Of a DNA stretch of 64,000 nucleotides, positions 1 to 64,000 are shown in pieces. The notes below the pieces were generated by a model that ran no database searches, was not told the DNA's origin, and saw only the letters and a program-made list of their open reading frames with translations. The stretch lies in contig CALJOK010000021.1 of NCBI GenBank assembly GCA_937981555.1, positions 1-64,000 of the forward strand, given 5' to 3'. Both the position numbers and the translations under genes were made by a program. Position 1 is the stretch's first letter. Every line of letters begins with the position of its first letter. The DNA comes from an uncultured Saprospiraceae bacterium (GTDB lineage: Bacteria > Bacteroidota > Bacteroidia > Chitinophagales > Saprospiraceae).

Positions 1-3000
1 TGCTGGAACTAGATTACAATCAACCGTTACATCTGCAGGAATTCCTGCAAGAATTGGGTCTTGTGTATCTTCAACTGTGATGATTTGAGATTGTGAAATC
101 TCATTTCCACATGCATCAGTTGCTGTCCATGTTCGAGTTAATGTGTAAGAATTTTCACAAGCTCCTGGAGTTAAAATTTCTCCAAATGAAACTAGTGGGT
201 TTGTATCACAATTATCTGTCGCAGTAATATTAGTTGCTATTTGAGGAACAGCATTACACTCAACTGTTACATTAGAAGGTACATCGATCAAAGTAGGATC
301 AGTCGTATCTTCAACTGTAATTGTTTGAGTATGAGAAACTGCTGTTCCACATCCTGCATTCGTAATCCATGTTCTTTCGATTGTGTATCCATTTGCACAA
401 GCTCCATCAATGATCGTTTCAGAGAAATCAACTTGTATAGTTGGTAAACAATCAGATGATGCAGTTACTGTTGCTGCCAATGGAATGTTATCACACTCTA
501 CAGTAATGTCTGTTGGTAGACTTGATAAAACAGGTGCATCAGAAGTTACTGTTAACGTCTGAGTAGCAGAAGCTGTGTTACCACAATTATCTATCGCAGT
601 CCATGTTCGAGTGATAATAAATCCACAACCATCTGCAACTGATGTTTCAGCAAAATCAACATCAACATCTGTATCACAATTATCATTTGCGATTGGTGTT
701 GCTGGTGCTGGTACACTATTACAATCAATTGTTACATCAGCAGGAACTCCTGCGATAGTTGGATCTTGCGTATCTTGAACAGTAATGATTTGACTTTCAG
801 ACGATTCATTTCCACATGCGTCAGTTGCTGTCCAAGTTCGAGTCAAAGTATAAGAATCAGTACAAACTCCAGGTGTAGTTGTTTCATCAAATGAAACTAA
901 AGGATTAGTATCACAATTATCTGTCGCAGTAATGTTAGTTGCAATTGCTGGAACTGCATTACATTCAACGGTAATATTTGTTGGTACATCTACTAAAACT
1001 GGTGCACTTGCATCTCCTACAGAAATCGTTTGCGAAGCAGAAATTGAATTTCCACATGCATCAGTTGCTGTCCATGTTCGAGTAATGATTGTTGCATTAG
1101 CACATGCTCCTGGAGCAGATGTTTCTGTGAAATCAATCGTTACATTAGTATCACAATTATCAGTAGCGGTTACATTTGCCGGAGGCGCAGGAACACTATT
1201 ACAATCTGCTGAAGTATCCGTAGGAATTCCAGCTAAGATTGGTGATTGTGTATCTTGAATTGTAATGTTCTGGATACCAACTGTTTCATTTCCACAGTTA
1301 TCCGTTGCAACCCAAGTTCGAGTTAAGATGTAAGAATTCTCACATGACCCTGGAGTTGTTGTCTCTACAAAACTAATATCTACATCCGTATCACAATCAT
1401 CTGTTGCAGTTGGATTTGCTGGAGCAGGAATGTCGTTACATTCAACTTCAAGGTCAGCAGGTACTCCTACTAAGACTGGTCCAGTTGCATCTCCTACCGT
1501 AATGACTTGAGTTGCTTGTGTTTCATTTCCACAATTATCAGTAGCCGTCCATGTTCTTTTTAAAACATAAGAATCTTCACAAGCTCCATCAATCAACTCT
1601 TCAAAGTATTGAATGTAAACATTTACATCACAATTATCAGTAGCCGTTACAGATCCTGGAGTCGGAGCAGCAGGAACACTATTACAATCTACTTGAGTAT
1701 CAGCAGGAACTCCACTCAAGGTTGGAGGAGTTACATCTGAAACCGTAATATTTTGAGTAGCTACCGTAATATTTCCACAGTTATCTGTTGCTGTCCAAAT
1801 ACGTTTGATCGTATAAGAATCAGCACATCCTCCTGGTTGGATTATTTCACTAAATGTCGCTGCAACATCTGTATCACAATTGTCAGAAACGATGATTGTT
1901 CCAGCCGCTGGTGCAGCAGGTACTTCATCACACTCAGCAATCAAATCAGCAGGTACTCCTGTGATTGTTGGAGGCGTTGTATCTTCAACTGTGATGATTT
2001 GAATTTTCACATCTGTATTTTCACAATTATCTGTTGCAGTATAAGTTCTTACAATCGTATAATTATCAGAACATGATCCAGCGAAAATCTCTTCTTGTAA
2101 CACGATACTTACATCTGTATCACAATTATCCGTTGCTGTAATATCTACTCCAATTACTAATGGTAAAGGAATCGCATCACACTCAACTGTTACCGTTCCA
2201 GGTACTCCTGAAAGGGTTGGATTGGTAGTATCTTGAACTGTTATGATTTGCACTTGAACATCTGTGTTTCCACAATTATCAGTTGCAGTCCATGTTCTTT
2301 CTAAAGTATAATTGTCAGTACAGTCTCCATCAATTTGCACTTCCGCAAATACAATAATAACATCTGCATCACAATTGTCAACTGCAGTTGGAGTTGCTGG
2401 TGCAGGAACTGCATCACACTCAACTGTTACATCAGTAGGTACTCCTGATAGAATTGGATCAGTTGTATCCTGAACAGTAATCACTTGAATTTCTGTCGTT
2501 GTGTTTCCACAATTATCAGTTGCAATCCAAGTTCGAGTCAATGTATAATTATCTAAACAGTTTCCATCAGTTTGAACTTCTGTGAAATCCAAATCAACAT
2601 CTGCATCACAATTATCTGTTGCAACTGGTTGTGCTGGTGCAGGTACTGCATCACATTCAACTGTTACATCAGCAGGTACTCCTGAGATAGTTGGATCTAC
2701 GATATCTTGAACAGTCAAAGTCTGAGTTTGTGAAACTGAATTTCCACAATTATCAGTTGCTGTCCAAGTTCGAGTAATCGTGTAATTATCTGCACAACTT
2801 CCGTCAGTAATATTTTCATCAAAAGAAATCGCAACATCAACATCACAATTATCAGTTGCGGTTGGTTGTGCTGGTGCTGGAATATTATTACAATCAATTA
2901 TTGCATCAGCAGGTACTCCTACTAAAACTGGATCAGTTGTATCTTGAACTTCAATTACTTGAACTTGAATATCTGTGTTTCCACAATTATCCGTAGCAGT

Positions 3001-6000
3001 CCAAGTTCGTGTTAAAGTATAAGTGTCAGGACAAGTTCCGTCCGTTCTTACTTCTTCAAAAGTAATATTAACATCTACATCACAATTATCAGTTGCGGTT
3101 GGTTGTGCTGGTGCAGGTACTGCATCACATTCAACTGTTTCATCAGCAGGTACAGCAACCATAATTGGGTCAGTTGTATCTTGAACTTGAATTACTTGAA
3201 CTTGAACATCTGTGTTTCCACAATTATCTGTCGCAGTCCAAGTTCGAGTTAAAGTATAAGTGTCAAGACAAGTTCCGTCTGTTCTTACTTCTTCAAAAGA
3301 AACATCAACATCAGTATCACAATTATCAGTTGCTGTTGGTTGTGCTGGTGCAGGTACTGCATCACACTCAACAGTTTCATTTGCAGGTACACCTGAAAGA
3401 ACTGGATCAGTTGTATCTTCAACTGTGATGATTTGAACTCCTTCTGTTGTGTTGCCACAATTATCAGTTGCAATCCAAACTCTTATAATAGTATAATTAT
3501 CAGTACAAGATCCTGGTGTAATATTTTCCAAAAATGAAATATCAACATCAGTATCACAATTGTCAGTTGCCGTTGGCGAAGCTGGTAAAGGAATCGCGTC
3601 ACATTCAACTGTCGTATTTGCAGGCACTCCTTGAAGCGCTGGATCAGTTGTATCCTGAACTGTGATTACTTGAACTTGCGTCGTTTCATTTCCACAATTA
3701 TCAGTTGCAATCCAAGTTCGAGTTAAAGTATAATTGTCATCACAAGAACCATCCGTTCTAACTTCAGCATAAGCTAAGTCAACATCTACATCACAATTAT
3801 CAATAGCAGTTGGTTGTGCTGGTGCAGGTACTGCATCACATTCAACTGTTACATTTCCAGGTACACCTTGTAAAGTAGGATCAGTTGTATCTTGAACTGT
3901 AATGATTTGAGTTTCTGAATAATCATTTCCACAAGCATCAGTTGCTGTCCATGTTCTTTCCAAAACATAAGTATCAACACATGCTCCATCTATTCTCACT
4001 TCGTTAAAAGTTACGATTGGATTTGGATCACAATTATCTTCTGCAGTTGGATTTGCCACAGCAGGAACTGCATCACATTCAACGGTTACATTCGCAGGTA
4101 CACCAATCAAAGTTGGATCAGTTGTATCTTGAACGGTGATGTTTTGAATTTGAACATTTTCATTTCCACAGTTGTCTGTAGCTGTCCATGTTCTAATCAT
4201 CGTATAACTATCAGGACATGTTCCTGGAATAATTTCCACTTCAAAAGCAATGTTTACATCTACATCACAATTGTCAGTTGCAGTTGGAGTTGCTGCTGCA
4301 GGAACTGCATCACACTCAACGGTTACATCTGCAGGTACTCCTGCTAAAATTGGATCAGTTGTATCTTGAACTTGAATCACTTGAACTTGTACATCTGTAT
4401 TTCCACAGTTGTCGGTCGCAGTCCAAGTTCTTGTTAAAGTGTAAGTATCTTCACATGCTCCATCTGTTCTTACTTCTTCGTAAGCTATTGTAACATCTGC
4501 ATCACAATTATCAGTTGCTGTTGGAGTTGCTGCTACAGGAACTGCATCACACTCAACTGTTTCATTTGCAGGAACTCCTGCAAGTATTGGATCAGTTGTA
4601 TCTTGAACTGTAATAGTTTGAGTTCCTGAATCTGTGTTGCCACAATTATCAGTTGCTGTCCAAGTTCTTTCTAAAGTATAATTGTCTTCACAATTTCCAT
4701 CTACTCTTACTTCTGCAAAAGTGATTGCCACGTCATCATCACAATTATCATTTGCGAAAGGTGCAGTACTTACTGCAGGAATCGCATCACACTCAACGGT
4801 AACATTCGCAGGAATGTCATATATCGTTGGAGCACTTGTATCTTGAACTGTGATTACTTGAACTTTTGTATCTGTGTTTCCACAGTTGTCCGTTGCAATC
4901 CATGTTCGTGTTAATGTATAAGAATCAACACATTGTCCATCAGTTCTAATTTCGTTAAAAGCAATGTCAACATCTGCATCACAATTATCAATTGCTACTG
5001 GTGTTGCTGCTGCTGGAACTAAATCACATTCAACTGTTACATTCGCAGGTACTCCAATCAACTCAGGATCAGTCGTATCTTGAACAGTAATAATTTGTGT
5101 TTGAGAAACATCATTTCCACAATTATCTGTTGCTGTCCATGTTCTCTCTAATGTGTAATTGTCTTCACAGTTACCATCTATTCTTACTTCTGCAAAAGTA
5201 ATCGCTACATCATCATCACAATTATCATTTGCAAATGGTGCTGTACTTACTGCAGGAACTGCATCACATTCAACAGTTACATTTGCTGGTATATCATAAA
5301 TATTTGGATCAGTAGTATCTTGAACTGTAATCACTTGAACTTGAACATCTGTATTTCCACAGTTGTCTGTTGCTGTCCATGTTCTTGTTAATGTATAAGT
5401 ATCTACACAAACGCCATCTGTTCTAACTTCTACATAATCAATAGTTACATCATCATCACAATTATCATTTGCTTCTGGTGTAGCTGCTGTTGGAACTAAA
5501 TCACACTCAACTGTTACATTCGCAGGTACTCCAATTAATTCTGGATTAGTTGTATCCTGAACTTGAATCACTTGAACTTGAACATCTTCATTTCCACAAT
5601 TATCAGTTGCCGTCCATGTTCGAGTCAAAGTATAAGTATCATCACAGGTTCCATCAGTTCTAACTTCTTCGTATGCAATTGTTACATCTGCATCACAATT
5701 ATCAGTTGCTGTTGGAGTTGCTGCTGCAGGAACTGCATCACACTCAACTGTTTCATCAGCAGGTACTCCTGCTAAAATTGGATCAGTTGTATCTTGAACT
5801 TGAATCACTTGAACTTGTACATCTGTATTTCCACAGTTGTCTGTCGCAGTCCATGTTCTAGTTAAAGTATAAGTATCATCACAAGTTCCATCAGTTCTAA
5901 CTTCTTCGTAAGCAATTGTTACATCTGCATCACAATTATCAGTTGCTGTTGGAGTTGCTGCTGTAGGAACTGCATCACACTCAACTGTTTCATTTGCAGG

Positions 6001-8190
6001 TACTCCTGCAAGAATTGGATCAGTTGTATCTTGAACTGTAATAATCTGAGTTCCTGAATCTGTGTTACCACAATTATCAGTTGCTGTCCAAGTTCTTTCT
6101 AATGTATAATTGTCTTCACAATTTCCATCTACTCTTACTTCTGCAAAAGTGATTGCCACGTCATCATCACAATTATCATTGGCGAAAGGTGCAGTACTTA
6201 CTGCAGGAATCGCATCACACTCAACGGTAACATTCACAGGAATATCATATATCGTTGGAGCACTTGTATCTTGAACTGTGATTACTTGAACTTTTGTATC
6301 TGTATTTCCACAGTTGTCCGTTGCAATCCATGTTCGAGTTAAAGTATAAGAATCAACACATTGTCCATCAGTTCTAACTTCGTTAAAAGCAATGTCAACA
6401 TCTGCATCACAATTATCAATTGCTGCTGGTGTTGCTGGTGCTGGAACTAAATCACACTCAACTGTTACATCAGCAGGTACTCCAATCAACTCAGGATTAG
6501 TTGTATCCTGAACAGTAATAATTTGTGTTTGAGAAACATCGTTTCCACAATTATCTGTTGCTGTCCAAGTTCTCTCTAATGTATAATTGTCTTCACAGTT
6601 ACCATCTACTCTTACTTCTGCAAAAGTAATCGTTACATCATCATCACAATTATCATTTGCAAATGGTGCTGTACTTGGTGCAGGAACTGCATCACATTCA
6701 ACAGTTACATTCGCAGGGATATCATAAATATTTGGATCAGTCGTATCTTGAACTTGAATCACTTGAACTTGTACATCTGTATTTCCACAGTTGTCTGTTG
6801 CTGTCCATGTTCTTGTCAAAGTGTAAGTATCAACACAAGTTCCATCAGTTCTAACTTCTACATAATCAATCGTTACATCATCATCACAATTATCAATTGC
6901 TTCTGGTGTAGCTGCTGTTGGAACTAAATCACACTCAACAGTTACATTCGCAGGTACTCCAATTAATTCTGGATCAGTAGTATCTTGAACTGTAATTACT
7001 TGAACCTGAACATCTGTATTTCCACAGTTGTCTGTCGCAGTCCATGTTCTAGTTAAAGTATAATTATCTGCACAATTACCATCAGTTCTTACTTCTTCGT
7101 AAGCAATGGTTACATCTGCATCACAATTATCAGTTGCTGTTGGATTCGCAGGATTTGGAATCGCATCACACTCAACTGTTTCATTAGCAGGAATTCCTGC
7201 TAACATCGGATCAGTTGTATCTTGAACTGTAATAATTTGAGTTTGTGAAACATTGTTTCCACAATTATCAGTTGCTGTCCAAGTTCTTTCTAATGAATAA
7301 TTATCTGCACAATTACCATCTACTCTTACTTCCGCAAAAGTAATCGTTACATCATCATCACAATTATCATTTGCGAAAGGTGCAGCACTTACTGCAGGAA
7401 TCGCATCACACTCAACTGTTACATTTGCAGGAATATCATAAATGTTTGGATCAGTTGTATCTTGAACTGTAATCACTTGAACTTTTGTATCTGTGTTTCC
7501 ACAGTTGTCCGTTGCAATCCAAGTTCGAGTTAAAGTATAATTATCTGTACAGTTTCCATCAGTTCTAACTTCGTTAAAAGTAATGTCAACATCAACATCA
7601 CAATTATCAATTGCTGCTGGTGTTGCTGGTGCTGGAACTAAATCACACTCAACAACTACATCTGCAGGTACTCCAATCAATTCTGGATCAGAAGTATCTT
7701 GAACAGTAATAGTTTGAGTTTGTGAAATATCATTTCCACAATTATCAGTTGCAGTCCATGTTCTTTCTATTGTATAATTATCTTCGCAGTTACCATCTAT
7801 TCTTACTTCGTTAAAAGTAATTGCAGCATCCACATCACAATTATCAGTTGCTGTTGGAGTTCCAATTGCAGGAATCGCATCACACTCAACTGTCACATCA
7901 GCAGGTACATCAGCCAAAATTGGATCAGTTGTATCTTCAACTGTAATCACTTGAACAGCCGTTGAAACATTTCCACAATTATCTTCTGCAGTCCATGTTC
8001 GAGTTATTGTAAATGTATTGTTTTGACAATCAGCAGTATTACCTGATTGAGTAGATGTTTCTACAAAAGTGATCGTAACATCTGTATCTAAATTATCAGT
8101 TGCAATTGGAGTTGCTGGTGCAGGAATTGCATCACACTCAACTGTAGTATCAACAGGTACTCCTGCAAAAGTTGGTGCTTCATCATCTCT
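1..8190 (-). repeat. 34 tandem HYR-like repeats (about 238 bp each) in the giant gene
   Basis: The DNCGN-coding motif (plus-strand CCACAATTATC and variants) recurs at about 107, 345, 581, 820 and so on to 7972, with a period near 238 bp (about 79 residues). I count 34 copies. Each unit reads roughly DTTDP, then PADVTVECDA, PAPATPTATDNCD, a variable EVRTDG segment, TLTRTWTATDNCGN and VQVITVQ. The paired Cys residues (ECD, DNCD, GxC, DNCGN) suggest Ig-like beta-sandwiches, possibly disulphide-stabilised outside the cell (inference). Neighbouring units differ mainly in the segments after DNCD and after TDG. Confidence 0.9.
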
Positions 8191-11100
8191 CAATCCACCA
8201 TCAATATCAGTAACGATCAACCCACTTGTAATTGTAATATCACCAGTAGCTCCACCATCAAAGTCAGAATCAAAAGCATCATCTCCTTGATTGGCTATAG
8301 TGAAAGCGTAACCAGTAGGAATTGTTGGTAAATCAATTGTCAACAAATATACTCCTGGAATCAATCCGTCAAATTCATATTTTCCATCAGCATCAGTTGT
8401 AGTCGTTGCTTGAACAGCAGCTCCAAATCCATCTGTTCCAAATAGTCTTACCACTACTCCTTCAATTCCTTCTTCTCCTGGACTTTGCATTCCATCTTCA
8501 TTACAATCCAACCAAACGAAATCTCCAATTTTTCCAAACACATAATAACCTGCGTCATAAGTCAAATTAGTTTCGCCTGATTCTAATACTTCAAAATCAG
8601 TCATTCCTGTGATCGGATCAATATCTGAATCCAATGCATCATCACCACCAAGATCTTGGTTAGTAGTTTGATAAACTGGATCAGCTGTAAATGTTAATTT
8701 GTATACACCTGGTACTAAATTATCAAACAAGTACTTTCCATTTGCATCCGTTTGTGTAGTCAAAGTTACTGGAGTATTATTTCCTGTAAATCCTTCTAAC
8801 AATACAGTTACAAATTGAATACCTGGCTCACCAGCTTCCATAATTCCGTTGGCATTAACATCAACGAATGCCATGTCTCCGATCTTAGCAGGCTCATAGT
8901 AACCAGCATCTAAGGTTAAATTTTCTTCTCCACTTTCGATCGTTACAAAATCAGTCATGTTAGTCGTAGGATCAACATCTGAATCTGCTGCATCATTTCC
9001 ACCTTCATTTGGATAAGTTGTTACAAACCCTGTTGGTGTATTAAAAGTCAATTTATAAGTTCCTGGTGCAAGGTCATCAAAAATGTATTTTCCATTTGCA
9101 TCAGTTGTTGTAGTCAAAGTAACAGATGTTCCGTTTCCAGTTGTTCCTGTTAAAGTCACTTCAACATTTTCAATTCCAGCTTCACCTAAGTCCATGATTC
9201 CGTTGGCATTTTTATCAACGAAAACCATGTCTCCAATTTTTCCAGTTTTGAAAAATCCTGCATCATAGGTAGGATTATCTTCTCCACTTTCCAATGTTTC
9301 AAAAACAGTCATTCCTGAAATTGGATCAGCATCTGAATCTAATGTATCATCTCCACCTTCGTTAGCATAAGTTGCTTTGAAATCTGTTGGTGAAGTGAAT
9401 GTCAATTTATAATCTCCTGGAACCAAGTTATCGAAATCGTAATTTCCATTTCCATCTGTAGTTGTTGTCAATGAAACTGTTGTTCCATTTCCAGTTGTTC
9501 CTGTTAAAAGAACTTCTACACCTCCAATTCCTGGCTCACCTGCATCTTGAATACCATTTGCATTTTTATCTTCGAAAACAAAATTTCCAATTTTTGCATA
9601 CTCGTAATATCCAGCGTCCAATGTTTTATTTTCTTCTCCACTTTCGATCGTTACAAACTCAGTCATGTTAGTCGTAGGATCAACATCTGAATCCGCTCCA
9701 TCATCTCCACCTTCATTTGGATAAGTCGTTACAAAACCATTTGGTGTTGCAAAAGTCAACTTATAAGATCCTGGTGCAAGGTCTTCGAAAATATATTTCC
9801 CATCTGCATCAGTTGTTGTAGTTAATGTAACTGTTGTTCCATTTCCAGTTGTTCCTGTTAAAACTACTTGAACATTTGGAATTCCAGCTTCACCTAAGTC
9901 CATGATTCCGTTAGCATTTGTATCAACGAAAACCATGTCTCCGATTTTTCCAGTTTTGAAAAATCCTGCATCATATGTATCATTATCTTCTCCACTTTCC
10001 AATGTTTCAAAAACAGTCATTCCTGTAATTGGATCAGCATCTGAATCTAATGTATCATCTCCACCTTCATTAGCATATGTTGCTTTGAAATCTGTTGGTG
10101 AAGTGAATGTCAATTTATAATCTCCTGGAACTAAATTATCAAAAACATAATTTCCATTTCCATCTGTAGTTGTCGTCAAGGTAACAGGTGTTCCGTTTCC
10201 AGTTGTTCCTGTTAAAAGAACTTCTACACCTCCAATTCCTGGCTCACCTACATCTTGAATACCGTCAGCATTTTTATCTTCGAAAACTAAGTTTCCGATT
10301 TTTGCTAACTCATAGTATCCTGCATCTAATGTTTTGTTTTCTTCTCCACTTTCGATTGTTACAAACTCAGTCATGTTAGTCGTAGGATCAACATCTGAAT
10401 CTGCTGCATCATTTCCACCTTCATTCGGATAAGTCGTTACAAATCCTGTTGGTGTTTCAAAAGTCAATTTATAAGTTCCTGGTGCAAGGTCATCGAAAAT
10501 ATATTTTCCATCTGCATCAGTTGTCGTAGTTAATGTAACCGTTGTTCCGTTTCCAGTTGTTCCAGTTAACGTTACTTCTACATTTGGAATTCCAGGTTCC
10601 CCTAAATCCATGATTCCGTTTCCATTTTTATCAACGAAAACCATATCTCCGATTTTTCCTGATTTGAAAAATCCTGCATCATAGGTAGGATTATCTTCTC
10701 CACTTTCCAATGTTTCAAAAACAGTCATTCCTGTAATTGGATCAGCATCTGAGTCTAATGTATCATCTCCACCTTCATTAGCATAAGTTGCTTTGAAATC
10801 TGTTGGTGAAGTGAAAGTCAATTTATAATCTCCTGGAACTAAATTATCGAAATCGTAATTTCCATTTCCATCAGTAGTTGTCGTTAATGAAACTGTTGTT
10901 CCATTTCCAGTTGTTCCTGTTAAAAGAATTGCTACACCTCCAATTCCTGGCTCACCTGCATCTTGAATACCGTTAGCATTTTTATCTTCGAAAACTAAGT
11001 TTCCGATTTTTGCTAACTCATAATATCCAGCATCATAAGTCAAGTTAGTTTCTCCACTTTCCAATTCTTCAAAGTCAGTCATGTTAGTCGTAGGATCAAC

Positions 11101-14100
11101 ATCTGAATCCGCTCCATCATCTCCACCTTCATTTGGATAAGTCGTTACAAAACCATTTGGTGTTGCAAAAGTCAATTTATAAGATCCTGGTGCAAGGTTA
11201 TCGAAAATATATTTTCCATCTGCATCAGTTGTTGTAGTCAAAGTAACTGGTGTTCCGTTTCCAGTTGTTCCAGTTAAAACTATTGGAACATTTGGAATTC
11301 CAGCTTCACCCAAGTCCATGATTCCGTTGGCATTTGTATCAACGAAAACCATATCTCCGATTTTTCCAGTTTTATAAAAACCAGCATCGTAAGTATCATT
11401 GTCTTCTCCACTTACCAAGTTTTCAAAAACAGTCATTCCTGAAATTGGGTCAGCATCAGAATCTAATGCATCATTTCCTCCTTCGTTAGCATAAGTTGCT
11501 TCATAACCTAAAGGCTTGATGAATGTTAATTTATAATCTCCAGGGGCTAAATTTTCGAAAGAATATTTACCATCTGCGTCAGTCATTTGCGAAGCGAAAA
11601 CAGCTTCTCCATCTGCAGTTGTTCCTGTTAAATTTACGATCACTCCTTCGATACCAGGCTCGCCAGCATCCATAATTCCATTTGCGTTGATGTCTTCGAA
11701 AACCATGTTTCCGATTTTTGCATCACACAAATCAACTATAACTTTTGCACCAGCTACATCCAAAGATCCACAAAGCAAACCGCCACCTTGTTGTAACAAT
11801 GCATTTACATCGAAGCCAGTTGTCGTTCCGATAACTACTGTAGATAAATCTAAGTAGTTAGGATCATTTGCATCAGCAACATATATTAAAGTATGAATCG
11901 TGTAATCACCAGGTGTCAACGCGGTGAAAGTTGGAGTTGAGTTTGTTTCCTCAATCACTAATCCATTTCCTTTAGTCAAAACATAAATCACACTAAAACC
12001 AACTGGCACATTTGCATCGCCATTTGGTGTAGCTGAAATATTTCCATTTCCAGCAGGAGCTAAACAAACAAGTGAATCGTCAATGTCTAACGTTCCAGCT
12101 TGAGGATCTAACTCAACTGTAATAGTTTGAGTTTGAACATCTTGGTTTCCGCAATTATCAGTTGCAGTCCATGTTCGAACTATTTGATAAGAACATCCTT
12201 CGCCGCTAGTTTCTACAAAATCAATAGTTACATTTCCATCACAATTATCTGTTGCCGTTGGATTGGCAACAGCAGGAACTGGAAGTGCATTAACTGTAAG
12301 ACTAGCAGGAATATTTGCTAAAACAGGATTAGTAGTATCCTGAACATTTATTGTTTGAGTGTATGTATCTGTGTTGCCACAATTATCAGTAGCTACCCAA
12401 GTTCGAGTAATTACATAAGTGTCATCAGTACACGCACCATTATTTGTTTTTGTTGAAGTTTCAGAAAAAGTGATGTCAACATTTCCATCGCAATTATCAT
12501 TTGCAGTCAAAGTTGCAGGAGCAGGAACATCATCACACTCAACTGTTGCATTAGCTGGTAGATTTCCTAAAACTGGATCCGTTGTATCTTCAACTGTGAT
12601 TACTTGTTGTTGAATATCTGTGTTTCCACAGTTATCAGTTGCTTTCCAAATTCGAGTTAAAGTGTAAGAGTTACTATTACAACTTCCGTCAGTTGTTTGA
12701 TTAGTTTGCTCCGCAAACTCAATCAAAACATTCGTATCACAATTATCAGAAGCAGTTGGATTTGCTGGTGCTGGAATTGCACTACACTCAACTGTTGCAT
12801 CAGCAGGAATTCCTGCCAACTCTGGAGAAGTTGTATCAATTACCGTTACTACTTGAATAGCTGTGGTGATATTTCCACAAGCATCAGTTGCTGTCCAAGT
12901 TCGGATAACGGTATAATTATCTGTACAAACTCCTAATTGCATTTCTTCATCTAAAGTAATTGTTGCATTAGCATCACAGTTATCAATAATTTGCAAAGTT
13001 GGAGCAGGTTGAAATGCATCACACTCAACTGTTACACTTGCAGGTATATCCAAAATTTCTGGACCTGAAGCATCAATCACAGTCAATACTTGTTCATCAC
13101 TTGAAGTGTTCCCACAATTATCAGTTGCTGTCCAAGTTCGAGTTAAAGTATAATTATTAGGACAGTTACCATCAGTTCTTACTTCAGCAAAAGTAACCGT
13201 AACATCATTATCACAATTATCATTTGCTCCAACCGTAGCTGGTGCAGGTACATCATCACAAAGTACTGTATCATCAGCAGGAGCTGAGATACTTGGATTA
13301 GTTGTATCTTCGATAGTTGCTACTTGAGTGTAAGTAGATTGGTTGCCACAGTTATCTGTTGCAGTCCAAACTCTTGTTAAAGTATAATTATCTGTACAAG
13401 ATAAGTTTGTTCTATATTCTTCATTTAAAATAACAGTTACATCAACATCACAGTTGTCAGTAACTACTGGATTTGGTGGTGTTAAATTATCACTACATTC
13501 CAAAGTTACATCAGGTAAGTTGGCAAACACAGGAGGTGTTTGATCAGCTACCGTAATGATTTGAGTTCCCTGGCGTGTATTACCACAGTTGTCTGTAGCA
13601 ATCCAAATTCTTTCTAATTGATAATTATCATCACAAGTTCCATTAATTCTATTTTCATTAAAACTTACCGAAACATCATCATCGCAATTATCAACTGCAG
13701 TTGGTTGAGCAGGTGCAGGCACCTCATCACATTCCACAGCCATATTCGCAGGTACTCCACTTAGTACAGGTTTAGTAGTATCAACATAAGTTACCATTTG
13801 AGTAGCTGTTCTTTGATTACCACAATCATCTGTTGCAGTCCATACTCTTTCCATTGTGAAATTATCATCACAAAGACCTGGAATCATATTTTCATTAAAT
13901 GAAATATCTAGGTTATTATCACAATCATCAGAGAAAGTAGGTACAGCTATAAGATTTGGATTTTCATCACACTCTACTGTAATATCATTAGGTATGTTAG
14001 TAACGGTAGGAGCTAGATCATCATTAATAGAAATGGTTTGAGTAACTGTAATTAAATTTGGATTGTTAGCACAATCAATTGCTTCAAGGTTTGTAAAAAT

Positions 14101-16425
14101 CTCTCCACAACTTCCCCAAGTTCCTTTAGTCCAAGCAGCCATACCATATTGACTACTTCCATCATTTCCAGCACCATTGGTCAAATGAGCAGACATATTA
14201 CTTCTTGTAGAAATAGTAAACGTTTCACCGTTAACTGTAATAGTACCATTATAAGTAAGATAATGAACTTCTGATCCAGATAGATAACTTGTATAGCAAG
14301 CATCATCATATATCGGACCTGTTGAATTTTTATCAGTAAATTGAATATTTACATGACCTACATTCCCATTATAGGATATGTCTCCAACCATTAAAGCTGT
14401 ATTATTTGAATATTCATAAAATGTCAAATTATTTTGAGCTACCCAATATTCAAATGGGTTTCCACAATCTTTACGGTAAAAAGCTGCATTTCCATTAGCA
14501 CAATCCGAATTAGAATTCTTAACCTTATAAAGATTAACTATGCTAGCTGAAGAATTTGAACAATAAGGATCATAAGTCCAAGTACGAGTAATTATTTCCG
14601 GACAATTACCACTTTCAGTATCTGTAAATGAGATTCCAGTTTCTTCTTCACCACATAAAAATGGATGTCCAGTATTAGATGGATTAGTAGAAGCATTACA
14701 ACTAATTGAAATATTAGCAGGAGCTGTCAAATCATCACAACCACAAGTTCCAACAACTTCAACCGCACCAGCCAATACATAAGATTGACCATTTACAGTT
14801 TGACCATTTTGATTATGTCGAGTATCTATTTCTAAAGTTACCACATTAGTAAGTGCTGGAACATTCGTTAATGTCAATTGTATAATATCCAAACAACATC
14901 CTAATGTTGAACTAGGCCCATAAACTATTTCTTGATCAGACACTCCCCCCGCAGTAGCACGCAATAATAAATATCGACCATCATCTGTTAATTCAGACAT
15001 TGGAACATTTACAATAACATCTCTTGCTACTGATGAAGCTGGAATATTAAAATCCATTGTTTCATAATCATTATATCCACTTACATATGTAAAAACTCCC
15101 GTTTGCTCAGATCCTGATGCAGTATTTCTAAATAAATACGCCACCATAGTTTGAGCATGACTTTCATTTGAAGATTCATAGTAACTTACTGAAGAAGCAT
15201 TAGGAAGAATTGCACGATATACCCACACATTAGAACTTAACCCAGAAGGCTGTTCTCGATTTGCAATATATGGAGTCGCATTATTATCATATACGGTGAT
15301 AGTACTTCCAGGATTCCCTCCCTTATATACTACCTCAACAACAGCTTCATAAATATTAGAACTATTTGAAAAATTTAAAGTAGCTGGAATTTGATTATTA
15401 ATTCCCATTCCTACTATTTCTACACTTTTTCCACTTTCACAACTAAAATCCCAACCAGTAATCTCAGCTGGACAATAAGAAGGATTCAAATTCCAAGTTT
15501 GATTTGTACATCCAGAAACAGTAAAATGCTCATCATACAAAAGGTTATTCCAATCTGTAGGAGTATCTATAGCTCTCCACATTGCTCCATCTAAAGTGGT
15601 AATTGTTTGACTTTCTCCAGGTGCGAGCATAGCAATATCGATATCCCCATTCGGAATCCATTTAAGGATTCTCGCAGGGCAGGTACCATTATTATTAATC
15701 GTCAAATCAGAATTACAAGCACAATACATTGGATCGACATTCCATGTTTGATCGTTACAACCAGTTACGGTATAACTTTCATCAAATACAAGGTTACTCC
15801 AATTACCATCGTTTACTCGCCACATTGCACCATCGTGCGTAGTTGTGGTGTAGGTATCTCCAGATTCAATGTCTACTTTATAAACATCTCCGCTTGGTAA
15901 CCATTCGTAAACTTCTAGATGACAATGACCTACATTTCTAATTGTCAATTCAGGATTACAATTCACTTGCCCATCAAAAAAAGCAACATTTGATTCAAAC
16001 ACTTCACATCCCGCAGCCTCCCTGATACAAAAGAAGTAATAAACCCCTGAGATAGTAGGTACATGGGTAAGCGGTGTTGAATAAGACCAACTTGATCCTG
16101 GAGCAGGGCTAGTTGTTCCATTATCATCGTACATCCAAAGCCCTTCGTAATTCACGCCACATATACTAGGTGCTGTAACAGCTACTGTAGTAGTGCTAGC
16201 AGTAACTGTACCTGGAGTAACATTCGTACAAGTACAATTATCTGATACAGATGTTTCCGTTACCTCTCCATTATTAGTACCTAAGTTATTAAATAGAGAA
16301 AAATCTTCATTATTAGATGAAGCATTAAAATAACCTAGATTTTTAATACCAATAGATGAATCGTCTTCTACATTGCTTAGATTGGAAAGCCCTGACTCAT
16401 CTGATTTAAAAGATGTCAAGGTCAT
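1..16425 (-). CDS. Giant repeat-rich surface protein, partial (C-terminus outside window)
   Basis: One uninterrupted minus-strand reading frame runs from about 16425 to the left edge, at least 5,475 codons with no stop. Frame was checked near 13.3 kb, 8.2 kb and at the edge. From the N-terminus it encodes a mature region starting with SDNCTC, two VHL-beta-like domains (15960-15510), a mixed beta-rich region (15.5-14.06 kb), 8 HYR-like repeats (14.06-12.09 kb), a linker, 10 SdrD_B-like domains (11.72-8.19 kb) and 34 more HYR-like repeats (8.19 kb to the edge). The HYR-like units carry the signature TATDNCGN and an ECDAVPAP-like motif. By analogy with Bacteroidota proteins of this build it is an exported adhesin or gliding-type surface protein with a T9SS sorting domain at the unseen C-terminus (inference). 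16425 is the first in-frame ATG, but the signal peptide lies upstream of it. No enzymatic domain is visible. Confidence 0.9.
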   Translation of the reverse strand, partial: MTLTSFKSDESGLSNLSNVEDDSSIGIKNLGYFNASSNNEDFSLFNNLGTNNGEVTETSVSDNCTCTNVTPGTVTASTTTVAVTAPSICGVNYEGLWMYDDNGTTSPAPGSSWSYSTPLTHVPTISGVYYFFCIREAAGCEVFESNVAFFDGQVNCNPELTIRNVGHCHLEVYEWLPSGDVYKVDIESGDTYTTTTHDGAMWRVNDGNWSNLVFDESYTVTGCNDQTWNVDPMYCACNSDLTINNNGTCPARILKWIPNGDIDIAMLAPGESQTITTLDGAMWRAIDTPTDWNNLLYDEHFTVSGCTNQTWNLNPSYCPAEITGWDFSCESGKSVEIVGMGINNQIPATLNFSNSSNIYEAVVEVVYKGGNPGSTITVYDNNATPYIANREQPSGLSSNVWVYRAILPNASSVSYYESSNESHAQTMVAYLFRNTASGSEQTGVFTYVSGYNDYETMDFNIPASSVARDVIVNVPMSELTDDGRYLLLRATAGGVSDQEIVYGPSSTLGCCLDIIQLTLTNVPALTNVVTLEIDTRHNQNGQTVNGQSYVLAGAVEVVGTCGCDDLTAPANISISCNASTNPSNTGHPFLCGEEETGISFTDTESGNCPEIITRTWTYDPYCSNSSASIVNLYKVKNSNSDCANGNAAFYRKDCGNPFEYWVAQNNLTFYEYSNNTALMVGDISYNGNVGHVNIQFTDKNSTGPIYDDACYTSYLSGSEVHYLTYNGTITVNGETFTISTRSNMSAHLTNGAGNDGSSQYGMAAWTKGTWGSCGEIFTNLEAIDCANNPNLITVTQTISINDDLAPTVTNIPNDITVECDENPNLIAVPTFSDDCDNNLDISFNENMIPGLCDDNFTMERVWTATDDCGNQRTATQMVTYVDTTKPVLSGVPANMAVECDEVPAPAQPTAVDNCDDDVSVSFNENRINGTCDDNYQLERIWIATDNCGNTRQGTQIITVADQTPPVFANLPDVTLECSDNLTPPNPVVTDNCDVDVTVILNEEYRTNLSCTDNYTLTRVWTATDNCGNQSTYTQVATIEDTTNPSISAPADDTVLCDDVPAPATVGANDNCDNDVTVTFAEVRTDGNCPNNYTLTRTWTATDNCGNTSSDEQVLTVIDASGPEILDIPASVTVECDAFQPAPTLQIIDNCDANATITLDEEMQLGVCTDNYTVIRTWTATDACGNITTAIQVVTVIDTTSPELAGIPADATVECSAIPAPANPTASDNCDTNVLIEFAEQTNQTTDGSCNSNSYTLTRIWKATDNCGNTDIQQQVITVEDTTDPVLGNLPANATVECDDVPAPATLTANDNCDGNVDITFSETSTKTNNGACTDDTYVITRTWVATDNCGNTDTYTQTINVQDTTNPVLANIPASLTVNALPVPAVANPTATDNCDGNVTIDFVETSGEGCSYQIVRTWTATDNCGNQDVQTQTITVELDPQAGTLDIDDSLVCLAPAGNGNISATPNGDANVPVGFSVIYVLTKGNGLVIEETNSTPTFTALTPGDYTIHTLIYVADANDPNYLDLSTVVIGTTTGFDVNALLQQGGGLLCGSLDVAGAKVIVDLCDAKIGNMVFEDINANGIMDAGEPGIEGVIVNLTGTTADGEAVFASQMTDADGKYSFENLAPGDYKLTFIKPLGYEATYANEGGNDALDSDADPISGMTVFENLVSGEDNDTYDAGFYKTGKIGDMVFVDTNANGIMDLGEAGIPNVPIVLTGTTGNGTPVTLTTTTDADGKYIFDNLAPGSYKLTFATPNGFVTTYPNEGGDDGADSDVDPTTNMTDFEELESGETNLTYDAGYYELAKIGNLVFEDKNANGIQDAGEPGIGGVAILLTGTTGNGTTVSLTTTTDGNGNYDFDNLVPGDYKLTFTSPTDFKATYANEGGDDTLDSDADPITGMTVFETLESGEDNPTYDAGFFKSGKIGDMVFVDKNGNGIMDLGEPGIPNVEVTLTGTTGNGTTVTLTTTTDADGKYIFDDLAPGTYKLTFETPTGFVTTYPNEGGNDAADSDVDPTTNMTEFVTIESGEENKTLDAGYYELAKIGNLVFEDKNADGIQDVGEPGIGGVEVLLTGTTGNGTPVTLTTTTDGNGNYVFDNLVPGDYKLTFTSPTDFKATYANEGGDDTLDSDADPITGMTVFETLESGEDNDTYDAGFFKTGKIGDMVFVDTNANGIMDLGEAGIPNVQVVLTGTTGNGTTVTLTTTTDADGKYIFEDLAPGSYKLTFATPNGFVTTYPNEGGDDGADSDVDPTTNMTEFVTIESGEENKTLDAGYYEYAKIGNFVFEDKNANGIQDAGEPGIGGVEVLLTGTTGNGTTVSLTTTTDGNGNYDFDNLVPGDYKLTFTSPTDFKATYANEGGDDTLDSDADPISGMTVFETLESGEDNPTYDAGFFKTGKIGDMVFVDKNANGIMDLGEAGIENVEVTLTGTTGNGTSVTLTTTTDANGKYIFDDLAPGTYKLTFNTPTGFVTTYPNEGGNDAADSDVDPTTNMTDFVTIESGEENLTLDAGYYEPAKIGDMAFVDVNANGIMEAGEPGIQFVTVLLEGFTGNNTPVTLTTQTDANGKYLFDNLVPGVYKLTFTADPVYQTTNQDLGGDDALDSDIDPITGMTDFEVLESGETNLTYDAGYYVFGKIGDFVWLDCNEDGMQSPGEEGIEGVVVRLFGTDGFGAAVQATTTTDADGKYEFDGLIPGVYLLTIDLPTIPTGYAFTIANQGDDAFDSDFDGGATGDITITSGLIVTDIDGGLRDDEAPTFAGVPVDTTVECDAIPAPATPIATDNLDTDVTITFVETSTQSGNTADCQNNTFTITRTWTAEDNCGNVSTAVQVITVEDTTDPILADVPADVTVECDAIPAIGTPTATDNCDVDAAITFNEVRIDGNCEDNYTIERTWTATDNCGNDISQTQTITVQDTSDPELIGVPADVVVECDLVPAPATPAAIDNCDVDVDITFNEVRTDGNCTDNYTLTRTWIATDNCGNTDTKVQVITVQDTTDPNIYDIPANVTVECDAIPAVSAAPFANDNCDDDVTITFAEVRVDGNCADNYSLERTWTATDNCGNNVSQTQIITVQDTTDPMLAGIPANETVECDAIPNPANPTATDNCDADVTIAYEEVRTDGNCADNYTLTRTWTATDNCGNTDVQVQVITVQDTTDPELIGVPANVTVECDLVPTAATPEAIDNCDDDVTIDYVEVRTDGTCVDTYTLTRTWTATDNCGNTDVQVQVIQVQDTTDPNIYDIPANVTVECDAVPAPSTAPFANDNCDDDVTITFAEVRVDGNCEDNYTLERTWTATDNCGNDVSQTQIITVQDTTNPELIGVPADVTVECDLVPAPATPAAIDNCDADVDIAFNEVRTDGQCVDSYTLTRTWIATDNCGNTDTKVQVITVQDTSAPTIYDIPVNVTVECDAIPAVSTAPFANDNCDDDVAITFAEVRVDGNCEDNYTLERTWTATDNCGNTDSGTQIITVQDTTDPILAGVPANETVECDAVPTAATPTATDNCDADVTIAYEEVRTDGTCDDTYTLTRTWTATDNCGNTDVQVQVIQVQDTTDPILAGVPADETVECDAVPAAATPTATDNCDADVTIAYEEVRTDGTCDDTYTLTRTWTATDNCGNEDVQVQVIQVQDTTNPELIGVPANVTVECDLVPTAATPEANDNCDDDVTIDYVEVRTDGVCVDTYTLTRTWTATDNCGNTDVQVQVITVQDTTDPNIYDIPANVTVECDAVPAVSTAPFANDNCDDDVAITFAEVRIDGNCEDNYTLERTWTATDNCGNDVSQTQIITVQDTTDPELIGVPANVTVECDLVPAAATPVAIDNCDADVDIAFNEIRTDGQCVDSYTLTRTWIATDNCGNTDTKVQVITVQDTSAPTIYDIPANVTVECDAIPAVSTAPFANDNCDDDVAITFAEVRVDGNCEDNYTLERTWTATDNCGNTDSGTQTITVQDTTDPILAGVPANETVECDAVPVAATPTATDNCDADVTIAYEEVRTDGACEDTYTLTRTWTATDNCGNTDVQVQVIQVQDTTDPILAGVPADVTVECDAVPAAATPTATDNCDVDVNIAFEVEIIPGTCPDSYTMIRTWTATDNCGNENVQIQNITVQDTTDPTLIGVPANVTVECDAVPAVANPTAEDNCDPNPIVTFNEVRIDGACVDTYVLERTWTATDACGNDYSETQIITVQDTTDPTLQGVPGNVTVECDAVPAPAQPTAIDNCDVDVDLAYAEVRTDGSCDDNYTLTRTWIATDNCGNETTQVQVITVQDTTDPALQGVPANTTVECDAIPLPASPTATDNCDTDVDISFLENITPGSCTDNYTIIRVWIATDNCGNTTEGVQIITVEDTTDPVLSGVPANETVECDAVPAPAQPTATDNCDTDVDVSFEEVRTDGTCLDTYTLTRTWTATDNCGNTDVQVQVIQVQDTTDPIMVAVPADETVECDAVPAPAQPTATDNCDVDVNITFEEVRTDGTCPDTYTLTRTWTATDNCGNTDIQVQVIEVQDTTDPVLVGVPADAIIDCNNIPAPAQPTATDNCDVDVAISFDENITDGSCADNYTITRTWTATDNCGNSVSQTQTLTVQDIVDPTISGVPADVTVECDAVPAPAQPVATDNCDADVDLDFTEVQTDGNCLDNYTLTRTWIATDNCGNTTTEIQVITVQDTTDPILSGVPTDVTVECDAVPAPATPTAVDNCDADVIIVFAEVQIDGDCTDNYTLERTWTATDNCGNTDVQVQIITVQDTTNPTLSGVPGTVTVECDAIPLPLVIGVDITATDNCDTDVSIVLQEEIFAGSCSDNYTIVRTYTATDNCENTDVKIQIITVEDTTPPTITGVPADLIAECDEVPAAPAAGTIIVSDNCDTDVAATFSEIIQPGGCADSYTIKRIWTATDNCGNITVATQNITVSDVTPPTLSGVPADTQVDCNSVPAAPTPGSVTATDNCDVNVYIQYFEELIDGACEDSYVLKRTWTATDNCGNETQATQVITVGDATGPVLVGVPADLEVECNDIPAPANPTATDDCDTDVDISFVETTTPGSCENSYILTRTWVATDNCGNETVGIQNITIQDTQSPILAGIPTDTSADCNSVPAPPANVTATDNCDTNVTIDFTETSAPGACANATIITRTWTATDACGNSISASQTISVGDASAPVLVDVPTNITVECNAVPAIATNITATDNCDTNPLVSFDETTTPGVCTDSYTLTRTWTATDACGNESSESQIITVQDTQDPTIAGVPADVTIDCNSVPAPATPIANDNCDTDVDVDFAETSVADGCGFIITRTWTAIDNCGNTASATQTLTVTSDAPVLSSLPTDITVECDNIPLAATVTASSDCLPTIQVDFSETIIDGACANGYTIERTWITNAGCGTAVSHTQTITVEDTTDPTLIDVPSNVTVECNAVPQIATNITATDNCDTNPLVSFGEILTPGACENSYTLTRTWTATDACGNEISQSQIITVEDTQDPILAGIPADVTVDCNLVPA
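4279..7130 (-). repeat. Higher-order duplication: two 6-unit blocks offset by about 1,426 bp
   Basis: Within the HYR-like array, 4279-5704 and 5705-7130 match each other nearly base for base at a constant offset of about 1,426 bp, six repeat units. Markers are the unusual GAVLTAG-type linker coded at about 4753 and 6179, a second copy of that linker at about 5229 and 6656, and a TPEAIAS-like linker at about 5470 and 6899. Differences are scattered single bases. A further partial block around 7140-8000 resembles the second block at a five-unit offset (about 1,190 bp). This points to recent unequal recombination inside the array. Confidence 0.8.
8190..11725 (-). repeat. 10 tandem SdrD_B-like domains (about 353 bp each)
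   Basis: Ten copies of a roughly 118-residue unit beginning KIG(D/N) start near 11718, 11365, 11010, 10657, 10300, 9948, 9591, 9240, 8896 and 8543. Each holds a DxNxNGxxDxGEPGI motif, typical of the calcium-associated loop of SdrD B-like domains, then a TTTTDxNGxYxFDNLxPGxYKLTF core and a DSDxDP..GMT tail. The middle units alternate between two subtypes (KIGDMVFVDxNANGI and KIGNLVFEDKNANGI), so the array has a dimeric higher-order period near 706 bp. The terminal units diverge. A stiff, calcium-braced stalk is the likely role, by family knowledge. Confidence 0.88.
12090..14060 (-). repeat. 8 HYR-like repeats proximal to the SdrD_B block
   Basis: DNCGN-coding motifs recur at about 12150, 12380, 12629, 12877, 13112, 13350, 13590 and 13830, the same 238-bp period as the distal array. 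These copies are more divergent from one another than the distal ones, as expected for the older edge of an expanding array. A linker at 11.73-12.09 kb, ending in DLCDAKIG, joins them to the SdrD_B block. Confidence 0.85.
15510..15960 (-). repeat. Two VHL-beta-like domains near the N-terminus of the giant protein
   Basis: Two consecutive units (about 15960-15760 and 15717-15510) share the pattern CNxxLTIxNxGxCxxxxxxWxPxGD, a hydrophobic ..L/I.xGxxxTxTTxDGAMWR, then N-LxxDExxTVxGCxxQTWN. The layout of a short strand after an Asn, W..(D/S)G, PG/SG, a His/Asp-Gly-xx-Trp and a closing TV strand resembles the beta domain of the von Hippel-Lindau protein, a fold also found in bacterial extracellular proteins. 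The assignment is by motif memory and has not been tested by profile search. Confidence 0.55.
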
Positions 16426-16527
16426 AAAAGAGCAACAAAGAAAAAGAAGAGAGAAAATACTCCATCTAGAATAGAATCTACTTGAAGAGCTGTTAATTGT
16501 GTACATGTTTGGAATCATGATATTAAA
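16426..16527 (-). other. Out-of-frame start and signal-peptide segment of the giant gene
   Basis: The frame of the giant protein stays open upstream of its first ATG to a TAA at 16527-16525. It encodes a good signal peptide there (RFYSRW followed by a hydrophobic run SIFSLLFLCCSF), but the open stretch contains no ATG, GTG or TTG. The only upstream ATGs, at 16520 and 16508, are in another frame. They give a 32-residue peptide whose TGA (16424-16422) overlaps the giant gene's ATG as ATGA. Between the two frames lies a short (GT)3 tract at 16499-16504. Loss of one GT unit would join the ATG at 16520 to the signal peptide in frame (MIPNMYTINSSSS). A sequencing indel, a slipped-strand switch, an ATT start or translational coupling are all possible. 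Confidence 0.6.
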
Positions 16528-17119
16528 TAGTTTGGTAAAGAATTGATTTATATTCTAAAAAAAATTGTAAAATCTTATTGTTAGTATTTGTTCTTTGGAA
16601 GTAAAAATGGAGGAGGAAATAATCTAAAAGACTAAAAAAAGTTAATTGAAACAGGGGATGTTCCGAATTAGTTAATTATTTAAAGCAAATCTCTTTTAGA
16701 AAAATATAGGAGGAAGAAATAGTTAATAAAAAATAAAAAATAGCCATTTGTTTAAGGAGGGAATTGGCTAATCTCGATGTCACACATTGTGAAACAACTT
16801 ACTTTTCAACCATAAAAATAAACCAATTCCAGATCTGTAACAAGCTTATTTCTATAATTGGGGAGAAGAAAAATTATGATCATATTATTACTTTTTAAAA
16901 GGCATTACTTTAAAACATTCAAAAACAACCACTTATAAATATTTATATTTATTAAATTGATAAAAATAAAATGTATACTTTTTATAAAATAATCTCATTT
17001 TGTGATTGCATTACGGTGAACTGAAGTAATCAACCTAATCTATCAATGCAAAAGAATAGTAACTCTTGATCAATCTTACTAGTCACAAATCAATCCAATT
17101 CAAACTATTTTCAATTTTT
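16528..17119. other. Intergenic region between divergent genes
   Basis: About 590 bp of very AT-rich sequence separate the divergently read giant gene and the lipoprotein gene. No ORF with coding character is visible on either strand. Three purine-rich AGGAGG-type motifs occur at about 16609, 16708 and 16756, none placed before an ORF. Both promoters must lie here, but I could not assign a convincing TTG/TAnnTTTG pair. Confidence 0.5.
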
Positions 17120-18325
17120 ATGAAAAAAAATAAACTATTGTTTTGCTTACTCCTTCTTTTTCCTTCTTTTTCTTGTAAAAAACATAAAGTTAATATTCAC
17201 TTGGAGAAAGGGATGATAATTTCGGAATCGGTGACAGTTCTAACAGACACTTTTAGAATTGATGGAAGTAGCGATAATCCAGCTTTAACAATTCAAGGAG
17301 ATAATATTGTGGTTGATTTCCAAGGAGCAGTTTTAAAAGGATCAAATAATAAAAATCTGCCAAATGAATATCATGGAATTGGGATTTTAGCAAAAGGAAA
17401 AAACATTGAAATCAAAAATCTCCATCTCCAAGGTTTCTACCTCGGAATTCTAGCAACTCAAGCTGATAGTCTAAAAATCAACAATTCGAACCTTAGCTAT
17501 AATTTCCGTTGCGAAAATGGAGATAAAAATAAAATATATAAATGTTCACAACCGCTTGATAGTAAATTTGGGAAAATCAGAGCCGCTGGTTTAATGGTAA
17601 ATCAGAGTCAAGAAATAATCCTAGAAAACAATCAAATTACTCATAACAACTCCGGAGTAATTTTAGAATCAGGAGTAACTGGTGAGATTTACAACAATAA
17701 AATAACTTTTAACCTAAATGCAGGAATTGCCGATATGGGGAATCGGGATTTAATTTTAAAGCATAATTATATCAATTGGAATCGAGGACCTGGTTTTACT
17801 TGCTCTTCTAACAGTCGAGACATTATTATAGCTTATAATTCTATGGAACAAAATGCTAGCAACCTTTTTTGGAAAAATATTAATTTCTCCAATAATCTAT
17901 TTCCCCAAACAGCAAAAGATCGAAATATAGATTCTTTACAAAAAAAATATCCTCCTCTTTCTAGCTCACAGAATACCACCTTGCCCTTACTCCCTTATAA
18001 AGGAACAGAATATTGGTTCGATTCTGATTGGGGTTTTTATGATTTCGAATATCCCGCCATCTGGCTTCGAGAAATCAATGATGACAAATACACCTTCGCC
18101 ATTTTCGGTCCAGAAGGAAATTGGAAAATCGTCAATGGAAATGGTTTCGTTCAAACTTCTCGTCAATCAGGAAGTATTCCTGCCACCATCGTTGCAACAA
18201 AAGAAAAGAATGCAAATCCAAAGAATCTATCGCTGGAATTAGAATTTATTGGTGTAGAGTTTACAGATCAATTTGGAAATATAAATCCTAGAGGTAAAAC
18301 AACTAAGTTTCAATTTAAAAATTAA
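17120..18325 (+). CDS. Right-handed beta-helix repeat lipoprotein
   Basis: The protein starts MKKNKLLFCLLLLFPSFSC, a lipoprotein-type signal ending at a Cys followed by KKHK, so an outer-membrane or surface lipoprotein is likely. The ATG at 17120 is chosen over a TTG 54 bp upstream because it puts the signal peptide at the N-terminus. Residues of about 50-270 show parallel beta-helix repeats: short strands of the type NIEIKNLHLQGF, LKINNSNLSYN, IILENNQITHNNSG and IYNNKITFNLNAG, as in pectate-lyase/NosD-like folds. The C-terminal 120 residues (around YWFDSDWGFYDFEYPAIW) form a separate unrecognised domain. No catalytic residues can be assigned. The gene precedes the TIR/STAND island by about 290 bp and need not belong to it. 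Confidence 0.75.
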   Translation: MKKNKLLFCLLLLFPSFSCKKHKVNIHLEKGMIISESVTVLTDTFRIDGSSDNPALTIQGDNIVVDFQGAVLKGSNNKNLPNEYHGIGILAKGKNIEIKNLHLQGFYLGILATQADSLKINNSNLSYNFRCENGDKNKIYKCSQPLDSKFGKIRAAGLMVNQSQEIILENNQITHNNSGVILESGVTGEIYNNKITFNLNAGIADMGNRDLILKHNYINWNRGPGFTCSSNSRDIIIAYNSMEQNASNLFWKNINFSNNLFPQTAKDRNIDSLQKKYPPLSSSQNTTLPLLPYKGTEYWFDSDWGFYDFEYPAIWLREINDDKYTFAIFGPEGNWKIVNGNGFVQTSRQSGSIPATIVATKEKNANPKNLSLELEFIGVEFTDQFGNINPRGKTTKFQFKN

Positions 18326-18618
18326 GCCACATTGTCTTTTTTTACCATTTGTATAAAAGTCATTTTTTTTTGTAAAAACAATGTTTTTACTTACATTTAA
18401 AGTTCAAGAAACCGAAGAAAGCAATCCCCTTTTATTTTAGCCTTCTTCTCGAAATTTATTTTGTTTAAAAAAATAAATTTCCCCAAACAAATTCACACAA
18501 CAACACATTAAACATTTTTAATCATTGAAGCTTTCCATAAGTTCAATGGTTACCTGAGAAAACGCCATACCCAGAAGGGAAATATTTTTTAATAAATTAT
18601 TTCCTAAACATTTATTTT

Positions 18619-20079
18619 ATGGCGGACATATTTTTAAGCTATGGTCACATCGACAATGAAGACCCCGAAGGTTGGGTCAAAGAGCTTGAAGAAAGATTAG
18701 AAAAAAGACTAAACTCTCTTTTTGGTAAAAGAGATAATCGCATCTATATCGATAACGAACAAGATGGAACTAAGATATTAGATGATATGATGAAGTCTAA
18801 TATTGACGATGCTTCCATCTTCCTTACTGTCGCATCTCCTGCTTATTTCCAATCCGAATATTGCCTCTACGAAATCGATTATTATATGTCGAAATTGGAT
18901 ACAGAGGATTATTCTCCCGAAGAAAAAGAAGCACTTCGCAAAAAGTTATTATCTCGAATTGTAATTGTTAGAAAACTCGATACAGAGTTTACTCACGATG
19001 CATTGACTAAGCAGATTTACATTAACTTTTGTGATGAAGAATCCAATCGAGAGCTTACTAGTAATTACCAACCTGATCAATATATTTCTCAAGTTTATGA
19101 GTTGGCAACGATCCTCTTTAATATTCTCAAAATAGCCAAGGAGGAAACAAATGAACTTCAAAACCCTGACGATATAAAAGTCGAAGCTCATCAAGCAAAA
19201 CCTAAAATATTCATCGCAGAACCTGCGCCTGACAAAAAAGTATATGCGCAAAAATTGGAAAGTCAATTATTAGTGGATGGATTTGATGTGATAAAACTTC
19301 CAGCCAAACAACGAATCGCTGACGAGTGGGAAGAGCAAACTAAAGAATATATTATTGGTAATGATTGTCAAACGGTTGTTCACATTTTAGGTAAAAATTT
19401 ACAATACCAAAATGATACTTCTCTCCAAGAAATTCAATACGAAGCTGCCAGAGAAGAACGAGACAATATGGAATTTAATCAAATCGTATGGATTCCAAAA
19501 GGAAGCGACAATGGCAATAAAATCCAAAATCAATTTTATAAAAAACTTCGAACGGAGCATAGTAAAGTTAGTTCGAAAGGTGGTCAGGCAGAGCTCTTAG
19601 AATCTAATTTTGAAAATTTTAAAAATCATTTATTGAAAACTTTAGACTCCATGGATATCCAAATGGAGGATGAGGTTGCCATGAATATTTCTGACTTAGA
19701 AACTAATCAAGAGGAAGAAGAAACCTTGATTGACATCTACTTCCTTTTTCCTTACAAAATTCAAGAGCAAGCTATGGCTCTTTTACAAAATATTAAAAAT
19801 AAATTTCCACAATACCGACTTCGAATGGTTCCAAATGTCTCTGCTATCAAAGATATGGTTCACCAAAGTTTGTTAGCCTCTAGTAGTGCTTATTTAATTT
19901 TCCCAGGAGGCAATGATGATTTTTTAGATAAATCGGCAATGGATATTACTTCTAATTGGAAAAAGAATTTTAATGATAAGGAAATGTTTGCTGAACAATT
20001 CAATTATCAAAACAATGATCTCATTCTTATTTATCCAACAGCAGACCCTGAAATCGCCGATCTTATTTCGTTTTTCTAG
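18619..20079 (+). CDS. TIR-domain protein with three alpha/beta modules
   Basis: Residues 1-170 form a TIR domain: IFLSYGHIDNE (strand A), IYIDNEQDG (BB-loop region), ASIFLTVASPAYF (strand D) and SEYCLYEID with Glu85 placed where the catalytic glutamate of TIR NAD hydrolases lies. Residues 195-342 are a second TIR-like module (KPKIFIAEPAPDKKVYAQKLE, VVHILGKNL, SLQEIQYEAAREE). Residues 368-486 (IDIYFLFPYK, AYLIFPGG, LILIYPTADP) look like a third Rossmann-type unit that I do not recognise. There is no signal peptide, so it is cytoplasmic. A 71-bp gap to the nSTAND1 gene suggests one operon. TIR domains in such contexts usually act as NAD-cleaving effectors or assemble signalling complexes (family knowledge); which applies here is unknown. 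Confidence 0.82.
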   Translation: MADIFLSYGHIDNEDPEGWVKELEERLEKRLNSLFGKRDNRIYIDNEQDGTKILDDMMKSNIDDASIFLTVASPAYFQSEYCLYEIDYYMSKLDTEDYSPEEKEALRKKLLSRIVIVRKLDTEFTHDALTKQIYINFCDEESNRELTSNYQPDQYISQVYELATILFNILKIAKEETNELQNPDDIKVEAHQAKPKIFIAEPAPDKKVYAQKLESQLLVDGFDVIKLPAKQRIADEWEEQTKEYIIGNDCQTVVHILGKNLQYQNDTSLQEIQYEAAREERDNMEFNQIVWIPKGSDNGNKIQNQFYKKLRTEHSKVSSKGGQAELLESNFENFKNHLLKTLDSMDIQMEDEVAMNISDLETNQEEEETLIDIYFLFPYKIQEQAMALLQNIKNKFPQYRLRMVPNVSAIKDMVHQSLLASSSAYLIFPGGNDDFLDKSAMDITSNWKKNFNDKEMFAEQFNYQNNDLILIYPTADPEIADLISFF

Positions 20080-20150
20080 TATAAAAACAACCTTGTCTCA
20101 TTATTTATAACAACATATTTACAAGTTAACTACATCAACTCAAGACATCA

Positions 20151-23100
20151 ATGAATACGGATTCAATACTCAAAAAAATACTTAATAAATCCAAACAAGA
20201 TATTAACCCCTACCCTGGCTTACGTCCATTCCAAATGGATGAGCATCCCTACTTTTTTGGCAGAGAAAAACAAACTCGTGAACTAATAGATATTTTAAAA
20301 AAATCTAGATTCATCTCCGTTATCGGAACTTCTGGAAGTGGTAAATCATCTTTAGTTCGAGCTGGAATGCTTCCTTTTTTATACAAAGGAATGATGTCTG
20401 ATGATGCAGCTGATTGGTCGATCTGTACGTTCCGACCAGGTATCGCCCCTATTGACATTTTAGTAGATAAACTTTTTGAGCTCTCCAACAAAAACGAAAA
20501 TAACAATACACTTACAAAAAATAAAGACTTCGAAAAAAAGTGGATTAAGAAAACCATTCTTGACAATAACGAAGGTATACTACATGCTTATCAGCAACTC
20601 AATCTTAGTGGGAAATTATTATTAGTCGTAGATCAATTTGAAGAAATTTTCAGGTATAAAAATGAGGCTGATGATCAAAATGAAATGGCTCGTGCATTTG
20701 TCCATCGACTGATCAAAGCTAGTCGTCAAAACAAAGAACAAATTTATGTCTGCATCACCATGCGATCTGATTTCCTAGGAGATTGTTCTGAATTTTATGA
20801 CCTACCAGAAGTCATTAGTAAAGGCATGTATTTGGTTCCTCGACTAGATAGAAATGAATTACGAAAAGCAATTACTGCTCCTGCCCTATTACAAAATGCA
20901 ACAGTCGATCCTTCTCTAGTTGACCGACTGATCAATGACCTCGACGGACGACAAGATCAACTCCCATTGCTACAACATGCCTTGATGAGAACCTTCGAAA
21001 TATGGAAAGACCGAAATGATCCAAAGTCTTATATTTCCATGGTTGATTACAAAAAAAGTGGCACGATGGACCGAGCACTTTCCGACCACGGGGATAGTAT
21101 ATTAAAAAAAATAAAAACAGATCATCCAGATGAAATACAATCTGAAGAATTTTTAAATATTGCCAAAAAACTTTTTCAATGTATCACTCAAAAGTCAGGA
21201 GAAAAAGGAATTCGTAGACCTGCTTCTTTAAAAAAAATAAGCAGAACTATTGGCGTCCCACAGGTTAAAGTCATCAAAGTCATTAACTATTTTAGAGATG
21301 AAAAAAACTCACTCTTGATGCCACCGATTGATAAATCAAAACCTCAAACGATTGATTTAACACCAGAATCTATCATTGATATTTCACATGAAAGTTTGAT
21401 GAGAATTTGGACTCGGCTAAAAGACTGGGTCGAAGAAGAGGAAGAAAAAGGACGAAAATATAAACGTGTTTATGATGCTTATCAGTTGAATGAAGAACAG
21501 TTAGCCTACAAAAAAAGTAGTTACCTCGTAGGTAGGAAATTAAAAGTATTTCATAACTACTTAAAAGAAATAGAACCAACTAATGAATGGGCAGAAAGGT
21601 ATGGAGGAAAACTAGAACAAGTCACCAATTATATTGAAAAAAGTTACCGTCGAGTACATAGACAAATGGCTACCTTTTTTGGGTCACTTGCACTTATAGC
21701 TATTTTCTTATTCATTAGTTACATTGCGAGTAATCAATACTTGAGATCTTTTATAGAATGTTATAATACCGAAATTGAAGCATCGAAAACGAATGACCAT
21801 ACCCAATCTTTTATTTATTCATCCAAAACACTTACCACTTTAGGAGATGCAAATAATACCTATGGGAAGTTAGTTTTTGAGTTTAAAAACTGGATTTATG
21901 AGTTGTTCTCTGGCGACGAAGACTATGGAAAAATCTCTACTACAGAAATGGAAATTCGTGCGCAAAAAAAATTAATTTCTGCATTTAACCATGGGGCATT
22001 TTATAGTAGAAATTTTGAAAAAATAAAACAGTTTGCTTTCTCCAATGATGAGAATTATTTATTTACTATCGATAATAAAAACATAATAAAACGTTGGAAT
22101 ATCAATAATAAAAATGCGGAACCTATTCAATATAAAATTCCTAACATAGGCTCTAATTCTTTACCAACTCAAATGATCGTTACAAAAAATAATTCAACAA
22201 TTTATTTAAGTTTTAAGTCGCAAAATAGTTTGGATGTAGAATTTCGCGCTATTGATATTTCTCGAATAGAAAATAGATTAACAATGAAGGAAAGGTCTCA
22301 ATATAAAATTGAAACCAAATCTAGATATAGTGAATCATTTTATTTGAGTGATGATGAAAAACTACTTTTCCCAGATCGAATAACTACTGACATCAGAGAA
22401 GTAGCAAGTGGTAAGCAACTCGAAGAAATCAATAAGATTCAAAAAGATTCCATGAATTTGTCTTTTTATAATTTTTCTAAAGACAGAGAAATCTCAATAT
22501 TTGGAATTAAATCTAATTACTATATTAACGCAAAGGATGAAAAACTACACAGACTATTAAATAAGGATACTACCAAATATACGACCTATGAATATATAGA
22601 ATTAATGGCTAATGATAAAATTCTAATTACTTACTCTTCTGATAAAACCAAAATTTGGGATATCAAAAATCTAAAACTATTGGAAGAAAGGAAGGGAAAT
22701 TTAAATTATATGGCTAATGATCAATATTTAGTTCTTGAAGGAAAAAGAAAAGAAACGGTAGAGATATTTGACCTAAAAGACTTAACTCAACCAATGGACA
22801 ATCTAAAGTCAGAATTAAGGATAAAAGGTTTAAATAAGAAGATTGGATTCCCTTCGGTTCAGGCATGGAAAGATGGTTTTGTATTAGTTGCAAATCATTC
22901 TAATTCTCCTCAGTCAACATTATATCAATTACCAATTAAAACAAAATATGATCTTGGAGAAGTTATTGACAACTCTCTTTTTAAATTTAAAACCGTTCAA
23001 CATTTCACTCCTAGAATAGGTCAAAAAAACATAGGATATATTAATCAGGAAAAAGGGTTTATTGAATTCGGAAAAGATTTATCAGACAAAAAGTCGATTA

Positions 23101-24218
23101 CAAAATATAGTCCGACAAAAAAGGTTTTTGGTCACCTTGCTGAAGAAGGACAACTATTAATTTACCAATTAAAAAATTATAATTCCGACGCAAATAATAT
23201 CAGCGGACACCTCTCTAGTAATTTTTTCCTTGCTGGGTTTAACAAAGATTCACTTATTGCATATACTCATCAAGGTATATATTCTTTTAAAGATTCTTAT
23301 TTACAAAATGTTCCAAATGATTATGGTTTTATCATTTTCTCAGATGACATGAGTAAATTAATTGGCTTACAAAGAGATTATAAAAAATTGGATATTATCC
23401 CAATAAGTAAAACCACTAATGAAGCAACCACCATAACTTCTAGATACAATATAGATCAGTTTGTTTTGAATAATGATAATAAGAAAGTTGCACTTACTAC
23501 TTTTTATAAAAAATCTGCGAAGTTAAGAATATACGAAGGCAATGAATTTGATAAATCCCATACCGTAAATTTTTATCATAAAATTTCAGAGTTAGGATTT
23601 TCAAAACAATCAGATGACTTAGCTGTAGTTATAAAAGACACTTTACTTTTTATTCCACCTGATTTCAAAGGAACGAAGTTCGAAAGAATTTCAGATTCAT
23701 TATCCTTTCTAAAGGTTATGGAAAATAAAACTGTCTTAGACACCATCTCTCCTTTAACTTTTCCAACAAAAATCAATTGCATCAATTCTTTTATCAATGA
23801 ACAGAAAAAAGAAATTTGGATGGTTGGATTAGAAAATGGAGAAATCCACACTCTAAATGAAAATAAAGACTCAGTTATTCAAATTTTCCATTGTGGAAAT
23901 TATCCTATTAATGAAATTCAACATAGACGGATTACGTTAAAAGATGAAACAGAAGTTGATGAATTCATTATTTCCGATGAAGGGACAATTTATATTTTTA
24001 GACAAAAAACACCTACTGATAATTTCGAACTTTTCATCAAATTAGAAACGACGGTTCCTGTTCGATCTATATTATTCAATAAAGAATTGAACTCATTTTT
24101 CACCGTAGGCGAAAATGGTTTTATCAAGAAATGGTCAATTAACTATGAAGACATAATTGAACAAATTGATAATGATTTAATCTATGGAGATATTTATCAT
24201 CCTATCTCAAAGAATTAA
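20151..24218 (+). CDS. nSTAND1-type NTPase with transmembrane segment and propeller-like C-terminus
   Basis: The protein opens with NPYPGLRPF and YFFGRE, the standard entry to nSTAND1 NTPases. It has a Walker A GTSGSGKSS (59-67), a Walker B/DQFEE (156-165), a sensor-like ITMRSDF (about 202-208) and the STAND helical-domain signature ISHESLMRIWTRLKDW (about 411-426). A hydrophobic span at about 506-527 (FFGSLALIAIFLFISYIA) predicts one membrane pass. Residues from about 600 to 1355 are beta-rich, with WD40-like turns (KRWNINN, KIWDIKN, KKWSINY) suggesting one or two degenerate propellers that would face away from the NTPase across the membrane. STAND proteins switch on by ligand-driven oligomerisation, and the C-terminal repeats are usually the sensor. 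It sits between two TIR genes with short gaps (71 and 90 bp). Confidence 0.88.
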   Translation: MNTDSILKKILNKSKQDINPYPGLRPFQMDEHPYFFGREKQTRELIDILKKSRFISVIGTSGSGKSSLVRAGMLPFLYKGMMSDDAADWSICTFRPGIAPIDILVDKLFELSNKNENNNTLTKNKDFEKKWIKKTILDNNEGILHAYQQLNLSGKLLLVVDQFEEIFRYKNEADDQNEMARAFVHRLIKASRQNKEQIYVCITMRSDFLGDCSEFYDLPEVISKGMYLVPRLDRNELRKAITAPALLQNATVDPSLVDRLINDLDGRQDQLPLLQHALMRTFEIWKDRNDPKSYISMVDYKKSGTMDRALSDHGDSILKKIKTDHPDEIQSEEFLNIAKKLFQCITQKSGEKGIRRPASLKKISRTIGVPQVKVIKVINYFRDEKNSLLMPPIDKSKPQTIDLTPESIIDISHESLMRIWTRLKDWVEEEEEKGRKYKRVYDAYQLNEEQLAYKKSSYLVGRKLKVFHNYLKEIEPTNEWAERYGGKLEQVTNYIEKSYRRVHRQMATFFGSLALIAIFLFISYIASNQYLRSFIECYNTEIEASKTNDHTQSFIYSSKTLTTLGDANNTYGKLVFEFKNWIYELFSGDEDYGKISTTEMEIRAQKKLISAFNHGAFYSRNFEKIKQFAFSNDENYLFTIDNKNIIKRWNINNKNAEPIQYKIPNIGSNSLPTQMIVTKNNSTIYLSFKSQNSLDVEFRAIDISRIENRLTMKERSQYKIETKSRYSESFYLSDDEKLLFPDRITTDIREVASGKQLEEINKIQKDSMNLSFYNFSKDREISIFGIKSNYYINAKDEKLHRLLNKDTTKYTTYEYIELMANDKILITYSSDKTKIWDIKNLKLLEERKGNLNYMANDQYLVLEGKRKETVEIFDLKDLTQPMDNLKSELRIKGLNKKIGFPSVQAWKDGFVLVANHSNSPQSTLYQLPIKTKYDLGEVIDNSLFKFKTVQHFTPRIGQKNIGYINQEKGFIEFGKDLSDKKSITKYSPTKKVFGHLAEEGQLLIYQLKNYNSDANNISGHLSSNFFLAGFNKDSLIAYTHQGIYSFKDSYLQNVPNDYGFIIFSDDMSKLIGLQRDYKKLDIIPISKTTNEATTITSRYNIDQFVLNNDNKKVALTTFYKKSAKLRIYEGNEFDKSHTVNFYHKISELGFSKQSDDLAVVIKDTLLFIPPDFKGTKFERISDSLSFLKVMENKTVLDTISPLTFPTKINCINSFINEQKKEIWMVGLENGEIHTLNENKDSVIQIFHCGNYPINEIQHRRITLKDETEVDEFIISDEGTIYIFRQKTPTDNFELFIKLETTVPVRSILFNKELNSFFTVGENGFIKKWSINYEDIIEQIDNDLIYGDIYHPISKN

Positions 24219-24278
24219 AATAATCGTAATCTAACCAACTCTTGACATTTCTAAGATAGAATTTGAGTCATTTTAATT

Positions 24279-24286
24279 TATATTTG
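24279..24286 (+). promoter_or_regulatory. Candidate -7 box (TATATTTG) before the small TIR gene
   Basis: TATATTTG matches the Bacteroidota -7 consensus TAnnTTTG, 23 bp before the small TIR ATG. A TTTG at 24262-24265 is only 13 bp upstream, shorter than the usual spacer, so this is a weak call. It would let the small TIR be expressed apart from the STAND gene. Confidence 0.25.
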
Positions 24287-24308
24287 TGTTATAACATTTT
24301 AAATTATA

Positions 24309-24797
24309 ATGACCAAAATCTATCTTAGTTACGCCTACGTGGATAATCAAAATTTCGAAGACAATGATCGGGCTTGGGTGAGTGCGTTCAAAGATGATTT
24401 AGAGAACGAAATTTCTTTTTTATTGGGAAAAATAACACCCATTACGATCTTTCATGACAAACAATTTGACAGCCCTAACTTATTGACTATCAAATATATA
24501 AAGGCAACTGACATTTTCATTTCTATTGGAACTCCTGCTTATTTTCTTTCTGATTATTGCCAAAAAGAACTGAATCTTTTTTTGAAGAGAGAAGATATTA
24601 GCCCTACTCTTCATGTATTTTTAGTTGATAAAAGACCATTTGAAGAAGCCACTCTTCAAGCCTCCTTGCCATTAAAAAACTTTATCCCATTCTATGATCT
24701 TTCCAATAAAAATGAATGGGATAGAAAAAATTCTGAGGAAAATTATTTTGCACAAATTTCTAATTTGGCTAGTCAGATAAATAACATCTTATCCTAA
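24309..24797 (+). CDS. Small stand-alone TIR-domain protein
   Basis: The 162-residue protein is a single TIR domain: KIYLSYAYVDN at the N-terminus, ITIFHDKQFD in the BB-loop region, DIFISIGTPAYF as strand D, and SDYCQKELNLF with Glu87 at the catalytic position and Cys84 three residues before it. It closely parallels residues 1-170 of the three-domain protein encoded upstream at 18619 (the same GTPAYF/ASPAYF and YCxxE motifs), so the two probably arose by duplication. There is no other domain and no signal peptide. It is the last gene of the apparent TIR/nSTAND1/TIR unit and converges on the terminator at 24866-24898. Effector or regulatory partner of the STAND protein is an inference. Confidence 0.8.
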   Translation: MTKIYLSYAYVDNQNFEDNDRAWVSAFKDDLENEISFLLGKITPITIFHDKQFDSPNLLTIKYIKATDIFISIGTPAYFLSDYCQKELNLFLKREDISPTLHVFLVDKRPFEEATLQASLPLKNFIPFYDLSNKNEWDRKNSEENYFAQISNLASQINNILS

Positions 24798-24865
24798 AAG
24801 GAAATACCTCATCTAGTCGTCTGCTTTAGTCGATTTAAAAAAATTCTTTTAGATAATCACCACAT

Positions 24866-24898
24866 AAAAAAAGCCTCGCAAGTCAAGACTCACGAGGC
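24866..24898 (-). terminator. Intrinsic terminator of the 2,300-aa surface protein gene
   Basis: An imperfect stem pairs GCCTCGCAAGTC (24873-24884) with GACTCACGAGGC (24887-24898), two mismatches, and is followed in the minus direction by six T. It lies 25 bp after the stop of the minus-strand gene. Confidence 0.75.
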
Positions 24899-24923
24899 AC
24901 GGATTGTAGTTCAAAAGGTTTTC

Positions 24924-27900
24924 TTATTTCATCAAAATCATTTTCCCTAAGGATTGATTTTTGGAAGTTTCTAGTTTGTAATGATATAAACCAAAATTTG
25001 GCAAATTAGTTTCATCAATCCGTATTTCATTTTCACCTTTTTCAAATATTTCTTCTAGCTGGTAAACTTGTTGACCATTCACATCAAAAATTGATAAGGT
25101 CACTTTCTCCGATTCCATCAAGTTAAAATCAATTATTGTAAATTCATTAAATGGATTAGGGTAATTAGAAGTTACTTCCCATTTCTTATTTACAAGTTCA
25201 AACTCAAAAGATTTTTTATTTTCTAACAATATATTTACATTCAATGATTCTCCATCCTTAACTGCTGAATTAGGAATTCGATCTTTCTTAATTTTTAAAA
25301 AATCACCTTTCCATTTTAATCCATTTTTCACTCTAAACTTTAGACTAAAAAGTGATTCATCTTTCGAGGAAATTACTTCCTCACTTTGCCCTTTAGGGTT
25401 AACCCAAACTATTGGTAAAATTCCTTTTTCCAAAAATCGTACTCCAACATTATTTTTATTAAAATTAGGAATAGCCGCCATTTCTATTTTTTCAAAAACT
25501 AGTTGAGCAGGATCAAATTCTAAATCCATTTGCCACGCAAGTAAACTTTCATGAACCTCTTCAGATTGATTCTGATTTTTTAATTTAAAATCAACTATCA
25601 AATAATTACCATTTTCAACATCTTGATAATCAACTTGAAAGATCAGATCTTTAGATGGATCATTGTTTAAACTTGGAGTTGCATTCAAGTTAACATCTCC
25701 AGTTTTTATTGCTATGAAATTTTCAGTCAACGAATCTGCTCCTAAACTATATAGCGTAATTTCTTCTGGAAAACCTGGACTAAAAGGATTCATCGGATCT
25801 GGAAAAACATAATCTTCTGGCACAAAACGCCAAGAAGTATTATTTGGAAATGAAGTAGCATTTCCAATAATAACATTTTGAATTGCAACTAAATCTAAGG
25901 CAGTAATTGAACCTGAATTATTTGCATCTGCTGCAATGATTTTATAAGGTGAACTTAGAAAATTAGTTCCTAAAATATGTTGTTGCACTAATGCCAAATC
26001 TAAGGCAGTTAATCCATTCTCTGGTGCATCATTTTTATATGGAGTAATCGTATAATCTCCTCCTTGTGGTAAATCCAAAAACTCATATGCTCCAGTTGTG
26101 TTGGTCATATAAATTGGGTTAGGCGCTGCCAAACAAGTTACGTCAACATTAGCTACCGTTTGACCAGTCTCTTTAATAATCAATCCTGCAATCTCAACTG
26201 TATTTCCCATTCCATTAGTGACACAAACTTCTCCTCCTAAAACATCAACATTGATATTTACATTTGTTCCATTGATATTTTGTACTGCAAAAATTGGCAA
26301 TGGATTATCATCAATAACCATTAGAGAGCAATCAATTTTAAATAAAAGCTTAATAGCCAATTCATAAATAATTGTTCCATCAGCTACCGTTTGTCCGGTG
26401 GAAGAATTAGTTATCCAGTCAGCCGTAATTGTATTGTTAGAAATAGTAAAATCTGTCGCCGATAAATTTGACAAATTCAAATTCGTAACTCCAATAAATT
26501 GTGCCACAGTAGTATCCATCATTTGAATGGATTTTTGAAATGAAATTATATTTTCAAAATGCTCTACCGCTACTCCAACATAAACCGTATCACCTGCCTC
26601 CCCTGAAACATCAGATAAATCAAATACCACATTATCTGGTTGACTTACAGTTATCGTTTCACAAAACATATCATTGCTACAAGTATTTGAAACAGTTAAA
26701 CAAACTTCAAAATTTCCTGACGAAGTATAGATATGAGTCGGATTAATTTCGGTGGAAGTATTCCCATCCCCGAAGTCCCAAGCATAGCTCGTCGCTGCAA
26801 CTGACATACTCGTAAAGTCAACCGTAAGTATATTGTTATTATAAGTATAACCTGCGTTTGCAGGATCCCCAATATTCAAGATTGTCACTTCCAAATCTCC
26901 TGTGCAACCATTGTTATCAGTAATAGTTATCGTATAAATCCCCGCAGTCAAATTCATAGCCACATTACTACTCGAAGGTCCATTGCCAAAATCATAGGTG
27001 TAAGGCATTTCTCCTCCAGACCCAATCACAGAAATCGCTCCGTTCATCTGACTACATGTTTCATTGAAAGCTTCCCCTAACAATAACGATGGTGAACTAG
27101 CTCCTTCAATCGTTATATCATCAATGGCTTGACAACCATTATCATCTGTGACTGTAACTACATAATTACCTACCCCAAGATTTGTAAATATATTGTTACT
27201 AGTTACTCCATTTCCAATATCAAAATTGTATGGTGCAACGCCACCTGTTACATTTACTGTAAATCCGCCATTCATCTGACCACATGCTTCGGATTGAATA
27301 TCAGAGAATGAAATGTTAATCGAACTAGTACTTTCTATCGTCGCAGATTGGACATCAGTACATCCATTTGCATCCGTAAGTGTAATGTTATAAATTCCTG
27401 CTGAGAGATTTTCAAAAACAGGATTGGATGTATTTCCATTTCCGATATCAAAAAGAAATGGGGAGGTTCCTCCTGTAACAGATACAGTTATACTTCCATT
27501 TGAAAGTCCACAATTTGTATTTTGAGTTTCATCAATATTTAGAGTGACCGTATTTTCAGGTAAGTTAAAAACTTGACTAGCCGTACATCCCGCTACATCT
27601 GTAACCACAATGTTATACCCAATTGCATTCAGATTTGTAAAAATTGGATTGGCTACTGTTCCTAAACCAATATCGTAAGTATATGGAGTCATTCCTCCAG
27701 AAGCAGAGATTTCAAAACTTCCATCCCCTTGTCCACAATTTTCATTCATGACATTAATGATGGAAAAAATAGGAACACCCGTTGACAAAATTGCTACCGA
27801 TTGATCTGCTACACAACCATTTCCATCAGTTACTGAAATTGAATAAGTTCCTCCTGCTAGGTTTTCAAAAACTGGATTGGTCGAAGGCCCGTTTCCTATA

Positions 27901-30900
27901 TTAAAAATAAATGGTGCAGTTCCTCCTGTAGTCGAAACAGTTATACTTCCATTTTCCAGTCCACAAGTCGCATTGGTAATATCATCAATATTGAGAGTCA
28001 TCTCATTTTCGCCCAGATCCAATATTTGTGAAGCATTACATCCTCCAGCATCTGTAACTATGACCATATAAATAGCTGAATTTAAGTTTGAAAAAACAGG
28101 ATTTGATGTTGCCCCATTTCCGACGTCATAAGTATATGGAGCAGTTCCTCCTGAAGCTAGAATCTCAAAACTTCCATCACCTTGCCCACAGTTTTCATTC
28201 ATGATATTAATGATGGAAAATGTTGCTGCTCCTGAACTCAAAACAGTTACTGATTGATTGTCTGTACAACCAACTGCATCTGTAGCTGTAATGTTATAAG
28301 TGCCTCCTGCAAGATTCTGAAAGGTAGAATTTGTAGCCGGACCATTTCCTATATCAAACAGAATTGGCGCAACGCCTCCAATAGATGACACCGAGATACT
28401 TCCATTAGCAATGCCACAGTTTGCATTAATAACTTCATCAATTGTCAAACTAAGTCCGTTTTCTCCAAGCGTAAAAACTTGGGAAGTGGAGCATTCATTT
28501 GCATCTGTAAGTATGATGTTATAAGTTCCTGAGTTTAAGTTTGAAAAAACTGGATTGGAGGTGTTCCCAGCACCTATATTAAAGGTATATGGAGACGTAC
28601 CTCCAGAAGCCGAAATTTCAAAACTTCCATTATTTTGTCCACAACTTTCATTAACAATATTTATGATAGAAAAGAAAGGAGATCCTGAATTTCCAATCTC
28701 TACATTTATCGTTGTATTACACCCTGCAAAATCAGTAACCGTCACTTGGTAATCGCCTCCTGGTAAATTTGTAAAAGTATTGTTATTTGTTGATCCATTT
28801 CCTATATCAAAACTAAATGGAGCTATCCCTGAACTAACAAGAACTTCAAAAGAACCATTTGACAATCCGCAAGTTGCATTGGCAATATTCATTGCAAAAG
28901 CAAGGATCGGAGGTGCATCAAAAATCACTACCGAAATAGAATTAGAACACCCAAAATCATCTGTGACAACAACTGTATAAAAACCATTACTCAATCCTGT
29001 AAAATTAGGATTCCCAGTAGGTCCATTTCCAATATTATATAGAAATGGTGGTGATCCTCCAAAAGGAATAACTGTAAATGCACCATCAGACATGTTACAA
29101 TTTTCATTCATAACATTAGCTACCGCTAAAAGCGGTGCTTCAATATTTACCAGCGTGACTTCAATAGAATCTTGGCATCCAGTAGCATCCGTAAATATGA
29201 TAGGATATATACCAGCTATAAGATTTCCGAAGATAGAATCAGCTTGCGGTCCATTTCCTATATCATATAAAAAAGGAGGAGTACCTCCAGAAACTGATAA
29301 AGTAATTGATCCATTCCCCTCTCCACAACTTTCATTTAAAACTTCTACCACACTCAAAATCGGTGAATTAATAGATAATATTTCAATTGAATCCATTAAT
29401 TCACAACCTGAATTATCGACCACAGTAACATAGTAAATCCCTGCACTCAAGGTATCTAAAATCGATTCACTAGTCGCCCCATTTCCAAAGTCAAAAACGT
29501 AAGGTTCAACTCCTCCATTTGAAACTACTTCAAAACTTCCATTTATCAATCCACAAGTTGCATTTTGTACATTCTCAAAATTTAAAACAAAAGTATTACA
29601 ACTTATTGCCACACTTAAACAATTTGAAAATGGCGAAGTATTTAACATCGAATCCGTAGCAGTTGCTGTAATTATTCCTCCACCAAAAACCGATGCTCCA
29701 CTTGGGTATGGACTATTTAAATTCCATAAACTATCAAGTGTAACAATGGTTGTTCCTAGAAAAGTCTTCCCTTGACATTCTGCACTTGTACACCCAGTAG
29801 TATCATTAATAAAAACCTCAATTAAATCTCCCGGAATTCCTTTTCCTAACAATACATTTGCAGAAACGGAATCAACCGTTGGCGCTGCTTGAAATTGATT
29901 CCCATTCCCCCATAATTTGATTCCTTCATCATTACAGTACATACTGTTTTGTTGAATCCGACAAAACTGCGACGAAGCACTTATTCGTACCGCCAATTGA
30001 TTATTAGCGATCACATTTCCTTCTCCTACTCCATCACCTCCGATCAAATTTCCTTGACAATTACTTTGAACAATTACTCCACAATATTCATTTCCACCTA
30101 TACTATCTTGCGCATAATTTGTCCCAATAAAATTTCCTTGCACAGTACAGAAAGAAGCTCCTAATCTCATCACAACACCACATCCATTCCAAGGTCCGGT
30201 ATTTGGTAAACCAGGGAAGAAATCAGTTTCGTAACCATTACTATTAATAACGTTTCCTTTATTAGGTGCTCCAATAATCGCAAAATTAGCCGCCGTCACA
30301 TCAATACCATCATCGGGAAAATTAACGATTTCCAATCCATAAATTTCACAATGATTTCCTCTAATCCAAATTGCATTAATTGGTATATTCCAATTATTTT
30401 GACTCCCATCTAAAACAATCTTAGGAGCAAAATCAGTTACACCAAACCCCGGTTGAGTTGTCGCATCAATAATTGTTTTTTCATCAAATAAGGCAGGTAG
30501 TTCTTGTCCTGTTTGAGAGCCTATATAAATCCGATGTTGAATTATCGAATCAGGGATATTGAATTTTATCACATTTGGTTCCAAATCATCATTCGCACAA
30601 TTAATGGCTGCACGTAAAGTTCCTGGACCATCATCATCAGTATTGGTAACCCAAATAGTTCCATCATCATCAGCGCAATTAATCGCATTTACCGCTATTC
30701 GACATTCAGCAAAAGTAGAAGTTGTTCCATCAGTTGTAGTGGCTGTGGCGGTAATTTTATCCCCTGGTTGAATAGAATAATTACTACTATTGATAGGTAA
30801 ATACCACGTTCCATTTACAACGGTAGCACTACCCAAATATATTTTTCCTTGACAAGGTGCATCTTCACAATTATCTTCATCTACCACAAAAACATCAATA

Positions 30901-31826
30901 GCATCACTTTCGGGAGCAGATCCAGAAATATAATTTACTTGTGCAATATCAATAATTGGTGGTAATTTTTCAAAGTTCGCATTATTCAAAAGTACTATCG
31001 CGGTGGTATCATTACAGTACATAGAATTTTTCCGAATAGAAATTTTATAAGAATTATCTATACGAATTCCAGTTGGATTATTAGCGATTACATTCTCCTC
31101 CCCACTATTTAAACCTCCTATTTTTAAATCCAAACAAAAGTTTCTCACGATGATTCCACAATATTCATTTCCAGCATCCATCGTTTGGTCAAAGTTAGTT
31201 CCGATTGTATTACCTTGAATCCAACAGGAGTCAGAACCACTTCGAACTACGATTCCACAACCTTCCCAAGAACCGCTAAACCCAGGAAAAATATCTTGAT
31301 AAATTCCATTAAAATAAATTACATTTCCTTTTCCCGTTGCTCCAATTCTAGCGTGATCCGCATTATTCAAATCAATGGCATCATCTGGAAAATAACGAAT
31401 CGTCAATCCATAAATTTCACAATAATCTCCTAATAAATAAAGTGCATTATATGGCCCATTCCAAATAGTCTGACTCCCATCCAAAATGATCAACGGATCT
31501 CCCGAAAAACCGCTTTGAGTACTTCCATCGATCACCGTTCCATCATCTATCAAGTTAGGTAAAGGCTGACCAGTTGAAGAACCTACATAAATAATATGAG
31601 GACTGTTTTCAGTTATATCAAAATGGATTTCTTGTGGACCAAAGGCTTCGTTAGCACAGTTAATAGCTTCTCGTAATGAACCTATTCCTGCATCATTGGT
31701 ATTCGTTACAGTTATAATTCCACCAACTACTTGGCAAGAAATCTCTGCTTTAATTTTTGAAGAAAAAAGAAAAAATACGGAGAAGAGACAGCAGTAAACT
31801 GCTGTTCGAGGCTTATAATATGTCAT
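24924..31826 (-). CDS. T9SS type A cargo: beta-helix, 12 SprB-like repeats, PKD, cohesin-like and dockerin-like modules
   Basis: A signal peptide (about residues 1-28, CCLFSVFFLFSSKIKA) precedes two related choice-of-anchor/beta-helix halves, each beginning TNTNDxGxGSLRxAINCAN (about 40-385 and 390-745). Twelve SprB-type repeats follow, then a PKD domain (YAWDFGDGNTS), a cohesin-like domain (DLSDVSGEAGDTVYVGV), a carboxypeptidase-regulatory/CnaB-like segment, a dockerin-like segment (LTALDLALVQQHILG and DANNSGSITALDLVAIQ) and a C-terminal T9SS type A sorting domain (NYPNPFNEFTIIDF, ending in KMILMK). The protein should be exported through the Sec and type IX systems and displayed on or released from the surface. 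Size and design match Bacteroidota adhesins; its ligand is unknown. It is transcribed alone and closed by a terminator. Confidence 0.88.
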   Translation of the reverse strand: MTYYKPRTAVYCCLFSVFFLFSSKIKAEISCQVVGGIITVTNTNDAGIGSLREAINCANEAFGPQEIHFDITENSPHIIYVGSSTGQPLPNLIDDGTVIDGSTQSGFSGDPLIILDGSQTIWNGPYNALYLLGDYCEIYGLTIRYFPDDAIDLNNADHARIGATGKGNVIYFNGIYQDIFPGFSGSWEGCGIVVRSGSDSCWIQGNTIGTNFDQTMDAGNEYCGIIVRNFCLDLKIGGLNSGEENVIANNPTGIRIDNSYKISIRKNSMYCNDTTAIVLLNNANFEKLPPIIDIAQVNYISGSAPESDAIDVFVVDEDNCEDAPCQGKIYLGSATVVNGTWYLPINSSNYSIQPGDKITATATTTDGTTSTFAECRIAVNAINCADDDGTIWVTNTDDDGPGTLRAAINCANDDLEPNVIKFNIPDSIIQHRIYIGSQTGQELPALFDEKTIIDATTQPGFGVTDFAPKIVLDGSQNNWNIPINAIWIRGNHCEIYGLEIVNFPDDGIDVTAANFAIIGAPNKGNVINSNGYETDFFPGLPNTGPWNGCGVVMRLGASFCTVQGNFIGTNYAQDSIGGNEYCGVIVQSNCQGNLIGGDGVGEGNVIANNQLAVRISASSQFCRIQQNSMYCNDEGIKLWGNGNQFQAAPTVDSVSANVLLGKGIPGDLIEVFINDTTGCTSAECQGKTFLGTTIVTLDSLWNLNSPYPSGASVFGGGIITATATDSMLNTSPFSNCLSVAISCNTFVLNFENVQNATCGLINGSFEVVSNGGVEPYVFDFGNGATSESILDTLSAGIYYVTVVDNSGCELMDSIEILSINSPILSVVEVLNESCGEGNGSITLSVSGGTPPFLYDIGNGPQADSIFGNLIAGIYPIIFTDATGCQDSIEVTLVNIEAPLLAVANVMNENCNMSDGAFTVIPFGGSPPFLYNIGNGPTGNPNFTGLSNGFYTVVVTDDFGCSNSISVVIFDAPPILAFAMNIANATCGLSNGSFEVLVSSGIAPFSFDIGNGSTNNNTFTNLPGGDYQVTVTDFAGCNTTINVEIGNSGSPFFSIINIVNESCGQNNGSFEISASGGTSPYTFNIGAGNTSNPVFSNLNSGTYNIILTDANECSTSQVFTLGENGLSLTIDEVINANCGIANGSISVSSIGGVAPILFDIGNGPATNSTFQNLAGGTYNITATDAVGCTDNQSVTVLSSGAATFSIINIMNENCGQGDGSFEILASGGTAPYTYDVGNGATSNPVFSNLNSAIYMVIVTDAGGCNASQILDLGENEMTLNIDDITNATCGLENGSITVSTTGGTAPFIFNIGNGPSTNPVFENLAGGTYSISVTDGNGCVADQSVAILSTGVPIFSIINVMNENCGQGDGSFEISASGGMTPYTYDIGLGTVANPIFTNLNAIGYNIVVTDVAGCTASQVFNLPENTVTLNIDETQNTNCGLSNGSITVSVTGGTSPFLFDIGNGNTSNPVFENLSAGIYNITLTDANGCTDVQSATIESTSSINISFSDIQSEACGQMNGGFTVNVTGGVAPYNFDIGNGVTSNNIFTNLGVGNYVVTVTDDNGCQAIDDITIEGASSPSLLLGEAFNETCSQMNGAISVIGSGGEMPYTYDFGNGPSSSNVAMNLTAGIYTITITDNNGCTGDLEVTILNIGDPANAGYTYNNNILTVDFTSMSVAATSYAWDFGDGNTSTEINPTHIYTSSGNFEVCLTVSNTCSNDMFCETITVSQPDNVVFDLSDVSGEAGDTVYVGVAVEHFENIISFQKSIQMMDTTVAQFIGVTNLNLSNLSATDFTISNNTITADWITNSSTGQTVADGTIIYELAIKLLFKIDCSLMVIDDNPLPIFAVQNINGTNVNINVDVLGGEVCVTNGMGNTVEIAGLIIKETGQTVANVDVTCLAAPNPIYMTNTTGAYEFLDLPQGGDYTITPYKNDAPENGLTALDLALVQQHILGTNFLSSPYKIIAADANNSGSITALDLVAIQNVIIGNATSFPNNTSWRFVPEDYVFPDPMNPFSPGFPEEITLYSLGADSLTENFIAIKTGDVNLNATPSLNNDPSKDLIFQVDYQDVENGNYLIVDFKLKNQNQSEEVHESLLAWQMDLEFDPAQLVFEKIEMAAIPNFNKNNVGVRFLEKGILPIVWVNPKGQSEEVISSKDESLFSLKFRVKNGLKWKGDFLKIKKDRIPNSAVKDGESLNVNILLENKKSFEFELVNKKWEVTSNYPNPFNEFTIIDFNLMESEKVTLSIFDVNGQQVYQLEEIFEKGENEIRIDETNLPNFGLYHYKLETSKNQSLGKMILMK
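26880..29600 (-). repeat. 12 SprB-like repeats (about 226 bp each)
   Basis: Twelve tandem units of about 75 residues follow the pattern NxxCGxxNGSxxVxxxGGxxPxxFDIGNGxxxxxxFxNLxxGxYxxxVTDxxGC. This is the SprB repeat pattern of gliding-motility adhesins. Alternate units are the most alike (NENCGQGDGSFEI against NATCGLxNGSITV), showing a two-unit amplification. Confidence 0.85.
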
Positions 31827-32157
31827 AGTTTTTGAGAATTTTAATTTTAAAGTATGCTTAAGTTATTAACTAACTAAAACATACTCATATATTTCTATTT
31901 GGCATTTGACAGGATTATTCTTTTCATATAATCTCGATTAAATTATATAAAATACTGACTACAAGGGCATTGTAAAGTATACGTATGATAGTGATTTTTG
32001 TAAAAATCAGAATTAAAGTTATATGGATTGTTTTTGCTAAGGGGAAAATTCTAGCTAAGGTTAGTAGTTGGCTTTCTAATTGATTAAATCAAAGATAGGG
32101 AAAAAATGCGGTAAACTAGATTGATTTATATGGGAAAAGTTTTCAATTTATTAAACT
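31827..32157. other. Intergenic region upstream of the 2,300-aa gene
   Basis: About 330 bp of AT-rich sequence with no credible ORF. On the minus strand, TATCTTTG (32097-32090) fits TAnnTTTG but lies about 264 bp from the start codon and lacks a clear -33 partner, so it is only a weak candidate promoter. Confidence 0.35.
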
Positions 32158-32808
32158 TTATTTTGTTAGTAAATTTATTACTTCTGCAAAATCACCTTCT
32201 CTTGCAAAATCTAAAACTGACTTTCCATCTTCTGTTTTGGCATTTTTATCTCCGCCATTTTTCAAGAGTAATTCTACAATTTCAATTGCTCCATTATGTG
32301 CAGCTGAATGTAAAGCAGTAACACCACTTGATTGCTTGGCATTAACATTAGCTCCATTTTCCAATAAAATATTTACAATTTCAACTTGGCTAATTGCAGC
32401 AGCAGAATGTAGTGGTGCCACTTTAAAATCATTGTTCGAGGCTATGTTTGGATCAGCTCCATTTTGCAATAAAAAATTCGCAATTTCTTTTTGACTAAAA
32501 AAACAACTTAATCCTAAGGCAGTAAAACCATCAACTGCATATTGATTTAAAATCTCTGGCTGATCTGCCAAATGTTTTTTTACAAAATCTAATTTTCCAG
32601 CAGCGGCCGCTTCAAAAAAATCAAATTCTTTTTTACTTCCTAACAATACATTTACAATATTATTTTTCCGATAATACATTGCGAGTAAAAGGACGGAAAG
32701 ACCTTGCTCGGTTTTGGTATTTACCAACAAAGGATTTTCAGAAAGTCCAGATTTGACGATTTCAATATTTCCTTCTTGAATCGATTGGATAAAAGTATCT
32801 TTGGTCAT
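32158..32808 (-). CDS. Ankyrin-repeat protein
   Basis: The 216-residue protein consists of ankyrin repeats: IQSIQEGNIEIVKSGL, VDGFTALGLSCFFSQKEIANFLLQNGADPN, KVAPLHSAAAISQVEIVNILLENGANVN, GVTALHSAAHNGAIEIVELLLKNGGDKN and GKSVLDFAREGDFAEVINLL. Five to six units span almost the whole chain, with no signal peptide or membrane segment, so a cytoplasmic protein-binding role is likely. It is transcribed alone; the next gene upstream is divergent. Bacterial ankyrin proteins of this size are common and mostly uncharacterised, so the partner cannot be named. Confidence 0.85.
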   Translation of the reverse strand: MTKDTFIQSIQEGNIEIVKSGLSENPLLVNTKTEQGLSVLLLAMYYRKNNIVNVLLGSKKEFDFFEAAAAGKLDFVKKHLADQPEILNQYAVDGFTALGLSCFFSQKEIANFLLQNGADPNIASNNDFKVAPLHSAAAISQVEIVNILLENGANVNAKQSSGVTALHSAAHNGAIEIVELLLKNGGDKNAKTEDGKSVLDFAREGDFAEVINLLTK

Positions 32809-32954
32809 ATGTTTTATTTTCGGCCGATTTTAGTCGACCTTTTCTTTTAGATCTACTAAAATATATCGCTACGTAAAACTAAAATAAAACTATATTTTGA
32901 AATGAATGTTATATTCAATAAAATTATTTCCAAAATAAATTGTTATAAAATCAT

Positions 32955-33335
32955 ATGTCCAAAAGAGACCAAAATCTAAAATCCCTCCGTCCACTTATTC
33001 CAACTATCTCCGAAGAGAATATCACTACCGATTCAGAGCATTTTCAGAATGTAACTTTACGTCCAATTTTGAAATTACAAGATGACTTATTGGTTCAGAT
33101 TTTCCAGCAATACACAATCCACCGTAAGAACGTTTTCCAAAAACTTTCTCTTGAGAAAAAAATAGAATATATCGAAAACAGTATTCGTAAAGATTTAACT
33201 TTTAGGAGTTTATTGATTGGAACTGTGGTGGGACATTTTACGACTGAGGAATATCAAACCTATACTCAAAACGAAACTGAGCTACGAAAACGATTGATTA
33301 ATATGCTAATCGAAAGAATCAAAAGTCATTGGTAA
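32955..33335 (+). CDS. Small conserved protein of unknown function
   Basis: A 126-residue, helix-rich, soluble protein with no signal peptide. It has the segment FQNVTLRPILKLQDDLLVQIF, a central LSLEKKIEYIENSIRKD and RSLLIGTVVGHFTTEEYQTY. I recall this pattern from Flavobacteria and relatives, where such proteins are sometimes labelled glyoxalase without a glyoxalase domain. No catalytic motif is visible here, so I assign no function. It lies 90 bp before the esterase gene on the same strand and may be co-transcribed with it. Confidence 0.6.
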   Translation: MSKRDQNLKSLRPLIPTISEENITTDSEHFQNVTLRPILKLQDDLLVQIFQQYTIHRKNVFQKLSLEKKIEYIENSIRKDLTFRSLLIGTVVGHFTTEEYQTYTQNETELRKRLINMLIERIKSHW

Positions 33336-33425
33336 CTATCCAACAAATCACACACACCAAACCAACTTAGATTATCATCTAACAATCGTATTTTCAACAT
33401 AAAATAAAATTCCAACATTTATATA

Positions 33426-34862
33426 ATGAGTTATTTAGAAATCCTTCTACTTATCCTAGTCAGCATTTTGCCCTTTTATATTTCTATAAAAAAAGATGCT
33501 ACCATCAATAAATATTTTGGAATATCAACTATCGCAATTTTAATTATACATGGAGTAATAAATGGTTTTAGATGGCAAATGATTCCGATTTATTTTTTGA
33601 GTTTGCTCCTCATTTTATGTCTTTTTAATAATTGGAAATACTTTAAAGGCAATTGGTTGAGAAAAATAGCAAGTGGTTTATTTTTATTTTTACTGCTTGG
33701 ACTAGGATTTTTGTTGCCAACGATTTTGCCTGTTTTTGAATTACCAACTCCATCCGGAGAATATCAAGTAGGTTCAGAATATTTGCATTTAGTGTCAGAT
33801 GAAGATGAGAACCTCACCGAGGAAACTACCGATAAAAGAGAACTCATGATCAAGGTCTGGTATCCTGCAAAAATCAAAGATGAAGAAAAAGAAACCTATC
33901 TCAACGAAGGAGACCGGCAAGGATTTGCAGTAAAATATGGATTACCAAAAACCATTTTCAATTATTTAGATAAAGTCGAAACCCATACTTTTCAAAATCC
34001 AACGGTAGCTGATGGCAAATTCCCTGTGCTTATTTTTTCTCATGGTCAGTATTCCAAAGCAAGTGGATATTATGCCTTGATGGAAGAAATTGTGAGTCAT
34101 GGATTTATCGTTTTAAATATAAATCACACTTACGAAAGTGTAGGAACCTTATTTCCTTCCAAGGAAATTAAATTTTATTCAAAGGAATATGACCGAAAAA
34201 ATAACAATGAGGAAATGGCTAGTATGGTCTGGGAAGCAATGGAAGTGTATAAAAATGCAACAGATGAAAACAAAAGAATTGAATCGGTCAATCATGTTTT
34301 AAAAAATTATTTTGCTGCTGAAATAACTCATCGTTGGGCAAACGATATTGATTTAGTCGTTAACCAAATTCCAATTTGGGAAAATGCTACCTTCTTATCT
34401 AATCATATTGACTTATCTAAAATTGGTGTATTTGGTCATTCTCAAGGTGCAGCTGCTGCTGGTCAAGCGACCTTGAATAATCCAAAAATAAGTGCGGGAA
34501 TAAATATCGATGGAGCACAATGGGGAAATATGATAGACACTTTTCTTTCCAAACCTTTTCTATTATTATCATCTGACTGGCCGGAGGATCATCCTAATTT
34601 TAACAAGTATGCTTTTAGAAATGAGAGTGCTTCGGATTTTTATCGAGGAAAAATTAAACATTCTGGACATTCAAGTTTTATGGATATTCCGTTTATGATT
34701 AATTCATCGCTGATTAATGAAGCTGGAGAAATTGAACCAGAACTGGCAATTGAAATTACTTCAAAAGTGGTCGTTGATTTTTTTAATAAATATTTAAATC
34801 TTGAGAAAACTAATTTATTAGAACTAACAAATCAATACCCTGAATTAGAAATGAAAAAATAA
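33426..34862 (+). CDS. Membrane-anchored PAF-acetylhydrolase-like alpha/beta hydrolase
   Basis: Residues 1-105 contain about four hydrophobic helices (about 2-22, 30-46, 52-68 and 83-103). The remainder is an alpha/beta hydrolase of the platelet-activating-factor acetylhydrolase/dienelactone hydrolase type. Visible landmarks are the oxyanion-side FPVLIFSHG (about 199-207), a HGFIVLNINHTYES strand, the nucleophile elbow GHSQG with Ser339, and late HSGHSSF as the probable catalytic His region. It should cleave short acyl esters from a lipid or small substrate at the membrane; the real substrate is unknown. A GNAT gene follows on the same strand after 125 bp. Confidence 0.78.
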   Translation: MSYLEILLLILVSILPFYISIKKDATINKYFGISTIAILIIHGVINGFRWQMIPIYFLSLLLILCLFNNWKYFKGNWLRKIASGLFLFLLLGLGFLLPTILPVFELPTPSGEYQVGSEYLHLVSDEDENLTEETTDKRELMIKVWYPAKIKDEEKETYLNEGDRQGFAVKYGLPKTIFNYLDKVETHTFQNPTVADGKFPVLIFSHGQYSKASGYYALMEEIVSHGFIVLNINHTYESVGTLFPSKEIKFYSKEYDRKNNNEEMASMVWEAMEVYKNATDENKRIESVNHVLKNYFAAEITHRWANDIDLVVNQIPIWENATFLSNHIDLSKIGVFGHSQGAAAAGQATLNNPKISAGINIDGAQWGNMIDTFLSKPFLLLSSDWPEDHPNFNKYAFRNESASDFYRGKIKHSGHSSFMDIPFMINSSLINEAGEIEPELAIEITSKVVVDFFNKYLNLEKTNLLELTNQYPELEMKK

Positions 34863-34987
34863 GGAAAATAAAATAACAATCAATTGGAACTAAAAAAGCA
34901 ATCTCTTCTTTATGATGACGATACATTGATATTAGAAATAATTCAATAAATTATTGCACTAATAGCAAATAGAAAACTTTAAATCAA

Positions 34988-35548
34988 ATGCTAGAATTCC
35001 CACAACTTGAAACAGCTAGATTAGTTTTAGGAAAAATCCCAATCGATGATATCTCTAAAATAATTGAATATGCTGGCAACAAAAAAATTGCAGAAAACAC
35101 TTTAAACATTCCTCATCCTTACGAAGAGAAAGATGCTGTTTTTTGGATTAATAGTTCGAATCAAGGGTTTGAAAATAAAACTCAATTCACTTTTGCAATT
35201 CGATTAAAATCTACAAATGAATTTATTGGTGGTATTGGATTAAAAATAAATACAAGATTCAATCGAGCTGAATTAGGATATTGGATTGCTGAACCATTTT
35301 GGAATAAAGGATATACTTCAGAAGCTGCACGTGCAATATTAAATTTTGGTTTTCAAAAATTAGATCTGAATAAAATTTATGCAACACATTTATTTGAGAA
35401 TCCAGCATCTGGAAAAGTGATGATCAAGAATGGAATGATTAAAGAAGGGGAATTAATATATCATTATAAAAAAGGTGACACCTTTAAAAGTGTTATACAA
35501 TACAGATTAACTAAAAGTGAATTTGAGGAAAGAAATGGCGCTGTTTAA
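34988..35548 (+). CDS. GNAT-family N-acetyltransferase (RimJ/RimL-like)
   Basis: The 186-residue protein begins with LETARLVLGKI, the usual entry of RimJ/RimL-like GNATs, followed by FIGGIGLKI (strand beta4), AELGYWIAEPFWNKGYTSEAARAILNFGF (acetyl-CoA-binding segment with a degenerate Q/RxxGxG/A loop) and IYATHLFENPASGKVMIKNGM. These relatives acetylate protein N-termini, antibiotics or small amines; which is not predictable. A perfect-stem terminator directly follows. Confidence 0.85.
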   Translation: MLEFPQLETARLVLGKIPIDDISKIIEYAGNKKIAENTLNIPHPYEEKDAVFWINSSNQGFENKTQFTFAIRLKSTNEFIGGIGLKINTRFNRAELGYWIAEPFWNKGYTSEAARAILNFGFQKLDLNKIYATHLFENPASGKVMIKNGMIKEGELIYHYKKGDTFKSVIQYRLTKSEFEERNGAV

Positions 35549-35551
35549 ATT

Positions 35552-35592
35552 AAAAAATCTGATGTGGATTAGAATACCCACATCAGATTTTT
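35552..35592. terminator. Bidirectional intrinsic terminator
   Basis: A 15-bp perfect stem, AAAAATCTGATGTGG with CCACATCAGATTTTT (35578-35592), has A/T tracts on both flanks. It sits between the convergent GNAT and response-regulator genes and can end both transcripts. Confidence 0.9.
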
Positions 35593-35603
35593 ATACTTAT
35601 TTA

Positions 35604-36299
35604 TTAATCTCTCACATTTAAAATAAATCCAACTTTAAATACATTTTCAATACTAATCTTTGGATCTTTTTTTAATAATTTTCTAATTCGAGAAATAAAA
35701 ACATCGAAACTTCTTCCTAAAAAATAATCCCGTTTTCCATAAATCTGTTCGACAGCTTCTTCTCTTTTTAAAATCCGATTTTGGTTGAGACATAATAATC
35801 GGAGCACTTCGTTTTCTTTTTCCGTAATTCTTCGAGGCTCATTTTTATAGGAAAGCTCTTGGCGTTGATAATCAAAAAAGTAATCGCCCAATTCGAACTG
35901 AGTCGGTAATACTTCAGTTGGTTCGTCTTTTTGATGTCTTCTTAAAATTACTTTTAATCGACATAATAATTCTTCCTCATCAAAAGGTTTGGTGACAAAA
36001 TCTTCTGCGCCAACTGCGTAACCTTTTAATTTATCTTCCTTCATTGAACGAGCTGTTAAGAATAAAAACGGAGTATCTTTTTTCTCCTTTTGAATTTGAC
36101 TCGCCAAATTAAAACCATCCATTTCAGGCATCATCACATCTAAAATACAAATATCGAAATTATGCTTTTTAAAACTCGTCAAACCTGATGCACCATTTCT
36201 ACAAAGTTTTACATTAAAATTTTGAGACTCTAAAAACTCCGACAATAACATTCCCAAATTAACATCATCTTCTACTATTAAAATATTTTGATTTGACAT
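35604..36299 (-). CDS. OmpR/PhoB-family response regulator
   Basis: Residues 1-120 are a receiver domain with ILIVEDD at the N-terminus, phospho-acceptor Asp54 in CILDVMMPEMDG, a conserved Thr in FLTARS, and KPFDEEELLCRL containing the conserved Lys. Residues of about 133-231 are an OmpR-type winged helix (FELGDYFFDYQRQEL, ITEKENEVLRLLC, VFISRIRKLL and a VFKVGFIL wing). It lies 79 bp downstream of the histidine kinase gene at 36379 on the same strand, so the two form a two-component operon. Its targets may include the divergent Cys-rich gene at 37938 (inference from position). Confidence 0.93.
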   Translation of the reverse strand: MSNQNILIVEDDVNLGMLLSEFLESQNFNVKLCRNGASGLTSFKKHNFDICILDVMMPEMDGFNLASQIQKEKKDTPFLFLTARSMKEDKLKGYAVGAEDFVTKPFDEEELLCRLKVILRRHQKDEPTEVLPTQFELGDYFFDYQRQELSYKNEPRRITEKENEVLRLLCLNQNRILKREEAVEQIYGKRDYFLGRSFDVFISRIRKLLKKDPKISIENVFKVGFILNVRD

Positions 36300-36378
36300 G
36301 TAGTATTTTTTTATTCTTAAATAAATTTAAAACCGCATAGGTATATGACACCTACCTAACCTAGATCAAAACTTTCAC

Positions 36379-37665
36379 CTAAGAAGTATTTTTTGATGGT
36401 AAAAACAAATCGAATCGAGTTCCTTTATTTATGTCACTAATCACTTTAATAAAACCTTGATGACGTTCCACGATCATTTTTACATACGCCAATCCTAATC
36501 CAAATCCTTTCTGATCATGAACATCTCCATTTTGTACTCTTTGGTATTTTTTAAAAACACCTTGTTGCTCTTTTTTACAAATCCCAATTCCGTTGTCTTC
36601 AAATTGAAAAAGAATTCCTTGGTCTTCCTTTTTCATTCTGATTTTAATTTCGGGAGTAGCGGAAGAATATTTCAAAGCATTATCTAGTAAATTTCGGAAA
36701 GCATTTCCTAAATGAAATTTATCACCCTCCAATTCTATATTTTCTTCATTGGAAAAAAACAATACATTTGCATTTTTTTCCTTGATCTGAATATCCATTC
36801 CTTCGATCACATTTTGCATCAACTTTTTAGGACACAAACTTTCTTTTTCCAATTGGTATTCTCCATTTTCTAATTTCGCTAAATGCAATACTCGTTCAAT
36901 CTGATGTTTTAATTTCCCACTTTCGTCCTTGACTATATTAAGGTATTTTTGATGCGTTGGGTCAGTTGTTTTTTTTGCCAAAAGATTTCCAGCTAAAGAA
37001 ATATTGGTCAACGGCGTTCTAAATTCATGCGCCATATTATTGAAAAATTCTTTATTGATTTGCGCCATTTTTTTCTGCCTTAACAAAGTGTAATTAGCAA
37101 AAATAAAAACAGACGTGATAAAAAACAAAATAAGGATGGAAGAGAAAAACATGAATTTTATTTTCCCAAAAATATAATCTCGCTTGTCTGGAAAAGTAAT
37201 ACTCATCACATAATCATCCGATTTTTCCAAAGGATTCAAAGCACATTGATAAGTGGGAAAAGTACCAAAACTATTGAAAGTTGTTGTTTCAATAATCTCC
37301 AATTTATAATCCATATCTATCGCATAAAATTCAAATGCTACCGCCAACGTACTATCCAAAGTGGTTCTTACAAAAGGTGTTTTTGATTCTACTTTGAACT
37401 CATCGCCATCTTGAAAAAAAGGAACACAACCTGTTTCTTGTAGCAGCGGAGCACAACTCTTGGGAGATGTTGATGGACTACATTGTCCAAGAGGTTCAAC
37501 GATGATATTTCCCGCTGCATAGCATAACGCTAGGCGAACCTTTTCATCAAATTGTTCTTCGATTAATCGTTGCGAATCCGTCAGCCATTTGACTTGAAAT
37601 GCGATCAACGCAATCAAAACTAAAGTAGAAGCGGCGATGACGTAAGATGTTCTGCTCGACTGCAT
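36379..37665 (-). CDS. Sensor histidine kinase of the two-component operon
   Basis: TM1 (about residues 7-27) and TM2 (about 172-193) enclose a periplasmic sensor of about 145 residues with several Cys (CYAAGN, GQCSPS, PKSCAP, ETGCVPF, TYQCAL). There follow a HisKA domain with His213 in FFNNMAHEFRTPL, then an HATPase domain with the N-box FRNLLDNALKYS, G1 box DNGIGI and G2 box GFGLGLAYVK. No HAMP domain is apparent. The cognate regulator is the next gene, 79 bp downstream. The Cys-rich sensor faces a divergent gene for a Cys-rich exported protein, hinting at redox or metal sensing (inference). Confidence 0.92.
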   Translation of the reverse strand: MQSSRTSYVIAASTLVLIALIAFQVKWLTDSQRLIEEQFDEKVRLALCYAAGNIIVEPLGQCSPSTSPKSCAPLLQETGCVPFFQDGDEFKVESKTPFVRTTLDSTLAVAFEFYAIDMDYKLEIIETTTFNSFGTFPTYQCALNPLEKSDDYVMSITFPDKRDYIFGKIKFMFFSSILILFFITSVFIFANYTLLRQKKMAQINKEFFNNMAHEFRTPLTNISLAGNLLAKKTTDPTHQKYLNIVKDESGKLKHQIERVLHLAKLENGEYQLEKESLCPKKLMQNVIEGMDIQIKEKNANVLFFSNEENIELEGDKFHLGNAFRNLLDNALKYSSATPEIKIRMKKEDQGILFQFEDNGIGICKKEQQGVFKKYQRVQNGDVHDQKGFGLGLAYVKMIVERHQGFIKVISDINKGTRFDLFLPSKNTS

Positions 37666-37801
37666 TAAGTTTATCTTTTTGAAAAAAATTAAAACTTCGG
37701 TAGGAGGATTTCAACTAATTCTTCTACAAGAAAAGGATTATTCCTCTGTGATATTGGTGTTTAACAGCTTTTTAACAAGTGAATAACAGGTAAAAAACAG
37801 C

Positions 37802-37828
37802 TTGGCGTTAGTCTTGCGAATAACTTTG
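37802..37828 (+). promoter_or_regulatory. Candidate promoter of the Cys-rich exported protein gene
   Basis: TTG (37802-37804), 16 bp, then TAACTTTG (37821-37828) fits the Bacteroidota TTG/TAnnTTTG pattern with a slightly short spacer. It lies 110 bp before the ATG, implying a long 5' leader that contains a small CTCAG/CTGAG hairpin (37869-37883). Confidence 0.4.
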
Positions 37829-37937
37829 TTGAGTCATTTATTTTGTTTCGAAACATAATTTCCGGTAGCTCAGCGATTCTGAGTGTAACAGACTTTATTT
37901 CATAATCTAAAAGATAAAGTCAATAAATTTTATTCTT

Positions 37938-38363
37938 ATGAAAAAAATATTCATCGCATTTACGTTGATTTTCTTGACTGCTAGTTTCTCTAATCAACTT
38001 CTCGCTCAGACAAAAACTTGTACACCTCAACAAATGGAAGCTTGCAAAAAAATCTGTGGAACAACGACTGTTGCTAATTGCACGACTGCTCAAAAAGCGG
38101 CTTGTCAAAAAGTTTGCAACAAATCTGCAGAAGCAAAAGTCGCTTCTTATGATGGTTTAAAAGTTCCAGCAATTACAGTTGCAAAGACTGCTACTTGTCA
38201 AAAGAAGATGGCTTCTTGTTCTCCTGCTTCGTCAGTTAAATTGACAAAAAATGAAAAGGCAAGTTGCATGAAAAATAAAACTAAGATAGTTAAAAATGAA
38301 GAGGAATTGGTTTCACCTGTTGCTCAAAAAGTTGTTTTAGAGGCTACGGCTTCTAATAATTAA
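37938..38363 (+). CDS. Small Cys-rich, Lys-rich exported protein
   Basis: The 141-residue protein has a clear signal peptide (MKKIFIAFTLIFLTASFSNQLLAQ) and a mature chain with about ten Cys. Three comparable segments are CTPQQMEACKKIC, CTTAQKAACQKVC and CQKKMASC. Spaced CxnC pairs with many Lys residues suggest metal binding or disulphide-bonded folding in the periplasm, but no known metal-binding family is recognised. It is divergent from the two-component system whose sensor is also Cys-rich, and it has its own terminator. A target gene of that system is the simplest reading (inference). Confidence 0.7.
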   Translation: MKKIFIAFTLIFLTASFSNQLLAQTKTCTPQQMEACKKICGTTTVANCTTAQKAACQKVCNKSAEAKVASYDGLKVPAITVAKTATCQKKMASCSPASSVKLTKNEKASCMKNKTKIVKNEEELVSPVAQKVVLEATASNN

Positions 38364-38388
38364 TTAGTAATTTTTGAAGTTTTGTCAG

Positions 38389-38419
38389 CCCATGTCGAGT
38401 TAATTGACATGGGTTTTTT
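38389..38419 (+). terminator. Intrinsic terminator of the Cys-rich protein gene
   Basis: A perfect 8-bp stem, CCCATGTC (38389-38396) and GACATGGG (38406-38413), is followed by six T. It lies 26 bp after the stop codon. Confidence 0.88.
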
Positions 38420-38531
38420 GGTTTTAGAGCAGCGTGTATGTAGTCAGCCTTGTCATTTTTCTAATCGAGAAAAGAAGAATCAAAAAATGCTAGACGAAAA
38501 AACACTTTGCATCTAATTTTTATTTTTTTTG

Positions 38532-38580
38532 CAAAAAAAAATCGAATCAAAATTACAGAGTAATAATTTTGGTTCGATTT
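38532..38580 (-). terminator. Intrinsic terminator of the 1,766-aa surface protein gene
   Basis: A 17-bp stem with one mismatch pairs 38539-38555 with 38564-38580. In the minus direction it runs into a T tract (38540-38533). It is 33 bp downstream of the stop at 38613. Confidence 0.85.
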
Positions 38581-38612
38581 CTTTTTATTAAAAACGCCGC
38601 AAGTATTTTGTC

Positions 38613-41600
38613 TTATCTCAAGATCGTCACTCCACCTTTTAAAATAAGTCCTGCTGCAAAATCTAAGCGAAGAATATAATAATAAGTTCCTTCAGGAAGA
38701 GGTTTTCCATTTTGATTTGTTCCTCCCCAATCGTTGCTATAAGGTTTTGCTTCGTACACCACATCGCCCCATCTATTGAAAACGACTAGTTCATTATTGA
38801 CATAATCGTTCGGGTTTTGAACTAAAATATCAAAAACAAATACATCATTTAATCCATCATCATTAGGTGTAATCGTGTTAGTATTTTGTTGCAACAAACT
38901 ATCGATTGGCAATGGATCTTTTACATTAACTGTAATCGTAACTAATGAAGTATCACAGGCATCCAAACATATGTCTGAGCAAAATTCATATTCAAAAATT
39001 TCCGTTCCGATAAAATCTAAATTAGGCGCGTAATTAAAACCTCCGCCACCAAGATTACCAAGTGTTCCATTTGCCACACTTGTCAAAGCGGTAAATTGTC
39101 CTACTCCAACTATATCATTTATACTCACATCAAAATCCAACACTTCATTTTCTAACATGGTGTAGGTATCATCATTGGTCACAGAAATTTCATCAACTGA
39201 AATAACCACCGTGTCAGAACTATATTCTGGACAACCCAAAGCAGAGAGTGTCCAAACAAAAATATTGGCGCCACTTTCTAAATTAGTTACTTCTGTCGTC
39301 GGACTTGCAGGGTCAGTTGGAATCGCACTTCCAAGACTCAACCAAATTCCAGTAACATCAGTTGGTAAATTTCCTTCCAAATTAGTAGTCGATTCACAAA
39401 TAGCTAAATCATCTCCAGCAGCTGCAAGTGGAAAAGAATTATCGAAAATAACTTCCACGTCAGTAGTTGCCGTACATCCCGTTTGATTATCTGTAACTAA
39501 TAATGTATAAGTTCCAGGAGAAGTAATTTGAGGCATTAATGTATCATCATCCATATCAATCATTCCGCCATTAGAAGCAGTCCAAAAGTAGGTAATGGTC
39601 GGTCCGGTTGAAGAGCCTGTTCCGTCTAAAAGAATTGAAATAACTCCACAATCTAAGTTAACAGGAGTAACTGCGATAGCATCAACAGATAGACTTGATA
39701 TGACATCGACTTGAGCTGTAGAGAAACATCCATTCGTAGTATCTGTAACGGTCAAGATATAGGTTCCAACTGCATCCACTTCAGTATTAAGATCCGTTTC
39801 AGTTCCTGTAACAATTGATCCAGTTCCAGTTGTTGTCCAAAGGTAGACGAAATCATCTCCCATTGAGGAACCGGAACCATCAAGGAAAATAGAAGTAGCA
39901 GTACAAGGTAATTCTATTTCCATTCCAGCATCGGCAGTTGGAGTTTCTGAATCATCTATTATTTCTAAACTAATCGTATCCGTACATCCTGTCACCGTAT
40001 CCAAAGCAACGAACTCATAAATCCCTGCTGCATCAGCCTGAATCATTAATTGAGTTGGATCGGGAGAAGTAATATTTCCTCCCATCATTGCTGTCCAATT
40101 ATAAATTACATCCATCGTTGAAGCATTAACTGATGCTTCAAGGTTAACTAAGTCGGTCACACAATCAATATTCCCATCAGCCATGGCACTCGCCATTACC
40201 AAACTTGAATCAACTAAAACCAATGCCCCATCTTGGAATATACATCCTGTAATCGTATCAGTCACCCTTAAAGTATAAAATGCTTGTGCATTTACCATTG
40301 GCATAAATCCATCAGTTGTTCCAGGAATATAATTTCCATTCGGCCCAGTCACCCATTCAAAAATTTGATTTGGTAAAAGTATAGTTCCAGATGCGTCAAG
40401 AGTAACGATTGGATTACTACAAGTAATGTTACTGGTAAGGTCTACATCTAGAATCGGAACGTCATCCATTTCCTCAACAAAAACAGTAGCAGTATCTGCA
40501 CATCCATTATCAATATTCGTAACACACAACATATACGTTCCACCTATGTTGGCTTCCGCAATTAATTCATCTTCTCCAGTAACAACATTCCCATCTGTTG
40601 TTTTCCAAAAATATTCTACTCCCGCAGTTGTCGATCCTGTTCCATCCAGCATTACAGTTTCTTCGTCACAGTCAAATTCAACGGTATCCTGAACGACCAT
40701 TGCGACTGGAGGAGTATTGTTAGAAGAAACAAATAATTGATCCGTAGCGGAACAATTACTATTAAGATTTGTGATCGTTAAAATATATGCACCAGGTTCA
40801 TTCACCGTAGGCATTAAAGTATTTTCATTTCCATCAATTACTACTCCTGAACCATCAGCAGCCACCCACTCAATTAAATACTCAGGTCCACTTGAAGAAA
40901 CTAAAGACGCGTCTAAAGTAACTTCTGGATTGGTACACGTAATTGTTCCATTTGCTCCCGCTTCTACAATTGGATAGTCATCACTCTCTGTCACTAGCAC
41001 CGTATCCATATTCATACATCCATTGATTGTATCAGTAACTATGAGTAAATATTCACCCGTCGATGAAATGGAAGGAGTAAGTGTAGTTGGATTCCCTAAT
41101 GCGTTTCCAGAAAGCGCTGTCCATTGATAAATGTAATCAGTTCCAGTTGAAGAACCAGAACCATCTAAGTCAGTTGAAGTTTGTCCACAATCTAACACAA
41201 TGTCCTCACCAGCATTGGCAATAGGTTCTACGATGTTTTGAAGGACTTCAATACTTGTCGAATCTTTACATCCATTATCATTATTAGTAAGTGTCAGTTG
41301 AAAAGTTCCTACTGCATTAATAATTAAATCACCTTGAGCATTAGCTCCTGCAATTGTTCCAGCAATTACATCCCATCCTAGAGTAATATTATTTCCGACA
41401 GGTGTTCCCTGTGATAATAAGATTTCAGGAAGTGAACAGGTCAAAATACCAGAAGCAACTGGATTAGGAATTGGAGCAATCGTATCCATCATAACTGTCA
41501 TCGAAGAAGTCGCTGTACAATTATTGATCGTATCTAAAACTTGCAAAGTATAAACTGCCCCAGCATCAGCAAATGGTGCTATTGAAGTAGGATCAGTTGT

Positions 41601-43913
41601 AATATTCCCAGGAACTGTAGTTGTCCATAGATATTTGAATTCAGCTCCTATGGAAGAATTTGATCCATCTAACTGCACACTTAAAACATCACATGTCAAT
41701 GTTCGATCTGGACCGGCATTAGAAATAGGAAGGTTTCCATCTTGAGTAATTATTGTAGTATCACTAGCAATACATCCGTTAATCGTATCTGTTACGGTTA
41801 AGATATATTCACCTGCAGTTGTAACAGTAGGCGTTAACGTAGTTTCACCCGTTGCAATATCTCCACCATTTGTTATCCACAAATAAGTATAGTCTCCAGT
41901 AGATGAACCTGTGCCATCCAACATTATAGAAGGAGTAGTACAATTAATTTCATCGTTCATATCAGAAACTACTGCAGTTGGTTCTACTAGATTTGCTCCC
42001 ACAACTACCAATGCTTCATCAGTACATTGACTATAAGTATTTGTTACCGTCAAAATATAAGTTCCTACAGCATTAACTGTTGGCATAGTTGTATTTCCAT
42101 CAGTTATCGCTCCTGGCCCTGACCAAGAGTAAGTGATAAGTGCCCCTGAAGAAGAAGCACTTCCATCCAAAGTTACAATTAGATTAGCACAAGTAATATC
42201 TGGACCAATAGCAGCACTTGCTGAAGGTGTATCATTATTTTCAGCAATCTCCACCGTATCAGTTGCCATACATCCAGTTCCATCCTCCATTACGGTTAAG
42301 ATATAAGTTCCTGGTTCGTCAACAGTAGGATTAGGAATGGCTTGCCCCGTTGTAAAGCTTCCTCCTATCGTAGTCCAAGCATAAGTATAATTTCCAATAG
42401 GATCAACTGATCCATCCAATTCTAGCTGCATCATTCCACAATTCAAGGTGTCAGGTTCTCCTGCATCCACAAGTGGAGGAACCACATCTCCTTCCACAAA
42501 ACTAAAAGCTGTAGCAGAACAACCATTTGAAGTATCCGTCACAATCAAATTATAACTTCCTACTGCATTCACAGTTGCCATTAGCGTATTTCCTCCCAAG
42601 ATGGTAGCTGTCCCTGGAACATGAACCCACTCATAAATAATATCTGTTCCAATTGATGAACCAGTACCGTCTAATACCGTTGTTGGTTCAGCACAACTAA
42701 TTGTATCTAGAACTTCAGCCATTGCAATTGGGTTTACAAAATTTCCAAGAAGATTAAAACTAGATGAGAAAACATTTGCAGGCATACTCGAATCAGTAAT
42801 CGTAACCGTGTAACTTCCTACACCTAGTCCAGTCAAATCTTGGGTCGTACTATCATTGCTCCACAAGTAGGTATAAGGCCCTGTTCCTCCAGCAACTGAA
42901 ATGTTGATTTCTCCTCCATCTGCATCGGTGCAATTAGGTTGAGTTAAAGTATTATTTGTTATAAATATGGTTTGTTGAATATTGATTTTCCCACCCTCTG
43001 ATTGTAAGCCTAAATTATCTGAATTACCAAATTGGATTACTTCAATTGGAATTGGATTATCATCAAATAAAATGCACGTCATGTCATTTACATTTCCAAT
43101 TACGGTGAAACACATTTCAAAAATAATAGTTCCATCCACCACCGTCACACCATTAAATGCATCATTATCATTATCGTTCCATGAAAAACCAATCAAACCT
43201 GAACCGGCATTACTAATTCCAAAAGAAGAAATATCTAAGTCTGATAAACTATCTGGTAACCCAAATCCCGTTATAGAATCATATTGCAAAACAGAAGCAT
43301 CCCAATTTATCGAACTCTGAATACTTTCCAAATCATCAAAATTAGTTACACTTACCGGTAAACAAAAGGAAGCACCTGGTGCTTGAATTTCATCAGGCAT
43401 TGTAAAAATTAAAGGCGTTGGAACCGTTACATTTCCACCTTGAGTTACTAAATTCATTGGAGTAAACACCCCATTGATAATCGCAAGAATATCTATTGAA
43501 GTTGGTGTTCCTGTAAAATTAACTTGAGTATTACTTCCTCCTGGCCCTACTACTGTAAAGCACATACGAAAAAATAAATCTCCATCAGGCATACTTACAC
43601 CTCCTGGCGAAGCTGATGAAAATGCAAAAGTAGAAATGCCCGAAGCACTTCCTGACGTGTTAATATTCGCTCCTGTAAAACTGGGATTTAATGCATCAAT
43701 AGAAGTAAGTTCCAAAATCGTTTGATCCCAATTAATGGAAAATTGTAATGCATTTATATTCATCAAGTTCTCGGCAGTCACGTTCATACAAAATGAACTT
43801 CCTACACCCGCTGTTTCATCTTCTAAAGTAAAAACAGCATCTTGACTTTGAACTTGGAGAATTGTAGTGAATAGAAAAAATCCTGTAACAATGGTTCTAA
43901 TTATATTTATCAT
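38613..43913 (-). CDS. T9SS type B cargo: two cohesin-like domains, SprB unit, 13 PKD-like repeats, gliding-motility C-terminal domain
   Basis: A signal peptide (about residues 1-23) precedes two cohesin-like domains (about 25-165, AVFTLEDETAGVGSSFCMNV, and 170-315, FTMPDEIQAPGASFCLPV). One SprB-like unit follows (about 318-395), then 13 PKD-like/Ig-like repeats (about 395-1500), a VISVDE-linked cadherin-like segment (NDDTYTMLENEVLDFDV) and a gliding-motility-associated C-terminal domain (TITPNDDGLNDVFVF, VFNRWGDVVYEA, GTYYYILRL, ending KGGVTILR). That last domain is the type B T9SS signal used by SprB-like adhesins. The protein is therefore expected on the cell surface. A PorP/SprF-like gene is immediately upstream and in the same orientation, its usual partner in export. 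Cohesin-like domains may bind the dockerin-like modules encoded nearby (inference). Confidence 0.9.
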   Translation of the reverse strand: MINIIRTIVTGFFLFTTILQVQSQDAVFTLEDETAGVGSSFCMNVTAENLMNINALQFSINWDQTILELTSIDALNPSFTGANINTSGSASGISTFAFSSASPGGVSMPDGDLFFRMCFTVVGPGGSNTQVNFTGTPTSIDILAIINGVFTPMNLVTQGGNVTVPTPLIFTMPDEIQAPGASFCLPVSVTNFDDLESIQSSINWDASVLQYDSITGFGLPDSLSDLDISSFGISNAGSGLIGFSWNDNDNDAFNGVTVVDGTIIFEMCFTVIGNVNDMTCILFDDNPIPIEVIQFGNSDNLGLQSEGGKINIQQTIFITNNTLTQPNCTDADGGEINISVAGGTGPYTYLWSNDSTTQDLTGLGVGSYTVTITDSSMPANVFSSSFNLLGNFVNPIAMAEVLDTISCAEPTTVLDGTGSSIGTDIIYEWVHVPGTATILGGNTLMATVNAVGSYNLIVTDTSNGCSATAFSFVEGDVVPPLVDAGEPDTLNCGMMQLELDGSVDPIGNYTYAWTTIGGSFTTGQAIPNPTVDEPGTYILTVMEDGTGCMATDTVEIAENNDTPSASAAIGPDITCANLIVTLDGSASSSGALITYSWSGPGAITDGNTTMPTVNAVGTYILTVTNTYSQCTDEALVVVGANLVEPTAVVSDMNDEINCTTPSIMLDGTGSSTGDYTYLWITNGGDIATGETTLTPTVTTAGEYILTVTDTINGCIASDTTIITQDGNLPISNAGPDRTLTCDVLSVQLDGSNSSIGAEFKYLWTTTVPGNITTDPTSIAPFADAGAVYTLQVLDTINNCTATSSMTVMMDTIAPIPNPVASGILTCSLPEILLSQGTPVGNNITLGWDVIAGTIAGANAQGDLIINAVGTFQLTLTNNDNGCKDSTSIEVLQNIVEPIANAGEDIVLDCGQTSTDLDGSGSSTGTDYIYQWTALSGNALGNPTTLTPSISSTGEYLLIVTDTINGCMNMDTVLVTESDDYPIVEAGANGTITCTNPEVTLDASLVSSSGPEYLIEWVAADGSGVVIDGNENTLMPTVNEPGAYILTITNLNSNCSATDQLFVSSNNTPPVAMVVQDTVEFDCDEETVMLDGTGSTTAGVEYFWKTTDGNVVTGEDELIAEANIGGTYMLCVTNIDNGCADTATVFVEEMDDVPILDVDLTSNITCSNPIVTLDASGTILLPNQIFEWVTGPNGNYIPGTTDGFMPMVNAQAFYTLRVTDTITGCIFQDGALVLVDSSLVMASAMADGNIDCVTDLVNLEASVNASTMDVIYNWTAMMGGNITSPDPTQLMIQADAAGIYEFVALDTVTGCTDTISLEIIDDSETPTADAGMEIELPCTATSIFLDGSGSSMGDDFVYLWTTTGTGSIVTGTETDLNTEVDAVGTYILTVTDTTNGCFSTAQVDVISSLSVDAIAVTPVNLDCGVISILLDGTGSSTGPTITYFWTASNGGMIDMDDDTLMPQITSPGTYTLLVTDNQTGCTATTDVEVIFDNSFPLAAAGDDLAICESTTNLEGNLPTDVTGIWLSLGSAIPTDPASPTTEVTNLESGANIFVWTLSALGCPEYSSDTVVISVDEISVTNDDTYTMLENEVLDFDVSINDIVGVGQFTALTSVANGTLGNLGGGGFNYAPNLDFIGTEIFEYEFCSDICLDACDTSLVTITVNVKDPLPIDSLLQQNTNTITPNDDGLNDVFVFDILVQNPNDYVNNELVVFNRWGDVVYEAKPYSNDWGGTNQNGKPLPEGTYYYILRLDFAAGLILKGGVTILR
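39400..42730 (-). repeat. 13 tandem PKD-like repeats (about 255 bp each)
   Basis: Thirteen units of about 83 residues share PxAxAGxDxxLxC, VxLDGTGSSxGxxxxYxW, TxxGxIxxG, MPTVNAxGTYxLTVTDTxNGC and ATDTVxVxxD. The Cys in each first strand and in NGC suggests one disulphide per unit. Copies are well diverged, indicating an older array than the HYR-like array at 1-8.2 kb. Confidence 0.82.
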
Positions 43914-44057
43914 CTTCTAGAGTTTGATATATTATTGGGTCTTGTCTTTCGACAAGTCAGATGTTTAATTCTATTCTTAATAAAAATTAAACACACAATT
44001 TTTGTCCTTTTTTTTAAAATTAAATATTCGCAGATAATTCTAATCTGACTTCTAAAT

Positions 44058-45011
44058 TTATTTATTTAGAGAAAATGCCAAATTGATTTCATGAGAACTT
44101 CCTACTGCTGGTCCGAAAGTATTATAGGAATAATCGAATCCATACCCTATTTTAAAAATATTATCCCAGCCTAAATTTTCACCTAAATTAAATCCAGTCT
44201 CTAAATGAAATGTTCCTGCAGTAGAGAGTCCCGTTCCAAGCCACATGTTGCTTGGAAATTGGTAACGAACATTAAAATCAACTGATACTGGAACATTGGG
44301 CGCATACTTTACCCAAACGGAAGGCTCTAAATATCCATCATTATCGAAATAATGATACAATCCTAGAAGTCCATAAAAATGTTGAATCCTTTTAGTAGAA
44401 AAATCACCATTTTCATCTTTAAAATCTAAATTCAAACCAAACACTTGAGGAACAGAAATACCAGAATAAAATAAATCATCCGCTAAGATTCCTGTTTCAA
44501 ATGTTCTATAATAATACACCCCCAATCCTACATCAGGAAATATTTTTGACTGATCTTCCATACTGACAATATCACCCGGATCTCTCACAAATAGTTCAGA
44601 AGAATTCACCCGATATTGAACAACACCAGCAGTCAATCCAATTGACAATCCGCTATATTCAATATCATCTGAAATGATTCCAGCGATTCGACCATAAGCT
44701 CCAGTAAAGCCTGTTGGTCCAGTTTGGTCATTAATTAAATATCCTCCAAACATTAATCCTACTCCTCCTGCATCCATCACATATTCTCCTCGAATAGTTT
44801 GAGTCACAGGATGAGCATCAAATCCAACCCATTGGGTTCGGTAAGAAATACCAAAGGAAAGATTCTGTTCTGAAGTATGAAAATCACCATTAACCGCAGC
44901 TGGATTAAGGAGGCCAACATTCTGGCGATATTGAGTAAATAATGGAATTTGCTGTGCAGATAATGCATGGCAGAAAAGAAACAGGGCTACTGTTAGGTAT
45001 AACCGATTCAT
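44058..45011 (-). CDS. PorP/SprF family type IX secretion membrane protein
   Basis: After the signal peptide MNRLYLTVALFLFCHALSAQ the mature protein begins QIPLFTQYRQNVGLLNPAAVNG, the hallmark N-terminus of PorP/SprF proteins (FTQY plus NPAxxG). The rest is an outer-membrane beta-barrel pattern (ISYRTQWVGFD, YGRIAGIISDD, IGLTAGVVQY, DVGLGVYYY, FNVRYQFPSNMWLGTGLST, FKIGYGFDYSYN). I chose the ATG at 45011 because an upstream alternative at 45041 would bury the signal peptide behind ten charged residues. In other Bacteroidota such proteins export or anchor one neighbouring type B cargo. Here it lies 144 bp before the 1,766-aa cargo gene. Confidence 0.9.
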   Translation of the reverse strand: MNRLYLTVALFLFCHALSAQQIPLFTQYRQNVGLLNPAAVNGDFHTSEQNLSFGISYRTQWVGFDAHPVTQTIRGEYVMDAGGVGLMFGGYLINDQTGPTGFTGAYGRIAGIISDDIEYSGLSIGLTAGVVQYRVNSSELFVRDPGDIVSMEDQSKIFPDVGLGVYYYRTFETGILADDLFYSGISVPQVFGLNLDFKDENGDFSTKRIQHFYGLLGLYHYFDNDGYLEPSVWVKYAPNVPVSVDFNVRYQFPSNMWLGTGLSTAGTFHLETGFNLGENLGWDNIFKIGYGFDYSYNTFGPAVGSSHEINLAFSLNK

Positions 45012-45049
45012 GGGGCACAATTTGTTTTTATTAATGCGCAAAATTACTT

Positions 45050-45074
45050 AAAAATACTCGTCGTGAGTATTTTT
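45050..45074. promoter_or_regulatory. Perfect 10-bp palindrome upstream of the PorP/SprF-like gene
   Basis: AAAAATACTC (45050-45059) and GAGTATTTTT (45065-45074) flank a 5-base loop. It lies 39-63 bp before the start codon. It could be a 5'-leader hairpin, an operator or a second weak terminator for read-through from the upstream gene. Confidence 0.4.
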
Positions 45075-45200
45075 ATTCGTTAATTTTTTGGATAAAAATT
45101 AGCAATTATTGAATGAGAATTCTAATGAATATAAGGATTGAGATTCAAAAAAAGAGGGAAATTTATAAATAATAAAAAACAGTAATACAAAGGTAGAAAA

Positions 45201-45245
45201 TAGAAATCACTTTTTGCATTTTTCAAATACAAAAAGTGATTTCTA
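45201..45245 (-). terminator. Hairpin terminator after the 422-aa T9SS gene
   Basis: A perfect 16-bp stem, TAGAAATCACTTTTTG (45201-45216) with CAAAAAGTGATTTCTA (45230-45245), begins 15 bp after the stop at 45260. The T run after it is weak, but the stem itself is long. Confidence 0.75.
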
Positions 45246-45259
45246 TGTAATTAAAAATT

Positions 45260-46528
45260 TTATTTCTTGACAAATGATTCTGTTTGAATTCCATCCGCTG
45301 TTTTTAAACTTAAAAAATAAGTCCCTGCAGGAAATTCACCAAATCCGATTTCTAGCAATAATTCTTTTTGATCAAAATCTTTCGAAAAAACTTGTTGTCC
45401 TAAAATATTGATAATCGAAATTTCAAAATTCTCTTCGTTTTCTAACAATGCTTTTACGTTAAGATTATTCTCGACTGGATTTGGAAAAACTTGGAACAAT
45501 TCTAAACCAGAAGATATATTTGCTATTCCAGTTATGCCTTCTCCATTTACATAATCACTTCCTACGATAAACAACTCATTGTCTATAGGATTTTGCCAAA
45601 CGACTTGAAGTGGAATAATTTCATCAGTAAATGATAACACTTCGGTTGCAGTAGAAACATCAGACAGCGCTTTAAATTTTAAAGTCAAAATTAATCCACC
45701 ATTTGGTAAATTAGATGGAGGCAAAACAACCAACGAAGGAAGTAATCCTTGAGATAATTCCGACGTACTTACCTCTGCAGAAACACCTTGTGCAGCAGAA
45801 GTTGAAATAGTCTCGAATTCTAAAATAGCTGGATCCCACTTAAATGTTTGTTGAAAACCAACAATATCTAAGAAATCTTCGATCGTAATTTCAAACAGAA
45901 CATCATCGCCTGCTTGAAACATTTCATTTGAAATAGTAAAAATTGGAGCAGGCGCACTAGCAGGTGCAGGCATATGATCGGAATCAATTGCAACATCTCC
46001 CCTTTTGATGGCAATAAAATCTGCATCAATAATATCACTCATTATATTTGAAATACTAATTTCACCTGGATTTGTATTTGGCATCAAAAAATCATAATCC
46101 GCATCAACACAGCTCCACATATTTGGAATGCCATCATCTACATGCAAAATTAGTGGGTACAATTTAACGACATCCAACGCAGTAACAGATTCACTATTAT
46201 TTACATCTGCTGCCCAGTATTGATATTGATTCAGGACATCAATTCCCAAAATAACTTTCCTCATAATCGCAACATCCAAAACACTAATGCCATCAAACTT
46301 ATCAAAAAATCCAGTAGCTGTCATTGCGCAAGAAGAATCTAGAGGTACATCTGTAAATTCATAATTTCCGCCCGAATCAGTTGTAACTGTTTCAATGCAA
46401 TTGACTTCAATATCAGGAACTGGATCACCGTTGTGTCGTTTTACTTTTCCTGAAATACTAAATTGAGCTGGCAATATGGTAGGAAGCAAGAATAGCCCTA
46501 CCATTAAAAAGAAGTAACTTTTTTTCAT
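45260..46528 (-). CDS. T9SS type A cargo with dockerin-like and cohesin-like modules (paralogue 1)
   Basis: Signal peptide MKKSYFFLMVGLFLLPTILPAQ is followed by a CnaB/carboxypeptidase-regulatory-like domain (ISGKVKRHNGDPVPDIEVNC), a dockerin-like region with two helices (SVLDVAIMRKVILG and DVNNSESVTALDVVKLYPLIL), a cohesin-like domain (FTISNEMFQAGDDVLFEITIEDF) and a type A sorting domain (FQVFPNPVENNLNV, GTYFLSLKT, QTESFVKK). It is about 60 percent identical by eye to the next upstream protein (429 aa), from which it is separated by 36 bp, so the pair arose by tandem duplication and is probably co-transcribed. A surface scaffold role is plausible; no enzyme domain is present. Confidence 0.85.
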   Translation of the reverse strand: MKKSYFFLMVGLFLLPTILPAQFSISGKVKRHNGDPVPDIEVNCIETVTTDSGGNYEFTDVPLDSSCAMTATGFFDKFDGISVLDVAIMRKVILGIDVLNQYQYWAADVNNSESVTALDVVKLYPLILHVDDGIPNMWSCVDADYDFLMPNTNPGEISISNIMSDIIDADFIAIKRGDVAIDSDHMPAPASAPAPIFTISNEMFQAGDDVLFEITIEDFLDIVGFQQTFKWDPAILEFETISTSAAQGVSAEVSTSELSQGLLPSLVVLPPSNLPNGGLILTLKFKALSDVSTATEVLSFTDEIIPLQVVWQNPIDNELFIVGSDYVNGEGITGIANISSGLELFQVFPNPVENNLNVKALLENEENFEISIINILGQQVFSKDFDQKELLLEIGFGEFPAGTYFLSLKTADGIQTESFVKK

Positions 46529-46564
46529 GGGTATTTAGTTTTTAGTTTAAAAAAAATTAGCTTT

Positions 46565-47836
46565 TTATTTTTTTACAAATGATTCTGTTTGAATTCCATC
46601 CGCTGTTGTTAAACTTAAAAAATAAGTTCCTGTGGGAAATTCGCCAAAACCTATATTTAAAAACAATTCTTTTTGAGCGAATTTTTCAGCATATATTTTT
46701 TGTCCAAGAACATTGACAATCAAAATTTCGAAATCTCCAGCATTCCTTAACAATGCTTTTACATTTAAATCATCTTCGACTGGATTTGGAAAAATTTGAA
46801 AAGATTCCAAACTTTTTGGAGCATTGGCAATTCCAGTTGTTCCTTCTCCATTTATATATTCTGCGTCTACGATAAATAATTCAACGTCAACTGGGTTTTG
46901 CCAAACGACTTGTCTCTGAGTTATTTCATCTGAAAATGAGAGCACTTCTACGGGGCTAGAAACATCTGCTAAGGCTTTAAAATTTAAAGTCATAATTACT
47001 GCTCCATCTTGCATTTGATTCATGATCGATCCTGACAAAGAAGGAAGTAATCCCTGGGCTATTTCTGCATCATTTACCTCTATATCTATTCCTAAAACAC
47101 CATCAGCAGACTGAAACTCTAACACACTCGGATCCCATTTAAAAGTTTGTTGAAAGCCAACAATATCAGAAAAATCTTCAACAGTCACTTCAAACTGAAC
47201 ATCATCGTTTACTTGAAACGCTTCATTTGAGATAGTAAAAATTGGCGAAGGAGCCTCCGGAGGTGCAGGGATGTAATCGGAACTAATCGCGGGATCCCCG
47301 CTTTTTATTGCAATAAAATCGGCATCAGTAATCGTATCTGTTACATTCAAACTAATGTAGCTTTGAGCAGATAATGGATTTGTAATAATTAAATCTGCAT
47401 CAACGAATTTCCAATCTTCAGGAGTACCACTATCGATTTTCAATGCTAGTTGTAATACTTTGACCAAATCTAAAGCAGTAACTGAATTATTATTATTTAT
47501 ATCACTAGCCAATAATTGATAGGAATTAGCAGTAGGATTGATTTGCAAAATATATTGTCGCATCACTATGGCATCCAAAATGGTCACATCTTCAAATTTA
47601 TCAAAAGTTCCAATTGGAGTTAGGTTACACATAAAATTTAGAGGTACATCGATAAACTCAAAATTACCATCCGTATCAGTTGTAACATTTCCTCCGCAGT
47701 TAACTTCAATGTCAGGCACAGGGTCACCATTGTGTCGAGTTACTTGTCCAGAAATAGAAACGGTTTGAGAAATTAGAATAGTGGGTAAAAGGAATAGTCC
47801 CACCACTAGGGTAAGGTAGATTTTTTTCATGTTCAT
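46565..47836 (-). CDS. T9SS type A cargo with dockerin-like and cohesin-like modules (paralogue 2)
   Basis: It has the same architecture as the 422-aa neighbour: signal peptide (MNMKKIYLTLVVGLFLLPTILISQ), CnaB-like domain (ISGQVTRHNGDPVPDIEVNC), dockerin-like pair (TILDAIVMRQYILQ and DINNNNSVTALDLVKVLQLAL), cohesin-like domain (FTISNEAFQVNDDVQFEVTVEDF) and type A sorting domain (FQIFPNPVEDDLNV, ending in QTESFVKK). A start at 47854 is possible but adds only six polar residues; 47830 is also possible. The sorting domains of the two paralogues are almost identical, while the middle regions differ more, which would fit different partners for each. It leads the two-gene unit. Confidence 0.85.
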   Translation of the reverse strand: MNMKKIYLTLVVGLFLLPTILISQTVSISGQVTRHNGDPVPDIEVNCGGNVTTDTDGNFEFIDVPLNFMCNLTPIGTFDKFEDVTILDAIVMRQYILQINPTANSYQLLASDINNNNSVTALDLVKVLQLALKIDSGTPEDWKFVDADLIITNPLSAQSYISLNVTDTITDADFIAIKSGDPAISSDYIPAPPEAPSPIFTISNEAFQVNDDVQFEVTVEDFSDIVGFQQTFKWDPSVLEFQSADGVLGIDIEVNDAEIAQGLLPSLSGSIMNQMQDGAVIMTLNFKALADVSSPVEVLSFSDEITQRQVVWQNPVDVELFIVDAEYINGEGTTGIANAPKSLESFQIFPNPVEDDLNVKALLRNAGDFEILIVNVLGQKIYAEKFAQKELFLNIGFGEFPTGTYFLSLTTADGIQTESFVKK

Positions 47837-47920
47837 GGTTTTTATAGTTTTCAATTAATTATTTACTCAATAAATATACTTTTTTTATAATAGAAAATAA
47901 AAAATCAAAACTATATTAAC

Positions 47921-47961
47921 AAAAAAAGCGGTCAAGAAGAATAATTCTTCTTGACCGCTTT
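47921..47961 (-). terminator. Intrinsic terminator of the sorting-domain mini-protein gene
   Basis: AAAGCGGTCAAGAAGAAT (47925-47942) pairs almost perfectly with ATTCTTCTTGACCGCTTT (47944-47961), giving one of the longest stems in the window. In the minus direction it ends in seven T. It is 34 bp after the stop at 47995. Confidence 0.9.
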
Positions 47962-47994
47962 AATTTATATTTTCAGCAAAATATGCTGTCTTCT

Positions 47995-48399
47995 TTATTT
48001 AAACTCTTTAATCAGTTCTCCTTCGCTTGTTTTTAAGCTAATGAAATACTTTCCTTTAGGAAGGTTGGAAAAACCCATTGCAAGGTTTAACTCATCAGTT
48101 TGGAAGGATTCTTCGTAAATGCTCAATCCATCTTCATTATAAATATGCAATACAAAAGTTTCTTTTTCTAAAAAAGAAGCAACAACTTTTACATTGTTTG
48201 AACTTTCTTGATCTAACAATTCGAATGTTTTCAGAGTGCTCAACTTTGGATCACCTTTAACAGTCTGGAGGTCAGTATTACTGATTTCCGCTTCATAATT
48301 AAGCGCAATATCATGACTAATATCCATCGAATCTTGAGAAATAAGAATTTGCGGAACCAGCATTAATGCCATCGCAATGTGGAGTATCGATTTCTTCAT
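47995..48399 (-). CDS. Minimal T9SS-sorting-domain-like exported protein
   Basis: The protein of about 134 residues has a signal peptide (MKKSILHIAMALMLVPQILISQ), a short polar spacer of about 35 residues, then only a segment resembling a type A sorting domain (VKVVASFLEKETFVLHIYNEDG, SIYEESF, LNLAMGFSNLPKGKYFISLKTSEGE). I chose ATG 48399 because an upstream alternative at 48480 would place 27 charged residues before the signal. The typical NPxxD/NP motif at the start of sorting domains is missing. It could be a degenerate cargo remnant, a decoy or a small secreted peptide carrier. It is read in the same direction as the two paralogues but separated from them by a strong terminator. Confidence 0.65.
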   Translation of the reverse strand: MKKSILHIAMALMLVPQILISQDSMDISHDIALNYEAEISNTDLQTVKGDPKLSTLKTFELLDQESSNNVKVVASFLEKETFVLHIYNEDGLSIYEESFQTDELNLAMGFSNLPKGKYFISLKTSEGELIKEFK

Positions 48400-48577
48400 G
48401 GGATAAAGTTTTCTAAATAAATTACTTTTCTGAATGTTTGATATGTGTTCAAGTACCTCAAATATATGCTTTTTTTTCATAACAAAGGGGATTAAATGTT
48501 AAAATTTGACATACTATGGATACTATTACAGACGTAAAAACGGTAAAACGTCACACGTTTAAACAATATTCAATTCG

Positions 48578-48778
48578 TCATTTTTCTTGAATCGGTTCTT
48601 GGTGAGTAGGTTCAATTGGAACCTCTTGGGTAGAGTAACTGTAAATCACATAAGTGGATAAAACAATGAGAACAGCTAATGAAATAAAGGAAAATTTCCA
48701 TCCCCAAATGTTTCCGAGATATTCTCCATCATCGTAATCATCGAGGAAATGAGGCTTTTTGTTTTTATTGTCGCTCAT
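48578..48778 (-). CDS. Small single-pass membrane protein
   Basis: The 66-residue protein has an acidic N-terminal part (KPHFLDDYDDGEYLGNIWGWK), one transmembrane helix (about 30-48, FSFISLAVLIVLSTYVIYS) and a Pro/Glu-rich tail. No family is recognised. It is divergent from the HtrA protease gene across about 220 bp. Small proteins like this can be membrane regulators, but nothing here shows its role. Confidence 0.55.
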   Translation of the reverse strand: MSDNKNKKPHFLDDYDDGEYLGNIWGWKFSFISLAVLIVLSTYVIYSYSTQEVPIEPTHQEPIQEK

Positions 48779-48999
48779 TCGAATATTTAATTAAATTTTG
48801 AAAAAAAGTGAACCTTTGAGGTTCTGGTCAGTTAAATTACTGCTATGACTTGTATTTGACAAAGTTATTTTCTGAGGGCGAAGTTATTGAAAATTAAGTC
48901 ATCCTAATATTGATTCTTTGTTGAATATATAAGATTTCATCCCTATCTTGGTTTTAATATGAATATTTAAGTTTTCCCAACAATTACATTCCTAAAAAT

Positions 49000-50433
49000 A
49001 TGAAAAGAACTGGATTTTTAATTTTATTAGTTTCTGTGGTAAGTTCTTTCTTTACCGTGATGATTTACAAATATTTTGACTCTCCTCAACAAATCATCAT
49101 TCGAGAATCTTCTCCTGCTAAATATACAAATTATACCGATCGACTTTTTTCTGATGTGGCCAAACGGCAATTTCTTTCCTCTGCTCCAACTAACTTTACA
49201 TCTGCGGCAGGAGTCGTTACGCCAGCTGTAGTTAATATTCGAGCTACGACAGAAAATGATTTTGATCTATGGGGGGGATATGGAGGTTCAACTGGTTCAG
49301 GAGTGATTATTTCGCCTGATGGATATATTGTAACCAACAATCACGTGGTTGAGGATAGTGATGATTTAGAAATCACTTTATTTGATAAAAGAAAGATGGA
49401 AGCGAAAGTGATTGGAACTGATCCTTCTACAGATTTGGCTTTGCTTAAAATTACTGACGAGCGAAATTTTCCTTTTTTACAAATGGGAAATTCTGATTCA
49501 CTTTTAGTTGGGGAATGGGTGCTTGCTGTTGGAAATCCTTTTAATTTAGAAAGTACAGTTACCGCTGGAATTATTAGCGCTAAAGGACGAAATATTAATA
49601 TCCTTGAGGATGATTATTCCATCGAATCTTTTATACAAACTGATGCTGCAGTCAACCCTGGAAATAGTGGAGGTGCATTAGTCAACACCAATGGAGAATT
49701 AGTAGGAATCAATACTGCGATCATCACTCGATCTGGAAAATACGAAGGATACTCATTTGCGATACCAGTTAACTTAGCTCAAAAAATCATTCGCGATTTA
49801 AAAGATTTTGGAGTTGTTCAGCGTGGCTTTTTAGGGATTTTTCCAGAAGAAATTACAGAAGAGACTGCCGAGAGTTTAGGGTTAGCTTCCTTGAATGGAG
49901 CTTATGTTTCTAGAGTAAATGGAAATAGCGCTGCTGAAGATGCTGGACTCAAAGCAAAGGATGTTATCGTAGGAATCAATGGAAATGATATAAATTCAGT
50001 TCCTGAATTACAAGAGCAAGTGGCTCGATTTAGACCAGGAAATACTATTACAATAGTATATATTCGAAATGGGAAAAAACAAAAAACAGAAGTAACCCTG
50101 AAAAATAAAAGTAATACCACTTCTCTAATTGGAGCAAGGGATGATGACTTATTGATGCGTTTAGGATTTGAATTAAGAGAGATGACTGATCGAGAAAGAA
50201 AGAAATTGAAAATCGGTTCTGGAGTTTATGTGGTAAGTATTTTGCGAGGAAGTGCCATTGAAAAAACTCAAATGGATCCTGGATATATCATCACTAAAGT
50301 AAATGATAAAAGAGTCAGTTCAGTCGATGAAATTATTACTGAATTTAAAAATACAAAAGGAACCGTGATGCTCGAGGGGTTTTATGAAAACTTCCCTGGT
50401 GAGTATTATTATGCTTTTAAAGTAGAGCAATAG
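49000..50433 (+). CDS. HtrA/Deg-family periplasmic serine protease
   Basis: An N-terminal hydrophobic segment (about 5-24) exports or anchors the protein. The trypsin-like domain has the catalytic triad His115 (VTNNHVVE), Asp145 (STDLALLK) and Ser223 (NPGNSGGAL). Two PDZ domains follow: one near 260-370 (FLGIFPEEI, GAYVSRVNGNSAAEDAGLKAKDVIVGINGNDI) and one near 390-470 (GVYVVSILRGSAIEKTQMDPGYIITKVND). Length and layout fit the Do family. It degrades or refolds misfolded periplasmic and outer-membrane proteins, a useful function beside so much large T9SS cargo. The gene symbol is left empty because DegP, DegQ and DegS types cannot be separated here. Confidence 0.93.
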   Translation: MKRTGFLILLVSVVSSFFTVMIYKYFDSPQQIIIRESSPAKYTNYTDRLFSDVAKRQFLSSAPTNFTSAAGVVTPAVVNIRATTENDFDLWGGYGGSTGSGVIISPDGYIVTNNHVVEDSDDLEITLFDKRKMEAKVIGTDPSTDLALLKITDERNFPFLQMGNSDSLLVGEWVLAVGNPFNLESTVTAGIISAKGRNINILEDDYSIESFIQTDAAVNPGNSGGALVNTNGELVGINTAIITRSGKYEGYSFAIPVNLAQKIIRDLKDFGVVQRGFLGIFPEEITEETAESLGLASLNGAYVSRVNGNSAAEDAGLKAKDVIVGINGNDINSVPELQEQVARFRPGNTITIVYIRNGKKQKTEVTLKNKSNTTSLIGARDDDLLMRLGFELREMTDRERKKLKIGSGVYVVSILRGSAIEKTQMDPGYIITKVNDKRVSSVDEIITEFKNTKGTVMLEGFYENFPGEYYYAFKVEQ

Positions 50434-50441
50434 ATGCTTAA

Positions 50442-50501
50442 CTGTTTTGATTGTTTAATTGTTAGTCTGTTTTGACTATAACAATTAAACAGTCAAAACA
50501 G
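50442..50501. terminator. Long hairpin terminator between convergent genes
   Basis: A 23-bp stem with a single mismatch joins 50442-50464 and 50479-50501. It lies between the protease stop and the histidine kinase stop (50514) and can serve both. Confidence 0.82.
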
Positions 50502-50513
50502 ATTTACAACAAT

Positions 50514-52322
50514 TTAATTTATCTCCTCGAAAACTTCCACCTCCTCTGCTTCAAAAACTTTCACTTTCAAATTAACCATAAAAATAGATCCAACATTTTC
50601 TACCGAAATTAATTCGATATAGCCTCCATGGTTCGACACTATTTTATTACAAATAGCTAACCCAACTCCTGAACCTTGATATTCAGATTGGTTGTGTAAT
50701 CGTTTAAAAATTTCAAAAATAGTTTTATGATATTCTGAGTTGATTCCAATTCCATTATCTTCTACTTTCAAAACCAAATACTCATTTTCTTCGAATACAG
50801 AAATCGTTACTTTTGGCTCAGATGAATTATTATATTTCAAGCCATTCTCAATTAGGTTTTGAAAAAGTTGAACCATTTGATGATGGTTAGCTTCGATCGT
50901 TGGTAATTTTCCATATTTGATATTGGCCTTTTTTTCTTCCAAATAATGCGATAGATTTTTTTCTATTAAAAATAAAATCTGATTCATATCAACCGTTCCT
51001 AATTTTACTGTCTCTGATTTCACCAAAGAATACTCCAAAATTTCTTCAATTAAATTGTACATACTTTGCGCATTCGATTGAGCAATATTGATGTAATCAT
51101 TGATATCCGGATCTGAATTATCCTTTAATTTTCTTTTGAGTAGAGATAAAAAACTAGTTACATTTCTTAATGGAGTTTTTAAATCATGTGAGGCTATATA
51201 CGCAAATCGTTCTAACTCTTGATTTTTATTCTCCAATTCGTCATTATAATTTTTCAGTTGATTTTCTTTTTCTACCATGAAAGTAATATCCATAGCAACA
51301 AAGGAATAACCTGTATGATTTTGTTTTCTAATAACTTTTGAAGTCACCAAAAAATAGTTTTTCTCTTCACCATTAAACATCAAATTAAAATAGCTTTCTA
51401 ATTTCCCATCTGGCTTAAGTTCTGCTATTTCTTTTTGAAATTCATAAAGGTCTAATCCTTTTGAATGTTCCAACAATTCAATCATATCTGTATTTGTATT
51501 TACCTCCTCATCTGTAGGAAATAAAATATCTTTGGCCAATTCATTTTTATGCTTTACAATAAAATTAATGTCAGTTATGATCACCAAATTTGAAACAGAA
51601 GATAATATGTCATCTAGTGCATCATGTGGATTTAATTCAAATAATTTATAGTTAGAATAAACCCAAGTTAGTACCCCAATAATCACAACTAGGAAAGGTG
51701 AGATCTCAAAATTTGACGGAGTAGCTTGACTTGGAATGATTAAAAATTTGATAAACATAAATAAAGGAATGAAGGTAAAAGTAACCAACAATCCCATTTT
51801 CCATTTCCTCTCTCTTTCCAATTTCGCCTTTCGATAAAAATAGAAAGATCCACTCATGATAAGAATCACTATTAGAAACCAAACCATTTTTAACTGCACA
51901 TATATATTATCTTTTTCTAAAACATACATCCACTTTCCATCTAGTTTTTCAGGCAAAACGGTAACTGTACCATTAGTGATATAAAGCATAGCTATACACG
52001 ATAAAACTAAACCACTAGCTAATATTTTATTATATAAATTCCCCTGAGGATAGTTCTTAAAAGGCCGAGTATAATAGACTACACAGATGCATTCCATGAG
52101 TGCGATAAAACTAATTAACAAACTTCTTTGAATATTAAAATTCTCTACATCATAAAGATGCCTAGCATTAAAAATTGACATTTCGGTAAGCACCAACCCT
52201 GCACATAATAACAAGACAACTGTATGAATTCGACTAAATATCTTTTTATCATGAATCATGTAAAGATGAGTAGTCAATACGATCAAAAGTGTAAAAAGAC
52301 CAATAAAAATGGCATTATTCAT
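50514..52322 (-). CDS. Orphan histidine kinase with multi-pass membrane sensor and PAS domain
   Basis: Residues 1-230 contain about seven hydrophobic helices (7TM-type sensor, for example IFIGLFTLLIVLTTH, SRIHTVVLLLCAGLVLTEM, VWFLIVILIMSGSFYF and LVVIIGVLTWVYS). A PAS-like region follows (about 240-355, LVIITDINFIVKHKNELA), then a coiled stretch, HisKA with the phospho-His in FAYIASHDLKTPLRN (about residue 380) and an HATPase domain (LFQNLIENGLKYNN, VEDNGIGI, GSGVGLAI). No receiver domain is attached and no response regulator is adjacent. Start ATG 52322 is preferred over 52334 as it begins MNNAIFIG directly before TM1. Its core matches the two other orphan kinases at 53307 and 59452. Confidence 0.9.
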   Translation of the reverse strand: MNNAIFIGLFTLLIVLTTHLYMIHDKKIFSRIHTVVLLLCAGLVLTEMSIFNARHLYDVENFNIQRSLLISFIALMECICVVYYTRPFKNYPQGNLYNKILASGLVLSCIAMLYITNGTVTVLPEKLDGKWMYVLEKDNIYVQLKMVWFLIVILIMSGSFYFYRKAKLERERKWKMGLLVTFTFIPLFMFIKFLIIPSQATPSNFEISPFLVVIIGVLTWVYSNYKLFELNPHDALDDILSSVSNLVIITDINFIVKHKNELAKDILFPTDEEVNTNTDMIELLEHSKGLDLYEFQKEIAELKPDGKLESYFNLMFNGEEKNYFLVTSKVIRKQNHTGYSFVAMDITFMVEKENQLKNYNDELENKNQELERFAYIASHDLKTPLRNVTSFLSLLKRKLKDNSDPDINDYINIAQSNAQSMYNLIEEILEYSLVKSETVKLGTVDMNQILFLIEKNLSHYLEEKKANIKYGKLPTIEANHHQMVQLFQNLIENGLKYNNSSEPKVTISVFEENEYLVLKVEDNGIGINSEYHKTIFEIFKRLHNQSEYQGSGVGLAICNKIVSNHGGYIELISVENVGSIFMVNLKVKVFEAEEVEVFEEIN

Positions 52323-52599
52323 AATTATAAACAATTGATTTTCAATTAGTTATGCTAAAAAATAAATCTAAAAAAAATAAATAGAAGGGAATTACCTTAA
52401 TCGTATTGCAATTTCTATGCTCAATTTTTCAATCTAAAAATGTTTTTTGAAAAAAATCAAAAATCAAATAATAGCTCAATCATAACGAATATTCGATCAT
52501 TCTAATCGGATACACATACTTCATTTTTTATGGAGAAAAACAGCCGCATCTTACGACTGTAAAAACGAAAAATATTTATTAATCAAAAAAAAGTCAGTC

Positions 52600-53253
52600 A
52601 TGAGAGCATTATCATTTATCATCATTATACTTATTTCAAATTTCACTTTTGCAGCAAATCAACTTGCGATGATCCATCCAAATTTAGAGGTCAATGGCGA
52701 AGAAGAATTAATTTCAAAATTGGTTTTTAAAAATAATATTACTGATTTGGGAGAGGTAAACTTTGGAGAAGAATACACCCATTCTTTCGAATTTATCAAT
52801 GAAGGAAATGCCACTTTAGAAATTGAGGGTGCTTTTGCAAAAAATGAAAACGCCGAAGTATTTAGTTTTTCTCCAATTATAGAACCAGGTAAATCAGGTT
52901 GGATTCGTGTTAAATTTGAATCAAAACTTTCAATTGGAAAATTTGAAGAATACTTTTTTATCCGATCCAATTCAGGTGGTAAAAAATCTCTTTCGAAATT
53001 AAAAATTAAATATGAATTATTTGAATATTTGGCTATTGGTGGAGATAATGTAGAAGCAACTGATAAAATAAATATTCGAGAACAACCCTTGTTAAATAGC
53101 CCTGTAGTTTACACTTTGACTCTAGGAGAAACTTGCAAAATTCTTGGCGATGATCTCGGAGATTACGTGGAAAAATTTGATGATTCATTTTGGTTCAAAG
53201 TAGAATCAGAAGGTCGAGTGGGCTGGGTTTTGAGTGCATTAACAGAGTTTTGA
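52600..53253 (+). CDS. Exported DUF1573-like / SH3 domain protein
   Basis: Signal peptide MRALSFIIIILISNFTFA precedes a DUF1573-type beta-sandwich (about 45-140, KNNITDLGEVNFGEEYTHSF, FEFINEGNATLEIEGA, FSFSPIIEPGKSGWIRVKF) and a bacterial SH3-like domain (about 150-217, KINIREQPLLNSPVVYTLTLGETCKILG, WFKVESEGRVGWVLS). The combination suggests binding of a cell-wall or surface polymer. There is no catalytic motif. It is divergent from the kinase at 50514 and convergent with the one at 53307. Confidence 0.75.
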   Translation: MRALSFIIIILISNFTFAANQLAMIHPNLEVNGEEELISKLVFKNNITDLGEVNFGEEYTHSFEFINEGNATLEIEGAFAKNENAEVFSFSPIIEPGKSGWIRVKFESKLSIGKFEEYFFIRSNSGGKKSLSKLKIKYELFEYLAIGGDNVEATDKINIREQPLLNSPVVYTLTLGETCKILGDDLGDYVEKFDDSFWFKVESEGRVGWVLSALTEF

Positions 53254-53260
53254 TTTTGGT

Positions 53261-53308
53261 GATCGGGTGATCGGGTGAAATATTTTATTAAAACCTGATT
53301 ACCTGATT
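53261..53308 (+). terminator. Hairpin after the SH3 protein gene, with a tandem internal repeat
   Basis: GATCGGGTGATCGGGT (53261-53276) can fold onto ACCTGATTACCTGATT (53293-53308) through 16 pairs that include several G-U, which favours the plus-strand RNA. Each arm is itself an 8-base direct repeat. The second arm overlaps the stop codon of the convergent kinase gene. The absence of a T tract lowers confidence. Confidence 0.4.
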
Positions 53309-55382
53309 AATCAACCATTTCCAAATACGCTTCTACTTTAGCAGACTGCAAGGTAAAATAAAAAGTTGTCCCTGATATTCCATTTGATTTTATCCAAATT
53401 TCACCTCCATGCCTCTCCACTATTTTTTTACAAATGGAAAGTCCCAAACCTGTCCCTTGGTATTCTTGTGAACTATGTAATCTCTTAAATAGGGAAAAAA
53501 TTCTATCATGATATTTTTCCTCGATACCTATTCCATTATCTTTTATGGCTATGCAAAACTTATCTGCTTTTTTCGAAACAGAAATTTCAATAAATGGTCT
53601 AGCATCTTCCGAAATAAATTTTATCGCATTGGCAATTAAATTTTGAAAAACCTGAAAAAGTTGAATCTGGTTTCCTAAAACGATGGGGAGTTCTTTATAT
53701 TCAACAATTGCATTTTGCTCCTGAATATTGACCTCCAAGGTTTGCAGAACTTTAGTGATTAATTCATTTAAGTCAATTGGAATAAAATCAACCTTTCCTT
53801 TTTCTACATTAGAATAGGATAAAACATCATCTAATAATTGATGCATATGACTAACTCCTTCAGTAACTAATTTCAAAAACTCTAATCCATTTTCATCAAG
53901 AACATTGGCATATCTTTTTTCAATCAAACCGGTGTAGCTCATTACAGTTCTTAAAGGTGCTTTCAAATCATGTGAAGCGATATAGGCAAAATTTTCCAAC
54001 TCAACATTGGCAACTTTTAGTTTTTCATTAGAATTATGCAAAGCCTTATTTTGCTCTTCAATTTGATTTTTTTGATCTCTTAATTTAAAATTATAATAGT
54101 ATTGCTTTTTATATAACCAACTTCCAATTCCAACAATTCCAATCAAAATTAAAAAAACTATGTATATAAAAATATTATACAACTTATTCAGCGCCTTATC
54201 TTTTTTCATCAATTCGAGTTCCTGTTTCTTCTGTTTTAATTCGAAGATAGAACTTAAATTTGCCAACTCATTTTTGGTAATAGCTCCTTCTATGGAGTCT
54301 CTTAGTTGGTAATACTTTTCTTGAAAATTATAGGCAACCTTATTATTTCCACAACTAAAATTCACCTCAGAAATTTTCTTATACACATCTCGACGAACTG
54401 GCGGAACTTTATTTACTATAGGATTTTCCAAACATTGATTTAATATATTTTTTGCTTGAGAACATTTACCTGTGAGCATTTTTAATTCCGCTAAAGCAAT
54501 CTGAGTTTGTACCATTTCTTCCTTTTGATTGGACTCCTTCCGAATTTTCAAGGCAGCATTTAAATACTCTAATGCTAAATTATGATCATCTAACTTCATA
54601 TAAATCAATCCAAAACTATATGCGCAATACCCCTCATGATATTGAGATAAAAGTCCAAATTTAGAACTACATGCTAAATTTTGATAGTTAAGCGATTGAT
54701 TATAATCCTTTAATTGATAATAAATATTACTCAGCAAATCGTAACAATATCCAACATCATCTAGTCTACCTAGTGATTGATATAGCTCAAGTGATTGAGA
54801 AATTCTTTCCTTAGCTTTCTCATACTCCCCTTGTTCGTTATCTAACTCTCCTAAAGCATAAAAACTATCCGCTTGCCCTTGAATGTCTCCTCTCCCCCTA
54901 TTGATTTCTAACAATTTCATTCTATAGTGATAAGCTTTATTCACTTGTCCCATGTAGTAATAAGAATTCCCAAAACCATTAAATAATGCTGACGTATCTT
55001 TCATCGTCATCGAATATGAAGTACTCCTAAAATCCAAAGCTTTATTGTAATAAACCAACGAGCTATCGTATTCAGATTGCCAAAAGAATGAATGTCCCAG
55101 ACTTAATAAACTATGAAATCTTAAACTATCACAACCTGTAACCTTAGCAACTGCTAATGATTGAAAATAAAAATCTGATGAAACTTCATATTTTTCTACT
55201 AGGAAATAAGCATCTCCTGTCTTAAATAGTAAATTGCCATAAGGTTTCTCAAACTGAGAATAAGGATAAGATTGTAACGCACTAACGCAACTATCAACAG
55301 TAGTTTGATTGGAAAAACATGGTAAGTTCCCTAATAAAATAAGGAATAGTAAAAGACTTTTTAGTTTTATCGGTACTTTCAT
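53307..55382 (-). CDS. TPR-type orphan sensor histidine kinase
   Basis: A signal peptide (about 1-24) leads to a periplasmic array of tetratricopeptide-like repeats (about 45-375, for example ALDFRSTSYSMTMKDTSALFNGFGNSYYYMGQVNKAYHY). A transmembrane helix follows at about 402-423 (YNIFIYIVFLILIGIVGIGSWLY), then HisKA with His471 (NFAYIASHDLKAPLRTV) and HATPase (VFQNLIANAIKF, IKDNGIGI, GTGLGLSI). No HAMP or receiver domain is seen. The TPR-kinase layout is common in Bacteroidota; the signal it binds is unknown. It is the second of three orphan kinases with near-identical cores in this stretch. Confidence 0.9.
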   Translation of the reverse strand: MKVPIKLKSLLLFLILLGNLPCFSNQTTVDSCVSALQSYPYSQFEKPYGNLLFKTGDAYFLVEKYEVSSDFYFQSLAVAKVTGCDSLRFHSLLSLGHSFFWQSEYDSSLVYYNKALDFRSTSYSMTMKDTSALFNGFGNSYYYMGQVNKAYHYRMKLLEINRGRGDIQGQADSFYALGELDNEQGEYEKAKERISQSLELYQSLGRLDDVGYCYDLLSNIYYQLKDYNQSLNYQNLACSSKFGLLSQYHEGYCAYSFGLIYMKLDDHNLALEYLNAALKIRKESNQKEEMVQTQIALAELKMLTGKCSQAKNILNQCLENPIVNKVPPVRRDVYKKISEVNFSCGNNKVAYNFQEKYYQLRDSIEGAITKNELANLSSIFELKQKKQELELMKKDKALNKLYNIFIYIVFLILIGIVGIGSWLYKKQYYYNFKLRDQKNQIEEQNKALHNSNEKLKVANVELENFAYIASHDLKAPLRTVMSYTGLIEKRYANVLDENGLEFLKLVTEGVSHMHQLLDDVLSYSNVEKGKVDFIPIDLNELITKVLQTLEVNIQEQNAIVEYKELPIVLGNQIQLFQVFQNLIANAIKFISEDARPFIEISVSKKADKFCIAIKDNGIGIEEKYHDRIFSLFKRLHSSQEYQGTGLGLSICKKIVERHGGEIWIKSNGISGTTFYFTLQSAKVEAYLEMVD

Positions 55383-55479
55383 GGTAAATTATAATTACCT
55401 GTTTAATATTGCGAAAAACGAGCCAGTTTTGCCTTAATTATTCCTTTCCTTTTTCGTAAATTCGTTTTTTTAACAAGTT

Positions 55480-55487
55480 TAACTTTG
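55480..55487 (+). promoter_or_regulatory. Candidate -7 box of the carboxylase gene
   Basis: TAACTTTG exactly fits TAnnTTTG and lies 63 bp before the ATG at 55551. A clear -33 TTTG at the expected distance is missing. Confidence 0.35.
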
Positions 55488-55550
55488 TAAACAATTTCTG
55501 TATTACAACTGTATTATTGAAAGAATTTTTATTGACAAAAAAGATAATTT

Positions 55551-57188
55551 ATGACATCCAAAAAAGAGTTGGAAAAAAGACAAAATGAAGATGCTTATAA
55601 AATGTTAATTTCCAAAGTTAACAGCCGATTGGAAAAAATCTATCAGGGAGGAGGAGAAAAAAAAATAGCTAAACAGCATGACAAAGGAAAATTAACTGCA
55701 CGGGAAAGAATCGAACATTTGATTGATGAAGACAGTAATTTTTTAGAAATAGGAGCTTTCGCTGGTTACGATATGTATAAAGAATATGGTGGTTGTCCAG
55801 CAGGAGGAGTAGTAACTGGCATTGGTTATGTGAAAGGACGGCAATGTATGATTGTGGCAAATGATGCGACGGTGAAAGCTGGTGCTTGGTTTCCTATTAC
55901 TGGGAAAAAGAATTTACGAGCCCAAGAAATTGCCATTGAAAATCGCCTACCAACTATTTACCTTGTCGATTCTGCAGGTGTATTTTTACCGATGCAAGAC
56001 GAGATTTTTCCAGACAAAGAACACTTCGGTCGGATGTTCCGCAACAATGCAAAAATGTCTGCAATGGGGATTCCTCAAATTAGTGCAATCATGGGAAGCT
56101 GTGTAGCAGGGGGAGCTTATTTGCCAATCATGTCTGATGAATCATTGATTGTGGAAGGAACAGGTTCTATCTTTTTGGCAGGACCATATTTGGTAAAAGC
56201 TGCGATTGGAGAAGTGGTGGACAAGGAAACCTTAGGTGGTGCAAAAACTCAAAGTGACATCTCTGGAGTAACGGATTATAAAATGCCTGACGACAAAACT
56301 TGCTTGGAAACCATTCGAGATTTAGTAGATAAATTTGGGAAATTTGAAAACGCTGGTTTTGATAGAGTCGAAGCAAAATTACCTGCCGAGTCACCTGAGG
56401 AGATTTTAAGTATTTTCCCAGAAGACCCTGCCAAACCATACGAGACCAAAGACATCATTAAGAGAATTGTGGACGAATCGAAATTTACAGAATACAAAAG
56501 TGGTTATGGAAAAACCATTACTTGTTGCTATGCTCGTATCGATGGCTGGGCAGTCGGTATTGTCGTTAATAATCGAAAAGTCATCAAAACTGAAAAAGGG
56601 GAAATGCAATTTGGCGGAGTAATTTACTCTGATTCTGCAGACAAGGCTGCTCGATTTATTATGAATTGTAATCAGAAAAAAATCCCTTTGGTTTTCCTTC
56701 ATGACGTAACTGGATTTATGGTTGGGACTAGAAGTGAGCAAGGTGGAATTATTAAAGATGGGGCAAAAATGGTAAGTGCAGTTTCCAATAGTACTGTTCC
56801 AAAGTTTACTATCGTGATGGGAAATTCTTATGGTGCTGGAAATTATGCGATGTGTGGAAAAGCCTATGACCCTCGATTAATCGTTGCTTGGCCTACCGCA
56901 AAAATTGCAGTAATGGGTGGTTCGCAAGCAGCTAAAGTTTTGACTCAAATTCAAGTTGCTTCGAAAAAAGCAAGAGGAGAAGCTCCTTCTCCTGAAGATG
57001 AAAAAGCTTTATTTGAAAAAATAAAAAATCGCTACGATGAACAAACCTCCCCATATTATGCAGCAGCAAGATTATGGGTGGATGCAATTATCAATCCTTT
57101 GGAAACAAGGAAAGTAATTTCAATGGGAATCGAAGCTGCGAATAATGCACCGGTAGAAAAATTTAACGTAGGTGTAATTCAAACGTAG
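55551..57188 (+). CDS. Acyl-CoA carboxylase beta subunit (methylcrotonyl-CoA carboxylase type)
   Basis: The 545-residue carboxyltransferase matches the full-length family. The N-half has GKLTARERIEHLIDEDSNFLEIG, VTGIGYVKGRQCMIVANDATVKAGAW, DSAGVFLPMQDEIFPDKEHFGRMF and GIPQISAIMGSCVAGGAYLPIMSDE. The C-half has ARIDGWAVGIVVNN, FLHDVTGFMVG, FTIVMGNSYGAGNYAMCGKAYDPR and AVMGGSQAAKVL. The FPDKEHFGR motif and the GCPAGG entry favour methylcrotonyl-CoA carboxylase over propionyl-CoA carboxylase. It transfers carboxyl from biotin to the acyl-CoA in leucine catabolism. The biotin carboxylase/BCCP subunit is not in the window. A short lipoprotein gene follows. Confidence 0.9.
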   Translation: MTSKKELEKRQNEDAYKMLISKVNSRLEKIYQGGGEKKIAKQHDKGKLTARERIEHLIDEDSNFLEIGAFAGYDMYKEYGGCPAGGVVTGIGYVKGRQCMIVANDATVKAGAWFPITGKKNLRAQEIAIENRLPTIYLVDSAGVFLPMQDEIFPDKEHFGRMFRNNAKMSAMGIPQISAIMGSCVAGGAYLPIMSDESLIVEGTGSIFLAGPYLVKAAIGEVVDKETLGGAKTQSDISGVTDYKMPDDKTCLETIRDLVDKFGKFENAGFDRVEAKLPAESPEEILSIFPEDPAKPYETKDIIKRIVDESKFTEYKSGYGKTITCCYARIDGWAVGIVVNNRKVIKTEKGEMQFGGVIYSDSADKAARFIMNCNQKKIPLVFLHDVTGFMVGTRSEQGGIIKDGAKMVSAVSNSTVPKFTIVMGNSYGAGNYAMCGKAYDPRLIVAWPTAKIAVMGGSQAAKVLTQIQVASKKARGEAPSPEDEKALFEKIKNRYDEQTSPYYAAARLWVDAIINPLETRKVISMGIEAANNAPVEKFNVGVIQT

Positions 57189-57224
57189 GTCGACTATCAA
57201 AGTCATTTTCCAAAAGTAAAAACC

Positions 57225-57671
57225 ATGAAATACTCTTTAATGATTCTATACCTGATTATTTTTTCAGGTTGCCATAACAATACAAATCATTCTACAGTTA
57301 AAGAGGAATCTGTTTTTAATTTTGATTTGAAAAAAGATTTTAAAATCACTTCTTATCAAAAAATCATTGAAACATATCCAAAATCTGATCTATCAGCTTG
57401 CGAAAATTGGACTATTGAAAAACAAGACTTGAGAAAAATAATGCAATCCATGAAAAGTATTCAAGGAGAAGAATGGCATCATTCTTTTGACCATTTACCT
57501 TGCGAAATAACAGGAGAGTTAATTCAAAATAATAATATTTTTAAATACTCAATCAATTCAGGATCATGGATCTCAATTTCCACATTAGATACAACGATTT
57601 GGTTTGGCGATGTTGATAAATTAAATGAAGTAGTTTTTATGAATCCAATTTTAGACATGGAAAATAAATAA
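57225..57671 (+). CDS. Small hypothetical lipoprotein
   Basis: A 148-residue protein with a lipoprotein signal (MKYSLMILYLIIFSGC, lipobox-like FSGC) and a mature region with SYQKIIETYPKSDLSACENWTI and QGEEWHHSFDHLPCEITGEL. I do not recognise the family. It lies 36 bp after the carboxylase gene in the same orientation, so it may be co-transcribed. Confidence 0.6.
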   Translation: MKYSLMILYLIIFSGCHNNTNHSTVKEESVFNFDLKKDFKITSYQKIIETYPKSDLSACENWTIEKQDLRKIMQSMKSIQGEEWHHSFDHLPCEITGELIQNNNIFKYSINSGSWISISTLDTTIWFGDVDKLNEVVFMNPILDMENK

Positions 57672-57685
57672 CATTACATTTACAA

Positions 57686-57823
57686 ATGAGTAAAAAACAA
57701 AAGAACGAATCAACCCACGACTGGCTCAAACGAATTGGTTGGGCTGGAATTTTGTTTTTCACTATCAAAGGAATTATCACTACTTATCTTTTATTTCAAG
57801 CTGGGAAATGTGCACTAGATTAA
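57686..57823 (+). CDS. Small membrane protein, 45 aa
   Basis: A short ORF starts MSKKQKNESTHDWLKRIGWAG, continues into a hydrophobic segment (ILFFTIKGIITTYLLFQAG) and ends KCALD. One transmembrane helix with a basic, Lys-rich N-terminus and a KRIGWAG motif. Very similar short proteins occur in Flavobacteria (from memory), where they are sometimes mislabelled alanyl-tRNA synthetase. It begins 14 bp after the lipoprotein stop and precedes the methyltransferase gene, so the three may form one transcript. Confidence 0.6.
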   Translation: MSKKQKNESTHDWLKRIGWAGILFFTIKGIITTYLLFQAGKCALD

Positions 57824-57872
57824 TCTTTTCCAAAAATAAAAACCATGAGTTTCGGCTCAACAAACATAAAAA

Positions 57873-59045
57873 ATGAAATTACTTTCAAAAACAGTTACAG
57901 GATTAGAGGAAATTTTAGCCAAAGAAATTGAAGACCTAGGTGGTCAAAATATTCAATTACTCAAACGAGCAGTTAGCTTTGAAGGTGATTTAAAAACTCT
58001 TTATCGTACTAATTTAGAACTGCGAACTTCGATTAGAATATTAAAACCGATCTATTCATTTCAAGCTAGAGACGAGAATGAATTTTATGATAAAATCAAA
58101 GAGTTAGATTGGTCTCAATACATGTCTAACACCGATACGCTCGCTGTTGACGCAACCACTTTTGGAGAATTTTTTACACACTCAAAATATATTTCTCTCA
58201 AAGCAAAAGATGCCATCGTTGACCAATTTAGAGATAATACAGGTCGTCGTCCTAATGTAAATGTGATCTCCCCTACCATTCGAATTAGCATTCATATTCA
58301 AATTGACGAGGTGATTGTTTCCCTAGATAGTTCTGGCGATCCTTTATTCAAACGAGGTTATCGAGTAGAAAGAATGGGTGCTCCAATGAATGAAGTTTTA
58401 GCAGCTGGAATGATCTTATTATCAGGTTGGGATAAAAAATCTGACTTTATGGATGGTATGTGTGGCTCTGGAACTTTGCCAATTGAAGCAGGATTGATTG
58501 CTCGAAATATGCCTTCGCAATGGAACAGAACGAGTTTTGGTTTTCAAACTTGGAAAGATTTTGATGAAAAAACTTGGCAAGAAGTGCGTCAAGAAGCTCA
58601 AGATAAAATTGTTCCTTTTGAATATAAAATATCAGGTCACGACCGAGACTTTAAGGCAATTAGTGTAAGTCGGGTCAATATTATGAAAGCAGAATTGGAT
58701 GATTTAATTGAGGTAAAAAGAACTACTTTTGAAAAACTGGAAGCCTCTTCTGAAAAAGGAATTATGATTCTCAATCCACCTTATAATGAACGATTGGAAA
58801 TCAAAAATATCAACGAATTATACAAAATGATGGGTGATCAATTCAAACAACAATTTAAAGGTTGGGAAGTATGGGTGATCTCTTCGAATATGCGAGCTTT
58901 AAAGTCTATTGGTCTTCGTCCTTCCAAAAAGATACACTTGATGAACGGGCCTTTGGATTGTAAATACGTTAAATTTGAAATGTACGATGGAACGAGAAGA
59001 ACTTCTTTTAAAGAAAAAACAATCGAACCGGAATCAGAAAAGTAA
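57873..59045 (+). CDS. THUMP-domain class I RNA methyltransferase (RlmL N-terminal type)
   Basis: The 390-residue protein opens with a small N-terminal domain (KTVTGLEEILAKEIEDLGG), then a THUMP-like region (about 50-155) and a Rossmann methyltransferase domain. Motif I is DFMDGMCGSGTLPIEAGLIAR (about 191-211) and the catalytic NPPYNERL is at 301-308, which places it among the N6/N2-type rRNA/tRNA methyltransferases related to the N-terminal half of RlmL (YcbY). It lacks the second methyltransferase domain of E. coli RlmL. It probably methylates 23S rRNA or tRNA; the exact base is not predictable. Confidence 0.88.
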   Translation: MKLLSKTVTGLEEILAKEIEDLGGQNIQLLKRAVSFEGDLKTLYRTNLELRTSIRILKPIYSFQARDENEFYDKIKELDWSQYMSNTDTLAVDATTFGEFFTHSKYISLKAKDAIVDQFRDNTGRRPNVNVISPTIRISIHIQIDEVIVSLDSSGDPLFKRGYRVERMGAPMNEVLAAGMILLSGWDKKSDFMDGMCGSGTLPIEAGLIARNMPSQWNRTSFGFQTWKDFDEKTWQEVRQEAQDKIVPFEYKISGHDRDFKAISVSRVNIMKAELDDLIEVKRTTFEKLEASSEKGIMILNPPYNERLEIKNINELYKMMGDQFKQQFKGWEVWVISSNMRALKSIGLRPSKKIHLMNGPLDCKYVKFEMYDGTRRTSFKEKTIEPESEK

Positions 59046-59064
59046 TTTTGAAAAATAGAACATA

Positions 59065-59445
59065 ATGAAAAAAATATTTCACCTATTCCTCTTTTTGAGC
59101 TGTGCAAATGTAATGATAGGACAAGTTGGTTTGCGAGTGGAAGGCACTCAATTTGCCAAGGAAAGTCAAGTCGACTGGGAAGATAGAAAAGAATCGGTGA
59201 AAGTTTTTTTTACTAAAAAAGATCAATCACAAATCCCTGCAGATTTAAAAAAATATTTTTTATCCGATAATATTTCAGCTAATTCGTCCAACATTTTCAC
59301 TCAAAAAAACGAGTCCAATGAATTAGCTTTTTTTTGTAGAATAGAAGAAAAGATTGAACTCAAATCTAATATCCCAGTTAGATTTCGGCTAGGAGAAGTT
59401 CAAGCGGTCGATCAAAAAGAAGGAAAATGGAAACAGTTTCAATAA
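59065..59445 (+). CDS. Small exported protein of unknown function
   Basis: A 126-residue protein with a signal peptide (MKKIFHLFLFLSCANVMIGQ) and a short beta-rich mature domain (VGLRVEGTQFAKESQVDWEDRK, ELAFFCRIEEKIELKSNIPVRFRLGE). No family is recognised. It follows the methyltransferase by 19 bp, and its stop lies only 6 bp from that of the convergent histidine kinase at 59452, so there is no room for a separate terminator. Confidence 0.6.
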   Translation: MKKIFHLFLFLSCANVMIGQVGLRVEGTQFAKESQVDWEDRKESVKVFFTKKDQSQIPADLKKYFLSDNISANSSNIFTQKNESNELAFFCRIEEKIELKSNIPVRFRLGEVQAVDQKEGKWKQFQ

Positions 59446-59451
59446 TTAATT

Positions 59452-61602
59452 TTAATTCATTTCCATACTTAAACCTTCCTCAGCTGGTAATTCTAATCGC
59501 ATAGGCGTCATTTCGGTTTCGATATTAAGTGTAAAATAGAATATAGCTCCTTTGCCCAATTCTGATTCTACCCAAATTTCTCCATTATTTTGATTAACGA
59601 TTTTTTTACAAATAGCAAGACCTACCCCTGTTCCTTCATACTCATCCTTCCCATGTAATCTTTTGAAAATCTCAAAGACTCTTTCTTTGAATTCCATATC
59701 GATTCCAATTCCATTATCTTTCACATAGTACACTAAATCGTTACCTTGAAAACGTTCTTTTACTCCAATTTCCACTTGAGGATTTTCTTTATTCGTATAT
59801 TTGATACTATTACTAATAAGGTTTTGGAAAAGTTGATTTAAGTGTGATTTATGTCCTTTTACCTCTGGTAAATTAGCCACCTTTATATCAACATTATGTT
59901 CCATTATTTTTCCTTTCAAAGTTTCGACTACCGTATCTACCACTTCATTTAGAGAAACTGGTTCTTCATAAACTTCTTCATTTTCCAGTTTAGAATACAT
60001 CAAAACCTCATGCAACAAATCATACATTCTACTCACATTAGTTGTGATAAAATCAATATAATCATCAGCATCAGCTCCTAATTGCCCTTTAAACCTTCGC
60101 TTTAGCAAAGTCGCAAATGATCCAATATTCCGAAGTGGTTCTTTTAAATCATGCGAAGCAATATATGCAAAACGTTGTAGTTCGTCGTTTTTACGCTCCA
60201 ATTTTTTATTTTGAATGAGACTCTGCTCATTTTGTTCTTGAAGTAATTGATTGGTTTCGATTTGTTTGAGGTGAGCTTTTTCTAGCTCCATATTTTGTTG
60301 TTGAATCTGATGTTTCTTTTCCGTTTGTATTTTATTATGTTCCGTTTGAGTTTTGTACTTAGAATGTACTTGCCAAAGGATAACCATTAAAGCAAGTAAA
60401 CCTACAATCAAAAAATTTCGATAGGTACTTTGTAATTCTGCATCTCTTTTTAAAATGTCTTTTTCCTTTTTTGTAATCTCATACTGCATTTTAGTATCAG
60501 ACATTTTTTGAAGCGTGGCTTCATTTCTAAGAGAGTCTTTAAGAGCAGAAAAATTTCGGTAGTACATATTTGCTTCTTCGAATTCTCCGATATTATCTAA
60601 GTTAGTAGCTAAAGATTTGTAGACATCTAACATGATTGGGCGAGCACCTAATTTTTCAGCTAAGATTAAACTTTCTCTGAGGTATTCTAATCCCTTCTTT
60701 TGATTACCTATAGCTATATAAATTTCCCCAATCTTTTTGGTACTACTAATTTGTCCCCATTGATCATTATTTTTAATATTTCGTTCATGAGATTGAACAA
60801 AATATTCTAATGCTTTCTGATAATTTCCTAAAGTTTGGTAATTATCTCCAAGGTTAAAAGTGATATATGATAATTGTGGCTGACCATCTAAAGCCAACGA
60901 AAGTTCGTAAGCTTTTAAATTATATTCTAATGACAACTCCCGCTGATTCATTCTAGAATATGCACCACCTATTGCTCCAAAACTTGAAATCTTTAATACT
61001 TTGTGATCAATCTTCTCTGCAACAGTTAAACATTTTTCGTAATATTCAATTGCTTTATGATAATTCAATTGATAAAAATGAATCCCTCCAATATGATAAA
61101 ATGAATATGCTATTCCTTTTTGATCTTTTAATTCTTCTCTAATTTGTAATGCTTTAAAATGATATTCAAAAGCTAATTCATTATTACCAATTACTTGGTA
61201 TGCTTTAGCTAATCTATAACAAGCATCCCCCAAAGGTTTACCTCCATCACCACTAATATTTTGAATCAATTGGGCTAAAACTGAAATAGCCTCTTCATAT
61301 TTATGAGAATAAATATAGCTTAAACCTATTTGATATTGAATTTCATATGTAAGCTTATTTTCTTTCAATTTTATACTCAAAGCTTCAGCCTCCAATAGAT
61401 ATTTTAAAGCTTTACCAGATTGATTATTATTAAGATTGGCCTTTCCTAATTTAATATTAGCATCTAGTTGTTCTTTAGCATTACCAGAATTAATTTTTGA
61501 TTGTAGCACATTTTCTAAACTATCTAATTTATTAGCAGAAAGAAAAGATATTGCTATCAAGCTAAAGAAAAGTGTAAGTAGTATACTTCGGGACTTTATC
61601 AT
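59452..61602 (-). CDS. TPR-type orphan sensor histidine kinase
   Basis: A signal peptide (about 1-23) is followed by a periplasmic region of seven or more TPR units (about 40-350; GKALKYLLEAEALS, ACYRLAKAYQVIGNNELAFEYHFKAL, GIAYSFYHIGGIHFYQLNYHKAIEYYEK, FNLGDNYQTLGNYQKALEYF). A transmembrane helix at about 396-412 (FLIVGLLALMVILWQV), a coiled-coil (about 415-475), HisKA with His484 (RFAYIASHDLKEPLRN) and HATPase (LFQNLISNSIKY, VKDNGIGI, GTGVGLAI) complete it. No HAMP or receiver domain is present and no response regulator is near. The core is the closest match to the kinase at 53307. Confidence 0.9.
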   Translation of the reverse strand: MIKSRSILLTLFFSLIAISFLSANKLDSLENVLQSKINSGNAKEQLDANIKLGKANLNNNQSGKALKYLLEAEALSIKLKENKLTYEIQYQIGLSYIYSHKYEEAISVLAQLIQNISGDGGKPLGDACYRLAKAYQVIGNNELAFEYHFKALQIREELKDQKGIAYSFYHIGGIHFYQLNYHKAIEYYEKCLTVAEKIDHKVLKISSFGAIGGAYSRMNQRELSLEYNLKAYELSLALDGQPQLSYITFNLGDNYQTLGNYQKALEYFVQSHERNIKNNDQWGQISSTKKIGEIYIAIGNQKKGLEYLRESLILAEKLGARPIMLDVYKSLATNLDNIGEFEEANMYYRNFSALKDSLRNEATLQKMSDTKMQYEITKKEKDILKRDAELQSTYRNFLIVGLLALMVILWQVHSKYKTQTEHNKIQTEKKHQIQQQNMELEKAHLKQIETNQLLQEQNEQSLIQNKKLERKNDELQRFAYIASHDLKEPLRNIGSFATLLKRRFKGQLGADADDYIDFITTNVSRMYDLLHEVLMYSKLENEEVYEEPVSLNEVVDTVVETLKGKIMEHNVDIKVANLPEVKGHKSHLNQLFQNLISNSIKYTNKENPQVEIGVKERFQGNDLVYYVKDNGIGIDMEFKERVFEIFKRLHGKDEYEGTGVGLAICKKIVNQNNGEIWVESELGKGAIFYFTLNIETEMTPMRLELPAEEGLSMEMN

Positions 61603-61644
61603 ATTGTAATTAGTAATCGGTCAGTTTAATTTCTATATGAAATA

Positions 61645-61680
61645 CAAAAAAAATGCCACCTTACAAGTAAGGTGGCATTT
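61645..61680 (-). terminator. Intrinsic terminator of the double-glycine peptide gene
   Basis: AAATGCCACCTTAC (61651-61664) pairs perfectly with GTAAGGTGGCATTT (61667-61680). In the minus direction it ends in a T tract (plus A run 61645-61653). It starts 22 bp after the peptide's stop, so the peptide has its own transcript end, separate from the kinase gene downstream. Confidence 0.9.
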
Positions 61681-61701
61681 GTTCTTTGGAGTAGAAAGAT
61701 A

Positions 61702-61878
61702 CTATCCTTCTGTATCGCCTCCATTTCCGTTTCCGTTTCCTCCAGTTGGAGGAGGTAGGCCTCCACCGTCTTGGTGGCCATTACCGGTGTTTTTTGTACC
61801 TCCTTTGAGGTTTTTCATGTCTCGAACGTCGAGGACCTGCATAGTCCGACGTTCCATGATTGATTTTAAGCTAGTCAT
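61702..61878 (-). CDS. Double-glycine leader peptide precursor, 58 aa
   Basis: The minus-strand ORF encodes a 27-residue leader ending DVRDMKNLKGG and a 31-residue Gly/Asn/Pro-rich remainder (TKNTGNGHQDGGGLPPPTGG followed by NGN repeats, ending GGDTEG). The leader's Leu/Met spacing and terminal LKGG match the Bacteroidota GG-leader type cut by C39-peptidase ABC transporters. The other strand also has a long ORF here, but this frame has the leader motif, an adjacent terminator and low-complexity glycine-rich content typical of secreted small peptides. The remainder has no Cys or Ser and just three Thr, so lanthionine chemistry is unlikely. No processing or transporter gene is visible nearby. 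The call rests on motif recognition. Confidence 0.68.
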   Translation of the reverse strand: MTSLKSIMERRTMQVLDVRDMKNLKGGTKNTGNGHQDGGGLPPPTGGNGNGNGGDTEG

Positions 61879-61919
61879 CTTGAAAAATTTTTCATGGTTA
61901 ACAATAGATTAATAAAGAT

Positions 61920-62040
61920 CATTTGGCAGAACCAAATGAGTTATCTTAAATCGGGGGAAAAATTTTCAGTAAATATTTTTGAGGGAAAATTAATGTGGGG
62001 AGAAATTAATTAAGGGGAGAAAACAAAATGGGAGATGTTT
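61920..62040. promoter_or_regulatory. Control region upstream of the double-glycine peptide
   Basis: A small inverted repeat CATTTGG (61920-61926) and CCAAATG (61932-61938) lies about 42 bp before the peptide's start. Beyond it are five G-runs on the plus strand, at about 61953, 61983, 61997, 62014 and 62030, in similar GGGGA(G)AAATTAAT-like contexts. No convincing TAnnTTTG box was found on the minus strand. The repeats are candidates for operator sites. Confidence 0.35.
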
Positions 62041-62109
62041 TCTAAAATGCTAAAAATATGCCAATTTTTTTCTTCTTGGCTAAACCTTAGATTGTAAAGA
62101 GGAATATTT

Positions 62110-62826
62110 TTAAAAAACGTCAAATAAATTGGCAATACCCATTGGTCGTGCAACATTAAATCCTTCTGCAAAATCCACTCCAATTATTCTTCCATACACA
62201 CTACTTTTGGCTTTTACAGAATCTAAAAAACCTTTATTAGATATTGGAGAGTCTAATTCATTAGATTTTGGATTAAAAAACTGGGATTTAAAACAAAGTA
62301 CGGAATCCAATTTTTTGTCCATATACGGTGAGATATCAACCACGAAGTCAGGATGAAGTGTATAATCTTGGATATAATGGTAAACCGCTTTTGGTCTCCA
62401 ACGGTCTTGCAATTTCTTTTTATTATACGTTTTAACCTTGGCAAGCCCTGCGATAAAACAAGCATCAGAGGTTAATTTTGCAGCTCGTGCATGATCAGGA
62501 TGTCGATCAGATAAAGCATTGGCAAGAACTATTTCAGGTTGATATTTTCGAATAACCTGAGCTATTTTTTTTAAGTTTTCTTCAGTATGTTGAAAAAAAC
62601 CATCTTTCATTTTTACATTGTCACGAACTAGAGCTCCCATCATCTTCCTAGCTGCTTCAGCTTCTTTGACTCTTAATGAACCAGAACCTCTTGTTCCTAA
62701 TTCTCCTCTCGTCAAATCTAAGATTCCAACTTTTTTACCCATTGCAATATGCTTGAGTAAAGTTCCGGCACAGCCTAATTCTACATCATCAGGGTGGACA
62801 CCAATTGCTAGAATATCTAATTTCAT
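62110..62826 (-). CDS. bshB1: Bacillithiol biosynthesis deacetylase BshB1
   Basis: The PIG-L fold is marked by AIGVHPDDVELGCAGTL (zinc ligands His11 and Asp14, catalytic Asp13), the BshB1-typical GILDLTRGELGTRGS, and the second zinc His in SDRHPDHARA (His112). Length (238 residues) fits the family. It removes the acetyl group from GlcNAc-malate to give GlcN-malate in bacillithiol synthesis, in the cytoplasm. Bacillithiol is used by many Bacteroidota, so the gene also supports the taxonomic reading. The other pathway genes are not in the window. Confidence 0.93.
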   Translation of the reverse strand: MKLDILAIGVHPDDVELGCAGTLLKHIAMGKKVGILDLTRGELGTRGSGSLRVKEAEAARKMMGALVRDNVKMKDGFFQHTEENLKKIAQVIRKYQPEIVLANALSDRHPDHARAAKLTSDACFIAGLAKVKTYNKKKLQDRWRPKAVYHYIQDYTLHPDFVVDISPYMDKKLDSVLCFKSQFFNPKSNELDSPISNKGFLDSVKAKSSVYGRIIGVDFAEGFNVARPMGIANLFDVF

Positions 62827-62900
62827 AAGTAGGATTTTATATTTTGGACAAATCTACACTTTTCTTTTTTTCTACGGAAAAAAGATGAATTAGTTGAATA

Positions 62901-62943
62901 AAAAAAAAGAGCTGCTAATTATATCTTCATTAGCAGCTCTTTT
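62901..62943 (-). terminator. Intrinsic terminator of the glutathione peroxidase gene
   Basis: AAAAGAGCTGCTAAT (to 62919) pairs with ATTAGCAGCTCTTTT (62929-62943), with an A run before it that becomes the T tract of the minus-strand transcript. It starts 11 bp after the stop at 62954. Confidence 0.9.
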
Positions 62944-62953
62944 CTTAAAAAAA

Positions 62954-63451
62954 TTAATCTTCTAATATTTTTTTTATCGACCTTTTTATTTTGGAAGAAG
63001 TAGGATTCGTAATCGAATAATAATAATCTACTACTCTCCCCTCTTTATCTACAAGGTATTTATGAAAGTTCCATTTAGGTTTGGAAGATACTTTCCCATT
63101 TAATTTTTTATCAGAAAGAAACTTATATAATGGACTCGCATCTTTTCCCTTAACTACCATTTTATCGAAAATAGGATATTGTGCATTATATTTTGTCATA
63201 CAAAATTGCTGAATTGCTTCTCCATCTAAAGGTTCTTGTCCCGCAAAATCATTGGAAGGAAATGCCAAAACCTCAAACCCATCTGCCTTAAATTCTTCGT
63301 ACAATTTTTCCATATCATCTAATTGTGGAGTAAATCCACATTGAGAGGCCGTATTTACGATCAACAACGCCTTACCTTTATAATCAGCTAATGACACTTC
63401 TTTACCTGAAGCATCTTTTACCGTAAATTGATGAATGCTATTCTTATCCAT
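62954..63451 (-). CDS. Glutathione peroxidase family protein (Cys type)
   Basis: The 165-residue thioredoxin-fold protein has the peroxidatic site NTASQCGFTPQ with Cys38 replacing selenocysteine, the Gln of FPSNDFAGQEP (about residue 72) and the Trp-Asn of PKWNFHKYLVDKEG. It lacks a signal peptide, so it is cytoplasmic. Such bacterial proteins usually reduce peroxides with thioredoxin or another low-molecular-weight thiol. A bacillithiol gene lies next door, making a bacillithiol-linked redox role conceivable but unproven. Confidence 0.92.
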   Translation of the reverse strand: MDKNSIHQFTVKDASGKEVSLADYKGKALLIVNTASQCGFTPQLDDMEKLYEEFKADGFEVLAFPSNDFAGQEPLDGEAIQQFCMTKYNAQYPIFDKMVVKGKDASPLYKFLSDKKLNGKVSSKPKWNFHKYLVDKEGRVVDYYYSITNPTSSKIKRSIKKILED

Positions 63452-63644
63452 TTCTTTTTTATTTGACTTATTTATTATTAAAAACTGGAAGTTAACTCAA
63501 ACTTCTGAAAGGATAACCCCATAAACCTACTTTTGTTTAGTCTTATCGGCAGTCTTTATTTGAAAAAAAAACTACGGCATATTTATTGATTCTTTTAAAG
63601 TTGTTTTCAAATTTTCTATCAAAATTATACCTTAATAGTCCATC

Positions 63645-64000
63645 ATGAATTTATTAAAAAAATTCGTTCTTTCTAGTTTTATTATTTTGGGGATGATTCA
63701 AAGCAATCATTCCTTTGCTCAAGTTCGAACAATTTCCAAAAATGAAATGACTACTCCAAAAGTAGAATTTACACTTAACGATATTGAAAAAATAAAAACG
63801 TTGCTAGAGCAACATTTCAAAACTCGAATTAGCGATACTGAAATGGCCATATACGGAAAAGCTTCTGATGAAAATTTAGCACTTTTTAAATTGTTGGACG
63901 AAACTAGAAAAGAAGATCCTTTTTTTAGTCAACCTCATATTTCTTTTATCATATATTCTATGGAAGAAAGATTGGGAAAAAAACGACCTCAAGGAAAATC
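63645..64000 (+). CDS. Exported protein, partial (runs off the right edge)
   Basis: The ORF starts MNLLKKFVLSSFIILGMIQSNHSFAQ, a signal peptide ending at AQ, and continues in frame to the last base (118 codons seen). The mature part (EFTLNDIEKIKTLLEQHFKTRI, ALFKLLDETRKEDPFFSQPHISFIIYSMEERLG) is helix-rich. No family is recognised from this portion. Confidence 0.6.
   Translation, partial: MNLLKKFVLSSFIILGMIQSNHSFAQVRTISKNEMTTPKVEFTLNDIEKIKTLLEQHFKTRISDTEMAIYGKASDENLALFKLLDETRKEDPFFSQPHISFIIYSMEERLGKKRPQGK

Follow-up and report, generated by a model that had tools for sequence, protein, structure and literature searches.

We found that the 64,000-nucleotide window, the whole stretch of DNA analysed here, carries a gene pair in which a TIR-domain protein (TIR-L) is followed by an nSTAND1 NTPase with a predicted membrane helix and a C-terminal sensor region, and gene order across genomes indicates that these two genes are the conserved unit. 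We propose, with a probability of roughly 55%, that their products make up a two-component receptor of NLR-like type, anchored in the membrane, which would switch on a TIR NADase in trans by way of a pseudo-NADase coupler. Such a pair would presumably act in immunity.

Locus organisation

Three open reading frames lie on the forward strand, and the ORF listing confirms the intergenic gaps of the initial annotation, 71 bp between TIR-L and nSTAND1 and 90 bp between nSTAND1 and a small TIR gene, TIR-S. Gene order and reading frames are kept in L017, a locus on an uncultured Saprospiraceae contig (genome G226), with identities of 87% for TIR-L, 82% for nSTAND1 residues 1-604 and 89% for TIR-S. 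The three frames are not chance ORFs, because dN lies far below dS, the latter being near saturation (dN/dS pairs of 0.070/0.90 for TIR-L, 0.076/1.26 for the NTPase and 0.085/1.34 for TIR-S). In L017 the nSTAND1 frame is interrupted by a stop at about codon 604. The features of the locus are as follows.

18322..24231, + strand: 5.9-kb block with TIR-L and nSTAND1, missing at the same site in the congener G078 (locus L025); blastn of the two loci and ORFs, edges +/- a few bases
18619..20079, + strand: TIR-L, a TIR + M2 (DUF4062-like) + M3 protein of 486 aa; ORF, Pfam, AlphaFold model, conservation in L017
18619..19128, + strand: TIR domain (aa 1-170), Glu85 codon at 18871-18873
19201..19653, + strand: M2, DUF4062-like (aa 195-345), Gln273 codon at 19435-19437 at the DUF4062 catalytic-Glu position
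19696..20076, + strand: M3, the third of the alpha/beta modules (aa 360-486); alternating strands and helices in the AlphaFold model, profile search
20151..24218, + strand: nSTAND1-TM-sensor receptor, 1355 aa; ORF, Pfam
20208..21485, + strand: nSTAND1 NTPase (aa 20-445), Walker A GTSGSGKS at aa 59-66, Walker B-like LLVVDQ; Pfam, motifs
21669..21725, + strand: single predicted transmembrane helix (aa 507-525), NTPase side basic; hydropathy scan, K/R count
21981..24215, + strand: sensor region (aa 611-1355), partly WD40-like, predicted periplasmic; partial Pfam WD40-type matches, identity comparison
22176..23075, + strand: sensor stretch of highest divergence (aa 676-975), sister loci 19-35% identical in blocks of 75 aa
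24232..24308, + strand: TIR-S leader, kept in G078 without the upstream block; sequence comparison
24309..24797, + strand: TIR-S, small stand-alone TIR protein of 162 aa, Glu87 codon at 24567-24569; ORF, Pfam, locus comparisons

Modules of TIR-L

Residues 4-93 of TIR-L match TIR_2 above the Pfam cut-off (4.3e-12), and TIR-S matches the same model along the protein at 3.8e-5 and 24.6 bits, under the 28-bit cut-off. Both keep the glutamate of TIR NADases, as had been read from the letters, at Glu85 and Glu87, respectively. TIR-L thus combines a TIR fold with the catalytic Glu and is a candidate NADase that would cleave NAD+. Its AlphaFold model (mean pLDDT 70.4) contains three alpha/beta modules, and in the structure comparison, which covered TIR-L, the TIR module matched the folds of RPV1, RUN1 and RPP1, while Foldseek with the whole model gave mixed rows of low TM.

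The second module, M2, is related to DUF4062/TIR-like domains both in sequence (profile) and in fold (structure comparison). Modules 2-3 of the window's own TIR-L had no Pfam match, and phmmer with its M2 alone found none in the PDB, the identification of this M2 as DUF4062-like coming solely from a profile of relatives: a 16-row M2 profile matches KpSwz at 2.5e-4, and the relative L139 exceeds the Pfam DUF4062 cut-off. Upon closer examination, the column of the DUF4062 catalytic Glu (KpSwz E97) holds Gln273 in the window and Gln in 44 of 45 rows. The 16-row alignment allows this Gln to stand opposite the Glu or two residues away, and a natural DUF4062 protein settled the matter for the column used. 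M2 thus seems to be a DUF4062-like domain that lacks the catalytic Glu of DUF4062 NADases, with apparent loss of the active site. The profile search placed M3 behind M2 in nearly all proteins, with L093 and L063 as exceptions.

Among five transporter-linked TIR-L relatives, the TIR Glu is missing in L076, L077 and L094 and kept in L029 and L088, and NAD cleavage is therefore not universal. L029 also carries extra N-terminal residues ahead of its TIR, which may be an EAD; for the window proteins, Pfam gave no match to the EADs that it covers.

Pairing with nSTAND1 across genomes

Each of the 16 TIR-M2-M3 genes that TIR searches led to and that were inspected is followed directly, on the same strand, by an nSTAND1 gene, so that the initially proposed TIR effector in trans beside a STAND protein becomes a conserved pair with a transmembrane STAND receptor. 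Comparison of neighbourhoods, suggested at the same time for all three genes, upheld this pair and left TIR-S outside the conserved unit. We then sorted 79 nSTAND1 matches of the same class, which was taken as Bacteroidia, one row per match with related genomes counted separately. TIR-M2-M3 lay upstream in 12, M2-M3 without TIR in 6, M2-M3 was fused to the receptor in 14, and 35 had none of these; four rows at edges and one without an ORF were left unsorted. The profiles were home-made, partly from the same loci, with an upstream limit of 400 bp, and each genome was scored on at most six first-look candidates (at most three in one pairing search). Given this sorting, M2-M3 looks like a coupler and TIR like an add-on. 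The two modules, which the initial annotation had left unnamed, are the portion of TIR-L with the broadest link to nSTAND1. The stretches fetched around two M2-M3 genes, L080 and L081, contained no nSTAND1 gene; for L081 a contig end is close by, and on the L080 contig a fragment of nSTAND1 follows some 2 kb beyond. When a second nSTAND1 receptor was sought in the window's own genome, a single match stood above the cut-off.

A transporter-like gene occurred in the fetched stretch of 8 of the 79 loci, by a profile built from five loci, three of them included in these eight, and several nSTAND1-TM genes adjoin outer-membrane beta-barrel, Kelch/PKD, TonB-receptor or ATP/ADP-transporter-like genes. 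Together with the 35 receptors lacking both TIR and M2-M3, this indicates further uses of the receptor class, perhaps outside immunity. These observations, and the loss of the TIR Glu in some relatives, would suit envelope-stress or developmental signalling instead of defence, with a periplasmic propeller watching the envelope or outer-membrane partners and TIR-L serving as a scaffold or NAD regulator. For the window pair we regard this as rather unlikely, though it is the strongest of the alternatives: no outer-membrane or transporter-type gene was seen adjoining it, its TIR Glu is in place, its sensor evolves fast, and it is present or absent at one site within the genus, G078 being the congener without it. 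In the empty-site check the flanking gene was not found in G168 or G267, so the site is not comparable there.

TIR-S as a probable neighbour of the pair

The initial annotation had placed both TIR proteins in one module. The shared strand, the 90-bp gap, the kept Glu and the order retained in L017 would suit a single receptor with two effectors, in which TIR-S boosts or dampens TIR-L through TIR-TIR assembly. We consider this improbable, because G078 keeps a conserved TIR-S (dN 0.089, dS 1.74) at the same site and lacks exactly the 5.9-kb block, and because no small TIR follows the pair in any of the 8 loci, out of 14 outside the genus, that extend at least 500 bp beyond the receptor (10 with L094 and L108); six loci that end at the receptor (L030, L070-L073 and L088) were not judgeable. 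The same observations disfavour a three-gene operon as the conserved unit. G078 retains the TIR-S leader despite lacking the block upstream of it, so TIR-S may have its own promoter, and it is probably a resident neighbour outside the two-gene unit.

Receptor, membrane segment and sensor

The receptor belongs to the nSTAND1 STAND NTPases, with Pfam PF20703 at aa 20-445 (1.7e-83, 281.8 bits against a cut-off of 27.1) and both Walker motifs. The NACHT domain that marks bNACHT proteins reached 13.6 bits against a Pfam cut-off of 26.7, and phmmer with the NTPase half against the PDB gave an unrelated coiled coil as its best match (0.045). A simple hydropathy scan, rather than a topology predictor, yields the one membrane segment already annotated, starting at residue 507. 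The same scan finds it in 77 of the 81 long nSTAND1 proteins opened, with a K/R bias toward the NTPase side in 72 of the 77; a membrane-crossing sensor, initially called unusual, is hence common in this class. The sensor half is accordingly predicted to be periplasmic.

Avs and bNACHT systems sense phage proteins in the cytoplasm. A wholly cytoplasmic receptor, with a buried or membrane-peripheral helix and a propeller that senses cytoplasmic phage proteins, would resemble the characterised antiviral STANDs that bind phage proteins through C-terminal sensors in the available text of PMC10907252, but the recurrence of the segment and its charge bias make it improbable here.

The propeller-like nature of the sensor stands in part: there are partial WD40-type Pfam matches (best 9.7e-7), which lie far below the cut-offs of those models, and the AlphaFold model from two homologous loci is too poor for use (mean pLDDT 41.6). 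Between sister loci the sensor is 42.3% identical and the NTPase 87.4%, and by such comparisons the sensor diverges faster than the NTPase. The ratios of identity are pairwise and non-independent; in the TIR-class pair L077/L094 the sensor is not a fast one (0.91), and fast sensors also occur in some receptors that were not sorted into the TIR class (0.55, 0.63 and 0.64). Relatives of the window sensor were found in none of 149 other family genomes, a draw without G226, which carries L017.

Proposed mechanism

In the reading that we favour, the receptor-coupler-NADase pair, the periplasmic WD40-like half would bind a variable trigger, such as part of a phage particle or a product of envelope or inter-bacterial attack; the data speak neither for nor against the membrane-breach sensor initially proposed. 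The signal would cross the membrane along the single helix and reach the nSTAND1 NTPase in the cytoplasm, which may oligomerise and dock onto M2-M3 of TIR-L, a direct contact that the fused relatives would predict. With Gln in place of the catalytic Glu, M2 would no longer be an enzyme; its DUF4062/TIR-type fold would be kept for a role as a scaffold or as a coupler that holds a ligand. Clustering of TIR-L could then activate the N-terminal TIR, cleave NAD+ and stop the affected cell, with TIR-S treated as a separate resident TIR protein. The window contains no phage link. With PADLOC the three proteins drew no more than weak matches, and two of ten other window proteins drew matches of repeat or protease type.

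If true, the pair would amount to an immune receptor at the bacterial cell surface, in which a STAND switch reads out the periplasm and sets off a TIR in the cytoplasm. The frozen DUF4062 domain also raises the question of whether a dead NADase can serve as an adaptor between an NLR-like switch and an executioner, a question of relevance to DUF4062-STAND proteins such as TEP1. More tentatively, the pair could belong to a class of transmembrane NLRs that is widespread in bacteria, whose coupler, made of M3 and a DUF4062-like domain frozen by Glu-to-Gln exchange, relays periplasmic sensing to interchangeable outputs, an active TIR being optional, as an analogue and perhaps a relative of the TEP1/NWD architecture.

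Comparison with known systems

Among the titles and abstract openings listed from one open-access library, none describes the TIR-M2-M3/nSTAND1 pair. Thoeris is defined by a ThsA partner adjoining the ThsB TIR protein; with PADLOC, TIR-L had weak ThsB matches only (3e-4 and 0.013), no ThsA appeared among the three and ten other window proteins, and the three proteins matched none of the Avs models that its library holds. The TIR-type plant NLRs RPP1 and ROQ1 join a TIR effector, a STAND switch and a C-terminal sensor. The window system has the same three parts, with a TIR fold that matches RPP1, and differs in having its effector in trans, a predicted membrane span and a propeller-like rather than an LRR sensor.

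In the nSTAND1 conflict systems, as outlined in the accessible parts of Kaur et al. 2021 (PMC8195603) and of the work on DGR-linked sensors (PMC10907252), variable C-terminal sensors accompany TIR or other effectors that are fused or nearby, the link being N-terminal fusion or an adaptor of EAD or Death-like type; for one STAND target, the latter source has predicted sensor domains in the periplasm. The window pair shares the nSTAND1 NTPase, the variable sensor and the nearby TIR effector, whereas its link is a DUF4062-like module with M3. Swarozyc, a DUF4062 NADase antiphage protein in the available portions of PMC13174449, is a sequence and fold relative of M2, from which M2 departs by its Gln and the window system by its separate STAND receptor. 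The same portions list TEP1, NWD1, NWD2 and NPHP3 as eukaryotic DUF4062-STAND proteins, and our fused relatives share their order of DUF4062-like domain, STAND NTPase and C-terminal sensor. Unlike them, the bacterial proteins have an M2 without the Glu, an extra M3, a membrane helix and an nSTAND1-type NTPase; the likeness is one of domain order.

A conserved two-gene unit

The conserved unit is a pair of genes, TIR-L and nSTAND1. The initial annotation's three open reading frames were confirmed as described:

18619-20079 (+), TIR-L: TIR, M2 (DUF4062-like) and M3 (third alpha/beta module)
20151-24218 (+), nSTAND1: NTPase and C-terminal sensor (residues 611-1355)
24309-24797 (+), TIR-S: small TIR protein

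In the 7.25-Mb genome, TIR_2 has 11 matches, ten of them above cut-off, and nSTAND1 has one above cut-off. Residues 4-93 of TIR-L match TIR_2, the match of TIR-S lies under the cut-off, and the nSTAND1 domain occupies residues 20-445 of its protein (281.8 bits). Each TIR protein also resembles the FxsC TIR-like model over that model's N-terminal part, with scores far under its cut-off. PADLOC gave only weak ThsB matches to TIR-L, weak matches to the NTPase and no match to TIR-S, and one named TIR-L relative was found, on an uncultured Saprospiraceae contig.

TIR searches recognised TIR, M2 and M3 together in 16 proteins (the window, its sister locus L017, L026, L027, L029, L030, L070-L078 and L088), a list that is not exhaustive because one search was limited to three candidates per genome. 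In all 16 loci nSTAND1 is the next same-strand gene; the two are -8 to 225 bp apart, and no same-strand ORF of at least 120 aa intervenes. Two further pairs reached through the nSTAND1 search (L094, L108) fit this pattern, and a Caballeronia plasmid carries a related pair in which TIR and M2 are recognised, but not M3. The conserved neighbourhood covers the pair; that both TIR proteins form one module is not supported, and the congener genome G078 keeps TIR-S without the pair.

TIR-S is probably a neighbour of the pair. G078 retains the order NosD-like gene, TIR-S (85% identical; dN 0.089, dS 1.74), 126-aa gene and PAF-AH-like gene, with the TIR-S leader conserved, and lacks TIR-L and nSTAND1 at this site; the nucleotide alignment jumps from about 18321 to about 24232 of the window, so exactly the 5.9-kb two-gene block is absent. 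A different nSTAND1 lies elsewhere in G078 (5e-23). A search of two further congeners gave no match to the flanking gene. Eight of 14 loci outside the genus extend 500 bp or more past their last nSTAND1 gene, and no TIR gene occurs in that stretch in any of them; the other six end sooner. Separately, at L071 (9755-11878) and L072 (4099-6741), where the pair has two nSTAND1 genes, large TIR proteins are encoded nearby on the opposite strand, divergently from the pair, with TIR and TPR in L071.

G078 also lacks two genes lying further on in the window, for a 2300-aa surface protein and an ankyrin-repeat protein (32158-32808), the latter matching the PADLOC candidate-defence model PDC-M72A (3.4e-24), possibly through its repeats only. 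PADLOC also matched the protein at 49000-50433 to RT-Protease_XI (1.9e-15) and LmuA (1.9e-12). An open frame of more than 5500 aa with strong internal repeats spans 1-16518 (minus strand), and L017 and G078 carry similar repeat-rich frames on the same side.

Companions of nSTAND1

Of 295 genomes that share the class of the window's genome (taken as Bacteroidia), 57 have nSTAND1 at E <=1e-20. They give 79 matches, one being the window itself, and we sorted the surroundings of all 79 with home-made profiles.

Surroundings of the nSTAND1 matches (of 79)
TIR-M2-M3 directly upstream: 12
M2-M3 without TIR, upstream: 6
M2-M3 fused in the nSTAND1 chain: 14
Second nSTAND1 gene following a first: 5
TIR fused to nSTAND1: 1
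TIR upstream, without M2-M3: 1
None of these companions: 35
At the edge of a contig or locus: 4
No ORF: 1

M2-M3 is therefore linked to nSTAND1 in 32 of 79 matches, with or without TIR, and 35 show neither. The strongest evidence that M2-M3 would work together with the NTPase comes from the fused proteins.

Near nSTAND1-TM genes we also observe a multi-helix protein of ~1000 aa, present in the stretch of 8/79 matches; its L077 copy has ATP/ADP-transporter-like TLC, HEAT and cNMP-binding matches. Of the five TIR-L proteins encoded next to it, three have lost the catalytic Glu.

Loci with the ~1000-aa transporter-like protein
TIR/nSTAND1 loci: L029 14395-17307; L076 8856-12026; L077 4228-7416; L088 6511-9711; L094 1123-4341
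Further loci: L100 1981-5133; L103 2195-5347; L104 2056-5217; L092 2798-5944; L107; L091

At L077 12293-16001 and L079 1454-4157, nSTAND1-TM is followed by genes with outer-membrane beta-barrel matches (also fn3 in L077), and at L084 847-3175 by genes with PKD/Kelch matches, a hint that the receptor may have partners in the envelope. On a Runella rosea plasmid (L091 2522-5941), STAS, anti-sigma antagonist and ATP-binding genes of partner-switch type precede nSTAND1-TM and a TonB-receptor gene follows it; on Persicobacter plasmid pPP2 (L092), a contractile injection system locus contains nSTAND1-TM and the transporter-like gene.

Receptor anatomy and sensor divergence

In the window NTPase, Walker A reads GTSGSGKS and the stretch LLVVDQ resembles Walker B; a single hydrophobic segment starting at residue 507 comes after the NTPase. 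A simple hydropathy scan covered 81 nSTAND1 proteins that run for 600 residues or more from the start of the domain. Such a segment is present in 77, and its NTPase side is richer in Lys/Arg in 72 of the 77 (poorer in 3, equal in 2). Under the positive-inside rule, by which such bias reports membrane orientation, the NTPase is therefore predicted inside and the sensor outside. The window sensor has partial WD40-type matches (best 9.7e-7, residues 770-879), that of L017 reaches only 0.045, and the structure model of the sensor was unusable.

Between the window and L017, identity is 87.0% for TIR-L, 87.4% for the NTPase (residues 1-445) and 42.3% for the sensor, with dN of 0.070, 0.076 and 0.512; dS (0.90, 1.26 and 1.86) is near saturation, so only the dN contrast is used. 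Among pairs with NTPase halves at least 75% identical, which are not independent, the sensor/NTPase identity ratio is 0.54, 0.54, 0.56, 0.68 and 0.91 in five pairs with a TIR-M2-M3 partner (TIR-class; window/L017 included), 0.80 in a pair of second receptors (L070/L071), 0.85-0.93 in fused receptors within one genus, 0.70 in another fused pair (L138/L140), and 0.91 and 1.02 in two other TIR-less pairs. Against a simple rule by class, L112/L135 (0.55), L114/L147 (0.63) and the L143 paralogues (0.64) have fast sensors and are not TIR-class as sorted, and L077/L094 is TIR-class yet slow. The L143 paralogues (1365-6380 and 9703-14910) share one genome, with NTPases 94% and sensor halves 60% identical. 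In the nSTAND1 gene of L017, a stop codon interrupts the frame near codon 604 (about 11346-11348), and the frame is open again beyond it; this reflects either an error of assembly or a loss that is recent. The window gene is intact.

Comparison with known systems

The best-supported reading, in which we infer every step past the anatomy, is that the pair works like a STAND immune receptor, with a transmembrane NLR-like receptor, a TIR effector in trans and a pseudo-NADase coupler. The pair is not a Swarozyc, as M2 has Gln273 in place of the catalytic Glu, and by the tests made it is neither Thoeris nor a NACHT system. For Avs, PADLOC gave no match among the three proteins. In the titles and abstract starts of the open-access literature searched, we found no description of an M2-M3 coupler with fused and TIR-less forms. 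The proteins belong to the nSTAND1 and TIR families; passages of PMC8195603 and PMC10907252 describe nSTAND1/TIR conflict systems, and those of the latter predict periplasmic sensors, so the kind of system is already known.
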